A DNA stretch of 64,000 nt, taken from assembly GCF_033063295.1 (NCBI RefSeq), contig NZ_JAWJZH010000001.1:2728001-2792000 (forward strand), written 5' to 3'. Shown here one piece after another: positions 1 through 64,000 of this stretch (its first letter is position 1; the number at the start of each line of letters is the position of its first letter). The notes under the pieces are model-generated. The model was not told the DNA's origin. It did no database searches and was given only the letters and a program-made list of their open reading frames with translations. The translations under genes and the position numbers were made by a program. The DNA comes from Nitrosomonas sp. Is35. Lineage in GTDB: Bacteria > Pseudomonadota > Gammaproteobacteria > Burkholderiales > Nitrosomonadaceae.

Positions 1-1025
1 AGGTTAAACACCTGGTCAAAGAATCCACGGATTTTTTGTTTCCAGCGTCTGCGGAATTTTTCCAGATGATTGACCGCTTCATGCGCATCCATAAAGATAA
101 ATCGCGATGACCAGCGATACACACCCGGCAATTCAGAGAGCAGATTTAACATGCCGGGAGAAGATTCCAGCGGGAAACCCTCAATCGATACCACTTGAAC
201 GAAATTGCGGCCAATTTTAGGCACAACCCCGCCCCACATTTCCTGACCACCGAGCAAGGTATCCAGATACATCGGATTCGTAGGTAATACCATCGGATGA
301 TCCAGGCCGGTTACGCATAATTGCAACCACTGTAAGAAATCATCATGGATGATGGTTGTACCGTCTTCATTCACCAGCTTGCGGCTTTTTAAACGCGACA
401 GATGAAATACGCTGGATAATCGGGATTCAAAGTTGGCACATTCGCGCTGGAAATATTCCAGCAATCCTTGCGTGCGAGCTTTTTGGTCGGGTGCCTCGGC
501 TTCATCGTCAAACATCAGTTCAACAAACTTGCGTTGCGCCAGCATCGGCGGCAAGTACGTCAGTGATACGATAAAGCAACTCTCGTATAGGGTGCCGATA
601 CGCTCGAACAGATTGCGCCGCTCCTCGTCAATGGCAGCGGTAACGGGATCAGGGTAATTGGAAAGCGCTTTGTCTGAATAACCTTGCGCGGGTTTGCGGA
701 TGGCATCGACATGAATCATCCAGCCATTGCCCAAACGGGATAAAGCCTGGTTAATGCGGAATGACACCCGCTCGCGCTCAATCTCGGTGCTGCTGGCCGT
801 ATCGTCACCACGAAATATCCAGGCGGCCATTAATGAACCGTTCTTGCCGACAATCACGCCGTCTTCCACCACGGCTGCATACACCAGCAGATCGGCAAAA
901 CCCATTTTTTTGGATCGATGTTGATCCAGTTTTAATTCTTTGCCAGCATCACGGATATGGATAAATAGTATCAAGAGCAGCACAGCACCGCATATTGCGA
1001 TAAAGATAGAAATAGCGGCAATCAT
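1..1025 (-). CDS. trbE: TrbE/VirB4-family conjugation ATPase, N-terminal part (runs off the left edge)
   Basis: This is the first 341 codons of a TrbE/VirB4-type ATPase, the large cytoplasmic energiser of the type IV secretion channel. The frame is open from ATG at 1025 to the window edge. Translation gives a membrane-anchor start (MIAAISIFIAIC...), then RSKKMGFADLLVYAAVVEDG and GSLMAAWIFRGDD, typical of TrbE N-termini. The Walker motifs lie further on and are not visible. The start overlaps the trbD stop in an ATGA, so the two are translationally coupled. Gene order trbB-trbC-trbD-trbE matches RK2 and Tn4371-like elements. The gene may be intact or broken beyond the window. Confidence 0.88.
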   Translation of the reverse strand, partial: MIAAISIFIAICGAVLLLILFIHIRDAGKELKLDQHRSKKMGFADLLVYAAVVEDGVIVGKNGSLMAAWIFRGDDTASSTEIERERVSFRINQALSRLGNGWMIHVDAIRKPAQGYSDKALSNYPDPVTAAIDEERRNLFERIGTLYESCFIVSLTYLPPMLAQRKFVELMFDDEAEAPDQKARTQGLLEYFQRECANFESRLSSVFHLSRLKSRKLVNEDGTTIIHDDFLQWLQLCVTGLDHPMVLPTNPMYLDTLLGGQEMWGGVVPKIGRNFVQVVSIEGFPLESSPGMLNLLSELPGVYRWSSRFIFMDAHEAVNHLEKFRRRWKQKIRGFFDQVFN

Positions 1026-1333
1026 AGATGCTGTTTCTCCTGCTGGCGGGTATTGTCATGAAAAGGAGTGCTGCGCGCCGGATAGTATTTTTTGTATTGC
1101 ATCTGGCGCAGGTAAACATGACGCAATTGCGGATCATTTTTTGCCATCAGTCGCAGTGCAAACAGTGCAAAGATCCATAGGGCTATGCCGAAAAGCGTGG
1201 CCTTTATTTCCATAGCCACAAAGATTGAAGTAGCCGCAATCAGGATAGAAAACATAACCAGTTCCCGGTCGCCACCCATAAACAAGTTGGGACGGTTTCC
1301 CGATTGACGGATAGGTATGGTTCGAAGCGCCAT
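1022..1333 (-). CDS. trbD: TrbD/VirB3-family conjugal transfer protein
   Basis: A 103-residue inner-membrane protein with the TrbD/VirB3 pattern: a polar N-terminus (MALRTIPIRQSGNRPNLFMG), a hydrophobic stretch at about residues 26-62 that can form two membrane passes, and a basic tail. VirB3-type proteins work with the VirB4 ATPase in assembly of the pilus and secretion channel. It lies 11 bp after trbC and overlaps trbE by 4 bp, as in RK2 trb operons. Length is normal for the family. Nothing suggests damage. Confidence 0.88.
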   Translation of the reverse strand: MALRTIPIRQSGNRPNLFMGGDRELVMFSILIAATSIFVAMEIKATLFGIALWIFALFALRLMAKNDPQLRHVYLRQMQYKKYYPARSTPFHDNTRQQEKQHL

Positions 1334-1344
1334 TAGTTTGCTTC

Positions 1345-1725
1345 CTATTCTTGTGGATTTACGACTAATTCCTGATCTTGGGGCATTTCACCCGGAATGA
1401 CCGCACCCTGGAATAAATTGGTCATGATGTTGTTGGCACCGACGAGTAATGCCATAACCAGCACGATAAAAATCAGTGTGCGAAAAAAAGCGTTGAGTTC
1501 GCCACCAAAGATCAGAATGCCGCCTGCAACGACAATGCCGACAATGGATAGGGTAAAAGCAACGGGACCGGTAACAGAGTTTCTGAGATTCACCAGCCAG
1601 GTTTCATAGGGAAGCGCACCGCCTGCGCCAACAGCGGCTTGTGCGTTATCAATCAACAAGAAAAACAAAAGAAAACTGCATAAAGAAACAATGAAGAAGA
1701 GTGAAATTGAAGGCAATATTTTCAT
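1345..1725 (-). CDS. trbC: TrbC/VirB2-family conjugative pilin precursor
   Basis: A 126-residue prepilin. It has a hydrophobic signal peptide with a likely cut after AQA (about residue 30), a short polar stretch, and two membrane segments (about residues 55-77 and 83-98) with GGELNAFF between them, the shape of TrbC/VirB2 pilins. The ATG follows AGGAG at good distance. In RP4 the TrbC pilin is trimmed at its C-terminus and cyclised by the TraF peptidase. A TraF homologue is present here at 24806-25345, so the same processing is expected; that is inference from family knowledge. The charged tail after about residue 107 would be the part removed. Confidence 0.9.
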
Positions 1726-1746
1726 TAACTAACTCCTGTTATTTAT

Positions 1747-2712
1747 TTACAGCTTCTTGATTTGGTAACTTCCTCTTTTAAAACCTTGTACTTCGATAAT
1801 CTGCTGGATTTTCCTGCCGTGGGGTGTGCGCGTGATATGTACGACCATATCAACCGCCTCCGCGATCAATGGCATGATCTCTTTAGGTGCTGAAGGATTG
1901 CGTGAAATCAGGGATTCCAGACGAGTCAGTCCTGATAGCGCATCATTGGCGTGCAGTGTGGCAGCCCCTCCTTCATGCCCTGTGTTCCAGGCATCAAGCA
2001 AATCCAGTGCTTCAGGGCCTCTCACTTCACCGACCAGGATGCGATCCGGGCGCATACGCAAGGTTGTTTTGAGCAATTGCGTCATATCGACATCGATCGT
2101 GGTGTGATACTGCACAAAATTCCGGGCAGTGCATTGAATCTCGCCGGTATCCTCCAGGATAAAGATGCGCTCATCCGGGTCATTGACAACCATTTCATTG
2201 ATGATGGCGTTGATCAGCGTTGTTTTACCTGACCCGGTGCCACCAATAACCAAAATATTGCGGTGCTTGCGCACGGCCTCTTTAATGACATCACAGTGTC
2301 TGGGCGACAACACACCGGTTTCCACATACTGCTCGAGTGTAAAAATCTTGATGGCTTTTTTACGAATGGCAAATGTGGGGGATGAAACAATGGGTGGCAG
2401 TTGACCGGCGAAGCGTGAATTATCGAGTGGAAATTCACCTTCGATCATCGGGTTGAATCGATTGATTTCTTTGCCGTGGAAACCTGCAACCGTTTTGATG
2501 ACCGCTTCAACCTGGGCAGCTTGGATATTTCCGATATGTTGTATCTTTTGACCTAGTTTCTCTTGCCAGATACGGCCATCGGCGTTGACCATGATTTCAA
2601 CCGTTTCAGGATCTTGCAATGCAGACAGTATTTCCCTTGCATCGCGCTCCAGCTTGCTCTTTGCCCGGTCTTTAACGGATGCGATGTAAGGTAATTGATC
2701 TTGCGATGTCAT
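1747..2712 (-). CDS. trbB: TrbB/VirB11-family secretion ATPase
   Basis: This is the hexameric traffic ATPase at the base of the mating channel. It has the VirB11/GspE fold signs: N-terminal domain, Walker A GGTGSGKTT at about residues 157-165, the Asp box ILEDTGEIQ, Walker B-type ILVGEVRGPEALDLL, and the His box TGHEGGAATLHAND. The frame is open from 2742, but the ATG at 2712 (MTSQDQ...) is preferred because GGAG sits about 9 nt before it; this gives 321 residues. It opens the trbBCDE run, which is transcribed leftward, and it lies 22 bp before trbC. TrbA-type repression from the gene just upstream is likely by analogy with RK2. Confidence 0.93.
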   Translation of the reverse strand: MTSQDQLPYIASVKDRAKSKLERDAREILSALQDPETVEIMVNADGRIWQEKLGQKIQHIGNIQAAQVEAVIKTVAGFHGKEINRFNPMIEGEFPLDNSRFAGQLPPIVSSPTFAIRKKAIKIFTLEQYVETGVLSPRHCDVIKEAVRKHRNILVIGGTGSGKTTLINAIINEMVVNDPDERIFILEDTGEIQCTARNFVQYHTTIDVDMTQLLKTTLRMRPDRILVGEVRGPEALDLLDAWNTGHEGGAATLHANDALSGLTRLESLISRNPSAPKEIMPLIAEAVDMVVHITRTPHGRKIQQIIEVQGFKRGSYQIKKL

Positions 2713-2745
2713 GCGAATACTCCAGAAGCTTACACATGACATTAC

Positions 2746-2764
2746 AATATAACGTAATTATATT
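2746..2764. promoter_or_regulatory. Inverted repeat in the trbB promoter region
   Basis: A perfect 7-bp inverted repeat (AATATAA, 5-nt spacer, TTATATT) lies just upstream of trbB in the 96-bp gap between trbB and the trbA-like gene. Its position would suit an operator for the neighbouring regulator. The repeat is AT-rich and short, so chance is possible. Confidence 0.3.
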
Positions 2765-2808
2765 TTGCGCAATACTTTTTTACTGCTTTTAACATTTTTC
2801 TCTTTTGC

Positions 2809-3174
2809 TTAATTTTTATTTTTTAATAAGAACGCTCTGTTCTTTTTATCCCATTGCTCGACTTGATAAGCCTCATATTCACTTAGCACGCCACCTTTCC
2901 AGACAAAGCCTTTAGGCAAATGCTTTAGTTTTCGATTGGTTAATGCTTCAAGATCAGCCGTGCTCATATCCGTGCTATCCAATAGCATCGGTAGTGGGGT
3001 CTCGAGCGCTTCTGCGACGGCTTCTATAATCCTGAGTGATGGATTGGCTTTATCATTGGTCAGATCGGTAAAAAAAGATATAGAGACCCCCGCCTTCTCT
3101 GCCAATTCGGACTTGGTCATATCCTTCTCATCAAGGATACGCAAAATATTTGTGATTAAGATTAAATTGTACAT
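2809..3174 (-). CDS. XRE-family transcriptional regulator, TrbA/KorC-like
   Basis: A 121-residue DNA-binding protein with an N-terminal helix-turn-helix of the Cro/C1 type (MTKSELAEKAGVSISFFTDL, about residues 19-38) and NPSLRIIEAVAEALETPLP, typical of XRE repressors. The C-terminal part (VEQWDKKNRAFL) is like the tail of plasmid regulators. RK2 TrbA is about the same length, lies immediately before trbB, and represses both tra and trb promoters. Position, length and fold agree here, so a TrbA-like role in holding transfer genes silent is likely. The frame is read leftward, in the same direction as trb. Identity with TrbA rather than another KorC-type repressor is inferred from context. Confidence 0.8.
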   Translation of the reverse strand: MYNLILITNILRILDEKDMTKSELAEKAGVSISFFTDLTNDKANPSLRIIEAVAEALETPLPMLLDSTDMSTADLEALTNRKLKHLPKGFVWKGGVLSEYEAYQVEQWDKKNRAFLLKNKN

Positions 3175-3199
3175 ATAATAGCCCTGCCATTTTTAGGGT

Positions 3200-3212
3200 T
3201 TAAGCAGCTTAA
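3200..3212. promoter_or_regulatory. Candidate KorB operator TTAAGCAGCTTAA (copy 1)
   Basis: A perfect 13-bp palindrome with a central A lies 25 bp upstream of the trbA-like start. The same palindrome with a central T is at 28853-28865, just before traI. RK2 KorB binds 13-bp operators of the form TTTAGCSGCTAAA; the shape here (A/T arms, GC-N-GC core) is the same with two changed positions per arm. A korB gene is present at 3699. Assignment to KorB is inference. Confidence 0.5.
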
Positions 3213-3386
3213 CTAAACAGCACCATTGTTTTGCAGTAGTATTGCTGCTATTTTAATCCAAAATAAAAACACAAATTTATTAATTCAATGGAGGGCCGAA
3301 TAATAGTTTCGTTATATACATATCTTATGGATAATTATTAATAGTAGATTTAAAATAGAAATTTAAACTATAAATTTATCATGTTA

Positions 3387-3400
3387 TTGATTTATATCAA
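3387..3400. promoter_or_regulatory. FNR-type site TTGATTTATATCAA
   Basis: A perfect FNR-consensus palindrome (TTGAT, 4 nt, ATCAA) in the AT-rich gap between the trbA-like gene and korB. FNR/DNR/NnrR-type regulators bind this form. The core 10 bp are exact, but the gap is AT-rich and no promoter distance can be fixed, so function is uncertain. Confidence 0.35.
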
Positions 3401-3543
3401 CATAATTAATATTAATAGTTACCTTAGAATGCGATGAATAGAGGATAGATGAGTAGCTGATGGAAAACCTGGCGAGTCTAAAAACGTAACCCGTTTTCTG
3501 ATACGAGAGGTTAGGCATTCAATAAACTGAACAAGAAGAATAA

Positions 3544-3584
3544 AAATATAAAAGCGCAAAAACAACTTTTGCGCTTTTATATTT
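3544..3584. terminator. Long perfect hairpin, likely bidirectional terminator
   Basis: An 18-bp perfect stem (core AAAAGCGCAAAA / TTTTGCGCTTTT) with a 5-nt loop acaac. The arms carry A and T runs on both outer sides, so it can stop transcription from either direction. It separates the leftward trbA/trb block from korB. The rest of the 3213-3698 gap is AT-rich and holds no gene I can support. Confidence 0.6.
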
Positions 3585-3698
3585 GTTGATGACTGCATCC
3601 ATCGTTTCTATCTTTCTAATCATAAATTGGCAGAATCATTTAATCCAAATAAATATTTCTGCCCAGCATAACGAGCACAAGTTAGGTCCAAGATAAAA

Positions 3699-4754
3699 AT
3701 GGCAGAGAGAAAAAAGGAAAATATAAAAGGGCTTGTTGCGCCTATCGGCGCAACAGAAATTGATATTACGCTGATCAGCGAAGATATCCATCAACCCAGG
3801 AAAGAGTTTAATCAGGAAACGTTACGAGAATTAACGGAGACGATTAAATTACGCGGAGTCAAATCACCGATATCGGTTCGCCCCAATCCGGATAAACCGG
3901 GAACTTATATCATCAATCATGGGGCGAGACGCTATCGCGCCAGCATTAATGCCAGGTTAACCAAGATTCCTGCATTCATTGATACCGATTACAGCGAAGC
4001 GGATCAGGTAATCGAAAATCTGCAAAGAGATGATTTAACCTCCAGAGAGATTGCTGACTTTATTGGGCGGCAACTGGCAGGTGGTAAAACCAAGTCTGAA
4101 ATTGCCAGACTCATTGGCAAAACCAATCCTTATATCACCATGCACGCTGCATTACTCGATCTACCCGATCCACTCGGAGAATTATACCGGTCAGGTCGTT
4201 GCACCGATGTCACAGCACTCTATGATTTAACCAGACTCTATAAAGCCAATAAAGAGGAAGTAATCACCTGGCTGGCACTCAGTACACAAGAAGAAATATC
4301 ACGATTGGATGTCTATCAATTCAGTCAATTCTTAAAGCTGAAAAAAACGCCCCCATCTAATTCTGCGGATGATCAAGTATCCAGCGCTGAAGGCAAATCG
4401 AATACCCCTTCAACTCATAACAACGATCAAACACAAACCACGCCGAATTCATTGCTGGATTCTGTTTACAATCTGATAAAAAAAGACAAATGCAAGCCAC
4501 AGGATTTAATGCGTGATCTGTCTAACGATAATAAAGAGTTACTAAAAACCAAGATTGGCGATTATTTTGAGCAAGGCAGAAATTGCCCAAATGTCGTTCA
4601 GTTCACCATCAAAGCGCTTCAAGATGGTAGCTTCTCAGCCAAGGGGAGCGGCGCACTGCAGTTGATCGCCTTTTTGCATGGTATGGAAAGATCAGAGTCT
4701 TTTGATCTCATGAAAATACTGGAAGAAATTGCCGGACAACAGGAAGCAGGATAA
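3699..4754 (+). CDS. korB: KorB-like ParB/Spo0J-family protein
   Basis: A 351-residue ParB-family protein of the KorB type. The N-terminal ParB domain carries ISEDIHQPRKEF and the CTP-binding GARRYRAS (about residues 81-88). ENLQRDDLTSREIADF follows, then a helix-turn-helix (KSEIARLIGKTNPYITMHAAL, read in two overlapping parts) and the KorB-specific middle region. RK2 KorB (358 residues) both represses transfer and maintenance promoters and acts as the partition centromere-binding protein. Start: ATG at 3699. No IncC/ParA partner is in the window; TraL at 29925 is MinD-like but belongs to the tra group. The following kfrB-like gene supports an IncP-type control region. Confidence 0.85.
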   Translation: MAERKKENIKGLVAPIGATEIDITLISEDIHQPRKEFNQETLRELTETIKLRGVKSPISVRPNPDKPGTYIINHGARRYRASINARLTKIPAFIDTDYSEADQVIENLQRDDLTSREIADFIGRQLAGGKTKSEIARLIGKTNPYITMHAALLDLPDPLGELYRSGRCTDVTALYDLTRLYKANKEEVITWLALSTQEEISRLDVYQFSQFLKLKKTPPSNSADDQVSSAEGKSNTPSTHNNDQTQTTPNSLLDSVYNLIKKDKCKPQDLMRDLSNDNKELLKTKIGDYFEQGRNCPNVVQFTIKALQDGSFSAKGSGALQLIAFLHGMERSESFDLMKILEEIAGQQEAG

Positions 4755-4793
4755 TTTAATCTTGCCAGTAATCCTACTTACAACTAATTTGAA

Positions 4794-5165
4794 ATGACGA
4801 CACCCGCAAAGCTACGAATGATTGTAATGAATGGCCAAAAGATTCTACAAACTCAAAATAATAATGAATGGGAAACGATCGGCACTATCAAGAAGGTTGA
4901 TGAAGGCATCAAGCCAGGTGTCTACAATATTTATCTAGCTACAGCACCCGTTGATAAAAATCAGTATGAGGGACAAATCATTCATGTTGATAAAGAGAAT
5001 GCTGTTTTTTATCAGCAGGTCAAGAAGGATTTTATTGTGCATCAATTAAATGATGTTGATGGTAAACCTGTTGCGGGGAAAGATGTGGCTATTACTTATG
5101 ATGGGGAGAAAGCTACGTTAACTCTGGTAAATTCACCTAAGAATAAAAGAATATTAAAAATTTAA
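4794..5165 (+). CDS. KfrB-domain protein
   Basis: A 123-residue protein matching the KfrB domain of IncP plasmid maintenance regions: GVYNIYLATAPVDK, then EGQIIHVDKENAVFYQQV, a pattern of short beta strands shared by KfrB and the ends of some conjugative relaxases and primases. Its molecular job is not established. It lies 39 bp after korB on the same strand, as kfr genes lie near korB in RK2-like backbones. The gene is AT-rich like its neighbours. It is the last backbone gene before the cargo region starts. Confidence 0.75.
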   Translation: MTTPAKLRMIVMNGQKILQTQNNNEWETIGTIKKVDEGIKPGVYNIYLATAPVDKNQYEGQIIHVDKENAVFYQQVKKDFIVHQLNDVDGKPVAGKDVAITYDGEKATLTLVNSPKNKRILKI

Positions 5166-5238
5166 TGGGTAAATTCTGCCTGACAGCATTGAAGATTTGT
5201 CGGTTAGCAGCATTATGTTTTTTAAGCACGCGTAAGGG

Positions 5239-5508
5239 TCAGCAAAATTTTGGAGTGACCTTGCTCTGGTAATCCGCACATCTTAACGGGCTTATTATGT
5301 GATCTTTTGTAACTGTGCCACAAGCCAGTTTTGCTCGAACTTCATTGGACTGATGAATCCCAGTGTCGAATGCAGTCTCTGCGGCTGTAGTAGTTAACCA
5401 ATCAATGACTCCATCCATTGCCTGACGGCGTATTTCAAACCTCATTCCATACAATCTGCCTGCTTTCAACACGATCCCAACAGCTGCAGATCCCCGTGGC
5501 AAGACCAC
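5239..5508 (-). pseudogene. IS3-family transposase OrfB C-terminal remnant
   Basis: On the minus strand this stretch encodes pieces of an IS3-type DDE transposase end. EIRRQAMDGVIDWLTTTAAE reads in one frame, and LHSTLGFISPMKFEQNW (about 5320-5375) in another, so at least one frameshift separates them. No ends or target duplication were found. It marks the left edge of the cargo region, just after the kfrB-like gene. It is a decayed insertion, not a functional gene. Confidence 0.7.
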
Positions 5509-5513
5509 GGGGA
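5491..5513. repeat. GC-rich hairpin (CCCCGTGG/CCACGGGG)
   Basis: A 9-bp perfect stem TCCCCGTGG/CCACGGGGA with loop caaga stands out in AT-rich DNA. Hairpins of this shape occur as REP-like elements and as ends of IS200/IS605-type elements. No transposase is adjacent, so the origin is open. The DNA from 5514 to 5873 holds no gene I can support. Confidence 0.45.
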
Positions 5514-5873
5514 ATCACAAGTTTAAGAAGCTATTACCATGGTTATGTATCCAAAGATACGGCGGATTTACTGTAGGCCTCCAACCTTTCTATTTTGAGT
5601 ATTGATGCTTATTGGATCAAGACTGATTATTTGTTTTAATCTCAACAAGCTCAATCCCCCGCTCCTAAGGGAAAAAGCTGGTTAAAACCAGCCCATTGAT
5701 GAGTGCAGTTATTGCACTGCTTGCGCTGGATGTGCAGTATCTAATAACAACAGAAAAGGATTAATCACACCATATCCTGCCATTGGTTCAGATCGCGAAG
5801 TCGAAGCGAATTGGTTTGGATTGTAGGGAATGGAGATCAATTCGATACGCAAGGCATTGTGCCAGCCCAGTAA

Positions 5874-6137
5874 ATTCCACTACAAAGAAACTCATACTGG
5901 ATATACCAAAGCAAGCACCACGACATTATCGGCGGCAGTAAGGCTTTTAAAGATTTTATTTTGCTCAATGAAGCAAGAGATCCGGAATTTCCCATTTATC
6001 TAAGCTACACCCCGGAAGGGGTGGATCGGGTTGGCGGGGAAAGTTCTCGTCATAGTTACTCTGTTTTCTATGCCATATGCGACAAACAACTCATTGGTGC
6101 AATTTCAATTAAGCAATTAACAACTAACGAGGATTAA
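5874..6137 (+). pseudogene. Probable C-terminal remnant of type I-F Cas2-3
   Basis: An open stretch of 87 codons with no start ends 2 bp before cas7fv. It encodes [34 protein letters not shown] and [12 protein letters not shown]. In type I-F2 loci the fused Cas2-3 gene comes directly before cas7fv. The tail is judged to be Cas3-like from general resemblance to I-F Cas3 ends (alternating short motifs closing with a QxIGAI-type strand) and from position. It is preceded by a stop at 5871-5873 and by unrelated DNA, so only about 8 percent of a roughly 1,000-residue protein would be left. Another source protein cannot be excluded. Confidence 0.55.
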
Positions 6138-6139
6138 GC

Positions 6140-7129
6140 ATGCCAAATATTTCCGGCATTAAAAGCGTGGATTTTAAAATAGTTGCTAATGGCTATGGCG
6201 TAGTTAACTGGAATGGCCCGACTACATTGGTTGGTACTGATGGAATAAATCAAGGCAATCATGCGTTGCCAAAACTACGTGGTTACAGCAACTTAAATGG
6301 GATAGTAAAAGAAGAAACGGGGTTCAAATATAAAAAACATGCATCTGATATAGATTTTAAAGAAACTCCTATGTACATAAGTCAAAACTGTATCAGACAC
6401 CATTTATTTAGAGATCAGGCTTTTGATTTGCATTATGCAAAAGATAAAAACTTGTTGTCGGTTTTAACGTCAATTACAGGTCTGATTCGCGGGTACGTTG
6501 TTCCAGCTAGTCAATGTAAACGAACAAGCCCATTATTGCTTGAAGATTTTGTTGATCAGCTTGGTAATGGAAATTTTGAACAACTCTCATCTTCAAGTTC
6601 GACTGAAGAAATAATTAATGCGAATGGTACAACAGATTATAAGAAAGGAAAAAATTCGATTTTTTCGAAGACTACATTCGGGGAAACTGAGTATTTAGCT
6701 TACGGCTCAATCAGTATTGAACAATTGCAATTTATTTCGCTGGATAAAAAATTTGACCGGGCTTCCATGGTTATCAAGGACGGTGAAGGCGAAAAAATTG
6801 CTCAGACTGTTCAATATTTCATTAAATCCATCGATCCTAGCCGTAATCCCAAAGCAGTGTTTCACCCCAACTACGTGCGTGCCGGTACGATATTTGAGGA
6901 GGGCGAGGTCGGCATTTTATTGGATAACGAAGCGACGGATGTTCTCGTCAAAAAAACGTTACAAATGATTGAAGAACTCAGTATCCGTCAAGCCAAAGGC
7001 TATATGTGTGTCGATCACTTACTCGTCGATTACAACGACAGCATCAAAATGATGCGCATAAAGCGCAACTCAGCCGAAATAAACCAAGAACCCCAATCCC
7101 CTTATGCCATTTATTTTTATGCTAAATAA
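6140..7129 (+). CDS. cas7fv: Type I-F2 CRISPR backbone protein Cas7fv
   Basis: A 329-residue protein of the Cas7fv type, the repeated backbone subunit that coats the crRNA in the minimal I-F2 Cascade known from Shewanella putrefaciens CN-32. Recognisable stretches are [13 protein letters not shown] near the N-terminus, [20 protein letters not shown] in the middle and [19 protein letters not shown] in the last third. The ATG follows GAGGA at 7 nt. It is followed 9 bp later by cas5fv and then cas6f, the I-F2 order, which supports the call. No internal stop or frameshift is seen. In this locus it has no adaptation or nuclease partner left. Confidence 0.8.
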
Positions 7130-7138
7130 GGGAGAATC

Positions 7139-8167
7139 ATGCGGATTACTATTAACTATGAAGCTTCCTGGCGAAATTCGTTCTTGGATGGCTCCAATAA
7201 CGACCCCTTACCAAAAGGTGGCCGGGTATTTGTTGGCTCTATGACGACTTTGGGAAAACGGGATAGTCAAGGCAAATATCCGAATTTTATTAAACGTGAG
7301 ATTACTCATGACACCGTGATGGGTGTTTTGAATCGGCTTATCGGCGATCAAAGAAAGCTCTATTAATCCAGAAATTGCCCTAAATACTTCTTTTCAGGTT
7401 TGGAAGAACGCATATCTTTTAACGACCAGCAGGATTCAAGTGCGTCTATCAATACTGAAACGGTTTATATCCGGAATATGGAAGGAAATACCGATCAAAA
7501 TTCATTCACTGGAATGATTAAAGCAAATGATCCGGTTTTTACATCCGATTATTCAAACATTTTTTGGGGAGTCTTGACGCTTGATATCGAAAATCTTTGC
7601 CGCTTCATTGTCGATGAAAGCTTTCAAGTGAGTTCTTCCAAGCAGTTTGATCCTTTGGATGTTTTACAAAAACTGCATGAATTAAATAAATTAAAGGCTA
7701 TTGATATTGAAACAGTGAAAAATGCTTTGGATGCATTACAGAAACATTTTTCCGACGCTGCTTATAAAGCCGTCGACAGCAAAATAAAGCCAATTGAATT
7801 GTACTGTTCAGCGTTGTATTTGCAGATTAGCCGTTTAAGTCACGAATATGACGTATCTCTAGCACTTACAAAGAATGGTGGTCTAGCCGGTATTTCAAAA
7901 CGTGGTTATACACCAAAAGATTTTATGGATCGATACACCACGGGCAGTAAAAAACCAATATGGGGAAATCCGTACCAACTGAAGGAAAAACGCAAAGGCG
8001 AAGGTGAGGTTGTCTCTTTATTAACTAAAGCCAACGGTACGCTTGATATTCTTCTCAACATTCCCGGCGACAAAGCTGAACAACTAAAAAGAATGATCGA
8101 TGACGCTGGCGTTTCCAGTTTTTACCTGGGTAAAAAAGGCTTGGCTTACGTTGACGTAATTCGCTAA
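7139..8167 (+). pseudogene. cas5fv: Type I-F2 Cas5fv, interrupted by one in-frame TAA
   Basis: Cas5fv caps the 5' end of the crRNA in the I-F2 complex and, through its extra helical domain, replaces the large subunit in PAM recognition. The frame runs from ATG 7139 (GGGAG before it) to 8167 and would give 342 codons, broken only by TAA at 7364-7366. Before it lies [16 protein letters not shown]...[14 protein letters not shown]; after it the same frame continues with SRNCPKYFFSGLEERISF to the end. A CAA-to-TAA change (Gln to ochre) would explain it. A TTG at 7400 could restart translation but has no good ribosome site. As it stands the N-terminal 75 residues are separated from the rest. Confidence 0.8.
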
Positions 8168-8179
8168 TTGGAAGATGCC

Positions 8180-8824
8180 ATGAACTATTATCTTGAAATC
8201 ACCTTATTATCGAATTATGAAATCAATCTTTTCAGCCTCTGGTCCCAAGCCTTCCAGCAAATCCACTTGGGATTAGTCGAAACACAGGATACGGAAAAAC
8301 GGGCACCGATCGGCCTATCGTTCCCCGAATACAAGATGGGTGAGAGATTCGGCATGCTGGGCAACAGGCTTCGTTTGTTTGCTCCGGACGAAACCTCCCT
8401 GATCCGGTTCGACGCGAAAAAACGATTAAGCCATCTGAGCGATCACGTGAATTGCACCGGTATCCTCCTGGTGCCAAGTATCGTCGAAGGTTATGCCGTT
8501 TATCAGCGCGAGCAACCCAAAACTGGCCGGGAACGCCTAGCCCGGCGCTATGCGAAGCGGCACAACCTGGATTACCAAACTGCATTCAATGGCAAGGTTG
8601 AGTTGTGCGCAAAGCACGATAATGCAACCGAATATAAAAAAGTGTTGATGAGTTACAGCGAAATGCCGCACAAAACCATCACCACCCCGTTTATCCGGCT
8701 GAAAAGTCTAAGTAGCGGCAATACGTTCTGCCTGTGGATCAAAAAAAGAGAAATAGAAAACAGTGTTAAAGGAATTTTTACCACCTATGGTTTAAGTTCT
8801 ACTGCTTCCGTACCCGAATTTTGA
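8180..8824 (+). CDS. cas6f: Cas6f (Csy4) CRISPR RNA-processing endonuclease
   Basis: A 214-residue Cas6f/Csy4, the enzyme that cuts pre-crRNA at the 3' side of the repeat hairpin and stays bound to it. His29 (QQIHLGL) falls exactly where the catalytic His of Pseudomonas Csy4 lies. The arginine-rich helix that grips the hairpin is RERLARRYAKRH (about residues 117-128), and the C-terminal TYGLS holds the conserved tyrosine. ATG at 8180 is chosen over the upstream TTG at 8168 because of GGAAGA before it. It is the third gene of the I-F2 set, 12 bp after cas5fv, and the array follows 132 bp later. It looks intact and could still process the array. Confidence 0.92.
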   Translation: MNYYLEITLLSNYEINLFSLWSQAFQQIHLGLVETQDTEKRAPIGLSFPEYKMGERFGMLGNRLRLFAPDETSLIRFDAKKRLSHLSDHVNCTGILLVPSIVEGYAVYQREQPKTGRERLARRYAKRHNLDYQTAFNGKVELCAKHDNATEYKKVLMSYSEMPHKTITTPFIRLKSLSSGNTFCLWIKKREIENSVKGIFTTYGLSSTASVPEF

Positions 8825-8956
8825 CTTATTTTTTGGACGATCTTTAACAATCCAAACAAATAGGCTAATTGCGATGCAGGTATTTACAGGATGGTTATCC
8901 ATTCCTAAATATCCTGCACACTGCACCACAACTGGCTTTGAGTTTTTTTATCGTCT

Positions 8957-9146
8957 GTTCGCTGCCGCGCAGGCAGCTTAGAAATTTATTTTGGCTTGCG
9001 TTATTATGGCTTCGATGTTCGCTGCCGCACAGGCAGCTTAGAAATTATTTCATTAATGCTTACCAGGCTGTTTTTTAGTTTTCTGCCGAGAAGGCAGCTT
9101 AGAAAAAGATTGAGCGAGGAAGTTACACTGAATCGATGTTTGCTGC
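8957..9146 (+). CRISPR. Short type I-F CRISPR array: three repeats and a truncated fourth
   Basis: Repeats of 28 bp lie at 8957-8984, 9017-9044 and 9078-9105. They begin GTTCGCTGCC (GTTTTCTGCC in the third) and end GGCAGCTTAGAAA, the type I-F pattern with a CTGCC/GGCAG hairpin. Spacers are 32 bp (8985-9016), 33 bp (9045-9077) and 32 bp (9106-9137). At 9138, exactly one unit further, GTTTGCTGC begins a fourth repeat that turns into unrelated DNA after about 9 bp. The third repeat differs mainly at its 5' half, as last repeats often do. The 8825-8956 segment, between cas6f and the first repeat, is the likely leader. No spacer matches were seen inside the window. Confidence 0.93.
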
Positions 9147-9351
9147 AGGAGGTGATTTAACTTTTTTTGAAATTGTAAGAAATCTGTCTAACGAGCGATG
9201 TTCGAATGTTCCTGGACTTATGATTCCGAGCATGACCACTCATCGGTTCGTGGTAAGTTCGATGCAAGCATACGATACAATGGATTCGGATTCCGTATAG
9301 TTTGCCTTTTCCCAGACTAAATCTTTTCTTTCACGACTAGCAGGATTACTT

Positions 9352-10091
9352 ATAAATTTAAACGATATTGCACTCGTTACCGGTGCACGTGGCGGCATTG
9401 GGCGCGCACTAGCGGCTCGGCTACGCTCACGAGGGCTGCGCGTTGCTGCGGTTGGCCGTGATATGGCCGCGCTGATTAACGTTCCTGCCGAAGCTCTCAT
9501 TGCCGCTGACACGACCACTCCAGAGGGCGCAGCTGCAGCATTCAAAGCTTGCCGTGAACAGCTAGGTGCTGCTCCATCGTGGTTGGCTCATGCCGTAGGT
9601 AGCACCTTGATTGCACCGCTGCATCGTAGTCCGGTAGAGCAGGTAAGAGAAGTGCTGCGCATCAATCTTGAAAGCAGTCTTTGGACATTACAGGCCTGGA
9701 TTGCATCGCTGAATGGTGCTCCAGGCGCAGCAGTGTTTACAAGCTCGGTTGTTGCGCGCATTGGGGTCGCCAACCACGAGAGCATTGCCGCCGCCAAAGG
9801 CGGCGTAGAGGCATTAGTGCGCGGTGCTGCCGCCACCTATGCGTCACACAGGGTCTGCGCATCAACGCGGTTGCACCTGGCATGACAGAAACGCCAATGA
9901 CGATGGGCATGCTGAAACAGCCTGCGATGCGCGATGGAGCCGCCAAGCAATATCCACTTGGCGGCTTACAAACTGCTGACGAGGTGGCTGCCGTAATGGA
10001 TTGGCTGCTGTCTCCGGATGCTGCGAGGCTCACTGGACAGATCTTGGCTGTCGATGGCGGTTTTACATCTGTGCGGCCTTTAGTGAGGTGA
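9352..10091 (+). pseudogene. SDR-family oxidoreductase, lost start codon and frameshift
   Basis: A short-chain dehydrogenase/reductase of about 245 residues. The Rossmann start ALVTGARGGIGRAL (about residues 7-20) is the NADP-binding TGxxxGIG motif. The catalytic region is degraded: Ser lies in VFTSSVV, but the expected YxxxK reads ESIAAAKGG, so the Tyr is missing. The end DEVAAVMDWLLSPDAARLTG and ILAVDGG are typical. The start codon position reads ATA at 9352, with AGGA upstream. An extra CA near 9845 shifts the frame between ATYAS and GLRINAVAPGM. GC content is far higher than in the CRISPR genes, so it came from another source. The product is dead. Confidence 0.85.
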
Positions 10092-10385
10092 TCGCCAGGA
10101 TTAAGCGGACATCATGCAGTTTGTACAAGCTTCGGAATGATTGGAGTGGTCATGGATGCATGACTACCTCCCAGTGCAGTACCACGCCATGTTTAGTACT
10201 CTGCGCCCACTTCGCTTCCGTCATCCACGCACAGACCATGCCGTAGCCGATCACCCTCTCTCCGTCGATATCGATCGGCGTGAATGCGGGGAAACATGAG
10301 CGCCTGCTAGAATAGGCTCGAGTTTTGAGCCTGCGGTGTGGATATTATGTCGCTAAATGACTTGCGAAGTCATTTGCTTCCCTAA

Positions 10386-11572
10386 GGAAGCGCTGATTAA
10401 TTAACCATCATCAGATTTTTCGGTACTGCTGGCGGTTTTTTAAACACGAACACCCAGCAATTCATTTTTTTGCAGTATTTTGCTGCCGAATTTCCCCTGT
10501 TTGTGCTTCATCGTCCGCCATCAGGTGTATTTTGAGCGGACTCCTCCCTCAAGTAGTCAACAATCGCCTTCGCAGCAGGTACAGTTTGGCCAAGCCCATC
10601 AACATGTTCACCTGAGCAGCATTCTTCATCAGCCCGCGGTAGCGGGTTCGGGTAAATCCAAACTGCCGTTTGATCACCCGGAACACATGTTCCACCCGTG
10701 CCCGGATTGAAGAATACTTCCGGTTACGCTTCTTCTGACTCACTGAAAGATTCTGTCCGGGCTTGCGTTTGTCTTGCACACACCAGCGTATTCCCAACTG
10801 CCGTGACCCGCGCTTGTACTCATCGCTGGTGTAGCCCGCATCGCCAAAAATAACCTCGTCTTCTGCCCGCAGTAGCTTGGGCAGGATGTTGATGTCGGCT
10901 TCATTGGCAGCGGTAACTTCAACCGTGTGCATCGCGCCTGAATCTACGTCTGCCCCTACATGCACTTTCATGCCAAAGTACCATTGCATCCCCTTCTTCG
11001 CTTGGTGCATCTCGGGATCTCGCGCCCGTTCCCCATTCTTGGTCGAACTTGGGGCGTGAATGAGTGTGGCGTCCACCATCGTGCCTTTGGAAACCAGCAA
11101 CCCCCGAGCCTTGAGGTGAGCATTGATCGCCTCAAGGAATACCACCGTCAATTCGTGCTTCTCTAAAAGATGCCGGAAATTCAGTATCGTGGTCTCGTCC
11201 GGCAGGGTATCCGGTAACTCCGCTGAATCCCGCAAAACAGCGCATGCTCTTAATCTCGTATAGAGCATCTTCCATTTGCCGATCGGATAGGTTGAACCAA
11301 TTCTGCAGACAGTAGATGCGAAACATGTTACTCAGCACCATCGGCTGGCGGCCCCGTTGTCCATTCTTGGGGTAATGGGGTTCAATATGCGACAGCAATT
11401 CTTGCCAGGGTATTACCCCTTCCATTTCGCTTAAGAAAACCTCCCGGCGCGTCCGGCGCTTCTTGTGATTGTTGTCCAGATCGGCAAAGCTCGTTTGGCG
11501 TGGCATTGCATTTTTGAAAAATTATAAGGAAAAACTATTATCCCAGACCTCGGGATTTGTTCAGCGCTTCCC
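10386..11572. mobile_element. IS5-family insertion sequence (IS5 subgroup), complete ends
   Basis: 1,187 bp bounded by inverted ends beginning GGAAGCGCTGA (10386) and closing TCAGCGCTTCC (11572). The flanks carry a 4-bp target duplication CTAA on both sides (10382-10385 and 11573-11576), which fits the YTAR target of the IS5 subgroup. The size is as expected for IS5 (about 1.2 kb). The transposase inside is frameshifted, so the copy is probably immobile on its own. On the left lies the end of the SDR remnant and about 290 bp with no supportable gene. Confidence 0.9.
10549..11506 (-). pseudogene. IS5-family DDE transposase, one frameshift
   Basis: The transposase reads from MPRQTSFADLDNNHKKRRTR at 11506 to GVT near 11220 in one frame, then DTLPDETTILNFRHLLEKH in another to 10549, about 318 residues in all. 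An extra G in the ACCGGATACC stretch near 11217 explains the break. The DDE residues are visible in the second part: VDATLIHAP, FGDAGYTSDEY and RVEHVFRVIKRQFG, as in IS5. A sequencing error would give the same picture. Both halves otherwise look well kept, so the damage is recent. Confidence 0.85.
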
Positions 11573-11901
11573 TAAGTGACCAATTAGAAATGCCAACTAG
11601 AATAGCCCCGCAGATTCATGAAGAGCACTTGCGAAGTGCGAGAAACACACTCTAAGTCACAACATATGTGACATTTATCACATATGAGGGCTTTTATTTC
11701 CAATTATGGTGATTCAATCATTGCTAATGTGTGAAAATTAATGATAATGATGTTAGTGTGATAATAATAGTAAATGTATGATCAATCATAGCAGTGCGGC
11801 AGAAATCAAAGTAATTTAAGCATATGAGTAGGCATCCAGGTGTATTCGCAGCTGAATGTTAACCACATAACGAATCATACTTCTTAAGGGATAAATGTCA
11901 C
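11573..11901. other. Intergenic stretch between IS5 and the 11902 gene
   Basis: AT-rich, no gene that can be supported. It holds the CTAA duplication at its left end and a CRP/FNR-type palindrome at 11667-11682. Before IS5 inserted, this DNA was continuous with 10092-10385, where short repeats such as acttgcgaagt recur. Confidence 0.5.
11667..11682. promoter_or_regulatory. CRP-type site TGTGA-N6-TCACA
   Basis: TGTGACATTTATCACA is an exact CRP-consensus core, extended to 9-bp arms CATATGTGA/TCACATATG (11663-11686). It lies about 220 bp upstream of the gene at 11902. CRP/FNR-family proteins bind such sites; which one would act here is unknown. Confidence 0.5.
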
Positions 11902-12234
11902 ATGGAACGAAAATATTATAACACCACTTCAGTGTCATGGGAATATGCTCGCCATAGTCAAAAATGTGCTGTTAGCGCAGAAGAACAACTTAAGGAAGAA
12001 CTTCTGGCTATTAAAGAATTGGCACATTGTATTGAAGCTCTTTCGGAGATGGCAATAAGCGGCGATCAAAGCGGGGTCGCTAATTTAACCATTGTTCATT
12101 TGGCTAAGAAAATCGAACAGATGATTGATGTTTGTAACACATTGCAAGTCAATAGTGATGAAACTAATCAGGTAGATGACTTGTTACGATCGTTTATGAA
12201 GAAATCGAAAAAATCTGGATTTTTTCCTGAATAG
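11902..12234 (+). CDS. Hypothetical protein, helical, 110 residues
   Basis: I do not recognise this protein. It is 110 residues, mostly predicted helical, with a charged stretch EEQLKEELLAIKELAHCIEAL (about residues 26-46, quoted to its last leucine) and a lysine-rich tail KKSKKSGFFPE. No signal peptide or membrane segment is visible. The ATG follows GGGATAAATGTCAC, a weak ribosome site. Codon use and AT content match the cargo around it. It stands alone between IS5 and the hairpin at 12341. A CRP-type palindrome lies about 220 bp upstream. It may be a small regulator or an accessory protein of another cargo gene, but nothing decides this. Confidence 0.6.
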   Translation: MERKYYNTTSVSWEYARHSQKCAVSAEEQLKEELLAIKELAHCIEALSEMAISGDQSGVANLTIVHLAKKIEQMIDVCNTLQVNSDETNQVDDLLRSFMKKSKKSGFFPE

Positions 12235-12340
12235 CCCTACAACTGCCTCTTGCGCCGAGAATGAGATTAGTTGGCAGGAAACTGCTTATATATTTTTGGA
12301 GTAAAAATGACCACCCCCCCCCCTCCCCTGCCGACCGGCC

Positions 12341-12395
12341 TAATTAATAACAGGTAACCCTCCAGCTTTGCCGAGGGGTTACCTGTTATTAATTA
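12341..12395. repeat. Perfect 20-bp inverted repeat with 15-nt loop
   Basis: TAATTAATAACAGGTAACCC at 12341-12360 pairs perfectly with 12376-12395. The stem is preceded by a C-rich tract (12312-12329). It lies downstream of the ZapB-like gene on the minus strand and after the 11902 gene on the plus strand, so it may be a shared terminator, though neither side has a clean T run right after the stem. A small inverted-repeat element is the other option. Confidence 0.6.
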
Positions 12396-12436
12396 AAATC
12401 ATTTTATCCCCGAAAAATCCGGCACGATTCAGCTGA

Positions 12437-12634
12437 TTATTCATTAGTGGGCATGGTTAACAAGAGAGCTTCAAGCCGATCCGTTGCGACATGTATTTTC
12501 TCATTTAATTTCTCACAATGAGCATGCGTGTCTTCAAGTTCTTTACGCAGCTTTATGATTTCATTGGTTGCATCCCGATGCAAACGTAAAAGTTGAGAAA
12601 CTTTGTCTTCTAAAGATTTCAATTCTGTTTCCAT
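12437..12634 (-). CDS. Small ZapB-like coiled-coil protein (TIGR02449-like)
   Basis: A 65-residue protein that is one long coiled coil (METELKSLEDKVSQLLRLH...KLNEKIHVATDRLEALL). It resembles the small proteins encoded just before zapA in many beta- and gammaproteobacteria, thought to act in cell division like ZapB. Here zapA does not follow, and an IS1595 element is inserted 31 bp upstream of its start, between the gene and any old promoter. A chromosomal copy presumably exists elsewhere, so this would be a second, displaced copy. Identity rests on length, position of heptads and the closing RLEALL motif; other short coiled-coil proteins could look similar. Confidence 0.6.
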   Translation of the reverse strand: METELKSLEDKVSQLLRLHRDATNEIIKLRKELEDTHAHCEKLNEKIHVATDRLEALLLTMPTNE

Positions 12635-12665
12635 AGGGCACTCATTTCCGAACTATTAAAATGTT

Positions 12666-13377
12666 GGGGCTGTAGTAGATTAGCTTAACTGATAAGCTAA
12701 TTTAATGAAGATAAGTCATTGTAGATTATTAAAGAAAACGCAATCAAGGTTGTTGGAATATTTTGTGTTGGAAGTTACAGCGCGATCAGCAGCCGATATA
12801 TTGGGAATTCAACCTAATAGTGCAGCACTGTTTTATCGCAAAATACGGGAAGTGATTGTTTATCATCTAGAGCAAGAATCTCACGAAATTTTTCATGGTG
12901 TAGTGGAATTAGATGAAAGCTACTTTGGTGGTATTCGTAAGGGCAAGCGTGGTCGCGGCGCTGCGGGTAAGGTTGCTGTTTTTGGCATATTGAAGCGCGG
13001 TGGCAAGGTTTATACGAGGGTTGTTGGAGATACTAAGACAGAAACGTTGATGCCGCTAATTACTAGAAAGATAGCGCCTGACAGCATAGTTTATACAGAC
13101 TGCTATCGTAGTTATAATGCGCTCGACGTGAATCATTTTTACCATAAGCGTATCAACCATTCCACACTATTTGCACAAGGTAAGAATCACATCAACGGCA
13201 TTGAAAACTTTTGGAATCAGGCCAAACGCGTCTTAAGAAAATACAATGGTATTCCTAAAGGATCATTTCCATTGTTTCTCAAGGAATGTGAATTCAGATT
13301 CAATTATGGAACTCCTAAACAACAGTTAAAAATTTTGAAATCTTGGACTCATATTTAACCTGATCTACTACAGCCCC
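12666..13377. mobile_element. IS1595-family insertion sequence (IS1016-like), complete
   Basis: 712 bp with inverted ends GGGGCTGTAGTAGAT (12666) and ATCTACTACAGCCCC (13377). The 8-bp duplication AAAATGTT is present on both sides (12658-12665 and 13378-13385), as expected for IS1595 elements. The transposase is uninterrupted, so this copy may be active and the insertion is young. It lies upstream of the ZapB-like gene. Confidence 0.92.
12705..13358 (+). CDS. IS1595-family transposase
   Basis: A 217-residue DDE transposase of the IS1016 type. The catalytic motifs are ELDESYFGG (about residues 69-77), YTDCYRSYN (about 128-136) and HINGIENFWNQAKR (about 164-177), with the basic GGIRKGKRGRGAAGK after the first. 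The N-terminal part has a helix-turn-helix-like segment RSAADILGIQPNSAALFYRK. The usual zinc ribbon of larger IS1595 members is absent, which is normal for the IS1016 subgroup. Length is normal and no stop interrupts it. It lies wholly inside the element at 12666-13377. Confidence 0.93.
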   Translation: MKISHCRLLKKTQSRLLEYFVLEVTARSAADILGIQPNSAALFYRKIREVIVYHLEQESHEIFHGVVELDESYFGGIRKGKRGRGAAGKVAVFGILKRGGKVYTRVVGDTKTETLMPLITRKIAPDSIVYTDCYRSYNALDVNHFYHKRINHSTLFAQGKNHINGIENFWNQAKRVLRKYNGIPKGSFPLFLKECEFRFNYGTPKQQLKILKSWTHI

Positions 13378-13550
13378 AAAATGTTAATAGGTAATCAAAT
13401 GCTAAATTCTTATGCTGTGCCCTAGATAGGGTCGTCACAAGATCTTGAGTAAGAATGCGAGGCAGCGGGCAAACAAGGAAAAGAGGTTATTGGTGTAACG
13501 AGTAGCGCTGCCGCGACACAGATTCTCTACGTGTGTTCTGTTCCTCCAAC
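13378..13550. other. Short intergenic stretch after IS1595
   Basis: About 170 bp with no gene I can support. It starts with the right copy of AAAATGTT. A region from about 13410 is GC-richer and can fold locally, but I could not match it to a known RNA. Confidence 0.4.
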
Positions 13551-13745
13551 TCACCGAATGTCTGAAAGAAATTTTTTGGCGAGCACATCATGAGCACCAA
13601 GGCCACACATCTCTTTCATGTCGTAAAGAATCTGCTCAAGCATCGCAAGATCCGCCACAAAGGAATGGAAAAAATAACCGCTTAGATGATTTACGAGTGA
13701 TTGTGATCTGTGATCTTCCGGGAAAATCCGGCAACCAACAGCCAA
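13551..13745 (-). pseudogene. Possible frameshifted C-terminal part of the 13691-14011 gene
   Basis: A minus-strand frame of 64 codons overlaps the end of the CxxC gene upstream. Reading WLLVAGF from the upstream frame and then PEDHRSQSLVNHLSGYFFHSF from this one gives a smooth 155-residue protein, joined at the TTTTCCC tract near 13720-13726. One missing T there would explain the split. If so the two frames are one gene broken by a homopolymer change or a sequencing error. As a separate gene it has no clear ribosome site. Confidence 0.4.
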
Positions 13746-14011
13746 TCCCCGTCAGAATGATTAACCCGTTTATACAACCGCCCCCTGCCCCACCCAAACT
13801 CCAATCGATTATTGTTGATGCAAAGCGGACAGAGGTAGACCCAAAAATCTTGCCCGGGCATCATGCAATCCCCGAAATAAGAATCACCTTCAAGCGGATT
13901 TTGGCAATGATCACAAATCTCCGGTGGATCACCGAAATAAAGTGGATCAACATAAGCACGCGTCAGATCGGCGCGCGCAGCACAATACGCTTTGCTAGCG
14001 CTGTCTTCCAT
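13691..14011 (-). CDS. Hypothetical protein with CxxC pairs, possible zinc ribbon
   Basis: I do not recognise this 106-residue protein. It has two CxxC pairs, ICDHCQNPL (about residues 32-40) and LCPLCINNN (about 60-68), spaced as in a zinc ribbon, plus an isolated Cys in GDCMMPG. The frame extends upstream to 14083, but ATG at 14011 (MEDSASKAYC) is preferred for the GGGAAG before it. It lies 2 bp after the small Cys-containing gene and in the same direction as the MESH1-like gene, so the three are probably one transcript. The C-terminus may be cut short by a frameshift (see 13551-13745). Confidence 0.55.
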   Translation of the reverse strand: MEDSASKAYCAARADLTRAYVDPLYFGDPPEICDHCQNPLEGDSYFGDCMMPGQDFWVYLCPLCINNNRLEFGWGRGRLYKRVNHSDGDWLLVAGFSRKITDHNHS

Positions 14012-14013
14012 TA

Positions 14014-14277
14014 TTACTTCCCTTTTCTTGCAGCGCCTGCTTGGCACATGGCTCGCTCGGTTCGATCTGTAATCGACACACATTGTGATCTATCCTGTCC
14101 TAACTCCACGCGGCATCGTATCCTTAAATCTGCATTGACAATGGATGCACAGTCCGTGGAACGCTGGTTTTCCTTGGCGAGGCAATATGCGCGGTCATCC
14201 GGTTGCGACAGCATCAAGCAAGTACTCGCGGCAGCCATCCAAATAGTAGTTGCCCCTCCCATCATTGTTGCGCCCAC
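14014..14277 (-). CDS. Small Cys-containing protein, possibly exported
   Basis: An unrecognised 87-residue protein with a weakly hydrophobic start (MGATMMGGATTIWMAAASTC) and six cysteines, five of them spaced through the rest (YCLAKE, TDCASI, IRCRVEL, SQCVSI, AMCQAG) in a near-periodic pattern of about 10-12 residues. Repeated Cys spacing of this kind suggests disulfides or metal binding, and the start could be a signal sequence. It overlaps the end of the MESH1-like gene by 16 bp and is followed by the CxxC gene, so it is the middle of a three-gene set. Function is unknown. Confidence 0.55.
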   Translation of the reverse strand: MGATMMGGATTIWMAAASTCLMLSQPDDRAYCLAKENQRSTDCASIVNADLRIRCRVELGQDRSQCVSITDRTERAMCQAGAARKGK

Positions 14278-14804
14278 TCCTCGAGTCCCTTGAAAAAAAG
14301 GCAGTCAAAGACTGCTTCAAGACCGGAATGTGTCCCTCTGAGGCCCGCGACCACTCGCGCCGCCCATTCAAAGTAAGCGCGTTTGCGTTCTGCAGACCAA
14401 TCGGCGGCGGGAGATGCAAGAATATCGCGCAGATTGCAGATCTTGTCGGCCAGTTTTACAAGCTTGGCTTCAGCCGAAATGTAAGGGGCGTGCCGAACTT
14501 GCTCTTCTTTGCGAATCGATTTTTCCAGATTCTTGTCGTCTGTTAATTCCAAAACGATATTCGTAACTTTATCGCCAAATGCAGCCCGGAGCTCATCAGC
14601 CGTGGTATCGGTATCCTCGATGGTGTCATGAAGGAGCGCAGCGCAGATTACATCCCGATCGTGGATTCCACCTTCGGCTGCTAGAACAGTAGCCAACGCC
14701 AAAGGGTGATTGATATACGGCGATGCCTCCGCGTCTTTACGGCGCTGGTTTTTATGTTTTTCTGCTGCAAACTGAGCTGCTTTCAAAATTCGTGCTGCAC
14801 TCAT
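14262..14804 (-). CDS. MESH1-like HD-domain (p)ppGpp hydrolase
   Basis: A stand-alone HD phosphohydrolase of 180 residues, the usual size for MESH1/small alarmone hydrolases. The metal-binding residues are visible: AEKHKNQRRK, YINHPLALA, the HDxxED core ALLHDTIEDTDT (about residues 57-68) and KLVKLADKICNL (about 113-124). These match the hydrolase half of RelA/SpoT, and no synthetase domain follows. The likely reaction is removal of the 3' pyrophosphate from (p)ppGpp; other nucleotides are possible. ATG at 14804 is chosen because AGGTGG precedes it; the frame is open from 14837. It heads a three-gene set with the Cys-containing genes. Confidence 0.82.
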   Translation of the reverse strand: MSAARILKAAQFAAEKHKNQRRKDAEASPYINHPLALATVLAAEGGIHDRDVICAALLHDTIEDTDTTADELRAAFGDKVTNIVLELTDDKNLEKSIRKEEQVRHAPYISAEAKLVKLADKICNLRDILASPAADWSAERKRAYFEWAARVVAGLRGTHSGLEAVFDCLFFKGLEEWAQQ

Positions 14805-14896
14805 GAGTCCACCTTTCATCAATCGTCTATGAATCACCCAAGTTTTGCGGAGACTGATAAGTCAGAGTCCGGCTGCATCGGTTTTCCCCTTTAATT

Positions 14897-14989
14897 GATG
14901 GAATATTTCCATATCGGTTCTAGTAACTTGCGATTGTTGAACCAATCCACCCATTCAAGCGTGGCGAACTCGACTTCTTCGATAGTGCG
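14897..14989 (-). pseudogene. IS3-family transposase C-terminal remnant
   Basis: The minus strand reads RTIEEVEFATLEWVDWFNN and then RKLLEPI, the well-known end of IS3-group OrfB. Only about 30 codons remain and no ends are seen. It is a different copy from the IS3 element at 18332-19644, whose corresponding stretch is SVELATLNWVFWFNHQ. Confidence 0.8.
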
Positions 14990-15414
14990 TCATGGCTGCG
15001 ATGCCGTATGACCACCTTTTGATCCAAAAGAAATCATAGTGGCTTGAGGAAAAACTCCTGCGATTTTTTATCTTCTCTTATTAAAAATTCCGCAATTTAT
15101 TGATCGTATAATTAATCTTACGAGTACTGATAAACGCAGCAAATCGCACGCGCAAGTAATTAATCGATTTTTTAAATATGATAGTTGCTTTTACTTTTAT
15201 TAAAATGAGTGCCAATACTCAATTTTCAATAATCGACTAGGACATGATCATAATGTGATCTTGCTCTGCAAAATCGCATTACTTAGCCGAGATCACGCTA
15301 TACGTTAGGGAGATGAAGAAATGAGAGTAGAAAAAGGAAAGGAGGAAATATCGTGCATATTGGAATACAAATCGGAAGCGGTACGATCTGCTCAGGGAAG
15401 GTAATCATGCAAAG
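14990..15414. other. AT-rich stretch with no supported gene
   Basis: About 425 bp. A 27-codon frame at 15321 with GGGAGATGAAG before it exists but is too short and unlike known proteins to call. The segment probably holds old fragments between two IS-damaged areas. Confidence 0.4.
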
Positions 15415-15633
15415 TCAGCGATTGTTGCGGAATACTATAATTTTCTGAATTTTTAAACCAAGCACCATGCTGGACAATAAAAGCGTTATCAGATTAGCCA
15501 ATATAACGGGCACACTACCGATCAGATAACCATAAAAAAGCCAAAACCCGACGCCGATAGTGAACATGGCGTACATCGGCAGCGATACACCCGATAGATT
15601 GCGCGTTTTCCAAGAATGATAAGCCTTTGGCAC
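15415..15633 (-). pseudogene. N-terminally truncated SemiSWEET (PQ-loop) transporter
   Basis: The frame encodes most of a SemiSWEET sugar transporter unit: HSWKTRNLSGVSLPMYAMF, then a membrane segment GFWLFYGYLIGSVPVI and a last segment LITLLLSSMVLGL. SemiSWEETs are about 85-95 residues with three membrane segments; here the first segment is shortened (IAAFVPKAY after an in-frame stop) and the opening is missing, so the gene is probably dead. A GTG could start it at the VPKAYHSW position. It is followed by the RatA-like gene on the same strand. Confidence 0.65.
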
Positions 15634-15700
15634 AAAAGCAGCAATTTAACCAATAATGGGTCGACATCCCTTCAAACATGTTTGATGAGTCTTTTAAAAT

Positions 15701-16138
15701 TCAGCGTTTTTCATAAATCACTTTAGCTCGTTCAATAAAAGATTCTACAGAGCTATTGGCGATTTTATGAAATACTGGCCCGACTAGCTTCTCAAGAATT
15801 TTGTGGGAAAAAGTAAAATTCAATCGGAATTTAATCAGGCAAGTGTTTTCCGATATCGGAATAAACTGCCAATGTCCATCCAAATGCTTAAACGGACCAT
15901 CCAACAGGCTCATCTCGATCAATTCAGGCGGAAAACGTTTGTTTTTAGTAGTAAAGCTGTGTTTGATATGATGATAATTAATCTTGACGGTCGCATGCGT
16001 TGTAACCTCGTCTTGCGGTTCGGATGAGGCTCCTCCACACCATGGAAGAAATTTTGGGTATTCCTCAACATTATCGACTAATTCGAACATTTGATTTGCT
16101 GAGTATTCAACCAAAGCCGATCTTTCTATTTCTGCCAT
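15701..16138 (-). CDS. RatA/COQ10-like START-domain protein
   Basis: A 145-residue START/SRPBCC protein of the RatA (YfjG)/COQ10 family. Typical marks are the start MAEIERSALVEYSANQMFELV, here seen in full over residues 1-21 in two overlapping parts, then VEEYPKFLPWCGG (about 24-36) and LDGPFKHLDGHWQF. Family members bind a lipid or ubiquinone; in E. coli RatA was reported to block 70S assembly. In core genomes it usually lies next to smpB; here it stands alone in the cargo region beside a broken SemiSWEET gene. It is probably an extra copy. The role here is unknown. Confidence 0.8.
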   Translation of the reverse strand: MAEIERSALVEYSANQMFELVDNVEEYPKFLPWCGGASSEPQDEVTTHATVKINYHHIKHSFTTKNKRFPPELIEMSLLDGPFKHLDGHWQFIPISENTCLIKFRLNFTFSHKILEKLVGPVFHKIANSSVESFIERAKVIYEKR

Positions 16139-17120
16139 AAAAGTAAATTACTCCGTATTAATGGAATGATACTGAAACAATTAAAACACATTAAAAATTA
16201 CTGTTTCCCACCACTCATATTGCTGTTTGAATATAGTGAAAAAATAATAAAACTTTTCAGGATTATTATATGAGTGAAAATTGGTAGACCAGATTTTACT
16301 GATGGATCATATTCGAGAGAGAGAAACTCAAAGCAATTCGCGATGACCGTATACAGTTAAAGAAGCTTATCTCTTTATCCATACAAACAGCGAATTTTAT
16401 CTGATCAGATTTCATATCAGTGCGCCTAAAAATGCTTCAACCTCATTATTTATAAGTGATCAAGTTGGTCATTATATCAAGGCGTACTTTCACGGCCTAA
16501 CCAAAAAGAAAGTATGGCACAGCTGATGGCGCTGTATGCTCTATTAAAATCCGTAAATGATGCGACAAAACAATCAGACCCTTATTTTTGGCCAGAAAAC
16601 GGCAGTATGCTTTCCAGCAAATACTGTAGGTTGGCAGTGGCCGATGAGTAATCCTCAAGAAGCTCTAAAAAAGGTAGTGAGCGACACCAGGTAAGTAGAA
16701 ATGAATCGGGAAATCGTAATTTACAAATGATAAATAAATGTTATAGCTTGATTCAATGCAGTATTGCCGTGTACAGCAGTTTCTCAGTGCTTTCGTAGAG
16801 AAAATATATTACTGGCGATTTTTCGCATTATTAATCGTAAGAATTGAATGCACTCATCGCCTAATTTGCAGTCCATAAAGGTGAATTAATAGCATAAGAT
16901 ATTTTGAGGAACTTGGGTTTACCGGAGCCACAGGAGCATTGTCTTCACCGTGAACTGGGTTATCTAGTGTGCTTGAGCAATCGGATGAAGTGGGTTGGTT
17001 ACTATCAGAAAGTAATATAAGATGCTCCGCGTTAACGGCTAAAGGGCTGGTAAGAACACAATAAATATGTAAGGAATCGAAACTTCTTGGTTTAGCAAAA
17101 ACTACGCAGGAGATACAGTA
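16139..17120. other. Long AT-rich gap with decayed fragments
   Basis: About 980 bp without an intact gene. A 45-codon frame at about 16514 (MAQLMALYALLKSVNDATKQ) resembles nothing I know. The end holds a possible four-helix-bundle remnant (16949-17064). The stretch reads as degraded coding DNA. Confidence 0.45.
16949..17064 (+). pseudogene. Possible four-helix-bundle (S23-like) protein remnant
   Basis: RELGYL reads in one frame and SVLEQSDEVGWLL in another before a stop at 17062. Four-helix-bundle proteins of the S23/avd type end with a similar pair of motifs (dLGYL ... DEVGRLL). A one-base shift near 16966 would join them. The match is short, so this is tentative. Confidence 0.25.
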
Positions 17121-17600
17121 ATGCTTGGGTTGTTTAAAGATAGTCCTGTCATTGGTAAGGGCAGTACAATTATAAAAAGTACCACCGATAAGGTTTTCAA
17201 CTTTATTGGGAATGATTTACTTAAAAATTATCCCCGATGGTCACCGGAAGTCAAGGAGTTAGAAAAACTTACCGATGGTCCCATCAAATTGGGTACTACT
17301 TGCCGTCAAGTACGTATTGATCAAGGTAATCGTTCCGAGTCGACATTCAAAGTTAAAATATTCAATGAAGGTTCACGTATCTGTTTTGAGGGAGTTTCTA
17401 ATCCCTATCGTTGCGATTATTTGATCGAGCCAGTTGGTTCAACGGATAGCCGCATTACTTTCACTTTCGAATTGTTGAGCTTAGATTTACATGTCAGGCC
17501 TTTTGAGAAACTGGTCCGCATAGCAGTGCAGGATGGCTCTGAACGAACAGTAAGAAATATTAAGAAAATCATAGAAGAAGATCAAGCAAGCTCACAATAA
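17121..17600 (+). CDS. SRPBCC-family protein next to a LOV photoreceptor
   Basis: A 159-residue protein with the SRPBCC (Bet v1-like) shape: GKGSTIIKSTTDKVFNFIGN, YPRWSPEVKELEKLTDG, LGTTCRQV and a C-terminal long helix VRIAVQDGSERTVRNIKKII. Such proteins bind hydrophobic ligands in a cavity. No specific ligand can be named. The ATG follows AGGAGATACAGT. It lies 52 bp before the short LOV gene on the same strand, so the two are probably co-transcribed, and the pair may form a light-responsive unit; this is inference. Neither gene shows damage although DNA on both sides is decayed. Confidence 0.75.
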   Translation: MLGLFKDSPVIGKGSTIIKSTTDKVFNFIGNDLLKNYPRWSPEVKELEKLTDGPIKLGTTCRQVRIDQGNRSESTFKVKIFNEGSRICFEGVSNPYRCDYLIEPVGSTDSRITFTFELLSLDLHVRPFEKLVRIAVQDGSERTVRNIKKIIEEDQASSQ

Positions 17601-17652
17601 TATGTTGTAAAAAAGTTTTTAAGCGAATAGTAAGTTAACCTGGAGAGAAAAT

Positions 17653-18108
17653 ATGGATTTTATCGTTGAAAAAGACCCTGGATTAATTCCACAAGTATTG
17701 TCTAAAATCCTTGACTCATGCGTCAATGGCGTAACATTGGCTGATCCTGATCAAGAAGACTTACCCTTGGTATATGTTAACAAAGCGTTTGAATCAATAA
17801 CTGGTTACACGTTAGCGGAGACAGTAGGTAAGAATTGCCGTTTTCTACAAGGAAATGAACATGATCAAGCAGGTGTTAAGCAATTGCGCGAAGCGATAAA
17901 AAATAAACAGCCTGTCGAAGTCGTACTGCGGAATTATCGTAAGAATGGTGAGCTGTTCTATAATCATTTATTGGTATCGCCTTTATTTGACTCACACGGC
18001 AACTTACTTTATTTCCTCGGAGTTCAGTTCGATATCACACCTCAAATCCGTGCCGAGGAAGAAATTAAATCTTTAAAAGAACAGATAGCTGCACTGAGAA
18101 AACCTTGA
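17653..18108 (+). CDS. Short LOV-domain blue-light photoreceptor
   Basis: A 151-residue protein made of one LOV/PAS domain with short helical ends. The flavin signature GKNCRFLQG (residues 59-67) contains Cys62, the residue that forms the light-induced adduct with FMN. Other LOV marks are YVNKAFESITGYT and LRNYRKNGELFYNHLLVSP, with the conserved Asn residues. There is no kinase, GGDEF or DNA-binding output domain; the C-terminal helix AEEEIKSLKEQIAALRKP looks like a dimerising coiled coil, as in the short LOV proteins of Pseudomonas putida. Signals would pass through a partner, perhaps the SRPBCC protein upstream. GGAGAG precedes the ATG. Confidence 0.9.
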   Translation: MDFIVEKDPGLIPQVLSKILDSCVNGVTLADPDQEDLPLVYVNKAFESITGYTLAETVGKNCRFLQGNEHDQAGVKQLREAIKNKQPVEVVLRNYRKNGELFYNHLLVSPLFDSHGNLLYFLGVQFDITPQIRAEEEIKSLKEQIAALRKP

Positions 18109-18257
18109 TTTCATTCAATCCTGTTGACTCCGATCAGAAATTAAACAAGTAACTCAGGTATCTTGCTACACTACAGTTGAATCTACAGTTGCTTTTTTAG
18201 AAGCTCACATACTCGTATAGATCTTTTGTTCCGGTGAGACTACCTTGGTATCGCACT

Positions 18258-18331
18258 GTTAAGTTTGCCTGCCTCCGCCATCTTCACCCAGTTGCGTAGC
18301 GTTTGCTCAACCAACCCCGGTTTCTTTGGGA
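18258..18331 (-). pseudogene. IS3-family OrfA remnant into which a later IS3 element inserted
   Basis: The minus strand encodes VEQTLRNWVKMAEAGKLN, a common IS3 OrfA stretch. It abuts the left end of the complete IS3 element, so that element landed in an older IS3-family remnant. Without the element and its 3-bp duplication the remnant would join DNA at 19648. Confidence 0.65.
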
Positions 18332-18365
18332 TGAATCGCCCCGGGTTCTGTGGAGGCTGTTTGGT

Positions 18366-19214
18366 TTAAGTAACACTGGCAGAATCCGAGTTGTCTAACT
18401 GCCGGTAGTATTGTGCCTCAGCTTCTTCCGGCGGTATATAGCCGATAGATCCCAGCAAGCGCTGGTGATTGAACCAGAATACCCAGTTTAACGTCGCCAA
18501 TTCAACAGATTCCCTGTTTTTCCAAGGCCCTCGTTTGTGAATCAATTCAGCCTTGTACAGCCCATTAATCGTTTCGGCCAGTGCGTTGTCGTAACTATCG
18601 CCACGGCTTCCTACTGACGGTTCTATTCCAGCCTCGGCAAGCCGCTCCGTATAACGGATAGAAACATACTGGGAACCCCTGTCGCTGTGATGAGTCAAGG
18701 CACCTAGCTCCGGTTGCCGAGCGTATAAAGCCTGCTCCAGTGCATCCAGTACGAAGTCCGTGTGCATGCTGGAACTGACGCGCCAACCCACGATGTACCG
18801 GGCAAACACGTCGATGACGAACGCGACATATAGCCAACCTTGCCAGGTGGAAACATAAGTAAAATCCGACACCCACAACTGGTTTGGGCGATCCGCCTTG
18901 AATTGCCGGTTCACGCGATCCAGTGGGCATGGCAGCCTCTTGTCAGGAACCGTCGTGCGGACAATCTTGCCGCGCCGCACACCTTCCAGCCCCAACCGTT
19001 TCATCAGCCGTTCTACTGTGCAGCGAGCTACCAGCATCCCTTCGCGCTTGAGTTGCCGCCATACCTTGTCGGCACCATAAACCTGCAGGTTGACCTGCCA
19101 GACTCGTTGTATCTGCGGCATCAGCTCATCATCGCGAATAGTTCGGGCACAGCGCAATGCCGGATTACGCAGCTCGACAGCGTGACGTCGATATCCTGAC
19201 GGGGCAACCTGCAA
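18366..19214 (-). CDS. IS3-family transposase OrfB (catalytic part)
   Basis: A 282-residue DDE integrase-type transposase. The N-terminal helix-turn-helix region is present (QVYGADKVWRQLKREGM), and the rve core has WVSDFTYVSTWQGWLYVAF (first Asp), THHSDRGSQYVS (second Asp) and DNALAETINGLYKAELIH (Glu). The frame is open upstream of 19214 into the end of orfA ([19 protein letters not shown]), so the active product is expected to be an OrfAB fusion made by minus-one frameshifting, as in other IS3 elements. It lies inside the element at 18332-19644. Confidence 0.93.
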   Translation of the reverse strand: MQVAPSGYRRHAVELRNPALRCARTIRDDELMPQIQRVWQVNLQVYGADKVWRQLKREGMLVARCTVERLMKRLGLEGVRRGKIVRTTVPDKRLPCPLDRVNRQFKADRPNQLWVSDFTYVSTWQGWLYVAFVIDVFARYIVGWRVSSSMHTDFVLDALEQALYARQPELGALTHHSDRGSQYVSIRYTERLAEAGIEPSVGSRGDSYDNALAETINGLYKAELIHKRGPWKNRESVELATLNWVFWFNHQRLLGSIGYIPPEEAEAQYYRQLDNSDSASVT

Positions 19215-19270
19215 TACCTTGCAGATCGGCTCGACCCCGTGGGTGTCGCGATGCCGATCGATGAATGACC

Positions 19271-19594
19271 TCAGGATTTGAGTTTGCGGTCGAGCTCCGC
19301 CTGGGCGAAAAAAGCACTGGCCAGTTTCAGAATTTCATTGGCGCGACGTAATTCCTTGACCTCACGTTCCAGTGCTTTGATATGCTGACGCTCTACACTG
19401 GTGACGCCATCTCGCAGGCCTGTGTCGATCTCGTGCTTCTTTACCCAATCATGCAATGTCGGCGATGTGCAGCCAATCTTCGGCGCTATCGATTCTATCG
19501 TTGCCCACAGCGAAGAATACTCACTGCGATGCTCTTGCACCAGACGAACTGCTCGTTCTTTGACTTCGGGGGAAAATTTATTTGATTTGTTCAT
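19271..19594 (-). CDS. IS3-family transposase OrfA
   Basis: A 107-residue OrfA. It has the helix-turn-helix used to bind the element ends ([17 protein letters not shown], then [20 protein letters not shown]) and the leucine zipper [20 protein letters not shown] (about residues 68-87) for multimer formation. It ends at 19271, and the orfB frame overlaps its 3' end one base back, which is the IS3 arrangement for programmed frameshifting. No damage is seen. Confidence 0.92.
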
Positions 19595-19748
19595 GACTCC
19601 ATTCTCTCAAGATTTGGAGCCTCCTCAAAACCCGGGGCGATTCAGGAAGGCACAATATCGATGCCTTAAAAATGAGTATCGATGCTTATTTCTCTTACAC
19701 TCAGAATCAATTAGCATTTTGAATCAGAATAAGCATAAGGAGAGTTTT

Positions 19749-20120
19749 GTGAAAACTAAAATATTTGTGTTGTTTTTCTTAATGACTACTGCGATGTTTG
19801 CTCACGCAAATATTGGTAATACAACAACCCAGCAGCATTGTACTTCGATCGGTACCGAGTCCGCACCGCTACCTCCCAATCAAGACAGCACTTGGGCAAA
19901 CGGTGGATTAAACCGTTCTCACGATAGACAAATCTATGGTGTAGACATCGTTGCTTACAAAATTAAATGGTCTTCAGGCTGGAGCGATTGGTTTGTCAAA
20001 GGTGTGAATGATCTTTATGCTTTCTCAACACCGAACTCAGCTTCACCCAGTGATCAAGATGCACGATTAGCATGGATATATTTCTATGATCACAATTTTA
20101 TAGCGATTTACTGTCAATAG
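19749..20120 (+). CDS. Small secreted protein, unknown function
   Basis: A 123-residue protein with a clear signal peptide (MKTKIFVLFFLMTTAMFAHA, cut likely after HA at about residue 20) and two cysteines in the mature part (HCTSIG and IYCQ at the very end), suggesting one disulfide. It is rich in Trp, Tyr and Asn, as in small extracellular or periplasmic proteins. I do not recognise the family. The GTG start is chosen because AAGGAG lies 7 nt before it; the open frame reaches far upstream into IS3 and is not real there. The nearest downstream hairpin is at 20283. Confidence 0.75.
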   Translation: MKTKIFVLFFLMTTAMFAHANIGNTTTQQHCTSIGTESAPLPPNQDSTWANGGLNRSHDRQIYGVDIVAYKIKWSSGWSDWFVKGVNDLYAFSTPNSASPSDQDARLAWIYFYDHNFIAIYCQ

Positions 20121-20601
20121 CTGTTACTAAACAACCCTTTTTAGTTTACGCAGTAACAATGTAGTTAGTGAGAAAAATGCAGCATTAAGTGTATCGTTGC
20201 ATGATGTTTTTGGTAGATAGCAAAGTTAAGCTTTTTTTTCATTTTTTTAGGCTCTAGACTAGCGGACATGATCTGTTAATCTAGGGCCATCTTTGTAAGA
20301 TGGCCCTGAAATAGTGAGATATTTTTTGCCTTCTTCTCTCATTCTCATTTTCAGAAGGGTAGAGATATCCAAAAATAATTAAGCTCTACGAAAACCCATG
20401 CTCTAGCTTTGCAAAGCAATTTTTCCAATCATTTTTATGTGCTACGGTTGCGCCTTGTCAGTATTTGCAAGAAAAAACCTTGGAGCCATCTAGTAATTCC
20501 TCGGCGCTTTCTTGCATCAAGAATATCACTGCTGAGTTTCTTCAGGACTTGTTCAACAAGAAATGATCTTACAGACATAATAAATACCAAATTGAAAACT
20601 G
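20121..20601. other. Gap before the RadC-like gene
   Basis: About 480 bp. It holds one strong hairpin (20283-20307) and otherwise no supported gene. The right cargo/backbone border lies somewhere here. Confidence 0.5.
20283..20307. terminator. Hairpin AGGGCCATCTT/AAGATGGCCCT
   Basis: An 11-bp perfect stem with loop tgt, 160 bp past the secreted-protein gene. No T run follows directly on the plus strand, so it may be a weak or processing-type terminator. Confidence 0.45.
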
Positions 20602-21717
20602 TCAGCGTTTATGACTTTTGCATTTGCCCGATCCGTCCTCTTCCTTCACAAATGTTCTAGGCTTCCTAAAAATGGCACTTATTTCACCGGGCATTGACGC
20701 AAACACTCCTTCTTCTCGCAATGACCGATAATCAGCCCCCTCTACAGTTAACACATCTTTTAGTATGCCAACTTCACAAGCTTTGGATAATACCGGGTGC
20801 CTGTAATCATTGGCATTCGTGATAGCAAATACCGTATTGACACCTGAATTGCGGGCAAAATTTTGCAGTCGCGCCAGCAGCAAATTTTGAGAGCGATCCA
20901 GTACCGATAAGGGTAACTCACTTAACGATAATACATATCCTGTTGCACTGATGCCTATCAAGTTAAAAAACTGATCCCGTCTCTTTAAAGTATGGCCTAT
21001 CTTTGCAAGATCCTCCGGTGAAGTTATTTTCTCCAAGAGCAGCTCATGACTTTTATAGTGGTTATTCTGATAACCACCCGCCAAGTCCCGCATCCAATTC
21101 ATAAAATCGACATGACCATCTTTATCAATGACACTGTATTGACTGGTATTGATAATGACATGGCCTTTGAAACCCGGAACAGTTGATGCAATTATTTCTG
21201 TAAGCCTGATATCCTGATTCGATGGCGTAGCATTACCCGATGGATGGTTATGCAATAACCAGTACCCATCTGCTTTAACATGTCGTCTAGTCTTTTCTAC
21301 CAAAACACCCAGATCATGTTTGTCATGCCCAATTTTTTCCAGATAGACTGCGCCCGGTAATCTGGAACTCACAGCCGTATGATGAACGATGCGATTCATA
21401 CGGGTATAGAAGATTCGCAGCGTTTCATAACGCGGATCACGCAGTATTTGCGCCATTATTGCCAGATCATGGCCTGACTTAATAGGCTGATTTAGGAAAG
21501 TGGTTTCTCCTTTTTCTCGGAAGTCTTTTGGGAAATCGCAACCCAGTAAGGTGCCACCTGCCCATCGAGCATGAGCTTCGAGCAATTCTGTATAGGCACC
21601 TCGCCCTGCTTCCCTTTGTTTTTCGGTAGTACCGGGACGAGTCTCAATGTTTTCATAAAGATCACCTTCATCAGAATGGAATGAATTTCCTGGAGTCTTT
21701 AACCTATTATCGCGCAT
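20602..21717 (-). CDS. RadC-like JAB-domain protein, long form
   Basis: A 371-residue protein whose centre is a RadC/JAB metal-binding domain: the LHNHPSGNATPSNQDIRLTE stretch at about residues 155-174 contains the HxHPSG-x-D metal motif. RadC-type JAB proteins are frequent on plasmids and ICEs, and despite the name their role in repair is not established. This form is longer than usual (about 160-220 residues). It has an extra N-terminal region with no known domain and a C-terminal domain (DQFFNLIGISATGYVLSLS to AIFRKP) that looks RadC-unrelated. It is the last gene of the leftward tra block, 20 bp after traC. Confidence 0.72.
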   Translation of the reverse strand: MRDNRLKTPGNSFHSDEGDLYENIETRPGTTEKQREAGRGAYTELLEAHARWAGGTLLGCDFPKDFREKGETTFLNQPIKSGHDLAIMAQILRDPRYETLRIFYTRMNRIVHHTAVSSRLPGAVYLEKIGHDKHDLGVLVEKTRRHVKADGYWLLHNHPSGNATPSNQDIRLTEIIASTVPGFKGHVIINTSQYSVIDKDGHVDFMNWMRDLAGGYQNNHYKSHELLLEKITSPEDLAKIGHTLKRRDQFFNLIGISATGYVLSLSELPLSVLDRSQNLLLARLQNFARNSGVNTVFAITNANDYRHPVLSKACEVGILKDVLTVEGADYRSLREEGVFASMPGEISAIFRKPRTFVKEEDGSGKCKSHKR

Positions 21718-21737
21718 CTTGTAGTCTCCTTAAAAGA

Positions 21738-24575
21738 TTACCTGGCCAATGCCCGTTTTTGCTTGATTTCCTGCTGCTTAGGTTCAATAGGGACTTGTAA
21801 CTTCAATAAGCTGTCCTGTTTAGCCTGCTGAGAAACTTTCTCAAAAACCGATCCGACCTGACGTTTTACCGCCTCAATACCCAGCGCGCTTTTATTGGCC
21901 AGATCATTAAAATCATTTAATTTCTTTGAGTCCTGCTCACCCGGTGCAAAAACCGGAAATACCGCAGCCCCATTGACCAATACCGCTGCTTCAAGCGCTT
22001 TTTCCTTGCCGGGGTTTTTGCTAAGGGTCGATTCCAGATGATGATCATCGTCGCCTGCGATAATGATTGGCTTATGTGGATACTTTTCATGCAAATCCTT
22101 AGATACTTTGGGTAGGTTACCTGAATCAAATGCGGCGATGACAGGATAATCCAGCGCCTGGGATAGCGTGTCTGCGGTGGCATAGCCTTCAGCAATAACA
22201 ATGGCAGGTGCAGCATCCAGTGCTGTAAGTCCCTGACTCTCGCCACCAACGACATGAAAGTTATTCTCCTTTCTGCTACCCGCTGCAAAAAGCTTTGCAC
22301 CACTGGGTTGTATCGTTTGTACACCCCAGATTTGTCCATGAACATCTTGTGCGGCCAGCAACAAATCACCGGCACTCAGTACAATGCTATTTGGATTTTC
22401 TTCTCGCAATACTTTGACTTCCTGCCAGTTCTGACCAATTTTGATGATTGAGTCATTGGGTAAATCATCAGCATTCTGCGGCACAATTCTCAGATCGCCT
22501 GGCCGGGCGTGCTTGTCTTTCAGATAAGGATGTTCGGAATCGGCAGCAGGTGCGATAGTCAGCAATTGTTGAATTGCATCAGCAACTTTAATTTGCTGCG
22601 CATGTTGTTCGGCTTTTCTGTTCTGCTGCTTGATAGCAGCTTGGGCGAATAGCTCGGCTTTTTGCTCATCCGTAAGAGAGTACCCCCTGGCCTTCCAGCG
22701 AATTTCAATACCGGTTCGATTATTCTTGAAATATCCGGCAGGATGACCATCCAGATGCGCCACATAAAACCCTGATTTCTCGACCGACTTGTCGCCTTCG
22801 ACTTTAATTCTGTGTTTACTGCCATCCATCACTGGATGATTGCCATCAACCAAACAACCTTGAGCGCGCAGCAAGTCAGCAAATTCCACGTGAGGATCAG
22901 TAGCTAGTTCCTGTTGGCTGGAAACATTCTCCGGTAACCAACGTTGTAATGTTTGAATATCTGCTTCTGGCCCTACATACCAGGAACGGGCCTTTTTGTC
23001 CCAACGAGCGCCAGCAGCCTTTGCTAAGTCCTTATCACGATAAGGAACGATCAAATATTGACGAGCATTGTCATCGTTTTGCTCGGCCTTGGTTCCTAAT
23101 ATCGATACTTCAGTGCTAATTGGATCATTTCGGATGCGGTTTTCATGGATGTTAGCAAGCTTAACGGCCTTTTCATGTTCATTTTGTTCTGCGGCGGCGT
23201 CGATGAGTGCAAGCAGATCAGTCAAATCCTGCGCTTCTTGTTTGGATTCACAGTCTTTCACCCATTGGAAAGTCTGATCATCACGCTGCATAGTCACACC
23301 CCAAAATTGTGGCTCCATGTTTATTAAATCAGCGGATACTATAGACTCAATACCATTTTCATTGGTTTGAATCGTATTACCCTGAATCTGTAACTGTCCA
23401 TTCCAGTCAGCCGGAATTCTAAAACCCAATTTGTCTTCCGCAACTTCTTCAAACTCCAAGTTATCAATACCGCCGCCCCTCGTAAATTTGAGTGCATCAG
23501 CAACCAGAATGATGGCATCCTGATCCTTTTTTGACATATCCTGTGTCAGATCATTAAATCGTTTGATATTGTGGGATGAGATGGTGGCCAGATCATGTGA
23601 GAGATTCAGTAAATAAGCTGCGGTGTTTTGCTTGATTTGATCCATCTTGATTGCCTCCTGTGCATAAACTTTCTGTGCAATTTCATGTTGTTGTGACAAT
23701 GCCAGTACAAAATCCTGGATTTTTTCTGCATCAGCGGCGGCACGGAATATCTCTGTCGGATCCTCCTGCAGCGCTTTGATCCATGAACTCACATAAGCCA
23801 CATGCTGCCCTGGATCATGACCAATCCCCAGCTCACCACTGAGCAGCATGCTGGCTATCTCAGCGCGTAATTCTTCGCGGCCGTAACCTTCGCTTCCAAA
23901 TGGATGCGATAGATCACGATTTAAGCGCAATTCATGGCCTGTCCAGTGCCCCAGCTCATGCAATGCAGTTGCGTAGTAGCGATCGGGGGTCGGAAACTGG
24001 TGCTTATGGGGTAAGTGGATACTGTCTGTGGATGGTCGGTAAAATGCGCGGTCTGCCTCACCATGACGAATCACGGCATTGGATGCCTGTAATATGTGTT
24101 CAGCCCGCTCCAGTGGATCCCAGTCGGGGGCTTTAATGTCAAGTTCTGGCAGATTATCCATTTGTTCCGCATTAAATACGGAGGCATAAAACACTCGGGG
24201 GCGCTCTAGTCTGACTTGTTCTTTAATTAGATTGCCTTCACTATTTAAAACAGGATTTCCGTTATCATCTTTTTTGATGTGCTCCTCAGTAAATTTCCAG
24301 TATTGCACGAGCGTGCTTTTTTCACCTTTACGCACCTGCGCACCCAGGCTTATCGCTTGCTTGTAGGTTAGCCAACGCGGATCCGTATATGCACGACTCA
24401 TCAGGTTTAGGCTATTGATGCCCCGGTAGCGCTTACCCGTAGTTGGGTTGATAGGTAATGCGGCTAGCAGATCACCTGGTTTCCACGGTTTTTGCCAGGG
24501 TGCAGCGCCTTTTTTGAGTTGCTCAATCAAATTCTCGGCGACTTGTTCATGAAAAGCCTTTTTAGCCTCTTTCAT
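21738..24575 (-). CDS. traC: TraC-like conjugative primase with ArdC-type N-terminus
   Basis: A 945-residue multidomain protein. Residues 1-130 are the ArdC/DUF1738 ssDNA-binding domain ([25 protein letters not shown]). Residues 180-300 hold a zincin-like peptidase with [10 protein letters not shown]. About residues 515-560 are a DUF5710-type domain ([19 protein letters not shown]). The C-terminal third is a toprim-type primase with [16 protein letters not shown] and [13 protein letters not shown]4 TraC is a primase that travels with the transferred strand; ArdC domains also protect incoming DNA from restriction. It overlaps the small gene upstream by 14 bp. No break is seen. Confidence 0.88.
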
Positions 24576-24780
24576 CGTTAACCTCCGCTACATGATCAAT
24601 TGTGCTATCCAGCGCATCCTGTTCACTCAAGGCATCTTCCGTGAATGCGCCCAGCCTTTCAGCCTCTAAAGGATCAAATTCAGCCTGAAAGCCCGGTATT
24701 TCTGCATCGAGTAGCTTGTCCGTTATGACTTCTTGTATGTCAGGATTGTTTGTTTCAGCATCAATCAGTGGTCTATGCAT
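24562..24780 (-). CDS. Small acidic protein between traF and traC
   Basis: A 72-residue acidic protein ([20 protein letters not shown]...) that I do not recognise. ATG at 24780 is chosen for AGGAG about 9 nt before it; a longer frame from 24855 overlaps traF. It overlaps the traC start by 14 bp. It occupies the place of the small traD/traE genes of RK2, but no sequence tie to them is visible. It may be a partner of the primase. Confidence 0.6.
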
Positions 24781-24805
24781 GGCTTTGACTCCTATTAATT
24801 TTTGA

Positions 24806-25345
24806 TTAATGACTCCAGGTAAAAATCGGACGAAAAACTTGCTTAATCTGATCACGCGTAATCAGTCCGAAATAGCGCGCGTCAAAGGATTGCGGGTTCA
24901 AATCGGATAGCAGCAGGTACTCAGAATCATTGAGCACAGCTTTAAGCCTGTATTGCGGCAATGGTTGACCCTCAGCATCTGCTATTAGTTGAGTGCTGTT
25001 GGGTAAGTGTTTGCCATTCACAAAGATGCCAGCCTGATCGATGGAAACCGTATCTCCGGATTGTGCAAACACACGTTTGAGCAACAAACCATAGCCACCA
25101 GGGCAATCCCCTCGGTTGATGTAGGATCGATCCATAGCCATATCAAAAACCACATCCTGTGGTGGGCAAAAAGCGACATAAGCGCCGCTGACAATCGGTT
25201 CATCAACCATTTTGTAAAAACCTACTGGCAAACTGGGTGTGGTATTGATATAAATCCCGCTGATTCGTGCACCAATACTTAGTACAAATACGCTAACGCT
25301 TAGGGTCAGAATCAAAACACCCAGGATTTTGATGGGTTTTTTCAT
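24806..25345 (-). CDS. traF: TraF-like S26C peptidase, pilin cyclase
   Basis: A 179-residue membrane-bound serine peptidase of family S26C. It has an N-terminal membrane segment (residues 8-30), the catalytic Ser in [10 protein letters not shown] (about residue 38), the general-base Lys in [14 protein letters not shown] (about residue 90) and the closing [16 protein letters not shown] with the conserved Asp. In RP4, TraF cuts the TrbC pilin and joins its ends into a ring. TrbC is encoded at 1345 in this element, so the enzyme and its substrate are both present. It lies 29 bp after traG in the leftward tra block. Confidence 0.93.
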
Positions 25346-25374
25346 GAAATTGACTCAGTAGAGTTCGAGGTATC

Positions 25375-27210
25375 TCAAAGTCCGGTTAATTTGTCGCTGA
25401 AGCTCGGGGGATTCACTTGTGCCCGTGCCGTAAAGGTTTCATCCTGGAAATACAATGGCTGCGTGCCATAGATGGCAGGGAAACCAGCCACATAAATAAT
25501 CATGTCGCCAGGCTTTGTGATCTTGCCTTCAGCATCTTTCATCGGGCCTGGCAGTCGCATACACTCATCCGGCGTTAATAACGCGCGCTGCGTCTCCTGT
25601 AGGGTACGGGTGACATGTCCATGCATCATTGATGAGCGGCGGCCGCTGGTGGTAATCTGTTCTTTGATGACCGTGGTTTGCCCGGTCAGTTTGGATAAAT
25701 GCTCCGCTGTTTCAATCCGGTTGGGTGCAAATGCGGTCTGGATGTGACAGTTGGAAGTAATCGCTTCATCATGCCCGTAGCCGGTCTCGCGACTTTTGAG
25801 TTGATTTAAGTCTTGGCAAATCAGATAGGCTTTCATGCCATAGCCTGCGATAAACGCGAGAGATTCCTGAAAGATCTCAAGTTTTCCTAAGCTTGGGAAT
25901 TCATCCAGCATTAATAGCAGTTTGTGTTTGTAATGCGCGCTGGGTTGACCGTCTTTGAACGTGATTCTATCGGCTAACTTTCTGATGATCATATTGATCA
26001 GAATGCGGATTAAAGGGCGCAACCGCGATTTATCATTGGGGTGTGACACAATGTATAAGCTGACGGGATGCTCATGGTGCATGAGGTCACGGATTGTAAA
26101 ATCCGATGTGCTGATATTGTTGGCCACGATCGGATCTCGATACAGGGACAAATACGATTTGGCTGTCGACAACACGGAGCCGGCTTCTTCTTCAGGGCGA
26201 TCCAGCATATCGCGCGCACTGGCTGCAATCACTGGATGACTCTTGCCATCCAGATAATCTTGCATGGCCATTTCCATCCACAATTCCCTGATGTCGCGAT
26301 CAGGATCGGATAGCATTGCATCGACAGTCGATAATGTGGCAGGGGTTCCTTCTCGCTGCGATTTGTACAAAACATGCAAAATGACACCTACCAGCAATGC
26401 CTGGCTGGTTTTCTGCCAGTGGGTTTGTAATCCCTTGCCATCCGGATCAACAATTAAGGTAGTCAGGTTTTGAACATCGGCGACTTCGGTGCCGCTGCCA
26501 ATTTGGATTTCATCCAGCGGATTCCAGTGCGCGCTGCTGGTTGATGCCGGGTCAAAGCGCAGCACCTTGTTTTCGGCGTGAAGCTTTCTCCAACCGGCGG
26601 TCAATGCCCATAACTCACCTTTAAGATCAGTAATGACCGCGCTCTGAGTCCAGGAAAGCAAAGTGGGTATGACCAGACTCACACCTTTGCCTGAGCGGGT
26701 TGGGGCATAGCACAATACATGTTCCGGGCCGCGGTGTTTCAGATAGTGGGTTTTGCCGGAATTATCCCGCCAGCCGCCGACATAAACCGCATCGCTTTTG
26801 TGATTCTTGCCTGTTGCCAGTAGTCCTGCGGCTACAATGTCCTGCTTATCCGCCCATCTGGCTGAGCCATGCAATCCCTGATTGGTCCGGGATGAATTGG
26901 CCAATACCATTTTAATGACCAGCACCAGAATCAAACCGATGCTGGAAAATAAAATACCAAAACCTGCCGCCAGATCGAAGATGCCCGAATACTCGCCATA
27001 CCATTTATTCGCCCACACCAGAATTGCCCAGGGTTCATAAATATGAAAAAGGTGTGTACCTAATTGCGGTTGATAATTGAATTGTTGCGCAAAATACTGA
27101 GTGGCGACTTGGAATCCGCCAACAAGGCAGACAATGGATAATGAGCGGACGATAATCTTGTCTTTTTTGATATTTCTGCTGTCTTTAGAACTCAGATTGA
27201 TGTTATTCAT
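25375..27210 (-). CDS. traG: TraG/VirD4-family coupling protein
   Basis: A 611-residue inner-membrane ATPase that hands the relaxase-DNA complex to the secretion channel. Two N-terminal membrane segments (about residues 23-42 and 72-102) are followed by the RWADKQDIVAAGLL stretch, Walker A APTRSGKGVSLVIP (about 169-182) and Walker B LLLMLDEFPSLGKL (about 427-440). The ATG overlaps the traI stop by one base (TGATG), so they are coupled. Length is near RP4 TraG (635). Intact. Confidence 0.94.
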   Translation of the reverse strand: MNNINLSSKDSRNIKKDKIIVRSLSIVCLVGGFQVATQYFAQQFNYQPQLGTHLFHIYEPWAILVWANKWYGEYSGIFDLAAGFGILFSSIGLILVLVIKMVLANSSRTNQGLHGSARWADKQDIVAAGLLATGKNHKSDAVYVGGWRDNSGKTHYLKHRGPEHVLCYAPTRSGKGVSLVIPTLLSWTQSAVITDLKGELWALTAGWRKLHAENKVLRFDPASTSSAHWNPLDEIQIGSGTEVADVQNLTTLIVDPDGKGLQTHWQKTSQALLVGVILHVLYKSQREGTPATLSTVDAMLSDPDRDIRELWMEMAMQDYLDGKSHPVIAASARDMLDRPEEEAGSVLSTAKSYLSLYRDPIVANNISTSDFTIRDLMHHEHPVSLYIVSHPNDKSRLRPLIRILINMIIRKLADRITFKDGQPSAHYKHKLLLMLDEFPSLGKLEIFQESLAFIAGYGMKAYLICQDLNQLKSRETGYGHDEAITSNCHIQTAFAPNRIETAEHLSKLTGQTTVIKEQITTSGRRSSMMHGHVTRTLQETQRALLTPDECMRLPGPMKDAEGKITKPGDMIIYVAGFPAIYGTQPLYFQDETFTARAQVNPPSFSDKLTGL

Positions 27211-28847
27211 CAGAAGCTCCTTCGGGTGGTGATGGAGGTGGTGGGTCGTTTTTGACCTGCCGATTGCACTTTATTGACCCTGTGCTGTTTCATTAACTGC
27301 TGACGGTATTGTTCAAGCGGCTTATCGTCAAAAGTGATGCGCATTTGATTTTGTGCGGTCACTTCAGCGATCTCAAGACGAAACGATTCAGTTCCATTGA
27401 TCGCCAGGTGGCTGCCGTACTTCTTCATGGCCACTTGTAAAATATCCACTAATGCATCTTGTGTTGTATCCGGCAGCACGACTAATCGCTTGCCGTCATC
27501 ACGGATGGTGGTTGATCCTGCTTTATAAGTGACTGTGCCGATCTTGGTGATCGATTCAACAGAGCTGTCTTTAATAAAGCCATCTTTGAAGTAGCCATTA
27601 GGTTTATCATGGCTTTGCTTGGCCGATACCTGATTGCCCTTAAATTGACCGGATCTTCTGGATCGCAACACGGCCAATGCTTCAGCATTGCCATTTCTGG
27701 CCTCAAATGTGAGCCAATCCAGCCACCCCATTCTGGAATGATGGGCCTTAGAGTGCTGATAGGATTTTTGATAATCACTTTTAATGACTTCGATAGTCGT
27801 TTTGAATTGCTGATGTGCGGTTGCATACAGCGCTTTTTTGGCCAATCTCCCAGCTTTGATGCTTTTAATGATGTTTCGCTTGAGTTTGGCTTCCCGTTTG
27901 GCGCGGTCAATGAGTTGATCTCTGCTTTGGCGCAACATAACCCACTGGCTTGAATTCTGTCTGGCGCTATTTGCTTGCTCTTGCTGGTATCGCGCATAAA
28001 GCTTTGAAGTATCGATTCGATTCTGCAGTGGTTTTGGCTGGTATTGTTTGGCGTTTTGTTGTGACGATTGTCCAAAATTATCACTAGGTACAAATGCACC
28101 CAGTCTTTGAGTTAAATTCCCTTTGGATAAAGAGCGATCAACTGAACTGGCCTTAACAGCCACGCCATTATTGGCAACCAACACAAACCCGTTGCCACGC
28201 TCCTTGATTTCAAGGCCATGCCTAACTAGAACCTGATGCAAGTCATGCCAGTTGTCCGCGCCTTTGATTTCAGTAAGTGCCTCACGCTTGATCCAACCCA
28301 GCAAGCTCTCTACACCTGTTCTGGTTTCGATTTCTTGCGCTACTCTGGAGGCTTTATCATTCACGGTTTCATGATTAACTATTGTTAAACCATATTCCTG
28401 TTCGATTTGTTCACAAAGCTTCGCTACTTTCTTGTAATCATAATAAAGATTGTGGATTGTTAAGTTTCTAGAATGTATCTTATTGATTGCGATATGCATG
28501 TGAAGGCTATTGGTATCATCATGCACGACACTGATCCGTTGATGATCTGTAAAACCCAAGACATCACAAAATTGTTCTTCAATGGCATTAAGACTCTCAA
28601 GGGATAAACGCTCTCCTTCCGGGAAGCTCAACACCAAATGGCAGGTTTTGTCTGATTTGGCGCGCTTATTCATTTCCTGTGTGTTTTGTATCTCTATCAA
28701 TGCAGCTATCTGATCATCTGAATAACAGTTTGATACCTTGATCTGGCTGACACGTTCACTCTTGTCCTGAGGATCGGTCAGATACTGTATCAGTGCAGAG
28801 TAGTTGCTTTTGCGCACTGATTTGATGGGTATGATTTTAGCGATCAT
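27210..28847 (-). CDS. traI: TraI-like MOBP relaxase
   Basis: A 545-residue relaxase of the IncP TraI/VirD2 type (MOBP). Motif I with the nicking Tyr is VRKSNYSALIQYLTD (about residues 11-25), and motif III with the metal-binding histidines is HDDTNSLHMHIAINKIH (about 108-124). The long C-terminal half is basic and helical. The enzyme cuts one strand at oriT and stays covalently bound to it. It is shorter than RP4 TraI (732), mostly in the C-terminal part. A candidate KorB operator lies 6 bp before its start. Its oriT is about 0.5 kb upstream at 29342, past traJ. Confidence 0.92.
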   Translation of the reverse strand: MIAKIIPIKSVRKSNYSALIQYLTDPQDKSERVSQIKVSNCYSDDQIAALIEIQNTQEMNKRAKSDKTCHLVLSFPEGERLSLESLNAIEEQFCDVLGFTDHQRISVVHDDTNSLHMHIAINKIHSRNLTIHNLYYDYKKVAKLCEQIEQEYGLTIVNHETVNDKASRVAQEIETRTGVESLLGWIKREALTEIKGADNWHDLHQVLVRHGLEIKERGNGFVLVANNGVAVKASSVDRSLSKGNLTQRLGAFVPSDNFGQSSQQNAKQYQPKPLQNRIDTSKLYARYQQEQANSARQNSSQWVMLRQSRDQLIDRAKREAKLKRNIIKSIKAGRLAKKALYATAHQQFKTTIEVIKSDYQKSYQHSKAHHSRMGWLDWLTFEARNGNAEALAVLRSRRSGQFKGNQVSAKQSHDKPNGYFKDGFIKDSSVESITKIGTVTYKAGSTTIRDDGKRLVVLPDTTQDALVDILQVAMKKYGSHLAINGTESFRLEIAEVTAQNQMRITFDDKPLEQYRQQLMKQHRVNKVQSAGQKRPTTSITTRRSF

Positions 28848-28852
28848 CGTAT

Positions 28853-28865
28853 TTAAGCTGCTTAA
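28853..28865. promoter_or_regulatory. Candidate KorB operator TTAAGCTGCTTAA (copy 2)
   Basis: A 13-bp perfect palindrome with central T, identical to the site at 3200-3212 apart from the centre. It lies between the traJ stop and the traI start, only 6 bp from the traI ATG, so a bound protein could stop traI expression or elongation. Assignment to KorB is inferred from resemblance to the RK2 operator shape. Confidence 0.5.
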
Positions 28866-28888
28866 GTCAAAAAGGACTATTCCGAAAG

Positions 28889-29257
28889 TTATTTTTTAAG
28901 CTTCATAATGACATCCAGCATCGCGCTTTGCGTATTCCGGATACTGTCCAAGGTTAAGTGCAACTGCGACTTGCCAATTAATTTTGTGCGCCTGTCGTTG
29001 GTGAGCCAAAACTTGATTAATCCACCCAGCCTGCCAAGATCCGCATTGATTCTTAACAAAGCATCCACTTTCCGGTTATCTATAACACTGGGCACTTGAT
29101 AACCTAGGCCCAGATTGCGCAGGTACTCGGCAACGGTTAATCCGGCATCCGTAGCTTTGCTCTTTATTTCAGCGTCTTCGATTGGCAAAACAGGAACCCT
29201 GAGCTTTTTGTCTCTTCTCTCTTTTTTAATTGTCTTGAGGTTCTTTTTGTCAATCAT
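28889..29257 (-). CDS. traJ: TraJ/MobC-like oriT accessory protein
   Basis: A 122-residue basic protein. It has a ribbon-helix-helix-like start (KKLRVPVLPIEDAEIKSKA) followed by GLTVAEYLRNLGLGY and the MobC-type region DLGRLGGLIKFWLTND. In RP4 TraJ binds the inverted repeat beside the nick and guides TraI to it. The gene starts about 60 bp from a perfect 20-bp palindrome next to nic, and is followed by traI, the RP4 order. The symbol rests on position and family; MobC is an equal name for this fold. Confidence 0.85.
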   Translation of the reverse strand: MIDKKNLKTIKKERRDKKLRVPVLPIEDAEIKSKATDAGLTVAEYLRNLGLGYQVPSVIDNRKVDALLRINADLGRLGGLIKFWLTNDRRTKLIGKSQLHLTLDSIRNTQSAMLDVIMKLKK

Positions 29258-29272
29258 TTCAGTTTTCCTCGA

Positions 29273-29360
29273 AGAGCAAGATCAACGTTGAGCACAGAGT
29301 GCGAATAAGTTGGGGTGGAGATGGCCATCTCCACATATCTTGCCCGGCTGTGTGAGATTC
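29273..29360 (+). other. oriT: Origin of transfer (oriT), IncP-type, nick about 29342/29343
   Basis: Between divergent traJ and traK lies ATCTTGCCCGGCTG (29337-29350), near-identical to the RP4 nick region ATCCTGCCCGGCTG, so the cut is expected after TTG (between 29342 and 29343, plus strand). Beside it is a perfect 20-bp palindrome GTGGAGATGGCCATCTCCAC (29315-29334), the place of the TraJ-binding repeat in RP4. Further left, GCACAGAGTGCGAATAAG (29292-29309) also resembles the RP4 oriT. Comparison is from memory of RP4. The AT-rich DNA from 29360 to 29600 should hold traK-side binding sites and promoters. Confidence 0.88.
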
Positions 29361-29601
29361 AAGAAATATACTAACACTATAATCGATGTTTGCAAATAGT
29401 TTATTTTCGTTATATCATAATTACAAACAGTATTAAAATACTTGAAAAAAGCTTTATTCAACTAAATAACAGTCACTTGGAAGCAAAAAAAAGGATAAGC
29501 AATTAATTGATACTGAAAGCAACAAAAATAAACAGAAAGGAAAGCAAAAAAACAAAAAGCTGTTTGGACGCCAAGATAACTATTTTTTTGGAAATTGTGT
29601 G

Positions 29602-29925
29602 ATGAATAAATCCTTATCAGATCGAATCGCACTTTATGCGGATAAAAACAAAAGTACCGGTAAGCAATTTTTACCAGCGTTCATCGCATTGAAACCTGAT
29701 ATTGAGCAAGCACTCAAGGATGGCTGGACGATTCGACAGATCTGGAACATTTTGCACCAGGAAGAAAAAATCAAATGTTCTTATCAATGGTTCAGGACTT
29801 TGGTCAATCGACATATTGGTGAGGACAGAAAGCAACATCTACGCATTGATCAAGGAAATTCAGCCGGGAATGGTCATGAAGGATTTCGTTTTAATTCTGC
29901 AACTGAAAAAGAGGAGTTGATCTGA
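29602..29925 (+). CDS. traK: TraK-like oriT-binding protein
   Basis: A 107-residue basic protein with the TraK pattern: FLPAFIALKPDIEQALKDGW (about residues 23-42), TIRQIWNILHQEEKIKCSYQ and FRTLVNRHI. In RP4 TraK wraps the oriT DNA and helps expose the nick. It starts divergently from traJ with oriT between them. ATG at 29602 is preferred to GTG at 29599. The stop overlaps the traL start (TGATG). The tail after about residue 75 is polar and probably loose. Confidence 0.82.
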   Translation: MNKSLSDRIALYADKNKSTGKQFLPAFIALKPDIEQALKDGWTIRQIWNILHQEEKIKCSYQWFRTLVNRHIGEDRKQHLRIDQGNSAGNGHEGFRFNSATEKEELI

Positions 29926-30656
29926 TGGCTAAAATACATATGATTCTGCAAGGGAAGGGCGGAGTAGGCAAGTCGTTCATATCATCCACGCTAGCACAAC
30001 ATAAGTTTGCTAAAGGCGGCAATCCAATATGCATTGATACAGATCCGGTTAATGCCACTTTTTATGGATTTAAAAAACTCAATGTTAAGCAGATTAATGT
30101 GATGAACAATGATGAGATTGATCCGAGAAAGTTTGATGATTTAATTGAACTTATCGCCAATGCTGAAAATGACGTCATTATTGACAATGGTGCCAGCACC
30201 TTTGTGCCGATGTCGCATTATCTCATCAGCAATCAGATACCCGCCTTGCTTTTAGATATGGGGCATGAGTTGGTTGTGCATACCGTCATCACCGGCAGCC
30301 AGGCTCTATTGGATACATTGAATGGTTTTGTACATCTGATTAAACAGTTTCCGAAAGAAGCACTGTTTGTTGTCTGGTTAAATCCTTACTGGGGAGAAAT
30401 CACCATGAATGGCAAGCAGTTTGAGGAAATGAAAGCGTATATGGATAACAAAGGGCGAGTATCCGCCATCATCCGAATTCCACATTACAAGCCTGAGACT
30501 TTCGGCAAAGATTTGAGCGAAATCCTGCAATCAAAATTTACCTTCGATGAAGCGCTGAAGAATAGTGCTTTGCCGATGATGGTACGTCAACGATTAACGA
30601 TTATCCGCAGGCAGCTCTTCACCAACATTGAAAATGTGGCTGCGGTTTTAACATGA
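29925..30656 (+). CDS. traL: TraL-like MinD/ParA-family ATPase
   Basis: A 243-residue P-loop ATPase of the MinD/ParA class. The deviant Walker A is QGKGGVGKSFISS (about residues 9-21), followed by ICIDTDPVNATF and IIDNGAS. TraL belongs to the traKLM set of IncP plasmids; its exact task in transfer is not known. It overlaps traK by 1 bp and traM by 4 bp. It should not be taken as the KorB partition partner, although the fold is related; no IncC is in the window. Confidence 0.85.
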   Translation: MAKIHMILQGKGGVGKSFISSTLAQHKFAKGGNPICIDTDPVNATFYGFKKLNVKQINVMNNDEIDPRKFDDLIELIANAENDVIIDNGASTFVPMSHYLISNQIPALLLDMGHELVVHTVITGSQALLDTLNGFVHLIKQFPKEALFVVWLNPYWGEITMNGKQFEEMKAYMDNKGRVSAIIRIPHYKPETFGKDLSEILQSKFTFDEALKNSALPMMVRQRLTIIRRQLFTNIENVAAVLT

Positions 30657-31081
30657 ATGCCGACAAATTAGATGCGATCATTGAAAGAATAGCGTCAGAA
30701 CACGGCATTGTTCTGTCACAGGATGATCCGGTGTTGATGATGCACACCTTGAATGAAGTATTGCTGGAACAAAATGAAAAAGCTCATGCTGAACTGCTAA
30801 GCAATTACCAGGCGATATTAGAAGAAAACTTTAATCGATGGTGTGAGTATTCTACCAAAAAATCCAATGCCATTATCAGTGCATCCATGGGTAATGCACG
30901 ATTAACACGAGACCAATTTCTGGAAAGCTGTATTCAGCTGATTAATGAAAAAATAAAAAGTAGAGAGGGTCAGGAGATTTATGAGCTGACCAGAATTTCC
31001 AGGCAGGCGGCCATTATTAATTTACTGGCATCAACCTTACTCTTAATTTCGGTTTTAATCATATTTTTGATTTTGCTATAG
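30653..31081 (+). CDS. traM: TraM-like conjugal transfer protein
   Basis: A 142-residue protein with a helical cytoplasmic part and a single C-terminal membrane segment (AIINLLASTLLLISVLIIFL, about residues 121-140). RP4 TraM is of the same size and closes the traKLM operon. Here the gene overlaps traL by ATGA. Its exact role in transfer is unclear; a tail-anchored inner-membrane protein facing the relaxosome is the likely picture. Confidence 0.82.
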   Translation: MNADKLDAIIERIASEHGIVLSQDDPVLMMHTLNEVLLEQNEKAHAELLSNYQAILEENFNRWCEYSTKKSNAIISASMGNARLTRDQFLESCIQLINEKIKSREGQEIYELTRISRQAAIINLLASTLLLISVLIIFLILL

Positions 31082-31114
31082 CCAATCTTTTTTAACAATG
31101 CAATGAGATGGCGC

Positions 31115-31444
31115 ATGAGAACATTAAATTTAAATGAAGCTGCCCAATTCTTGAAGTTGCACCCTGAAGAAGTGCGCCGTCGCGCTAAAGCAGGAATTAT
31201 TCCGGGGGCAAAATTAGGGAAACGGTGGGCATTTATTGAAGATGATCTTGCTGATCACATTCGCTCGTTATATGCTTGCACTCGGCAAGCGTTGCAAGTG
31301 GGACATGAGGAGAAACAATTATGTCACTCTGTAAACGTGGTAAGACGTGGTGGATTAGTTTCACCACACCAAGCGGCGAGCGAGTTAGATGCTCTGCTGC
31401 AACTGAAGATAAAACCCAGGCGCAAGAATTCCACGATAAGCTGA
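31115..31444 (+). CDS. Excisionase-like helix-turn-helix protein
   Basis: A 109-residue protein whose first 60 residues are a MerR/excisionase-type winged helix: LNLNEAAQFLKLHPEEVRRR, then AGIIPGAKLGKRWAFIEDDL and HIRSLY. Such genes lie directly before tyrosine integrases and bend DNA at the attachment site to favour excision. ATG at 31115 is preferred to 31103. The last 40 residues overlap the integrase start by 124 bp and look like unselected reading frame, so the functional protein may end near 31330. It is on the plus strand after traM. Confidence 0.72.
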   Translation: MRTLNLNEAAQFLKLHPEEVRRRAKAGIIPGAKLGKRWAFIEDDLADHIRSLYACTRQALQVGHEEKQLCHSVNVVRRGGLVSPHQAASELDALLQLKIKPRRKNSTIS

Positions 31445-32337
31445 AAGCGGAATCCTGGCGGGTTGCAAGACTGGGGGATAAGCCAAAGCGCACTTGGGAT
31501 GAAGCGGCTTATAAATGGCTGATGGAGACGCAACATAAGGCTTCACATAAGCAGGACATGAAGCAGGTTGCATGGTTTCAACAGTTTTTTAGGGGCCAAT
31601 TACTTTCTGAATTAACTCGGGAAGTAATTGCTGAAGTGGGCGAGATAAAATGCAAAGAAACTTCACCTTCAACAGCTAATCGTTATTTGGCTACAATTCG
31701 AGCCATTCTACGAAGAGCCGCTTTAGATTGGGAATGGATTGAGAAAGCACCCTTTATCCGGCTATATAAGGAACCCAAACGGCGGATTCGTTGGATAGCT
31801 CCTGAGCAAGTACAAATATTACTAAATGAATTACCTGAGCATTTGGTTGATTTGGTAAAGTTTTCACTTTCAACAGGATTGCGCAAACGCAATGTTACTG
31901 ATTTGGAATGGTCGCAGGTTGATTTGCAGAGAAATGTTGCATGGATTCATGCAGATCAAGCCAAAGCACGAAAAAGCATTCATATTTCACTGAATGCAAC
32001 GGCTATGGGAGTTCTGAGAAAGCAGGTTGGCAAACATTCGTTAAGAGTGTTTACTTACCAAGGAAAACCAATTATTCAGGTCAATACCAGGGCATGGCGA
32101 AAGGCATTAAGAAGAGCAGGCATAGAAGACTTTCGTTGGCATGATTTGCGCCATACTTGGGCCAGCTGGTTAACTCAAAAAGGTGTACCGTTAAATGTAA
32201 TTCAAGAAATGGGAGCTTGGGAGTCAACTGAGATGGTGAAACGTTATGCTCATTTGGCGCCCGAACAATTCAGAAAACATGCAATGGTTGTAGATGAAAT
32301 TCTGAATGACACAATTTTGACACAAGTGAAAAATTAG
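31321..32337 (+). CDS. Tyrosine integrase of the element
   Basis: A 338-residue site-specific recombinase. The C-terminal catalytic domain shows the Arg in STGLRKRNVTDLEW (about residue 185), HDLRHTWASWL with the H-x-x-R pair (about 276-279), a Trp in place of the third His (GAWESTEMV) and the nucleophile Tyr in VKRYAHLAPEQ (about 312). The N-terminal SAM-like domain includes LSELTREVIAEVGEIK and TANRYLATIRAILRRA. GAGGAG precedes the ATG. It ends 35 bp before the tRNA-Thr 3' end, so that tRNA is the likely attachment target. Intact. Confidence 0.95.
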   Translation: MSLCKRGKTWWISFTTPSGERVRCSAATEDKTQAQEFHDKLKAESWRVARLGDKPKRTWDEAAYKWLMETQHKASHKQDMKQVAWFQQFFRGQLLSELTREVIAEVGEIKCKETSPSTANRYLATIRAILRRAALDWEWIEKAPFIRLYKEPKRRIRWIAPEQVQILLNELPEHLVDLVKFSLSTGLRKRNVTDLEWSQVDLQRNVAWIHADQAKARKSIHISLNATAMGVLRKQVGKHSLRVFTYQGKPIIQVNTRAWRKALRRAGIEDFRWHDLRHTWASWLTQKGVPLNVIQEMGAWESTEMVKRYAHLAPEQFRKHAMVVDEILNDTILTQVKN

Positions 32338-32371
32338 AAGATCACAAAATCAATCTAACTCATTGATTTTA

Positions 32372-32447
32372 TGGTGCCGACACCAAGAATCGAACTCGGG
32401 ACCTTCTGATTACAAATCAGCTGCTCTACCATCTGAGCTATGCCGGC
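32372..32447 (-). tRNA. tRNA-Thr (anticodon TGT), insertion site of the element
   Basis: The minus strand folds as a full 76-nt cloverleaf. The acceptor GCCGGCA pairs with TGTCGGC, followed by A and an encoded CCA. The D-arm has AGCTCAGATGGTAGAGC, the anticodon loop TTTGTAA gives TGT (Thr), and the T-arm has GGTTCGATT-type sequence (GAGTTCGATTC). The 3' end faces the integrase gene, so the element entered the 3' half and restored it. The matching direct repeat at the other end should lie left of the window. It follows sspB by about 30 bp. Confidence 0.96.
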
Positions 32448-32480
32448 AAATTGACAAGTACAAATTAAATTTAAAGAAAC

Positions 32481-32903
32481 TTACTTGATGATGCGAAGTT
32501 TTGGTTTACCAGAAGTTTTGGGTTGCGCAACCAGTGAATCTTGAACTGAATCACTTGATTTTTCAATGGCAATTTCATTTTTAATCTCTTCGTCTTCCGA
32601 TGGGAATGCTATGCCTTGATTGACTTCCTTTGCAAAAATTCCTTTAACTGCATCGATTGGAATATTAAGCTTTCTTGCTATCCCATTAAACCGAGCATCA
32701 AAACTAATTGATTCATTATTTATGATCAGTGCATGAACTGCATTTGCACTAATATTAAAAACTATTTCGCCATTTTTTATGTATTGCATAGGAACATCCA
32801 GCTCTGGATAAGCTTTTACCGATACAAAAGGGGTAAAGCCACTATCATTGCACCATTCATATATGGAACGAATCAAATATGGTTTCGTTGAATTATCACT
32901 CAT
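32481..32903 (-). CDS. sspB: ClpXP adaptor SspB
   Basis: A 140-residue SspB, the adaptor that binds ssrA-tagged proteins and delivers them to ClpXP. The N-terminal part has KPYLIRSIYEWCNDSGFTPF and a substrate-groove region DVPMQYIKNGEIVFNISANA. The C-terminal end KPKLRIIK is the conserved ClpX-binding tail (family LRVVK-like). It overlaps the sspA stop region by 4 bp and the two form an operon with petABC upstream. It is the last gene before the tRNA and the element. Confidence 0.94.
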   Translation of the reverse strand: MSDNSTKPYLIRSIYEWCNDSGFTPFVSVKAYPELDVPMQYIKNGEIVFNISANAVHALIINNESISFDARFNGIARKLNIPIDAVKGIFAKEVNQGIAFPSEDEEIKNEIAIEKSSDSVQDSLVAQPKTSGKPKLRIIK

Positions 32904-33499
32904 TTCCGCATTACTTTCTCTGATGCCGATAATGCATCTATGAATAATGGACGACTGAACAATCTTTCTGAATATTTCAATAATGGTGCTGCTTGCTTAG
33001 GAAGACGAATTCCATAATGCTCCAGACGCCAAAGCAATGGTGCAATGGCGACATCAAGCATTGAAAATTCATCCCCTAGCATGAATTTTTGCTTATCAAA
33101 AATTGGCGATATCATCGCAAGATTATCAGCAATAACTGTCCGAGCTTTGTCAATGACCTTCTGATCTGTGCCATCAAATGCATCGATATGACAAAATAAT
33201 TCCTGCTCAAAACGAAACAGCAACAACCGTGCTCGTGCACGCATTACTGGATCTGCAGGCATTAGCTGCGGATGTGGAAAGCGATCGTCAATATATTCAT
33301 TAATGATATTTGACTCATACAACACTAGATCGCGTTCCACAAGTACCGGAGCTTTGCCATAGGGACTCATCACCGCTATATCTTCTGATTTATTATTTGG
33401 ATCAACATCTATTACTTGAAAATCCATATCTTTCTCGTGCAACACAATTCTGCAGCGATGACTGTATGGACAAGTAATTGTTGAATATAGCGTCATCAT
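32900..33499 (-). CDS. sspA: Stringent starvation protein A (GST-fold)
   Basis: A 199-residue SspA, an RNA-polymerase-associated protein with a glutathione-transferase fold but without the usual catalytic activity. Typical marks are LYSTITCPYSHRCRIVLHEK at the start of the thioredoxin-like domain, SPYGKAPVLVERDLVLYES and NEYIDDRFPHPQLMP. In many beta- and gammaproteobacteria it follows petABC and precedes sspB, exactly as here. Start is MMTLYS at 33499 or the next Met. No damage. Confidence 0.94.
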   Translation of the reverse strand: MMTLYSTITCPYSHRCRIVLHEKDMDFQVIDVDPNNKSEDIAVMSPYGKAPVLVERDLVLYESNIINEYIDDRFPHPQLMPADPVMRARARLLLFRFEQELFCHIDAFDGTDQKVIDKARTVIADNLAMISPIFDKQKFMLGDEFSMLDVAIAPLLWRLEHYGIRLPKQAAPLLKYSERLFSRPLFIDALSASEKVMRK

Positions 33500-33547
33500 A
33501 ACTTCTAATCTTTGACTAAGTTACCTGTATATCCAGCAAATTTGATA

Positions 33548-34270
33548 TTAATGAATATCTTTCCAATATTCTTTTTTGAGCGCATACGATAAAACTAGCA
33601 TGCCTAACAAAAAGATCATCACTTCAATCCCTAATTGTTTTCTCGCATTAGCATGCGGTTCGCCCAGATAAACCAAATAATTAACTAAATCACCAACGAA
33701 TTTATCATATTCGGTTGCACTCAATTGTCCCGCTTTTTCGAGTGTCAGGCTTTTTTGCTCGCCTTTATCTGACGTTTTAACCACCAGTCTTTGCTCACCT
33801 TGCAGCTGATACAAAACGTGTGGCATCGCAACACGATCAAAAACCAGATTGTTCCAGCCTGTATGAGTCGCATCATCACGATAGAATGCACGCAGGTACG
33901 TGTACAACCAATCGGCACCGCGTGCACGAGCTATGACCGACAAATCTGGCGGTACTACACCAAACCACTCTTCACCTTCTTTTTTCCGCATAGCTGATTG
34001 CATCAGATCGCCAACTTTCTGACCTGTGAAAACCAGCTTACTAAGAATTTCTTCGTTTGTATAACCAATATCCCGATGCCGGTTATAACGCATATAACTC
34101 GCGCCATGACAGGTCAAACAGTAGTTCACAAAGCTTTCCGCTCCACGTTGCAAGGAAGCATTGTCAGTTGTATCAATCGGAGCTCTATCCAATGGCATAC
34201 CGGATTCACCAGCAAGAACGCCAAACGGAGCCATGCATAAGATTAATAAAGCAATCGTTATTTTCTTCAT
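33548..34270 (-). CDS. petC: Cytochrome c1 of the bc1 complex
   Basis: A 240-residue membrane-anchored c-type cytochrome. The signal peptide ends near VLAGES, the haem site is CLTCHG (about residues 52-57, CxxCH), and the C-terminal anchor is VMIFLLGMLVLSYAL (about 216-230). Met ligand candidates lie in RVAMPHVLYQLQGE. It passes electrons from the Rieske protein to soluble cytochrome c; in ammonia oxidisers the complex is central to energy yield. It lies 4 bp after petB. Confidence 0.95.
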   Translation of the reverse strand: MKKITIALLILCMAPFGVLAGESGMPLDRAPIDTTDNASLQRGAESFVNYCLTCHGASYMRYNRHRDIGYTNEEILSKLVFTGQKVGDLMQSAMRKKEGEEWFGVVPPDLSVIARARGADWLYTYLRAFYRDDATHTGWNNLVFDRVAMPHVLYQLQGEQRLVVKTSDKGEQKSLTLEKAGQLSATEYDKFVGDLVNYLVYLGEPHANARKQLGIEVMIFLLGMLVLSYALKKEYWKDIH

Positions 34271-34274
34271 TTTT

Positions 34275-35522
34275 CTACTCTTTTAGTCTTTTTGGTTCAG
34301 GCTTTGTTTTATCTATCTTGCTATACCATGGCATCAAAACAAAGAATGCAAAATAAATGACTGTAAAGATTTGTGCCAGCAACGTGTATAAAGGTGTTGG
34401 AGATTTTGTTCCCAGCCAGCCCAGTACAAAAAAGCTAATCACAAAAAGTGTCAATGCTATTTTGAAATAAGGGCCTTTATAACGTATCGATTTGACCGGA
34501 CTTCTATCCAGCCATGGCAAGAAACAGAAAACCACTACAGAGCCTGCCATCAAAATAACACCCCAAAGCTTAGCATCAATACCCAGAAAGTTGACTGTTA
34601 CAGCCCGTAACATCGAGTAGTAAGGAGTGAAGTACCAGACCGGTGCAATATGATCCGGTGTTTGCAAAGTATTTGCTGGGATAAAATTGTTATATTCCAG
34701 GAAGTACCCGCCCATTTCCGGAGCAAAGAAGATAATCCCGCAAAATACAATCAGAAATACTACGACACCAACGATATCCTTGACAGAATAATAAGGATGG
34801 AATGGAATACCATCCACGGGAATACCCGTTTCAGGATTTTTGTTCTCTTTAATCTCTATGCCATCAGGATTATTAGATCCCGTCTCATGTAACGCTAAAA
34901 TATGCACAAAAACCAAAACCAGCAATACTAAGGGTAATGTCACAACATGATAGGCAAAGAAGCGGTTCAGGGCAGCATCGGAGAGTGTAAAATCTCCCAA
35001 CAGCCATTGTTGCAATGTTTCCCCGATACTCGGAATTGCTCCAAACATACTAACAATTACTTGCGCTCCCCAATAAGACATTTGCCCCCATGGAAGAATA
35101 TATCCGGTGAAGGCCAAGCTCATCAGCACAAAAAATATAACCATCCCGATCAACCAGAGCAGCTCTCTCGGCTTACGGTATGATCCATACATCATTCCAC
35201 GAAACATATGAAGGTAGACCACGACGAAAAACATCGATGCGCCCGTCGAATGCATGTAACGGATTAACCAGCCATAATCCACATCACGCATGATATATTC
35301 AACCGATGCAAAAGCTTGACTGGCATCCGGTTTGTAATTCATGGTAAGAAAAATTCCCGTCAGCAACTGATTGACAAGAACCAATAAAGCTAATGAACCA
35401 AAGAAGTACCAGAAATTAAAATTCTTCGGTGCATAATATTCGGACAAGTGTGCTTTCCAGTTTGACGACAACGGAAAACGTTTATCGACCCAGGCAAGCA
35501 TTGAATTAAATATATTACTCAT
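34275..35522 (-). CDS. petB: Cytochrome b of the bc1 complex
   Basis: A 415-residue membrane protein with eight or so membrane helices and the haem-ligand histidines in IRYMHSTGASMFFVVVYLHM (helix II) and AYHVVTLPLVLLVLVFVHIL (helix IV). The quinol-site motif reads PEMG (FFAPEMGGYF) in place of the common PEWY/PDWY. It forms the core of the bc1 complex between PetA and PetC. petA stops one base before its start. The long C-terminal region after residue 330 is usual for the bacterial one-piece cytochrome b. Confidence 0.95.
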   Translation of the reverse strand: MSNIFNSMLAWVDKRFPLSSNWKAHLSEYYAPKNFNFWYFFGSLALLVLVNQLLTGIFLTMNYKPDASQAFASVEYIMRDVDYGWLIRYMHSTGASMFFVVVYLHMFRGMMYGSYRKPRELLWLIGMVIFFVLMSLAFTGYILPWGQMSYWGAQVIVSMFGAIPSIGETLQQWLLGDFTLSDAALNRFFAYHVVTLPLVLLVLVFVHILALHETGSNNPDGIEIKENKNPETGIPVDGIPFHPYYSVKDIVGVVVFLIVFCGIIFFAPEMGGYFLEYNNFIPANTLQTPDHIAPVWYFTPYYSMLRAVTVNFLGIDAKLWGVILMAGSVVVFCFLPWLDRSPVKSIRYKGPYFKIALTLFVISFFVLGWLGTKSPTPLYTLLAQIFTVIYFAFFVLMPWYSKIDKTKPEPKRLKE

Positions 35523-36131
35523 TTACGCAGATCCCTCGCTTTCAGATCCAATCAAAAGCCGACTATCGCTCAAATATACATGAGGAGGAACAACCATATT
35601 AGTTGGAGCCGGCACACTTTTATACACGCGCCCTGCCAAATCAAATTTTGAACCGTGACATGGACAGAAAAAACCACCCAACCAATCGGGACCCAGATCT
35701 GCAGGCGCCACATCCTTCCTGAATACAGGCGAGCAACCTAAGTGCGTACAAACACCCTCAGCAACCAAGATCTCAGGTTTTATTGAACGTGTACGATTTT
35801 TTGCATAATCCGGTTGCTGTTTCTTATCCGAATTCGGGTCAGCAAGCTGACCTTCAACTTTAACCAGACTTTCCAACATATCTGGCGTACGATTTAAAAT
35901 CCAAACGACTTTTCCGCGCCATTCAACCATTAACAGCATTCCAGGTTCAAGCTTGGATATGTCAACTTCTACAGGGGCTCCAGCTGCTTTCGCCCGTTCG
36001 CTAGGCATCATGCTCAATAAAAAAGGCGTTGCAATCGCAGCGCCAGCAATTCCACCTGCTACCGAGGTTGCAGCCACAAGGAACTTTCTCCTGCCGCTCA
36101 TCTCTTCATTAATGCTGAAACTATCCGCCAT
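35523..36131 (-). CDS. petA: Rieske iron-sulfur subunit of the bc1 complex
   Basis: A 202-residue Rieske protein. A Tat-type start (GRRKFLVAATSVAGG) leads a membrane anchor, then a soluble domain with the [2Fe-2S] ligands CTHLGCSP and CPCHGSKFD (about residues 134-141 and 156-164). ATG at 36131 (MADSF) is preferred to the TTG at 36137. It is the first gene of petABC-sspAB. The 36138-36350 gap upstream, shared with the end of secA, must hold the promoter. Confidence 0.95.
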   Translation of the reverse strand: MADSFSINEEMSGRRKFLVAATSVAGGIAGAAIATPFLLSMMPSERAKAAGAPVEVDISKLEPGMLLMVEWRGKVVWILNRTPDMLESLVKVEGQLADPNSDKKQQPDYAKNRTRSIKPEILVAEGVCTHLGCSPVFRKDVAPADLGPDWLGGFFCPCHGSKFDLAGRVYKSVPAPTNMVVPPHVYLSDSRLLIGSESEGSA

Positions 36132-36350
36132 GTTCAATCATTCCATCAGTAATAATATCGTAAGTTATATACAACAAAGGAAAAAACTTCTTCCAATCCC
36201 TATTAGATTTATTTGTTAAATTACGTTACCCAAACTACAAAAGCGCGCAGTATACCACAATCGTTTTAAGGATTATAGCAATCCTGGAAGTATTTCTATT
36301 TACCATAAGATCACTTAGCTCAACCACAGCAAGATATTGTTCTTTATGAT

Positions 36351-39083
36351 CTATTTTATTTTTCCATGACATTGCTTATATTTCTTACCTGAACCGCAAG
36401 GGCAGGGTTGATTGCGGCCTACTTTCTCATTCTGACGCACAAAGGGCGGGGTTTTATCATCCTCAGTTTTTATATATCCACTGTCTTCCGCTGATGCTTC
36501 TTCATAAGCTTCATGATGAAGTTGTATATTTTCCGGTGACCGCAAAGTGTCTGTCACAGCTTCTACCTGCTGCTCATTCTTGATTTGTACCGTCAACAGT
36601 ATTTTGGTAACTTCTCGCTTGACTTCTTCGAGCATAATCGTAAAAAGTTCAAACGCCTCGCGCTTATATTCCTGTTTGGGGTTTTTCTGCGCATAGCCGC
36701 GCAGGTGAATGCCTTGGCGCAAATGATCCAATCCCGCCAAATGCTCCCGCCAATGTGAATCGAGGATTTGCAACATCACCACACGCTCGTAGTGATGCAT
36801 GATATCCGCGCCGACTTGTGCAACCTTAATCTGATAATGGTCGCTCGCCAGATCAATAATGCGTTGGAGTAAATTCTCTTCATGCAGGCCGGATTCTTCT
36901 TCAAGCCACTCGCGCACCGGGAAATGCAATTGATACTCCGCTGCCAATGCCTTCTCCAGCCCTGCCACATCCCACTGCTCTTCAACACTTTGCGGAGGAA
37001 TATACAGATTGAACAAGTCTCCCAAAACATTCTCACGTATCGCGGTTATCGTTTCCGAGATATCCTGCTCCGCTTCCAACAACTCATTGCGCTGCTGATA
37101 AATGACCTGCCGCTGATCATTCGCAACATCATCGTATTCCAGCAACTGCTTACGCATATCGAAGTTTCTTGCTTCCACCTTGCGCTGCGCGTTCTCAATG
37201 GCACGGGTAACCCACGGATGCTCAATAGCTTCACCTTCCGGCATCTTAAGGCGCGTCATGATACTGGCTACACGATCCGAGGCAAAAATACGTAACAAAG
37301 GATCTTCAAGCGAGAGGAAAAAACGGCTGGAACCCGGATCTCCCTGCCTGCCGGAACGTCCGCGCAATTGATTATCCACCCGCCGGGATTCGTGCCGCTC
37401 TGTACCGATGATATGCAAACCGCCTTTCTTCAGCACTTCCTCATGCGTCAATTTCCATTTTTCTTGCACTTCTTGAATGCGTTTCTTTTTTACTTCATCA
37501 CTTAATTTTTCATCATGTCGTATCTGTTCTATCTCAGGTTCCGGGTTCCCGCCCAGCACAATGTCCGTTCCGCGACCCGCCATATTAGTCGCTATCGTAA
37601 TCATTTTAGGCCGGCCTGCTTGTGCGACAATACTCGCTTCGCTGGCATGCTGTTTAGCATTCAAAACTTGATGCGGAAGTTTGTCGCGATCCAGCAACCT
37701 GGACAATAACTCGTTATTTTCAATAGAAGTCGTACCAACCAATACCGGCTGGCCACTTTCATAACATTCTCTGATTTCACGAACAATCGCTTCATTTTTC
37801 TCTTTCATCGTACGGAATATCTGATCCATACGATCCTCCCGAATCATCGGTCTATGTGTTGGAATAATGATGGTTTCCAATCCATAAATCTGTTGAAATT
37901 CAGCTGCTTCCGTATCGGCAGTACCGGTCATACCCGACAATTTTTGGTACATACGGAAGTAATTTTGGAAAGTAATGGAAGCAAGTGTCTGATTTTCTTT
38001 CTGAATAGCGACACCTTCTTTCGCCTCCACCGCTTGATGCAAACCATCGGACCAACGGCGGCCGGACATCAAGCGCCCGGTGAATTCATCCACGATCACT
38101 ACTTCATCGTTTTGCACGACATAGTGCTGATCAAGCAAATACAAATTATGAGCGCGCAGACCTGCAATAAGGTGATGCACTAAATTGATATTGGCCGGAT
38201 CATAAAGGCTAGATCCTGTTTTGAGCAGTCCAGCCGATTCCAGCAACTTCTCCGCATGTTCAAAACCGGCTTCGCTCAGCGTGACCTGATGAGACTTTTC
38301 ATCCACACTATAGTCACCTTGACTTTCCTCCGTTTCCTGCCGGATAAGTTTTGGCACCAGTGCGTTAATGCGCACATAGATCTCGGTATCACCTTCCGCC
38401 TGGCCCGAAATGATGAGCGGCGTGCGCGCCTCATCAATTAAAATCGAATCCACTTCGTCCACGATTGCGAAATTAAGCACGCGCTGCGCACGTTCATTCG
38501 CATGCGCTACCATATTGTCGCGCAAATAATCAAAGCCATACTCGTTATTGGTGCCGTAAGTGATATCAGCCGCATAAGCAGCTTGTTTTTCGTCATGCGG
38601 CATCTGCGCATAAATAACTCCGACACTCATTCCAAGAAACCGGTAGATCTTACCCATCCACTCAGCATCGCGCTTTGCCAGGTAATCATTCACGGTGACA
38701 ACGTGCACGCCCTTGCCCGACAATGCATTCAAGTAGGCCGGCAATGTTGCCATGAGCGTTTTTCCCTCGCCGGTACGCATCTCGGCAATTTTACCGCCGT
38801 GCAAAACCATGCCGCCGATAAGCTGCGCATCAAAATGACGCATCCCGAGAACCCGCTTGCCAGTCTCACGAACCACAGCAAATGCTTCGGGCAGCAATGC
38901 ATCCAGTGTTTCGCCATTTTGAATACGCTGCTTGAATTCATCCGTCTTGCCACGTAAGTCGGTATCCGGCAACTCTGCAATAGCCGGTTCCAGTTCATTG
39001 ATAGATCGCACAGCCTGGGTATACTGTTTGATCATCCGGTCATTGCGGCTGCCAAAAATTTTCTTAAGTAGATTGCCTAGCAT
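36351..39083 (-). CDS. secA: Preprotein translocase ATPase SecA
   Basis: The 910-residue motor that pushes preproteins through SecYEG. It has Walker [15 protein letters not shown] (about residues 102-115), the DEAD-type [13 protein letters not shown] (about 208-220), the second helicase domain with [13 protein letters not shown], and the C-terminal zinc site [15 protein letters not shown], which binds SecB. Length is normal. It is transcribed toward the bc1 operon after the M23 peptidase. No damage. Confidence 0.97.
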
Positions 39084-39116
39084 AAGTCTCTAAATATTCC
39101 GTATGAATACATTGTC

Positions 39117-39150
39117 TAAAAAAACAAAGGGTGAGCATATTTCTCACCCT
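39117..39150 (-). terminator. Rho-independent terminator of the M23 peptidase gene
   Basis: On the minus strand, AGGGTGAG pairs with CTCACCCT around a 7-nt loop and is followed by TGTTTTTTTAG. It lies 32 bp after the peptidase stop and before secA, so secA probably has its own promoter. Confidence 0.8.
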
Positions 39151-39181
39151 GCAAAAATCCTGAAGAAATCAGTGCTCCCAT

Positions 39182-40099
39182 TTAACCCGGCTTTTTCAAA
39201 AATTTGGCTGGATTCTGCGGTTTGTCTTTATGCCGGATTTCAAAATGCAAATGCGGCCCCGTGGAACGGCCGGTATTGCCAACTTCAGCTATTTTCTGCC
39301 CCTGCAATACAACCTCTCCGAGATTCACCAGACGCTTCGATGCATGTGCATACCGCGTAACCAAATCATCACCATGATCAATTTCAACCATATTACCATA
39401 CTCAGGATGCCTATCAGAATAGATCACCACACCGCCCGCAGCGGCTTTGATGGGTGCGCCCACTTCCGCAGTAAAATCCACACCTTCATGAAACGCTCGC
39501 TTTCCAGTAAACGGATCGATCCGGTATCCGTAACCGGAAGAAAACCAATCGGTCTCAACCGGCATCTCGGAGGGCAACACAAACTTTGTGATCCGGTCAT
39601 GCCGCAACAAGGAATCTAATGCCCCCAGCTTATCCGTTCTTTCATCCAGCATATTGGATAATTCCTGCAACTTGAGGCTGAACTCAGAAAATGACAGCGC
39701 TTCAGCGGACAGATCATTCCGCGCACCGCCCTGTCCCGGCATTTGATTAAATGAGAAATCCCCCGATTTGATTCCTGAAGATTCCGCCAGACGCTCACCC
39801 AAAGCATCCAAGCGGAGTAACTGCGCCTGCATTTGGCCTAATTTACTCGCCATGATATTTAAATTATCTTGCAGATGCGTTTGAATCTTCTGATGCCGTT
39901 CTTCTTGCGGATTAACCAATACGGCTCTCAGAAGAGGCGCATCGATCCGATCGGCGTAGCGCAATGAAACAAAATTCAAGCTCAGCGCCACCGTCACAAT
40001 GACCAGTAATAAAGCGCTCATTAATAATACAATATGGACTTTGGTTAACGCCAGCTTACGCGCTCGTTCCGAATTATTTGAAATAAAAATAATATTCAT
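39182..40099 (-). CDS. M23-family (LytM) cell-wall peptidase
   Basis: A 305-residue inner-membrane-anchored metallopeptidase. A membrane segment lies at about residues 23-47, followed by a coiled region (LGQMQAQLLRLDALGERLAE) and the M23 domain: GKRAFHEGVDFTAEVGAPIK (HxxxD zinc site), then GDDLVTRYAHASKR and STGPHLHFEIRHK (HxH). Such proteins trim or regulate trimming of peptidoglycan cross-links. It is divergent from the DciA-like gene, an arrangement seen in many proteobacteria together with secA. Confidence 0.9.
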   Translation of the reverse strand: MNIIFISNNSERARKLALTKVHIVLLMSALLLVIVTVALSLNFVSLRYADRIDAPLLRAVLVNPQEERHQKIQTHLQDNLNIMASKLGQMQAQLLRLDALGERLAESSGIKSGDFSFNQMPGQGGARNDLSAEALSFSEFSLKLQELSNMLDERTDKLGALDSLLRHDRITKFVLPSEMPVETDWFSSGYGYRIDPFTGKRAFHEGVDFTAEVGAPIKAAAGGVVIYSDRHPEYGNMVEIDHGDDLVTRYAHASKRLVNLGEVVLQGQKIAEVGNTGRSTGPHLHFEIRHKDKPQNPAKFLKKPG

Positions 40100-40132
40100 A
40101 CTTTGTTTTCACTGGATATCGATTAAATACCC

Positions 40133-40597
40133 ATGGCCTCTCATAAAGTTAACGCTTACTTTAACCTGCTTGGCAAAACACCTGAATACGCGAGCCTGTT
40201 CACAGCGGCTCAAAAACTGCATGAAGATCAATCCACATTTTCCAAGCTGATCCCAACCCAATTGGCACAGCATTGTAACCTTGGCCGGATCACGGACGGC
40301 AGACTGACTATAGTGGCCGAGAATGGCGCAATCGCCGCAAAACTAAAGCAAATCTCTCCATCATTGTTGCTTAAGCTGCAGAAATTAGAGTGGCAAGTTA
40401 CTGCAATTCAAATTTTGGTGCAAGCGGATTACGCTGCCAAAAACGCAAAACCATCAGCAAGACATGGATACAACAAGAAAAAATTAAAATTAAGTTCAAG
40501 CGGAAAAACATGCTTAAATCAATTAGCCGCAACACTGCCGGATTCCGAATTGAAAAACACCATTCAGTCGTTCGTTAAAAAGCACCAGAACGATTAA
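40133..40597 (+). CDS. DUF721 protein, DciA-like helicase loader
   Basis: A 154-residue protein with the N-terminal DUF721 (DciA) fold: LGKTPEYASLFTAAQKLHED, LAQHCNLGRITDGRLTIVAE and the helix AIAAKLKQISPSLLLKLQ. DciA is the ancestral loader of the replicative helicase DnaB in bacteria lacking DnaC. Position next to the M23 peptidase and secA supports the call. The basic C-terminal half is variable in the family. Confidence 0.85.
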   Translation: MASHKVNAYFNLLGKTPEYASLFTAAQKLHEDQSTFSKLIPTQLAQHCNLGRITDGRLTIVAENGAIAAKLKQISPSLLLKLQKLEWQVTAIQILVQADYAAKNAKPSARHGYNKKKLKLSSSGKTCLNQLAATLPDSELKNTIQSFVKKHQND

Positions 40598-40965
40598 ATC
40601 TCTTTTTCACTTCAACAATATGCAGTTCATTGACAGCACGCGCGCCACACCTTACCGGAAGCTTTTTAATTCAGCTCCGATCTTCCTCATACCGGCGCCA
40701 GAGAATTGCTTGATCAAGCATCAGTAACATCCCGGACATCAATCAGTATCCTGAGAAATACCGGCACCATTCCCGGCAATCATGGTCTACTGTTTTTTTA
40801 TTCAACCGATGTCTCGTATATAATGCAAACCGCTGAGCAGTTTTTCACATCACAAAAAAAGTCTTATAGTATTGTTTAAGCCTTTAATTTTATGATGATA
40901 ATGCATTTCCTCCCGACACAATAACTGAACCCCGATTATTCAATCGACCCTGCAAAAACAATCTC
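40598..40965. other. Intergenic gap between the DciA-like gene and the RNB gene
   Basis: About 370 bp with no supported gene. It is AT-rich near 40790-40900, where a promoter for the RNB-tonB-aroE side is expected. No clear hairpin terminator was found. Confidence 0.4.
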
Positions 40966-42822
40966 ATGAATGTTTTTTATGAAGAAGCTGGAACCTTTAA
41001 GATAGGCACTATTCTGGCTGACAATACAACGTCGCTGCAAATAGAGGCTGTGCATGGCAAACGATCGAAAATCAAGGCCTCGTCCGTGTTGTTCAGGTTC
41101 GATAAACCGCCTTTAACCGAATTCATGGGGCATGTACAAAAAATAACCGATGAATTGGATCCTGATTTTCTTTGGGAATGCTGCGCGCAAGAAACCGAAT
41201 TTACCAGCGATACGCTGGCTGCAGATTACTTTGGCCATTCCCCGAGCCCGGTTGAATCGGCCGCGACCTTGCTGCTGCTGCAAAATGCGCCGATGTATTT
41301 CTATAAAAAAGGACACGGCCGCTACAAAGCCGCGCCGCCGGATGCACTGAAGGCCGCGCTCGCCGGTCAGGAAAAAAAGCGCCTGCAAGCTGCGCAACAA
41401 GCACGCTATGTTGAACAGCTAAATCAATTCATCCTGCCCGAGGAATTCCAATCGTGCATCTCCGGTTTACTCTATAAACCGGATAAGAACTCGCTGGAAT
41501 GGAAAGCCCTCGAGGCCGTCTGTACGGATAAAAAACTCACTGCCGTAAGATTACTGGAAAAATGCGGCGCTATTCCGTCTTCTCACGATTACCATTTCAA
41601 TCAATTCATCTGGGAATATTTTCCTGAAGGCATTGGTTTCGGTGAACTGGAATCACAGTCGGTTGATGATGTTCCGCTTGATTTAGCGGTAGCCAATGTT
41701 GCGGCATTCAGTATTGATGATGCCTCAACGACAGAAATTGACGACGCATTTTCCGTAACCCCATTGCCTTTGGGAAGTTTCCGCATCGGCATTCATATTG
41801 CAGCACCGGCATTGGGAATTATCCCTGAATCAACACTCGACAAAACCGCTTCATCCAGACTTTCCACGGTGTACTTGCCCGGAAAAAAAATCACCATGCT
41901 GCCAGATGCGGTGATCAATCACTTTACGTTGGCTGAAAGCAAATTGTGCCCGGTCCTGTCCTTGTATCTGGATGTATCGGATGATTTCACCGTCACGGCT
42001 ACTGAAAGCCGGCTTGAAAAAATCAACATTGTCGCAAACCTGCGCAACAATGCGCTGGAGCAGCATTTCAACGAAACCGCTTTAAACAAAGGCGATTTCA
42101 CGCATACCTTCAGCAAAGAATTGAGTCTCTTATGGAAATTTGCTTGCAAAATGGAAATTCAGCGTGGCAAAACCAATGACAGTAATAGCGATAAAGTCGA
42201 TTACAGCTTTGAAATCAATGGCGATCATGTCACGATCAGCGAGCGCAGACGCGGTTCGCCGATCGATAAGGTCGTATCCGAATTGATGATTTATGTGAAT
42301 ACGGAGTGGGGCAAACAACTCACCGATGCCGGTATCATCGGTATTTTTCGCAGCCAAACCAATGGCAAAGTGAAAATGGGCATCTCTCCCGCACCTCACC
42401 AAGGATTGGGCGTTTCCCAATACGCCTGGAGCAGTTCTCCGATGCGGCGGTATGTCGATCTGATCAATCAAAGGCAACTCATCGCCATGCTACGCAATGA
42501 AGCACCACCCTACCACAAGGACAGCAACAGCCTTTTAATCGCCATGCGCGACTTTGAAACAGCCTACGGGATTTATGGCGAATTCCAGCGTGCCATGGAA
42601 CGTTACTGGTGCCTGCGCTGGTTATTGCAGGAAAAGATTCAAACCGTGAACGCTCAGGTTATCAAGGAAAATTTAGTAAAACTCGATCATATCCCCTTCG
42701 TCGCGCGAGTTCCTTCGTTGCCTGAGATGGCGCCGGGTGCTTATGTCAAACTTAAATTATCTGGGATCGACTTGTTGGAACGCACCTTGCATGCGGAATT
42801 TTTGCAAAAACTGGATGCATAA
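40966..42822 (+). CDS. RNB-domain exoribonuclease (RNase II-like)
   Basis: A 618-residue ribonuclease with the RNB catalytic domain. The Asp cluster reads FSIDDASTTEIDDAF (about residues 246-260), followed by RIGIHIAAPALGI. The later GVSQYAWSSSPMRRYVDLIN (about 486-505) is the conserved end of the RNB domain. The N-terminal part differs from E. coli RNase II, and a clear S1 domain at the end is not visible. Such proteins degrade RNA 3' to 5'. It leads toward tonB and aroE on the same strand. Confidence 0.9.
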   Translation: MNVFYEEAGTFKIGTILADNTTSLQIEAVHGKRSKIKASSVLFRFDKPPLTEFMGHVQKITDELDPDFLWECCAQETEFTSDTLAADYFGHSPSPVESAATLLLLQNAPMYFYKKGHGRYKAAPPDALKAALAGQEKKRLQAAQQARYVEQLNQFILPEEFQSCISGLLYKPDKNSLEWKALEAVCTDKKLTAVRLLEKCGAIPSSHDYHFNQFIWEYFPEGIGFGELESQSVDDVPLDLAVANVAAFSIDDASTTEIDDAFSVTPLPLGSFRIGIHIAAPALGIIPESTLDKTASSRLSTVYLPGKKITMLPDAVINHFTLAESKLCPVLSLYLDVSDDFTVTATESRLEKINIVANLRNNALEQHFNETALNKGDFTHTFSKELSLLWKFACKMEIQRGKTNDSNSDKVDYSFEINGDHVTISERRRGSPIDKVVSELMIYVNTEWGKQLTDAGIIGIFRSQTNGKVKMGISPAPHQGLGVSQYAWSSSPMRRYVDLINQRQLIAMLRNEAPPYHKDSNSLLIAMRDFETAYGIYGEFQRAMERYWCLRWLLQEKIQTVNAQVIKENLVKLDHIPFVARVPSLPEMAPGAYVKLKLSGIDLLERTLHAEFLQKLDA

Positions 42823-42935
42823 AGACCTATCTTCCATAAATCTGCATGAATCATGTGACAAGCCCATTGTTGTTGCCTAAAATAATGCAATCATCTGTAG
42901 CGTATAGACTTAACTCAAGGTTTAACCCTTAGGCT

Positions 42936-43847
42936 GTGATCACTCAAACTCTCGCAACTTCACCTTTAGCGCTGGCTGGTTATCAGTACTTACAGAGCCA
43001 TCGTCTAGTTGCCGCGATGATGGCTTCTCTGTTGTTACATGCCCTTGTATTCTTCGGTGTGACTTTTCAGTTTCCGCAACTGAAATCCGACAAGATTGCC
43101 TCATCCTTGGAAGTCGTGCTGGTTAACAACAAGACACAGACAAAACCGAAAGAATCCCAATTACTGGCGCAAGATAATCTGGATGGCGGAGGCAACACGG
43201 AAGAGGATCGCCGGGCAAAAACGCCGTTCCCGGTACTACCAAGAAACAAACCGGTTATCGCTGAGAGTATTGCGCAGCAAAAAGTTAAACAACTGGAGCA
43301 AGAAGCCAAGAAGCTGATGGCCGCTGCCAGCGAAACGCCCCAGATCGAGCTGCCCAAGGAACACAAGAACGAATCGGAAAGCAAATCGGTCGCAATCGAC
43401 TCGACCGACTTACTGTTGCGCAGCCTGGATATCGCCCGCCTGAGAGCACAGATCGATCAAGACCATGACAGTTATCAGAAACGCCCCAAACGCAAATTTG
43501 TCGGCGCGCGTACCAAAGAGTACCGATTCGCCCGCTACGTTGAGGACTGGCGTATTAAAGTCGAACGTATCGGTAATTTGAATTACCCGGAAGCCGCCAG
43601 AAAAGAAAAGCTCTATGGCAACCTGCAACTGACCGTCGGTATCCGCGCCGATGGCAGTCTGGAATCGATTGAAATCAATCGCTCATCCGGAGAAAAAATC
43701 CTCGACGAAGCGGCTGTCAATATCGTTAAACTCGCCGGGCAAAATGGATTCGCGCCCTTTCCACCGGATATAAGCCAGGACACGGATATTTTGCACATCA
43801 CCCGTACCTGGGTATTCGCAGCTTCCGATATGTTACTGAGTCAATAA
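42936..43847 (+). CDS. TonB-family energy transducer
   Basis: A 303-residue inner-membrane protein. A short cytoplasmic start and one membrane segment (LVAAMMASLLLHALVFFGVT, about residues 24-43) are followed by a long charged periplasmic linker and a C-terminal TonB domain (YPEAARKEKLYGNLQLTVGI, then ADGSLESIEINRSSGEKILD). TonB passes energy from ExbBD to outer-membrane receptors. The proline-rich stretch of classic TonB is weak here. Start is GTG at 42936. Position before aroE is common in betaproteobacteria. Confidence 0.85.
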   Translation: MITQTLATSPLALAGYQYLQSHRLVAAMMASLLLHALVFFGVTFQFPQLKSDKIASSLEVVLVNNKTQTKPKESQLLAQDNLDGGGNTEEDRRAKTPFPVLPRNKPVIAESIAQQKVKQLEQEAKKLMAAASETPQIELPKEHKNESESKSVAIDSTDLLLRSLDIARLRAQIDQDHDSYQKRPKRKFVGARTKEYRFARYVEDWRIKVERIGNLNYPEAARKEKLYGNLQLTVGIRADGSLESIEINRSSGEKILDEAAVNIVKLAGQNGFAPFPPDISQDTDILHITRTWVFAASDMLLSQ

Positions 43848-43885
43848 TTGTTGAGTCTTAGGAAATTTAATCAGAGATACCAGCC

Positions 43886-44704
43886 ATGCTTGATTCTTAT
43901 GCCGTAATCGGCAACCCTGTCTCACATAGCAAGTCACCGTTGATCCATACCGCCTTTGCACAACAAACGAACCAGGCCATGCAGTATGTGGCCTTGCTAG
44001 CACCGCTGGATGGTTTTCAGGCAACCGTGCAAGACTTCCACCAACGAGGCGGAAAGGGATTGAATGTCACCGTGCCATTTAAGCTGGAAGCCTATCAACT
44101 GGCGACCCGTTTAACCGAACGAGCAAGCATCGCACAGGCCGTCAATACACTTAAATTTGAAAACGGCGAAATTCTCGGTGACAACACCGATGGCATCGGG
44201 CTAGTGCGCGACATCGAATCCAATCTGGGAATTCCCATCGCGAGAAAACGCATACTGCTCCTGGGCGCGGGTGGTGCCGCACAGGGCGTCATCCTACCGT
44301 TGCTGCAGCATATGCCCTCGCTGCTGGCAATCGCTAACCGTACCCCTGAAAAAGCAGCAGCGCTACGGAAACAGTTCAACACTTATGGCAACATTGCCGC
44401 AGGCGATTTTATGTTTTTCGCCGATGAGCATTTTGACATCATCATCAATGCTACTTCCGCCAGCCTGCACAATGCACTGCCTGAATTACCCGCTAATGTA
44501 TTTGCAAAGGCGACTTTCGCCTACGACATGATGTATCAGCATGAACCAACTCCTTTTCTCAAATTCGCCCTGCAACATGGCGCGCAACAGATAACCGATG
44601 GAATTGGTATGTTGGTTGAACAAGCGGCCGAGTCTTTCTTTATATGGCGCGGGATCAGGCCTCAGACAAAACCCGTCATTGCACAGTTGAAATTATTAAT
44701 TTGA
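43886..44704 (+). CDS. aroE: Shikimate dehydrogenase
   Basis: A 272-residue AroE, which reduces 3-dehydroshikimate with NADPH in aromatic amino acid synthesis. The substrate side has YAVIGNPVSHSKSPLIHTAF and the catalytic Lys in LNVTVPFKLEAYQLA. The NADP site is LLLGAGGAAQGVILPLL, with NRT (ANRTPEKA) for NADP choice. DGIGMLVEQAAESFFIWRG is the conserved end. The gene is intact and of usual length. It follows the tonB-family gene by 38 bp. Confidence 0.97.
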   Translation: MLDSYAVIGNPVSHSKSPLIHTAFAQQTNQAMQYVALLAPLDGFQATVQDFHQRGGKGLNVTVPFKLEAYQLATRLTERASIAQAVNTLKFENGEILGDNTDGIGLVRDIESNLGIPIARKRILLLGAGGAAQGVILPLLQHMPSLLAIANRTPEKAAALRKQFNTYGNIAAGDFMFFADEHFDIIINATSASLHNALPELPANVFAKATFAYDMMYQHEPTPFLKFALQHGAQQITDGIGMLVEQAAESFFIWRGIRPQTKPVIAQLKLLI

Positions 44705-44746
44705 TTCAGTTCACCAAGCATGCAGACCTAATAATCCAAGAAATAC

Positions 44747-44781
44747 GGTGATTACGCACCTGATCGGCAAACGTAATCACC
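44747..44781. terminator. Hairpin between convergent aroE and the secreted-protein gene
   Basis: A 10-bp perfect stem GGTGATTACG/CGTAATCACC with a 15-nt loop lies between two converging genes. It probably ends transcription from both sides, though T runs are short. Confidence 0.55.
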
Positions 44782-44792
44782 ATGCAAAATCT

Positions 44793-46151
44793 CTAATAAA
44801 CAATCGAAGCTACATTGCTGGCTGTCGATATATTACCCATCGCATCGAAAGCCTTCACTGTGTAACTATAAATAGACCCAGTAGCATTTCCAAGTGAATC
44901 TGAATAACTCGTTGAAGTACTAACTGCAATTTTTGTTCCATTCCTGTAGATGTAATACCCCGCAACAGCGATATTATCGGAGGATGCATTCCAGGATAGC
45001 GAAACCGATGCAGAGGAAATAGTTCTTGTCTTACCTTTTACCTTCGTCGTGGTTGTAGTCGATTTTAATGCCGCCAGAAGTGAAGAGGGCACAGTCGGAG
45101 CAACAGAATCCGCGCTGAAGCAAGACACTCCATCGCCACAAGGGAAGTCATTCCATATCTCCAATCCGGTGATGTGATTATCCACTGACACATGACCGCC
45201 ACTATACGGATTGCTCACAAAAATCCGGGTTATAGGAAGATTGTAATCACCCATATTTGGCCCGTGGTAATCCGCTATCACTTCGCCATCGACCGCTGCC
45301 CAGAAGCGTCCATCAGTGCCACTTGACCGGTGCCAGTAAACTTCAAATTTAAACCATTTATCTATCGGCACTGGCACAACATGATTTTCTTCACTCCAGT
45401 AGTCGACCCTGGTGGGGAATACGCCACCCAAATTATCACCCTTTGTTAACCAATAGAGTTTGTCATCAGTTCCTTTCATCACAGTCACACTCATTCGATA
45501 ATCACCTTCTCCAGTGTTATTGTATCCCCCAGTTTTGAGTGTGAATTGTGACCGCCAATTCGCGGACGAAACCGTATTATCCAGCTGCGTTTCCAAATTA
45601 GCCTGATACTTAAACCAGTAAGTAATGTACAAATCATTCACATCACCTATCGTCCATGGTCTTCTAATCAGCAGTGGCGCCTGTGAACCAGCTCGTCCCA
45701 ACTCGCCGGTTATTTTCACTTGTTGAAAAAGCTCATTAACCGCTTCCCCTTTTGGCCCAGCTACTGATCTGATTTCACCACTGATGTAATCTCCGATCGT
45801 CGTAGAAGTAATAGGATCGACAGTAATCAGTTGCACACCCGAGAAATTTGCACCTAGAGCAGAGACCGGCCAGCTATAACCAGTTTCTTTATCTGTACCT
45901 ATAATATCCTGATAAGCCCCTTTAGTAGCAAAGCCATAGGGTGCTCCAAGCGATATACCCGCGCCAAAGTTAGATTTAAACAGCAGACCGGCCGCATGGG
46001 TGACGGGAGCAGCCGCCAATACCAGCATCATGAGCACTACACCAGCACTCAGCTTGGTCATGTAACTTGTTCCGGCGTTTCTCATTAACTCTGTTGCGTC
46101 ATCCGTTGCCAGCGGATTGGCAGTTTGTCGTTTCTGATGATTGAAATTCAT
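44793..46151 (-). CDS. Secreted polysaccharide-lyase-like protein with a fibronectin-III domain
   Basis: A 452-residue exported protein. The signal region is long (first 50 or so residues, hydrophobic part LSAGVVLMMLVLAAAPVTHA). The middle 280 residues look like a beta-sandwich carbohydrate-active fold (WFKFEVYWHRSSGTDGRFWA, AVDGEVIADYHGPNMG), as in polysaccharide-lyase-type or lectin-like domains. The end is a fibronectin-III domain (SVSLSWNASSDNIAVAGYYI). ATG at 46151 is chosen for AGGAGG before it. A c-di-GMP-I riboswitch lies in its leader, so it is probably part of the sessile/biofilm programme. The enzyme activity is inferred only from general shape. Confidence 0.72.
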   Translation of the reverse strand: MNFNHQKRQTANPLATDDATELMRNAGTSYMTKLSAGVVLMMLVLAAAPVTHAAGLLFKSNFGAGISLGAPYGFATKGAYQDIIGTDKETGYSWPVSALGANFSGVQLITVDPITSTTIGDYISGEIRSVAGPKGEAVNELFQQVKITGELGRAGSQAPLLIRRPWTIGDVNDLYITYWFKYQANLETQLDNTVSSANWRSQFTLKTGGYNNTGEGDYRMSVTVMKGTDDKLYWLTKGDNLGGVFPTRVDYWSEENHVVPVPIDKWFKFEVYWHRSSGTDGRFWAAVDGEVIADYHGPNMGDYNLPITRIFVSNPYSGGHVSVDNHITGLEIWNDFPCGDGVSCFSADSVAPTVPSSLLAALKSTTTTTKVKGKTRTISSASVSLSWNASSDNIAVAGYYIYRNGTKIAVSTSTSYSDSLGNATGSIYSYTVKAFDAMGNISTASNVASIVY

Positions 46152-46261
46152 ATTAGGGTTCCTCCTTAACGTTAAAAGGACGGAACTGCGTGGATATGCT
46201 TGTATCAACATTACTTCGTTCGATACTTGTCGAATCATTGCGGTGATCAAGACAAGAGCTA

Positions 46262-46346
46262 TCTGGCAGTCCTGCCATCCTGGGGCATTGGCCCGTTAGA
46301 TCAGTGACTTTGCGTCCCCTGCTTTCGCAGGGTTTGCCTTTTTCAT
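46262..46346 (-). ncRNA. c-di-GMP-I (GEMM) riboswitch
   Basis: On the minus strand, AAAAAGGCAAACCCTGCGAA starts the aptamer, with GAAA loop and GGGGACGCAAAG, the GEMM-I core. ATCTAACGGGCC and the second arm GGATGGCAGGACTGCC follow. These match the c-di-GMP-I consensus (GGCAAACC, GAAA tetraloop, GGACGCAAAG and a tetraloop-receptor arm). It ends about 110 nt before the ATG of the secreted protein, leaving room for an expression platform. Whether c-di-GMP turns the gene on or off cannot be read from the sequence. Confidence 0.92.
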
Positions 46347-46692
46347 ACTACGAACCATCTATAAGCAGGAACTGTGCCAATCAAGAATTTGCCGGTCGAC
46401 AATTAATGAAAATACAATTAACAAATACATTAAATGTATTCTTATCATGGGCACGCAGGAATCAAGCAAAGAGTAGGTGACGTTTCTTGTCAGCTGGCGA
46501 CAAGAACGGTCAGCGCCGCATAGTAAAAATACAAAAAAGTGGAACGACCCCGGTTAGCCGTCCAATATTTTGTTGGTGCTGACATAGCACGGACGGTTAT
46601 ACTTCCCGGTCATCAAATTGCAAACTATTCAGCGTATAAGCAGGCTGAATTTATTCCCAACGAGAAAGCTGCCTCACTAGCGCAAACCTGTT
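46347..46692. other. Gap between the riboswitch gene and mgtE, with two hairpins
   Basis: About 345 bp without a gene. It must hold the two divergent promoters. Two hairpins stand in the mgtE leader: TTCTTGTC/GACAAGAA (46484-46506), and a nested one, CCGTCC/GGACGG enclosing GTGCT/AGCAC (46558-46596). Confidence 0.5.
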
Positions 46693-48135
46693 ATGACAGA
46701 AACGGACAACAACAACGATCAGGACAATTCACCGACGCCGCTGCAGCAGGTCACGTTTCTGTTACGCAAATACAAGCTGGTCGAAGGTCTGGTGAATCTG
46801 CAGGATGCGCCGGATGAATCGCTGGCTGAATCGACGGTGCAGAAACAAAATCTGTCCGAGCTGCAAGCTTTCCTGGATCAGCTCCATCCCGCCGACATCG
46901 CGCTGATCCTCGAAGCGCTGCCGCTGGAAGACCGGTTGCTGATCTGGAGCATGGTCAAAACCGACCGGGACGGGGAAGTGCTGCTGGAAACCTCCGATGC
47001 CGTCCGTGCCTCGCTGATTACCGACATGCACAATCAGGAACTGGTCGCGGCGACGGAATATCTCGATGCCGACGAAATCGCCGACCTTGCGCCCGATTTG
47101 CCGCAGGAAGTCATGGACGACGTTTTCCGCTCGCTCCCCGTGGAAGAACGCGAACAACTACGCGCCGCCATGTCGTACCCGGAAGATTCCGTCGGCGCCT
47201 TGATGGATTTCGATGTCATCACGATCCGCGAAGATGTCCGCATGGAGGTGGTGTTGCGCTACCTGCGCATGCTGGACGAAATGCCCGATCATACCGACCA
47301 GCTCTTCGTGGTCGACCGGAATGAACAATTGAAAGGCGTGTTGCTGATCAACCGCCTGCTCGTCAGCGATCCGGACACCTTGGTTGCCGATGTCATGACC
47401 AACGAAATCATCAAACTGCAACCGGACGATGTCGCTCAGCAAGCGGCCAATGCGTTCGAGCGCTACGACCTGGTTTCCGCTTCCGTGGTGGATGAAAACG
47501 ACAAACTGCTGGGCCGCGTCACCGTCAACACCGTCATCGATTTCATCCGCGACAAAGCCGAGAACGAAGCGCTGAATCTGGCCGGTTTGAGCGAAGAAGA
47601 GGATCTTTTCGCGCCGGTGTTAAAAAGCGTGCAAAACCGCTGGGTGTGGCTGGCCGTCAATCTGGTCACCGCGTTCATCGCCTCCCGCGTCATCGGCCTG
47701 TTTGAAGATTCCATCGAAAAACTGGTCGCGCTGGCCGCGCTGATGCCGATCATCGCCGGCATCGGCGGCAACTCAGGCAATCAAACCATCACCATGATCG
47801 TGCGCGCGCTGGCGCTCGATCAAATCAACACCAGCAGCGCCTGGAAATTGATCACCAAGGAAGTCGGCGTCAGTATCGTCAACGGCCTGCTGTGGGGAAC
47901 CATCGTCGGCCTGTTCACCTTCGCCATCTACCAGAACGCCGAACTCGGCCTGGTCATGACCTTGGCGCTGGTGCTGAACCTGCTACTCGCCGCGCTTCTC
48001 GGCGTGCTAATCCCGCTAACCCTACGCAAATTCGGCCGCGACCCGGCCATCGGCTCCAGCGTGATGATCACGGCTGTGACGGATAGTGGCGGATTCTTTA
48101 TTTTTCTAGGGTTGGCAACGATTTTCTTGTTATAA
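46693..48135 (+). CDS. mgtE: Magnesium transporter MgtE
   Basis: A 480-residue magnesium channel. The N domain (LQAFLDQLHPADIALILEAL), paired CBS domains (SYPEDSVGALMDFDVITIRE, then DVMTNEIIKLQPDDVAQQAA) and a C-terminal five-helix channel (GIGGNSGNQTITMIVRALAL, then SVMITAVTDSGGFFIFLGLA) are all present. The cytoplasmic part closes the channel when Mg2+ is plentiful. GC content is much higher than in the next gene. Regulation through the hairpin-rich leader is possible. Intact. Confidence 0.96.
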   Translation: MTETDNNNDQDNSPTPLQQVTFLLRKYKLVEGLVNLQDAPDESLAESTVQKQNLSELQAFLDQLHPADIALILEALPLEDRLLIWSMVKTDRDGEVLLETSDAVRASLITDMHNQELVAATEYLDADEIADLAPDLPQEVMDDVFRSLPVEEREQLRAAMSYPEDSVGALMDFDVITIREDVRMEVVLRYLRMLDEMPDHTDQLFVVDRNEQLKGVLLINRLLVSDPDTLVADVMTNEIIKLQPDDVAQQAANAFERYDLVSASVVDENDKLLGRVTVNTVIDFIRDKAENEALNLAGLSEEEDLFAPVLKSVQNRWVWLAVNLVTAFIASRVIGLFEDSIEKLVALAALMPIIAGIGGNSGNQTITMIVRALALDQINTSSAWKLITKEVGVSIVNGLLWGTIVGLFTFAIYQNAELGLVMTLALVLNLLLAALLGVLIPLTLRKFGRDPAIGSSVMITAVTDSGGFFIFLGLATIFLL

Positions 48136-48272
48136 GCAGGTTAGATCAGATCTACATCACTATGCAGCTGTATTCAAACTAATCACTACCTAGCTGTTAC
48201 ATATTCTTAAGCATAGTAGATATACACAGGCTTAAGAATTACTCGCAAGTATGACTTTGATTGGAGGCTTAT

Positions 48273-49319
48273 TTGAAACGTGTAAAAAGAGACCCTGAAA
48301 AATTTGAAGTGATAGATCTCTTCACTGCAATGGGGCTTAAGCACAATTACAAACTGTCTGTGCAAGAAGATGTAGATCACTTTATCAAACACATTAGTAG
48401 CTCATTGAAATCCTCTCAAGACAATCCGATTCTCATTTATGGTAAACGCGTAGAATCACTGTTCGCACATGTTGCCGGCGCCTTAGGTCAGTGTCAATTC
48501 ATAAAGCAAGAAGATAGTGGAGAAACATTTTCATCGGAGCAAAATATATTAGCCCCAGATTACAGAGTAATACTTAATAATGGGCAACAAATTTTCATTG
48601 AGGTTAAAAATTGTCATTTCCCAAATATTAAATCTCCATACCCATTCAATAAGAAATACTTAGAAAAGCTCGAGAACTACGCAAATATTCATTCAATTCC
48701 CCTAATGTTTGCAATTTATTATTCCCGATCAAACAAATGGTTTCTTTTGTCAAAGTCTTCTCTCTTGGAACAGAAAACGCGTTATGTGACAGACTTTGTT
48801 AATGCTATGGCCAAGAACGAAATGTCTTTACTTGGCGATCGCACAATTGCGACAGAACCTAACTTGGTAATTGAGTTGATTGCTGATGATAATAAAGCAG
48901 CATCAATTGATGAAGTAGGGCAAGTAAATTTTATCATTGGTGATGTGAAGCTATATTGCGCTGGCAGAGAACTGTCTGATGATACAGAGAAATCTATTGC
49001 ATTCTACTTAATGCGATTTGGAAATTGGAGAGAGCAAGGCAATGAAGCACTCTTTGATGGCAAAACCTTTAAGGGAGTAAGATTTACCTTTTCACCAGAT
49101 TTCCCACCCGAGGATCAAATCTTTTCAATGATTGGTGAATTAAGTTCAATGATAAGCAGTGCTTACAATGAAGAAACCATTTATGAAAAAAGTGTCATTG
49201 CCTTGGATACAAAACTTGAACCTAGCGTGTTTTCGATTGAGATACCCAATGATTTCAAAGGGAGGAAGTTACCTCTATGGCAATTCATAATAAAACCCAA
49301 CCCAGACTTCAAAGGCTAA
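48273..49319 (+). CDS. Orphan PD-(D/E)XK-like nuclease candidate
   Basis: A 348-residue protein I cannot place in a named family. Residues 90-115 read LAPDYRVILNNGQQIFIEVK (P-D ... E-V-K), the active-site pattern of PD-(D/E)XK nucleases. A following helix-strand region (ENYANIHSIPLMFAIYYSRS) fits the fold. The C-terminal half has no recognised domain. TTG at 48273 is chosen for GGAGG six nt before it; a TTG at 48261 is also open. It is AT-rich next to GC-rich mgtE, so probably acquired. No methylase or other partner is adjacent. It could be a restriction-type or defence enzyme, or a Holliday-junction-type nuclease. Confidence 0.6.
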   Translation: MKRVKRDPEKFEVIDLFTAMGLKHNYKLSVQEDVDHFIKHISSSLKSSQDNPILIYGKRVESLFAHVAGALGQCQFIKQEDSGETFSSEQNILAPDYRVILNNGQQIFIEVKNCHFPNIKSPYPFNKKYLEKLENYANIHSIPLMFAIYYSRSNKWFLLSKSSLLEQKTRYVTDFVNAMAKNEMSLLGDRTIATEPNLVIELIADDNKAASIDEVGQVNFIIGDVKLYCAGRELSDDTEKSIAFYLMRFGNWREQGNEALFDGKTFKGVRFTFSPDFPPEDQIFSMIGELSSMISSAYNEETIYEKSVIALDTKLEPSVFSIEIPNDFKGRKLPLWQFIIKPNPDFKG

Positions 49320-49402
49320 CAAGATTCTTAAGCAAAAATGCAATAAGTTATGCCATTTAGCTCGTCACCATGTTCTCATAATAATATGGACTTAGAATAC
49401 TA

Positions 49403-50056
49403 ATGAAATTCCTAGTTTTCCTTGGCACAGTTCGCGACAGCTCCCCACCCAACCCACCCCGGCTTGGCCTGCGAGTCGCAACAGCTTGCGTGGCACAGCT
49501 TCACCAAGGCGACATTTCAGTGGAACTGATCGATCCGCTGGATTTTGATCTAGGTATCTTATTCAAACCGCACTTTTCTTATGCGCGAGGCAAAGCGCCC
49601 GCTCAACTCCAAGCCTTGGCGGACAAGATCGCAGCCGCGGATGGTTATGTCATGGTGAGTCCGGAATACAATCATTCGCTGAGTCCAGCTTTGGCGCATT
49701 TGCTTAATCACTTCGGCAGTTCGCTGTTTTCATACAAACCCAGCGTGATTGTCACGTATTCGGCGGGGCAATGGGGCGGTGTCAGGGCGGCGGTGGGGAT
49801 GCGGTCTTTTCTGTCGGAACTGGGTTGCTTGCCGGTTTCAGCGATGATTCATGTCCCGAAGGCACATGAAGTGCTCGCCGAGGATGGAAGCTTTCTCGCG
49901 TCTGTCGACGCGGAAAGATGGACGAACTATTTTGTCAGATCCTTCGCGCAGCTCACTTGGTGGGCATCCGCCGCCAAAAATCAGCGGGATGCTATCGACC
50001 CGCACAAACTGGTACCCGCTTTTAAAAAAAATCCCTCGCAAAGAAATGCTCCCTAA
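49403..50056 (+). CDS. NADPH-dependent FMN reductase family protein
   Basis: A 217-residue flavodoxin-like reductase. It has the N-terminal FMN phosphate loop region FLVFLGTVRDSSPPNP, the conserved VMVSPEYNHSLSPALAHLLN (about residues 83-102) and VIVTYSAGQWGGVRAAVGMR. Family members reduce FMN or quinones with NAD(P)H. It stands alone on the plus strand. The physiological substrate is unknown. Confidence 0.9.
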   Translation: MKFLVFLGTVRDSSPPNPPRLGLRVATACVAQLHQGDISVELIDPLDFDLGILFKPHFSYARGKAPAQLQALADKIAAADGYVMVSPEYNHSLSPALAHLLNHFGSSLFSYKPSVIVTYSAGQWGGVRAAVGMRSFLSELGCLPVSAMIHVPKAHEVLAEDGSFLASVDAERWTNYFVRSFAQLTWWASAAKNQRDAIDPHKLVPAFKKNPSQRNAP

Positions 50057-50193
50057 GCGCATGAATTGTTAAATTGCTTAACCCGCAGGTTGCACGCTGG
50101 GTATGAAAAATATCTAACGAGTGTTCAAATGCTTTAGGCCCGGGCGGATGCACCACGTATAATACAGCCCAGTTAACAATTTACCCTGTCACC

Positions 50194-50442
50194 ATGCCCG
50201 CCCCTGAAAGCAACCAGCACCCTCAAACCAAAAACCCTTTGCAAGGCGTTACCCTGGAAGCGCTGCTGACCGAGCTGCATGCGCAGGTTGGCTGGGAGGG
50301 GCTGGCCAAAAGGATCGATATCAATTGCTTCAAGCAAGATCCCAGCATCAAATCCAGTTTGAAATTTTTGCGCAAGACGCCGTGGGCCAGAGAGAAAGTC
50401 GAGGCCCTCTATATCCAATTGAAACAAGGCAGCCATGAGTGA
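50194..50442 (+). CDS. VF530 family (DUF2132) DNA-binding-like protein
   Basis: An 82-residue protein of the VF530 family. The core [20 protein letters not shown], then [20 protein letters not shown] and [16 protein letters not shown], is nearly identical across the family. A structure suggests nucleic-acid binding but the role is not known. It overlaps the S4-domain gene by 8 bp, so the two are co-transcribed. Confidence 0.9.
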
Positions 50443-50647
50443 ATTCAGTCTTAAAGGGCACGACACGATTGCATTGAACGATCTGCTGAAGATCACCGGC
50501 CTGTGCGGGAGCGGTGGCGAAGCCAAGGCCGTGATCGCCAAGGGTAAGGTCAAGGTGGATGGTCAGGTCGAGCTGCGCAAAACCTGCAAGATCCGCAACG
50601 GCCAAGTGGTGGAATACGCCCGGGAGCAAGTCACCGTAACAGGCTGA
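50435..50647 (+). CDS. S4-domain RNA-binding protein (YbcJ-like)
   Basis: A 70-residue protein that is a single S4-like RNA-binding domain: [20 protein letters not shown], then [20 protein letters not shown]. YbcJ in E. coli is of this type and size. It probably binds structured RNA, perhaps ribosomal. The start overlaps VF530. It is followed by rlmKL after 79 bp. Confidence 0.9.
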
Positions 50648-50726
50648 ACCACCCGGTTCAAAAAAGCCAGCGCGCTGGCAGCACATTCGAGTATCCTACG
50701 CGGTTATTCAGCCCAGACCGTAAACC

Positions 50727-52925
50727 ATGACGCAATACCAACTCTTCGCCACCACGCCCAAAGCGATGGAAGGCATACTCGCCAACGAAATCCAGGCGCT
50801 CGGCGGACAAAACGTGCAGCAGAAACTCGCCGGGGTGGCATTCCAAGGCGACCTGGCGATGGCGTACCGCGCCTGTTTATGGCTGCGCACCGCCAGTCGC
50901 GTGCTATTGCTGCTCGGCAGTTTCGAAGTGAAATCGCAGCAGGATCTCTACGATGGCGTGCAACGCATCGACTGGTCCGGGCATCTGAACACCGACGACA
51001 GCTTGGCGGTATCATTTAACAGCAAGAATAATCCGGCGATCAACAACACGCATTTCGGCGCGCTCAAAGTAAAAGATGCTATCGTCGATCAACTGCGCGC
51101 CAAATTCGGCAGCCGCCCCAATGTCGACACCGAGTACCCAAGCATCCGCGTCAATGTTTATCTGCACAACGACACCGCGCAGTTGAGTCTGGATTTATCC
51201 GGCGAGAGTTCGCATAAACGCGGTTACCGCGAAGTCAGCATCGCCGCGCCGATCAAGGAAAACCTGGCCGCGGCGATTTTGCTGCGCGCCGGTTGGTCGG
51301 ACATTGCCGCGCAAGGCGGCTCATTGATTGATCCGATGTGCGGCTCCGGCACGCTGCTGGTGGAAGGCGCACTGATCGCCGGGGACATTGCACCGGGGTT
51401 ACAACGCGATTATTTCGGTTTTCTCGGCTGGAAACAGCACGACCCCGCACTGTGGCGCGACATCTGGAACGCTGCGCAGCAGCGCCGCGAGATGGGTTTG
51501 AGCAAGTTGCCGGTAATCGCCGGTTTTGACCAGGATCGCCGCACCGTCGCCGCCGCGTTGCAGCATGTCGAAAACGCCGGGCTGGCGGGAAAAATCCACA
51601 TTGAAAAGCGCGATATCGCCGATGCCTCCGCAGCAGAAAGCTGGGCAAAAGGGCTGATCGTCTGCAACCCGCCGTATGGCGAACGGCTCGGCGATGAAGA
51701 ACAAGCCGCCTTGCTCTACCGCCAGTTCGGCGAGGTGTTAAAGCAACGCTTCGCCGGTTGGCAAGCGGCGATGATCATCGGTAACCCGGAGCTGGGTTTC
51801 CGCTTGGGCATCCGCTCGCACAAGCCGATTACGCTGTTCAATGGTGCGCTGGAGTGCAAGTTATTGCGCTTCACCATCGAGGAAAAAGCCTTTTTTGAAC
51901 CGAAAGCCAAATCGCAGCAGGAACGCATTGAACACATCAGCCGCCGCGCCCAGTCCGGGCAAGTCGACAGCCAAGCGGAAATGTTCGCCAACCGCTTGCG
52001 CAAGAATTTGAAGAAACTGGCCAAGTGGGCCAAACAAAATCAGATCCATTGCTACCGGCTATACGACGCCGACCTGCCCGAATACGCGGTGGCTGTGGAT
52101 GTGTATCAAGGCGAGCAGACCTGGGTCAACGTGCAGGAATACGAATCGCCGAAAACGGTCGATCCCGCCAAAGCGAATCAGCGGCTGGCCGGTGTGATGG
52201 CGGAAATCCCCAAAGTGCTGGAAATTCCTGCCGATCAGGTTTTTCTAAAAATCCGCCGCAAACAGAAAAGCACCGATCAATACGAGAAACTGAGCGACTC
52301 GCGTCACTTTCATGTGGTGGAAGAAGGTGGCTGCAAGTTTTGGGTGAATTTCGAGGATTATCTCGACACGGGCCTGTTTCTCGATCATCGGCCCATGCGT
52401 TTACTGATTCAGCAGCAAGCCAAGGGCAAGCGCTTCCTGAATTTATTCGCCTACACCGGCAGCGCCACGGTGCATGCGGCGATCGGCGGAGCGGTGTCGA
52501 GTGTCACAGTGGATATGTCGAACACGTATCTGGATTGGGCCAGACGGAATTTCGTCCTCAACGGCATTGACGGCGATCACCGGCTGGTGCGCGCCGATTG
52601 CTCGCAATGGCTGGCCGAACAAGCCAGCACCAAACAAAAACCGCAATTCGACCTGATCTTTCTCGATCCGCCTACTTTCTCGAATTCCAAGAAAATGGAC
52701 GAAGCTTTCGACATCCAGAAAGACCACGTGCAACTGATCCACAATGCTGCTGCTTTGCTGGCGCCGGGTGGAATCTTGTATTTCTCAACCAACTTCCGCC
52801 GTTTCAAAATGGACATGGAGGCACTCAGCGATTGGACCATCGAAGACATCAGTGCAAAGATGATCCCCGAAGATTTCGCCCGCGATGCCAAGATTCATTA
52901 TTGCTGGAAGATTTACGATAAATGA
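50727..52925 (+). CDS. rlmKL: Bifunctional 23S rRNA methyltransferase RlmKL
   Basis: A 732-residue fusion. An N-terminal THUMP domain (about residues 45-155) and a first Rossmann methyltransferase with DPMCGSGTLLVEGAL and IVCNPPYGERLG (RlmL, m2G2445) are followed by a second one (RlmK, m7G2069) with FLNLFAYTGSATVHAAIGGA and DLIFLDPPTFSNSK. Both SAM sites and both catalytic motifs look intact. Length is normal for the fused form. It ends 45 bp before a strong terminator. Confidence 0.96.
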   Translation: MTQYQLFATTPKAMEGILANEIQALGGQNVQQKLAGVAFQGDLAMAYRACLWLRTASRVLLLLGSFEVKSQQDLYDGVQRIDWSGHLNTDDSLAVSFNSKNNPAINNTHFGALKVKDAIVDQLRAKFGSRPNVDTEYPSIRVNVYLHNDTAQLSLDLSGESSHKRGYREVSIAAPIKENLAAAILLRAGWSDIAAQGGSLIDPMCGSGTLLVEGALIAGDIAPGLQRDYFGFLGWKQHDPALWRDIWNAAQQRREMGLSKLPVIAGFDQDRRTVAAALQHVENAGLAGKIHIEKRDIADASAAESWAKGLIVCNPPYGERLGDEEQAALLYRQFGEVLKQRFAGWQAAMIIGNPELGFRLGIRSHKPITLFNGALECKLLRFTIEEKAFFEPKAKSQQERIEHISRRAQSGQVDSQAEMFANRLRKNLKKLAKWAKQNQIHCYRLYDADLPEYAVAVDVYQGEQTWVNVQEYESPKTVDPAKANQRLAGVMAEIPKVLEIPADQVFLKIRRKQKSTDQYEKLSDSRHFHVVEEGGCKFWVNFEDYLDTGLFLDHRPMRLLIQQQAKGKRFLNLFAYTGSATVHAAIGGAVSSVTVDMSNTYLDWARRNFVLNGIDGDHRLVRADCSQWLAEQASTKQKPQFDLIFLDPPTFSNSKKMDEAFDIQKDHVQLIHNAAALLAPGGILYFSTNFRRFKMDMEALSDWTIEDISAKMIPEDFARDAKIHYCWKIYDK

Positions 52926-52970
52926 GCGTGGCTAAATTCCGCTTTAACGAACGCATCGTTACAATTCGAG

Positions 52971-53011
52971 AAGACCAATCCAGGGATACTCAGGATTGGT
53001 CTTAATTTTTC
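52971..53011 (+). terminator. Rho-independent terminator after rlmKL
   Basis: AAGACCAATCC pairs perfectly with GGATTGGTCTT around an 11-nt loop and is followed by AATTTTTCTT. The gene beyond is on the opposite strand, so this ends the rightward transcript. Confidence 0.88.
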
Positions 53012-53053
53012 TTACCGGTTGACTGCGATTTGTGTAGCAATACGCCGCCGGAT

Positions 53054-53722
53054 TCAGGTTGGCTCGCAGTTATTGCGGCGGTGGCGTGCGGCAAACCCCA
53101 GCAGCCCTAATCCGGCCAGTAGCATGGCATACGTTCCGGGTTCAGGGACGGCCGTCACAACGATATTATCAAAGTATACGTTGCCCGCAATTGCGTCAGA
53201 TCCGACAAAATCTTCCAGCATAAGATGCAGCGGCATACCATTCATGGGGGTGCCGCCATAAACAAATAGAGCGGTATTGGCATCGATCGTGATCGAATAA
53301 TTTGTCCATGCTCCATTGTGGGTCAACACCACGTTGAGTCCCGGATAACCGGCCTGAGTGCCCGCGATCCAAGTGTGCGATCCCGGTTTACCGTCACTGA
53401 TACCCACGAATCCACCCATATCGTTGGTGGGAGCACCGGGTGTCTCGACACTCAAATAATCGAAACTAACGGTATAAATTTGTGACGGCGCAAAGAAGGA
53501 GTTGGCGGTAAAAATATCACCGCCGGAGCCGAGTCCAGTAAATGACAGCACGTCATTGCCACTCAGCGGATTCGTTGGATCGGCAACGACAACACCGGTT
53601 CCAACGGGATTCCATTGACCCAGACCGGATTCAAAATCTTCACTAAAAAGCGCAGTGCTCGCTTGCACGGAAAAAGACGCAAACACCGCAATCAATGCAC
53701 CCAAATAATTCGAGTATTTCAT
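53054..53722 (-). CDS. PEP-CTERM sorted exoprotein
   Basis: A 222-residue exported protein with a signal peptide (MKYSNYLGALIAVFASFSVQ), a beta-rich middle (LFSEDFESGLGQWNPVGTGV, typical of CBM-like PEP-CTERM proteins) and a C-terminal sorting tail: VPEPGTYAMLLAGLGLLGFA followed by ARHRRNN. Exosortase/EpsH systems handle such tails; the exosortase itself is not in this window. Role probably at the cell surface or matrix. The ATG follows GGGAGATCATC. Confidence 0.9.
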   Translation of the reverse strand: MKYSNYLGALIAVFASFSVQASTALFSEDFESGLGQWNPVGTGVVVADPTNPLSGNDVLSFTGLGSGGDIFTANSFFAPSQIYTVSFDYLSVETPGAPTNDMGGFVGISDGKPGSHTWIAGTQAGYPGLNVVLTHNGAWTNYSITIDANTALFVYGGTPMNGMPLHLMLEDFVGSDAIAGNVYFDNIVVTAVPEPGTYAMLLAGLGLLGFAARHRRNNCEPT

Positions 53723-53917
53723 GATGATCTCCCTTGTTAAAAAATCTTGATACTAAAACCCCTCGCCGCAAACGGCAGGGCATTCAGTACACCTATCCAA
53801 TAATCACTCAAAAACATCGCAGCCGATATCAGTAGAAATACGCAGGATCGGCGCTTACACTTTATATCAGTGTTTTATGTGCCTCAACATTGAGCTCACC
53901 AAACCTGAATCAAAACC

Positions 53918-56900
53918 TCAACTAGCCGTTGCATTCCGCCGGTGCACCAATTGATACAACACCGGCACCACCAGCAATGACAGCAAAGATTGCGACAATG
54001 TGCTGCCGATCATCACGGTCGCCAGGGTGCGTTGCACTTCCGCGCCGGTGGTGGTGCTCAGCGCCATCGGCAAGAAACCTAGCGATTCGACCCAAGTGGT
54101 GATCAGGACCGGGCGCAGCCGCAATAGCGCCCCGGTCCTGATGGCTTCTTCGAGCTTTAGCCCCTGCGCACGCAAATCGCGAATGAACGACAGCAGCACC
54201 AGACCATCCAGCACCGCCACGCCGGACATGGCGATGAATCCGACCCCAGCGGAAATCGATAGCGGGATATCGCGCAACCACAGCGCAACGATGCCGCCGG
54301 TAATCGCCAATGGCACCGCGCTGAACACCAACAAGCTATCGCGCATACTGCCAAGCATGGTGTACAACAGGAAAAATACCAATCCAAGCGCCAGCGGAAT
54401 AACAATCTGCAAGCGTTCCGCCGCCATGATCAACTGCTCGAATTGTCCGCCCCACGACAACCAATAACCGGCGGGCATTTTGACTTGCTTGGCAATATGT
54501 TCTTGCGCCTCCATGACAAACGACCCGATGTCGCGGCCACGCACGTTGGCGGTGATCACCACGCGGCGCTTGCCGTTTTCCCGGCTGATTTGATTGGGGC
54601 CTTTGGCAATGTGCAGATCAGCGACCTCGCCAAGCGCCACATACACCGGCAATGGCGCGGCTGGAGCATTTTGGCCGCCGCCTGCTAACAACGGATTCAC
54701 TGCCATATTCTGCGCTCCCGGCGCGACCGGTACCGGCAGCTTGACTGGCAGGCGTTTGAGCATTTCGATATCACCGCGAATCTGTTCCGGCAGCCGCACT
54801 TGCAACTCGAAACGGCGGTCGCCTTCAAAAATCAAACCGGTCGTTCTGCCGCCGATAGCGATATTGATCGCGTCTTGCACATCGCTGCCATTAAGGCCGT
54901 AACGCGCCATTTTGGTACGATCCATCTGAATCGATAGCACTGGTAAGCCGGTAATTTGTTCTACCCGCACATCTGCCGCGCCGGGCACCGCCTTGATGAT
55001 TTTTTCAATCCGTTCGGCAAGATTGAGCATGACATCGAGATCGTCGCCGAATACTTTCACCGCGACATCCGCGCGCACGCCGGATAGCAGTTCGTTGAAG
55101 CGCATTTGTATCGGCTGCGTGAACTCGTAATTGTTACCCGGCACTTTGCGCACCGCCTCCTCCATCGCCGCGATCAATTCCTGCTTGCTGCGATACTTAC
55201 CGGACCATTCGGATTGCGGCTTGATAATGATGAAGATATCCGCAACACTCGGCGGCATCGGATCGGTCGCGATTTCCGCTGTACCGATTTTGGAAAACAC
55301 CCGGCTGACTTCGGAAAACTTCTTGATCGTTTCTTCCAGCTCATTCTGCATCTCAACGGCTGTACTGAGGCTAGTACCGGGAATACGGATGGCGTGCAGC
55401 GCAATATCCTCTTCGTCCAAGCTGGGAATAAACTCACTGCCCATGCGCGTGGTCAGCAGCAGCGACAAAATCACGATAACAGCAGCGATAGTCACCGTTA
55501 ACCCCTTGTTATCCATCGCGGCATCCAATGCAGGCGCGTAGATTTTCTTCGCCCATAGCACTGCGGCACCTTCTTTTTCCATCATTTTGCCGGAGAGAAA
55601 CATGGCCACCGCCGCCGGCACAAACGTCACCGACAGAAATACCGCGCCCAGCAATGCCAGCAATACCGTGTATGCCATCGGATGAAACATCTTGCCTTCC
55701 ACACCGGACAGCGCAAACACCGGCAGATAAACCACCATGATGATAATCTGCCCGAACAGCAGGGCTTCCCTTACTTCTTTGGAAGCATCGAAAACGATCT
55801 CGAAGCGTTCGTCAGGCGTCAATTCCCGCCCCATTCGCCCTTGTTCCAGCGAAAGACGGCGAATACAGTTCTCCACGATGATGACAGCGCCGTCGACAAT
55901 GATACCGAAATCAAGCGCACCCAGACTCAGCAGGTTGGCGCTGACATTACTGGCCACCATGCCGCTGATGGTGAACAACATCGCCAGCGGAATAATCAGC
56001 GCGGTGATCAGCGCAGCGCGCAGGTTGCCGAGCGATATGAACAAGACCACGATGACCAGCGCGGCGCCTTCCATCAAGTTGTTTGAAACCGTGCTGATGG
56101 TTTTGTCGACCAGCGTAGTACGGTTATAAACCGGTGTTGCAGTGATACCGGCAGGCAGACCGCGGTTGATTTCGGCCAGTTTTTCCGCCGCCGCCTGCGA
56201 AACGGTGCGGCTATTTTCCCCGATCAGCATAAACGCCGTGCCCAGCACCACTTCGTGGCCGTTCTGCGTCGCGGCACCAGTACGCAGCTCCTTGCCGATC
56301 AGCACATCGGCGACATTCTTGACGCGTATTGGAACACCCTGATTACTGCCCAGAATGATCTCGCCGATTTCGACCAGATCGGCCACTTGTCCCGGCACCC
56401 TGACCAGATACTGTTCGCCGCTTTTCTCGATGTAACCCGCACCGATGTTGAGATTGTTACGCTCCAGCGCCAGCACCAAGTCTTGCAGCGTCAAACCAAA
56501 CGAAATCAGTTTCTCCGGATAAGGCGTGACATGAAATTGCTTGACATAACCGCCGACCGAGTTGACCTCCGTCACCCCTTTCACCATGCGCATGCGGGGT
56601 TTGACGATCCAGTCTTGCAACTCGCGCAAATCCATCGACGTATACGGCGTGCCATCCGGTTTGCGCGCTTCGGGATCGGCATCGACAGTCCACATGAAAA
56701 TTTCACCCAGACCCGTCGAAATCGGCCCTATGGTCGGGACAATCGCGACTGGCAACCGGCTTCTGACTTCTTGAATGCGCTGACTGACCAGTTGCCGCAC
56801 CAGGTAGATATCGGTGCCATCCTTAAAAATCACCGTGACTTGCGATAAGCCGTAGCGCGACAGGGAGCGGGTATATTCCAAACCGGGCAGTCCGGCCATC

Positions 56901-57115
56901 GCCATCTCGATCGGAAAGGTAATGCGCTGTTCGGCTTCTAGGGGCGAATAACCAGGCGCCGTGGTATTGATTTGCACCTGCACATTGGTGATGTCCGGCA
57001 CCGCGTCGATCGGCAGCTTCAGGTAGTTGTACATGCCGAATGCGGCCATTGCCAGCACTGCCAACAAAACAAGCCCGCGCTGGTATATCGATATTTTCAA
57101 AATCCGTTCAAACAT
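53918..57115 (-). CDS. czcA: CzcA-family heavy-metal RND pump
   Basis: A 1,065-residue inner-membrane proton/metal antiporter of the HME-RND group. It has the early DAVPDITNVQVQINT and GYSPLEAEQRITFPIEMAM, the membrane motif LSLGALDFGIIVDGAVIIVE (charged Asp relay) and a second membrane block ending LLSLLVVPVLYQLVHR. With CzcB and CzcC it forms a tripartite pump spanning the envelope. A proline/alanine-rich insert near residue 805 (NPLLAGGGQNAPAAPLPVYV) is typical of some Czc/Cnr forms. The metal cannot be told from the sequence; Zn, Co, Cd or Ni are the family range. It is the last gene of the operon. Confidence 0.93.
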   Translation of the reverse strand: MFERILKISIYQRGLVLLAVLAMAAFGMYNYLKLPIDAVPDITNVQVQINTTAPGYSPLEAEQRITFPIEMAMAGLPGLEYTRSLSRYGLSQVTVIFKDGTDIYLVRQLVSQRIQEVRSRLPVAIVPTIGPISTGLGEIFMWTVDADPEARKPDGTPYTSMDLRELQDWIVKPRMRMVKGVTEVNSVGGYVKQFHVTPYPEKLISFGLTLQDLVLALERNNLNIGAGYIEKSGEQYLVRVPGQVADLVEIGEIILGSNQGVPIRVKNVADVLIGKELRTGAATQNGHEVVLGTAFMLIGENSRTVSQAAAEKLAEINRGLPAGITATPVYNRTTLVDKTISTVSNNLMEGAALVIVVLFISLGNLRAALITALIIPLAMLFTISGMVASNVSANLLSLGALDFGIIVDGAVIIVENCIRRLSLEQGRMGRELTPDERFEIVFDASKEVREALLFGQIIIMVVYLPVFALSGVEGKMFHPMAYTVLLALLGAVFLSVTFVPAAVAMFLSGKMMEKEGAAVLWAKKIYAPALDAAMDNKGLTVTIAAVIVILSLLLTTRMGSEFIPSLDEEDIALHAIRIPGTSLSTAVEMQNELEETIKKFSEVSRVFSKIGTAEIATDPMPPSVADIFIIIKPQSEWSGKYRSKQELIAAMEEAVRKVPGNNYEFTQPIQMRFNELLSGVRADVAVKVFGDDLDVMLNLAERIEKIIKAVPGAADVRVEQITGLPVLSIQMDRTKMARYGLNGSDVQDAINIAIGGRTTGLIFEGDRRFELQVRLPEQIRGDIEMLKRLPVKLPVPVAPGAQNMAVNPLLAGGGQNAPAAPLPVYVALGEVADLHIAKGPNQISRENGKRRVVITANVRGRDIGSFVMEAQEHIAKQVKMPAGYWLSWGGQFEQLIMAAERLQIVIPLALGLVFFLLYTMLGSMRDSLLVFSAVPLAITGGIVALWLRDIPLSISAGVGFIAMSGVAVLDGLVLLSFIRDLRAQGLKLEEAIRTGALLRLRPVLITTWVESLGFLPMALSTTTGAEVQRTLATVMIGSTLSQSLLSLLVVPVLYQLVHRRNATAS

Positions 57116-57148
57116 GATCTTTCCTTGGGTAGCTTGTTTTAGAGTTGG

Positions 57149-58651
57149 CTAATGGTCATGCGATGCACCGGCTTTATCGATATCGGCCTTGATGGCGAAG
57201 CTGTTGCCCGAAGCATACCGCTCCCCGGCAGCGAATCCTTTCAATACCTCCACCATTTTGCCGTCGCTGCGGCCCAGCTCCAGCGGACGCGCTTCGAGAT
57301 AACCGCCGTAACGGCCAAACACTACCGTCCAGTCGCGGAACGTTTGTATCGCCTGCGCCGAAACCGCAACCGGTACCTCTATTTCGTCGGATACCAGCTC
57401 GATGTTGACGAACATGCCAGGATGCCAGCGGCCGTCCTTGTTATCCAGAATGACCCGCGCAGTGGCCGTGCGCGTCTGCCCGCCGATCAACGTGGTGATA
57501 TACGTGACAGCGCCTTCGCCTTCGACGTCGAATGCAGTCGCTTTGACCAAGGCTTTCTGCCCGACTCTGACGATACTCAGATCTTTCGGGTACACCGTCA
57601 CGGCGGTCCACACCGTCGACATATCAGCCACGGTGAAAATGGTGATATCCTCTTTCAACGCCGCGCCCAGAGCCACCGTCCGGGTAATGATGAGCCCGGA
57701 AATCGGCGCGCGCACTTCGTAGCGGGTCAGTTCTTTTGCCGGCAATCCCGGCTCAGGCCGGACACCCAGCGCTTTCAGCTTTTCCGCAGCCAGATCGACC
57801 GCGATCTGGGCTTCGTTCAATACCAATTCCGCCGCCAGATAATCCTGTTTGGCCGATATTTTCTCTTCCCACAATTGCTTTTCCCGCTGATAAACGGTTC
57901 GCGCCAGCGACAGCCGTTTCTGAGCGGCCATGTACTGACTATGCAAATCCGCCAGCATTTGGCTTTCGATAACCGCCAGCACGTCGCCTTTTTTCACCAT
58001 CTGTCCCGGCTCGAAATTCACCTCCGCCACCACGCCGGGCAAACGCGGCACCACTTGCACGATCCTATCGGGATTAAACACAATTTCGCCCGGCAGCTTG
58101 AGTGTTGACTTGATCATGGCCGGACCGGCCGTTTGTATCTCGACACCCATCGTTTTGAGCATCTCATCCGTCATTTCCAAGCGCGCCTCAACTTGGCTGG
58201 AGCCCCAGCGGAATGTCTGTCCGTTGCGCTCGGCGGCAATCGCCAGATCAAATGAATGCGGTTCCTCCACCACTTGATCGCCGAGCAGATAATCGGCTTC
58301 CGGTGCAAACTTAATCAGCTGCACCGGCGCCCCAAGCCGTGTCAATGCGATAGACACCTTGGCGGCAGCCGGTGGAAGCGGCTTGCCGTTTTCGTACAGA
58401 TAAATCCGGAACTGCGGCGGCACGCCTTTTTCAAAGATCGTCAATTCCAGCCCGAAACCATTGTCAGTAAACAACTTGCCGCCTCTTGGACCGGTATCCG
58501 GCTGATTCTCACCCGCTATCCCGCTGGCATCGCCAGCCGCCGTCTCCGCTGTGTCTGCCGACGGTTTATCCAGCAACAAAATCAATCCCGCCAGTACAAC
58601 GCCTATGGCAATGACGATCAGGATTGGCATCAATCGCGTTTTATTCATCAT
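57149..58651 (-). CDS. czcB: CzcB-family periplasmic adaptor
   Basis: A 500-residue membrane-fusion protein. A membrane anchor (residues 9-27) is followed by an extra N-terminal domain common in metal pumps (GPRGGKLFTDNGFGLELTIF), the lipoyl/hairpin part (PGVVAEVNFEPGQMVKKGDV, then the helical hairpin around LHSQYMAAQKRLSLARTVYQ) and the beta-barrel (RVGQKALVKATAFDVEGEGA). The tail ASHDH is His-bearing and may touch metal. It links CzcA with CzcC. It lies 33 bp before czcA. Confidence 0.92.
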   Translation of the reverse strand: MMNKTRLMPILIVIAIGVVLAGLILLLDKPSADTAETAAGDASGIAGENQPDTGPRGGKLFTDNGFGLELTIFEKGVPPQFRIYLYENGKPLPPAAAKVSIALTRLGAPVQLIKFAPEADYLLGDQVVEEPHSFDLAIAAERNGQTFRWGSSQVEARLEMTDEMLKTMGVEIQTAGPAMIKSTLKLPGEIVFNPDRIVQVVPRLPGVVAEVNFEPGQMVKKGDVLAVIESQMLADLHSQYMAAQKRLSLARTVYQREKQLWEEKISAKQDYLAAELVLNEAQIAVDLAAEKLKALGVRPEPGLPAKELTRYEVRAPISGLIITRTVALGAALKEDITIFTVADMSTVWTAVTVYPKDLSIVRVGQKALVKATAFDVEGEGAVTYITTLIGGQTRTATARVILDNKDGRWHPGMFVNIELVSDEIEVPVAVSAQAIQTFRDWTVVFGRYGGYLEARPLELGRSDGKMVEVLKGFAAGERYASGNSFAIKADIDKAGASHDH

Positions 58652-58675
58652 GTATCCTTTTTACTTTTTCCGCTG

Positions 58676-60100
58676 TTAAGGCAAACGTCCGTTGATTTCA
58701 TGCTTGGGTTTGATGCTATCGATAGGCGCTGCGATCAGGCGTTCTATGTCGTTCATCAGACGTTGATAGTTTGCCAACGCACGCACATAGAGCAGTTGAT
58801 TCTGAAACAGCACGCGCTGCGCATCGAGCAGCTCCAGCAAACCGAATTTTCCCAGCTCATAACCTCTACGCATCACATTGAAGGCGCTCCGGGCGCCGGG
58901 CAAGATTTCATCGCGCAGAATATTGATTTCATTCCACACCGCCGACATCGTTTCATACGATTGCGCCAGCTCGGTTCTAAGCCGTATGTCGGTCGCCACT
59001 TGTTCATCGACGGCTTTATCCACGCGCTGATAAGCCTCCTTGAGATTGCCTTGATTGCGATCGAAGAGCGGCAATGGAATCATCACGCCCGCGACCGCCG
59101 TGGTGCCGCCCAATTGCGCATGATGCACAGCACCGGCACTCAGGGTCAGATTGGGGATGCGGCGGGTTTGCTCGACTTCGACCAGCGCTTTGCGATGTTC
59201 AATGTTTTTCATGGCACGCAGCGCCATCGGATTTTCTAGCACACGGTCTTGCAGCGTTTGAAAATCGGGCGGTGCAATCGATGTTTCCAGAGTCCCCAAG
59301 GCTTTAGCAAACTGCGGCACGGCGCTATCCCATAGCAAGGCAAGCCGTTTCCGGGCGGAAATCAGATCCCGTTGCGCCTGCTCGAATTCGATGCGCGCCG
59401 TAGACAGTCCGACTTTGGCTCTGGTTTCTTCAATAGGAGGCACCTTGCCTGCCTGCACCCGCAAAACCACGGTATCCACCACATTTTGCGCCAGCTGCCT
59501 GGTTTCCTCCGCGAGCTTGAGCCGTTCCTGGCCGGCCAGCACTTCGGTAAACACATTAGCCACCCGGGCTATGATTTCCACGCGCCTGGACTCATAGTCC
59601 CGCGCAGCCAGTTCCTCATTCAACCGGGCGGCGCCAACCCGGGCGGCGCGTTTGCCGCCCAGTTCGATCAATTGCCCGATACGGATGGTGGTCAACTGCT
59701 GCACCACCTCCTGCGATACCGAATCCTGCGAATTGATGTCGCCGCTCAGCTTTTGTATATTCCCGGGATTCTCAACATTCACCGACAATTCCGGGTTTCT
59801 CAGTAACCCCGCTTGCAGGGTAGCCCCTTCCAGCGCGCGCATTTCCTTGGTAAACGACGCCAATTCGGGATTACGAAGCAAAGCCAGATTGACGGCGTCA
59901 CGCAACGTGAGATCACCCGTCTCATGCGCGGACGAGTCTGCTGTTTGACTTTTGATACCGTCAGGCGCAACGCCGAAAGCATCGGCGCTGACATCGACCT
60001 GGAACGAAAAACCCAGTAAAAAAAAGAACCCCGGCAAGATACGCCGCAATCCGGATACCGCCCAATAGCACGGCGCGATCGATAAGCCGCTCAATGTCAT
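58676..60100 (-). CDS. czcC: CzcC-family outer-membrane channel
   Basis: A 474-residue TolC-type protein with two helical repeats: DAVNLALLRNPELASFTKEM and LRNPELSVNVENPGNI early, PMALRAMKNIEHRKALVEVE and GLLELLDAQRVLFQNQLLYV later. ATG at 60100 (MTLSGLS) is chosen for GGAGG five nt before it; the frame is open from 60130. A signal peptide (about residues 18-40 of this start) is present. It opens the czcCBA operon, 24 bp before czcB. Confidence 0.92.
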   Translation of the reverse strand: MTLSGLSIAPCYWAVSGLRRILPGFFFLLGFSFQVDVSADAFGVAPDGIKSQTADSSAHETGDLTLRDAVNLALLRNPELASFTKEMRALEGATLQAGLLRNPELSVNVENPGNIQKLSGDINSQDSVSQEVVQQLTTIRIGQLIELGGKRAARVGAARLNEELAARDYESRRVEIIARVANVFTEVLAGQERLKLAEETRQLAQNVVDTVVLRVQAGKVPPIEETRAKVGLSTARIEFEQAQRDLISARKRLALLWDSAVPQFAKALGTLETSIAPPDFQTLQDRVLENPMALRAMKNIEHRKALVEVEQTRRIPNLTLSAGAVHHAQLGGTTAVAGVMIPLPLFDRNQGNLKEAYQRVDKAVDEQVATDIRLRTELAQSYETMSAVWNEINILRDEILPGARSAFNVMRRGYELGKFGLLELLDAQRVLFQNQLLYVRALANYQRLMNDIERLIAAPIDSIKPKHEINGRLP

Positions 60101-60228
60101 AAATCCTCCGCATAAACCTATGCTATGCAAATGTGAAACGGATCATCGAAAAATCAGAACTGATCTGTTTTTTGCATAACTATGGATTATTACCATCCAT
60201 CCACAAAAAATACTTTTTAAAATCTGGT

Positions 60229-60603
60229 TTATAGCAAACGAAGGGCGCGCGGAGGACGCAGGGGCAAATCCGGGATTGTCTCGGGAATCAAGGAAGAAAT
60301 GAACACCGCCATGACTTCCGTCACAACTACATCGGGAATCAAGGGGAAAGAATGAAAGAAAAACGGCTGGTATTGTCCTGCCGAATGCAGGCACAAGTGC
60401 GTTGTCGCGTCGAGATCGACACCTTCCCACGACACATTATTGCGATGCAATTCCAAATGAGTCGCAGGATCGGCGGACAAGGATTGACGGACATGATCCA
60501 GTTCATGGGCAAATACTTCACCTCTGAACGATAAGCTCAATCCATTCGTCAATATGCTGACAATAAGCATAAAGATGATTGGATAAGCCGAATATTTCCG
60601 CAT
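60229..60603 (-). CDS. Small exported His-bearing protein in the CzcI position
   Basis: A 124-residue protein with a signal peptide (YSAYPIIFMLIVSILTNGLS) and scattered histidines in the mature part (AHELDH, HLELHR, THLCLH) that could bind metal. It lies directly before czcC on the same strand, the place of the small regulator CzcI in other czc loci. Sequence likeness to CzcI is not strong, so the call rests on position and the metal-type residues. The 98-bp gap to czcC may carry a second promoter. Confidence 0.55.
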   Translation of the reverse strand: MRKYSAYPIIFMLIVSILTNGLSLSFRGEVFAHELDHVRQSLSADPATHLELHRNNVSWEGVDLDATTHLCLHSAGQYQPFFFHSFPLIPDVVVTEVMAVFISSLIPETIPDLPLRPPRALRLL

Positions 60604-60703
60604 AAAGTATTTAATCTATAAAAAATGAAAATTTCATTTAAGCGCAATCATTCCACAGAATGATGCTATTTGCAATTTAGAAGTTTATGAAAAAAATCAA
60701 ACT

Positions 60704-61300
60704 TTATAAAATTCCAACGTCCTCAGCCATCAGCATATCCACCAGCGCAATGAGCGGCAATCCGATCAGGCCATTCGGATCATCCCCGGTCATGCGTTCA
60801 ATGAGCGCAATCCCCAGTCCCTCCGATTTTGCACTACCGGCGCAGTGATACGGCTGCTCCTTGCATAAATAATTTTCAATTTGCCGGTCGCTCAGCGGCC
60901 GGAATTTCACGTGATAGGGAATGACACGCGACTGCAAGCGATCCGCTGCGCTATTCAGCAGGCATAAAGCGGTATAAAAAACAACTTCTTTACCTTGAAC
61001 CAATTGCAATTGTTTTATCGCATTCTGATGATTCAACGGCTTGCCGAGTGGAATATTCCCCAATGCCGCGACTTGATCGGAACCGATAATTAATGCATGC
61101 GGATAAGTCTTCGCCACGGCACGCGCTTTTGCCTCAGCCAAACGCACTGCTGTTTCTTCGGGCGATTCATTGGGCAGCGGTGTCTCATTAATATCCGGAT
61201 GTTCCGTTTCAAAGGGAAGCTGCAACCGTTGCAGTAATTCCTTACGATAAATCGAACTGGATCCCAGTATAATTTGCGGGGTAATGTTTTGTGTTTTCAA
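60704..61300 (-). CDS. maf: Maf-family nucleotide pyrophosphatase (YceF-like)
   Basis: A 198-residue Maf protein, a house-cleaning enzyme that cuts non-canonical nucleotides such as m7GTP. The N-terminal [20 protein letters not shown] and [20 protein letters not shown] carry the substrate loop, and [20 protein letters not shown] carries the conserved Asp. The YceF subgroup is chosen from these residues and from the neighbouring yceD. It is divergent from yceD with a 56-bp gap holding both promoters. Confidence 0.92.
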
Positions 61301-61356
61301 AATTTCCTTCTGTAATTTTTGACACTTAGGTTTAAAAAATATAACATGCGCGCCTT

Positions 61357-61872
61357 ATGTCTGATAGGTTAGTCATAGACTCTCTGGATTTTGTGCGTAA
61401 TGCGGGCAGTCGTCATGGTAAAATCCCGTTGGTTGAGCTTGTGCGCTTACATGATCTGTTATTTGATCAGGAAGGGGAGCTAATCTATCAAATCAGCGGC
61501 CAATTCGACAAGAATGAAAGGCCGGGGATATACGTTGAAATAACTGGAAAAATCCATCTTCATTGTCAACGCTGTCTTGGTAAACTAGTGCATCATATTG
61601 ATTTGAAGACGTTTCTGATACTGGCTAAAAACGAAACAGAGCTGGAACTGGCCGATGATGACGATACGATTGATGCGATTATAGCAGCCCCTGATCTGGA
61701 TGTTTTTAATTTAATTGAAGATGAAGTGATTCTCAGCTTATCGATCGCATTGCGTCACGCGGATAACGAATGCAGCATGTTTAAACTGAAATCAAACGGT
61801 AACGGCTTAGCTGATAAAACACAACCGGCACACCCTTTTGCAGCATTGGCAGCATTAAAAAAGACAAATTGA
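61357..61872 (+). CDS. yceD: YceD (DUF177) protein
   Basis: A 171-residue YceD, present in most bacteria next to rpmF and linked to 23S rRNA or ribosome assembly. It has the metal-type LHCQRCLGKLVHHIDLKTFL (CxxC, about residues 69-88) and the acidic DLDVFNLIEDEVILSLSIAL. The C-terminal NPFA-type motif reads HPFAALAALKK. It is the first gene of the yceD-rpmF-plsX-fabH operon. Confidence 0.93.
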   Translation: MSDRLVIDSLDFVRNAGSRHGKIPLVELVRLHDLLFDQEGELIYQISGQFDKNERPGIYVEITGKIHLHCQRCLGKLVHHIDLKTFLILAKNETELELADDDDTIDAIIAAPDLDVFNLIEDEVILSLSIALRHADNECSMFKLKSNGNGLADKTQPAHPFAALAALKKTN

Positions 61873-61890
61873 GTTCAAGGAGTTATTCAC

Positions 61891-62070
61891 ATGGCAGTCC
61901 AGCAAAATAAAAAATCCCCATCAAAACGCGGCATGCACCGTTCACATGATTTTTTGACCAATCCGCCATTAGCGGTAGAGTCAAGCACGGGAGAAATGCA
62001 TTTACGCCATCATATCAGCCCTAACGGCTATTATCGCGGCAAAAAAGTGGTTAAAACCAAAAACGATTAA
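61891..62070 (+). CDS. rpmF: 50S ribosomal protein L32
   Basis: A 59-residue bL32. The sequence starts [20 protein letters not shown] and has [18 protein letters not shown] at the end, the family pattern. The Cys zinc residues of some L32 forms are absent (C-minus form). The ATG at 61891 follows AAGGAG. It lies 18 bp after yceD and before plsX. Confidence 0.97.
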
Positions 62071-62136
62071 AAACACAATTCTTATTGCTACAGATCGCAT
62101 CAACTATAGCTTCTTCCAGCCGCAAGAGCACCGAAA

Positions 62137-63177
62137 TTGGATATCACTGTAGCAATAGACTGTATGGGGGGCGATCATGGCCCCCACGTGACCGTTCCAT
62201 CCGCGCTCGAATATTTGCGCCAGGACCCTGAAGCCAATATTATTTTAGTCGGCATTCCCGATGCCATCGAGGCAGAACTGCGCGCCGCTAAATCCGATTT
62301 TGGCCCAAGAATCCGCTTACATCCGGCAAGTGAAGTTGTCGGCATGGATGAATCACCGGCCACAGCCTTGCGCGGCAAAAAAGACTCCTCCATGCGTGTC
62401 GCCATAAATCTCGTCAAAACCGGTGAAGCGCAGGCTTGTATCAGCGCTGGCAACACTGGTGCGTTGCTGGCTACTTCCCGCTTTGTCTTAAAAACGATCC
62501 CAGGCGTTGACCGCCCGGCGCTGGCGGTAATATTGCCGACCAGTACCGGCCACACTTACGTGCTGGACTTGGGCGCTAACGTCGATTGCACGGCGGAACA
62601 CTTGTTCCAATTTGGCATCATGGGCGCATCCCTGGTATCCTCGGTAGAAAATAAAGCCTTCCCAAGCGTCGGATTGCTCAACATCGGCGAGGAAGAAATC
62701 AAAGGCAATGAAATAGTCAAGCAGGCGGCTGAATTACTGCGCAATAGCGGTCTCAATTTTTATGGCAACGTGGAAGGCAACGATATTTACAAAGGAACCA
62801 CGGATGTCGTGGTATGCGATGGCTTTGTCGGCAACATCACGCTAAAAACTTCCGAAGGCTTAGCACAAATGCTGGCAGCCTATCTGCGTGAGGAATTCAA
62901 ACGCAATCTGCTGACAAAACTCGCCGGTGTCATTGCGATGCCGGTCATCAACTCCTTTAAGCGCCGCGTTGATCACCGGCGTTATAACGGTGCCAGTTTC
63001 CTGGGTTTACGCGGCATCGTGATTAAAAGCCATGGCTCGGCGGACAAATATGCTTTTGGTTTTGCCATCAAGCGCGCCGCCGACGAGGTGCGCGGCGGCA
63101 TGCTGCGGCGCATTAGTGAACGGGTAGCCGAGTTCTCCCGTCATTCTCAAACTTCCTCTAAAGAAATAATACGATAA
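62137..63177 (+). CDS. plsX: Phosphate acyltransferase PlsX
   Basis: A 346-residue PlsX, which makes acyl-phosphate from acyl-ACP for the first step of phospholipid synthesis. [20 protein letters not shown] at the N-terminus, [20 protein letters not shown], and [20 protein letters not shown] are all conserved. The TTG start at 62137 fits the usual N-terminus; no in-frame ATG exists nearby. The stop overlaps the fabH start by one base (TAATG). Confidence 0.96.
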
Positions 63178-64000
63178 TGTATTCAAGAATCACTGGAACA
63201 GGCAGTTATTTACCGGAGAAAATTCTCACTAATCTTGATCTGGAACGCATGGTGGATACCAGCGATGAGTGGATCCGCACGCGCACCGGCATCACGCAGC
63301 GGCATATTGCCGGAGAAGGTCAAGTGGCCAGCGATCTGGCGCTGTATGCGTGTCAGAATGCCATGCAGGCTGCCGGTGTAACCGGTCAGGACATCGATCT
63401 CATTATCGTCGCCACAACCACACCGGACATGATTTTCCCGAGTACCGCCTGTATTTTGCAAAACAAGCTGGGCATCGAAAATTGCCCGGCTTTTGATGTG
63501 CAGGCCGTTTGTAGCGGCTTTGTTTATGCGCTCGCCACAGCCGATATGTTTGTCAGTTCCGGCAAATGCCGCAATGCACTCGTGGTCGGCAGTGAAATCT
63601 ACTCAAAAATAATGGATTGGAATGACCGCAGCACCTGTGTTTTATTCGGTGACGGTGCGGGTGCCGTGGTGCTTTCGCAAAGCGATCAGCCCGGCATATT
63701 ATCGACGCATCTGCACGCCAGCGGCAGCCATAGCAACATTCTTTCCGCACCGGGAAGCATCAGCGGGGGAAAAGTACAAGGCACGCCTTATATCAACATG
63801 GAAGGCAATGCTGTATTCAAATTCGCCGTCAAAGTGCTGGAAGAAGTCGTACAGGAAGCGGTGGCAAAAAACAATTTGCAATCCACCGATATCGATTGGC
63901 TGATTCCGCATCAGGCGAATATCCGGATTATTCAATCAACCGCCAGAAAACTTGGATTGCCGATGGACAAAGTGGTTGTAGCCGTGGACAAGCACGGCAA
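63177..64000 (+). CDS. fabH: Beta-ketoacyl-ACP synthase III (FabH), cut by the right edge
   Basis: The first 274 codons of FabH, which starts fatty acid synthesis by condensing acetyl-CoA with malonyl-ACP. The active-site Cys is in [19 protein letters not shown] (about residue 113), and the His of the catalytic triad in [16 protein letters not shown] (about 246). The last catalytic Asn lies beyond the window. The typical start is [19 protein letters not shown]. Operon with plsX. Confidence 0.96.

Follow-up and report, generated by a model that had tools for sequence, protein, structure and literature searches.

A decayed type I-F2 CRISPR-Cas locus, probably defence cargo of an IncP-like ICE in Nitrosomonas

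In a 64,000-nucleotide stretch of the Nitrosomonas sp. Is35 genome (hereafter the window), a small group of cas genes and a short array stand between kfrB and the conjugation genes of an IncP-like ICE, which raises the question whether they are a working defence system, a device kept for another purpose or the remains of a lost system. A preliminary description had proposed a type I-F2 relic. We consider it very probable that this is a decayed I-F2 locus which an IncP-like ICE, integrated at a Nitrosomonas tRNA-Thr, brought in as the defence cargo of its kfrB-traC slot; this reading draws on the observed gene content, lesions, ICE position, slot contents in some relatives, incongruence with the host and branch tests. 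Coordinates are those of the window, and every feature with an assigned strand lies on the plus strand.

Identity of the cas genes and the array

The protein encoded by the open cas7fv frame (6140..7129, 329 aa; protein at 6140-7126) matches the PADLOC Cas7fv model (E 2.6e-172), NCBIfam NF040577 (Cas7fv; 458.6 bits with a cut-off of 200) and Cas7fv of S. putrefaciens (5o6u; E 4.9e-147). Next to it, cas5fv (7139..8167) is a pseudogene with a single frame interrupted by an in-frame TAA at 7364-7366 (codon 76). PADLOC Cas5fv matches both sides of this stop (residues 1-75, E 2.1e-34; remainder, E 1.8e-103), and the gene also matches Pfam Cas5fv_helical (PF20158; E 5.8e-69) and S. putrefaciens 5o6u (E 3.4e-85); neither piece matched an NCBIfam profile. 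The third gene, cas6f (Csy4; 8180..8824), is an open frame of 214 aa with profile and sequence matches, among them Pfam Cas6f/Csy4 (PF09618; E 9.4e-48). Between the cas2-3 tail described below and cas6f, there is no room for a gene for Cas8, the large subunit. The PADLOC, Pfam, NCBIfam and S. putrefaciens matches agree on cas7fv, cas5fv and cas6f in I-F2 order, as the preliminary description had claimed: the Cas7fv, Cas5fv and Cas6f profiles were all matched in an HMM search, and for the 6140 and 7139 proteins the Cas7fv and Cas5fv models outscored those of other types. That description was right about the identity of cas5fv and wrong in treating it as a single intact gene, the TAA having gone unmentioned. 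From sequence, we assign the locus to type I-F2 (I-Fv), as a decayed descendant rather than a working member.

The array (8957..9105) has, as claimed, three 28-nt I-F repeats (8957-8984, 9017-9044 and 9078-9105) and spacers of about 32 nt (32 and 33 nt); hairpin arms are kept in the first two repeats, and the third is degenerate. Because the I-F repeat core, with one mismatch allowed, occurs in the 3.3-Mb genome only as often as in the window (3 copies), the array is not a chance occurrence. A leader-like stretch (8825..8956) connects cas6f to the first repeat, and 8684-9047 aligns at 71% to 13531-13893 of a related locus (L036). A possible third spacer of 32 nt and a fourth repeat reduced to its 5' end (9106..9146) are weak candidates, since the repeat at 9138 has the expected 60-nt spacing and matches at only 8/10 bases over its 5' end; matches of this quality number 33 on the plus strand of the 64-kb window.

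A role in competition between elements, as previously suggested, gains no support from the spacers. The three window spacers found no target in the fetched loci (excluding matches <26 bases, the own array of a locus and listed array-bearing loci). The spacer-repeat stretch 8985-9137 gave no target among phages (best E 0.5) and 62 records among plasmids, of which the 15 listed all span repeats, and exact 24-26-nt spacer cores had zero matches in viral contigs. A search for viral contigs carrying a Cas7fv relative also found none. Conversely, the window and the other fetched ICE stretches were matched neither by the genome's 69 type I-E spacers nor by 201 I-F2 spacers (3 from the window and 198 from relatives, one an irregular 56-nt piece). 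The first 16 kb of the element and the I-F2 plasmids of A. lwoffii and L. longbeachae were outside the loci searched. Three kinds of match were set aside: those on L044, those <22 bases long for I-E spacers or <21 bases for I-F2 spacers, and perfect I-F2 ones of at least 30 bases (self); what was left comprised the I-E array under another locus id, mutual matches among one relative's array spacers and one repeat-containing piece.

Lesions and selection

The upstream cas1 and fused cas2-3 expected of I-F2 are not found. A Cas1f family search of the genome gave a single match, to a Cas1 that belongs to a distinct type I-E locus, which bears out the claimed loss of cas1. Of the 978 residues of Cas2-3, only 56-89 and 903-978 remain. 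The remnant of the Cas2 part (5770..5919) has a 5-bp insertion, a shifted frame and 84% DNA identity to an intact cas2-3 (L038), with a TIGR02562 match at 5745-5876 that contains two TAA. The C-terminal tail (5908..6137, residues 903-978) is matched at 71% amino acid identity by tblastn, and its DNA is 91% identical to that of genome G024. The two scraps are fused across an 11-bp repeat, AAGCAAGCACC (5909..5919), which is common to both ends of a ~2.39-kb deletion and at which the cas2-side and cas3-side alignments overlap, leaving the gene ~2.4 kb shorter than in an intact relative. Thus, the small tail had been correctly recognised, and the rest is not entirely gone, a cas2 scrap having been kept. 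A deletion between these direct repeats may have removed the nuclease-helicase. In cas5fv, codon 76 is open in 7/7 relatives; in the window copy, its TAA cuts the protein at residue 75 of ~342, and the next in-frame start is a TTG at 7400. The relic state is therefore confirmed by the lost cas1, the cas2-3 scraps and the cas5fv stop. Adaptation and target degradation have probably been lost here, and the lesions argue against crRNA-guided interference by the window locus.

According to the branch tests, the three genes were under purifying selection in the past, and constraint on cas7fv and cas6f has relaxed somewhat. Omega on the window terminal branch is 0.14-0.18 for cas7fv (background 0.04-0.05; run with and without L041), 0.35-0.39 for cas6f (background 0.15-0.17) and, with no relaxation, 0.142 for cas5fv (background 0.131), with likelihood-ratio values for this branch versus omega = 1 of 4.8-9.9, 6.9-9.9 and 28.7, respectively; these single-gene tests are approximate owing to recombination among I-F2 loci. 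The rise in cas6f is not specific to decay because it is similar in an intact locus, L043 (omega 0.479, likelihood-ratio 5.2), where cas7fv is not significantly raised (0.105 versus 0.047, likelihood-ratio 0.4). Given omega <1 and the absence of frameshifts from cas7fv, cas6f and the remaining cas5fv frame, either the decay happened recently or the locus keeps some function. The order of decay, which had been called informative, does not emerge: the lesions are not orderable from one genome, the effector gene cas5fv is itself broken, and in another genome, G041, a frameshifted cas7fv occurs together with an open cas1.

The ICE and its kfrB-traC slot

The relic lies inside an 88.5-kb stretch (88,459 bp end to end) bounded by perfect 45-bp repeats at tRNA-Thr. 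The right repeat (32372..32416) lies at the 3' end of tRNA-Thr and is identical to G000:C1:2671958-2672002; the integrase gene (31321..32337; Pfam Phage_integrase, PF00589, 2.5e-31) lies beside it. On the left, korB and kfrB (3699..5165; Pfam ParB_N/KorB and KfrB) form the edge of the cargo slot. On the right, the ICE backbone (20492..31100, no strand assigned) encodes an ArdC-like protein, an S26 peptidase, a TraG coupling protein and a TraI relaxase; the tra names on this side, including traC-like and TraF-like for the first two, are putative and were given by position. Matches to conjugation genes comprise the TraI relaxase, the T4SS coupling protein, a T2SSE-type ATPase (TrbB-like), TrbE/VirB4, TrbI, TrbL, VirB8 and CagX, and the trbE frame is open over 855 codons. 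The element thus has an integrase with attachment repeats and a relaxase with coupling protein and mating-pair genes, as an IncP-like ICE does. With korB-kfrB on the left, traC-traI-integrase on the right and the 45-bp repeats outside, the proposed cargo position adjoining kfrB on an IncP-type element stands.

Among relatives, conservation of the korB-kfrB side extends as far as the kfrB end, give or take a few bases, in 17/17 fetched loci, and 12 of these 17 stretches showed no traC side. The slot itself is variable: in related Nitrosomonas elements it is occupied by Ssp, Iet or CARF/methyltransferase genes, the defence-gene matches being in G060, G024 and G051. None of the 17 loci (13 genomes) matches the relic at E 1e-10, so that the intact version sought at the same site was not found among them; elsewhere in the cargo, the small matches amount to one 44-bp stretch and some transposase-like pieces. 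Cas7fv had no match in 11 of these 13 genomes, among which are incomplete drafts (G003, G027 and G049, <90%), and in the other two, G024 and G039, it is on contigs other than the korB-kfrB one. An empty attachment site was not recovered from G041: on the right, the flank that includes the attachment site matches at 94.7%, the left element flank has no match to the 20-kb stretch of G041, the two sides do not meet, and past the site G041 shares no long match with the source genome (G000).

Origin of the locus and rival readings

Cas7fv is present in 8/101 related genomes, the source genome included, and six of the seven other Nitrosomonas having I-F2 carry whole five-gene loci, with 24-47 recognisable repeats. 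These loci are not associated with the ICE backbone seen here; positions 1-5166 of the window matched none of the 8 I-F2 stretches fetched from 7 genomes. Cas7fv also occurs in Nitrotoga, Methylobacter, Crenothrix and others, on three Acinetobacter plasmids and on one Legionella plasmid, and PMC9428484 reports that, among 689 CRISPR-positive A. baumannii, 197 have I-F2 as their sole type. The notion of a rare system known mainly from Shewanella is not supported by these counts. The nearest intact Nitrosomonas loci (G024, G002 and G050) share with the window the repeat core and 72-90% DNA identity per gene over cas7fv, cas5fv and cas6f; unlike the window, they have cas1 and a full cas2-3, and their fetched stretches contain 32-47 recognisable repeats. 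By secA/petABC identity, the source genome is close to G041 (94/96%) and distant from G024 (74/77%), whereas its cas5fv is 90.0% identical to that of G024 and 65.7% to that of G041. Because the cas genes are closest to those of a species distant by core genes, we infer that the relic copy, incongruent with host relatedness, was horizontally acquired.

The ancestor would have been an intact locus (cas1, cas2-3, cas7fv, cas5fv, cas6f and array) working as in S. putrefaciens: Cas6f would have cut the array transcript, Cas7fv and Cas5fv would have formed a Cascade without large subunit, and Cas2-3 would have degraded the target. The S. putrefaciens CN-32 system shares with the window Cas7fv, Cas5fv with its helical domain, Cas6f, the gene order, the lack of a large-subunit gene, the I-F repeat and ~32-nt spacers; it differs in that the window has no cas1, scraps of cas2-3, an interrupted cas5fv and only two or three spacers. 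The probable arrival as ICE cargo has parallels. The plasmid I-F2 loci of Acinetobacter lwoffii (mobilizable) and Legionella longbeachae (conjugative) are likewise carried on mobile elements, but have all five genes annotated and cas2-3 alignable over residues 1-973. In Vibrio cholerae, according to PMC6360697, genomic islands carry I-Fv as cargo, one strain having a transposase inserted in cas3; the element type is different, and cas3 is interrupted rather than deleted.

Could the locus have retained a nuclease-free job, with Cas6f making crRNAs and Cas7fv with a split or re-initiated Cas5fv binding target DNA and repressing rival elements or genes? The open cas7fv and cas6f frames and a window-branch omega <1 in all three genes would fit. 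However, Cas5fv is cut at residue 75 and its next in-frame start is the TTG at 7400, cas7fv and cas6f show an elevated omega, the spacers have no target found, and omega <1 is expected anyway if the lesions postdate most of the branch. Moreover, of 20 further distinct I-F2 loci, 19 have a full-length cas2-3 and one, that of G041, has it split over two contigs; because it is missing from none of them, decay is indicated rather than a recurring nuclease-free module. We regard such a job as very improbable, and the version in which the ICE keeps Cas7fv, Cas6f, the array and a two-piece Cas5fv as a nuclease-free, crRNA-guided DNA-binding device against competing elements as slightly more so.

The other readings concern position and type. 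That the locus is chromosomal and near the ICE genes by accident would agree with the other Nitrosomonas I-F2 loci standing apart from these genes; it is contradicted by the place of the relic between korB-kfrB and traC-traI-integrase, within the 45-bp attachment repeats, and is very unlikely. I-F3 systems lack Cas1 and Cas3, as does the window, where Cas7 is also picked up by the general Cas7f model and Cas6, at a weak score, by a type IV Cas6 model. That this is a transposon-borne I-F3 (CAST) or type IV module nevertheless deserves almost no credence: the Cas7fv and Cas5fv models win, the Cas5fv helical domain is present, and the cas2-3 scraps show that the nuclease was formerly there. TniQ had no match in the genome in a search that matched no control genome either.

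The decayed I-F2 locus is genuine and fairly ordinary, teaching little beyond known I-F2 biology; as an example of how a CRISPR system decays on a conjugative element, it is well resolved. The varied contents of its slot suggest that a Nitrosomonas ICE family uses one site, between kfrB and traC, to swap anti-phage systems, so that new defence cargo of nitrifiers could be sought there.

Remains of a type I-F2 locus

The window (G000:C1:2728001-2792000 within the 3.31-Mb genome of Nitrosomonas sp. Is35, G000) carries cas7fv (6140-7129), supported by profile and sequence matches to Cas7fv, cas5fv (7139-8167), matching Cas5fv and interrupted by an in-frame stop at 7364-7366, and cas6f (8180-8824), matching Cas6f. 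3' of cas6f lies an I-F array (8957-9105) whose three I-F repeats are separated by 32- and 33-nt spacers. Genome-wide, three copies of the repeat core are present; the third repeat in the window is degenerate, as is the last repeat in some relatives. These matches and the array uphold the I-F2 assignment of the preliminary description. According to PMC7266957, the I-Fv Cascade consists of Cas5fv, Cas6f and Cas7fv, without a large subunit.

cas1 and cas2-3 were sought in G000 and seven other genomes using the families Cas1f and cas3_yersinia. The Cas1f family search of G000 found no I-F Cas1, and cas2-3 is reduced to residues 56-89 and 903-978 of 978, in agreement with the earlier claim that cas1 and most of cas2-3 are gone. 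When aligned with the undamaged cas2-3 of G024, a relative with an I-F2 locus (L038), the remnant has its cas2 side at 5770-5919 and its cas3 side at 5908-6137, and ~2,393 bp of G024 cas2-3 are missing between them. The sequence AAGCAAGCACC at 5909-5919 belongs to both alignments, one of which has a mismatch in L038 there. The natural reading of the cas2-3 loss would be a deletion between short direct repeats at this position.

The single Cas1f-family match in G000 was rejected as I-F Cas1; it represents Cas1e and lies in another CRISPR-Cas locus, of type I-E, at ~203.8-217.6 kb (L044 5845-19629) with 70 repeats and, at ~203.8-213 kb, matches to Cas1e, Cas3e, Cas8e, Cas11e, Cas7e, Cas5e and Cas6e. 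None of 69 type I-E spacers matches the window or the ICE stretches compared.

Distribution and origin of I-F2 loci

Cas7fv is present in 8 of the 101 genomes searched, G000 included, all of one genus. Beyond the genus, I-F2 occurs at 11 further loci (in Nitrotoga, Methylobacter, Crenothrix, Methylomagnum, Methylophilaceae, Methylococcales and Legionellaceae) and on four plasmids. The rarity first ascribed to I-F2 was over-read, as was the decay order proposed for the relic. Six of the seven other Cas7fv-bearing genomes of the genus have cas1, full cas2-3 (~980 codons), cas7fv, cas5fv and cas6f, with 24-47 recognisable repeats within the fetched stretches, that of G039 reaching the contig end. 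The G041 locus is on two contigs that break inside cas2-3, residues 412-481 not being covered; it has an early frameshift in cas7fv and four repeats. This locus (L041 15456-19629, minus strand, and L042) is a second, possibly decaying copy.

Besides the window, 20 distinct loci were compared: 7 from Nitrosomonas, 11 from the named genomes and two of the four plasmids, two other Acinetobacter plasmids being left out. Nineteen of them have a cas2-3 of full or almost full length, and G041 has it as two contig pieces. Because cas2-3 is kept in all 20, the nuclease loss is peculiar to the window copy among the loci examined. In the Crenothrix operon PIN-domain genes flank cas2-3, separating it from cas1 and from cas7fv (L091 1296-1700, 5764-6237); in the Methylomagnum operon a BrnT/BrnA pair separates cas1 from cas2-3 (L092 4401-4974); and Methylophilaceae cas7fv has one in-frame stop (L097 8001-8978).

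By the core genes secA and petABC, compared across 10 genomes, the nearest host is G041 (94% and 96%), while G024 stands at 74% and 77%. For the I-F2 genes this ranking is reversed: DNA identities to G024 and G041 are 90.0% and 65.7% for cas5fv, 86.4% and 75.9% for cas6f, and 79.9% and 73.5% for cas7fv; the tail of cas2-3 gives a weaker contrast (91% and 87%). In protein trees in which many other forks are open, the window Cas6f groups with G024 (96/90) and the window Cas7fv falls inside a six-row set (97/98) that includes an Acinetobacter plasmid copy. On these sequence comparisons, the I-F2 locus of the window moved between hosts. Identities that differ from gene to gene point to recombination among I-F2 loci. 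In G002, the centre of cas5fv (L043 5572-6615) diverges from the window much more strongly than the two ends do, a mosaic pattern inside I-F2.

A codon model that allowed the window branch its own omega put it at 0.177 versus 0.048 for cas7fv (0.139 versus 0.038 without G041), 0.142 versus 0.131 for cas5fv and 0.346 versus 0.169 for cas6f (0.390 versus 0.149 without G041). Testing whether omega differs gave likelihood-ratio values of 9.7 (12.6 without G041), 0.06 and 4.9 (8.1), respectively, and against omega fixed at 1 they were 4.8 (9.9), 28.7 and 9.9 (6.9). Along most of its length the window branch evolved under purifying selection, with some relaxation. This pattern is compatible with recent decay and is no proof of it, because an intact-locus relative (L043) also has a raised cas6f omega.

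The kfrB-traC interval of the ICE

The 3' end of tRNA-Thr (32372-32447) is repeated perfectly over 45 bp at G000:C1:2671958-2672002, 88,459 bp end to end, and the 24-nt core of this attachment repeat (≤3 mismatches) occurs at these two genome positions only. Between the repeats, in what may be one element or a composite, are trb genes, with trbE open over 855 codons, korB, kfrB, the relic, ArdC-like, TraG-like and TraI-like proteins and an integrase. The conjugative-element setting described earlier holds, the relic lying beside kfrB, among trb genes, the TraI-like protein and the integrase, within the 45-bp repeats. The stretch bounded by the repeats also contains an open frame of >5,000 codons with adhesin-like repeat units (L045 3504-20000, L110 12381-20000), adjoined by genes that by eye resemble a type I secretion system. 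Debris near the relic comprises an IS fragment (5239-5514, by eye), a short-chain dehydrogenase fragment (9301-10091) and a transposase in two frames (10549-11506, by eye); a short repeat of ~40-48 bp at 5488-5570 has many copies across the genus. Eight other window proteins had no PADLOC match.

All 17 loci fetched from relatives keep korB-kfrB up to the kfrB end. An intact I-F2 locus at the same site had been proposed as a check; I-F2 is absent from the slot in all five loci whose fetched stretch reached the traC side. The slot holds matches to SspB, C, D, F, G and H in G060, to a methyltransferase, CARF and PRTase in G024, and to IetA, IetS and a GajB-like helicase in G051 (contig 17). By eye, three G029 ORFs start like the SspB, C and D ORFs of G060, and G049 ORFs start like those of G024; of four further G029 proteins, one had a weak restriction-enzyme match and three had none.

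Published work describes I-Fv on islands of Vibrio cholerae, in one case with a transposase inside cas3 (PMC6360697). For A. baumannii, PMC9428484 covers how often I-F2 occurs, and it also treats degenerate CRISPR loci. In a search with most subscription papers outside it, none of the titles and abstract openings listed dealt with I-F2 or with ICE defence cargo in Nitrosomonas. From its gene content, the kfrB-traC interval (window 5166-20492; L071, L077 and L083 in relatives) looks like a swap slot of a Nitrosomonas ICE family. The relic is a real, decayed I-F2 locus, horizontally acquired, in an ICE defence slot.
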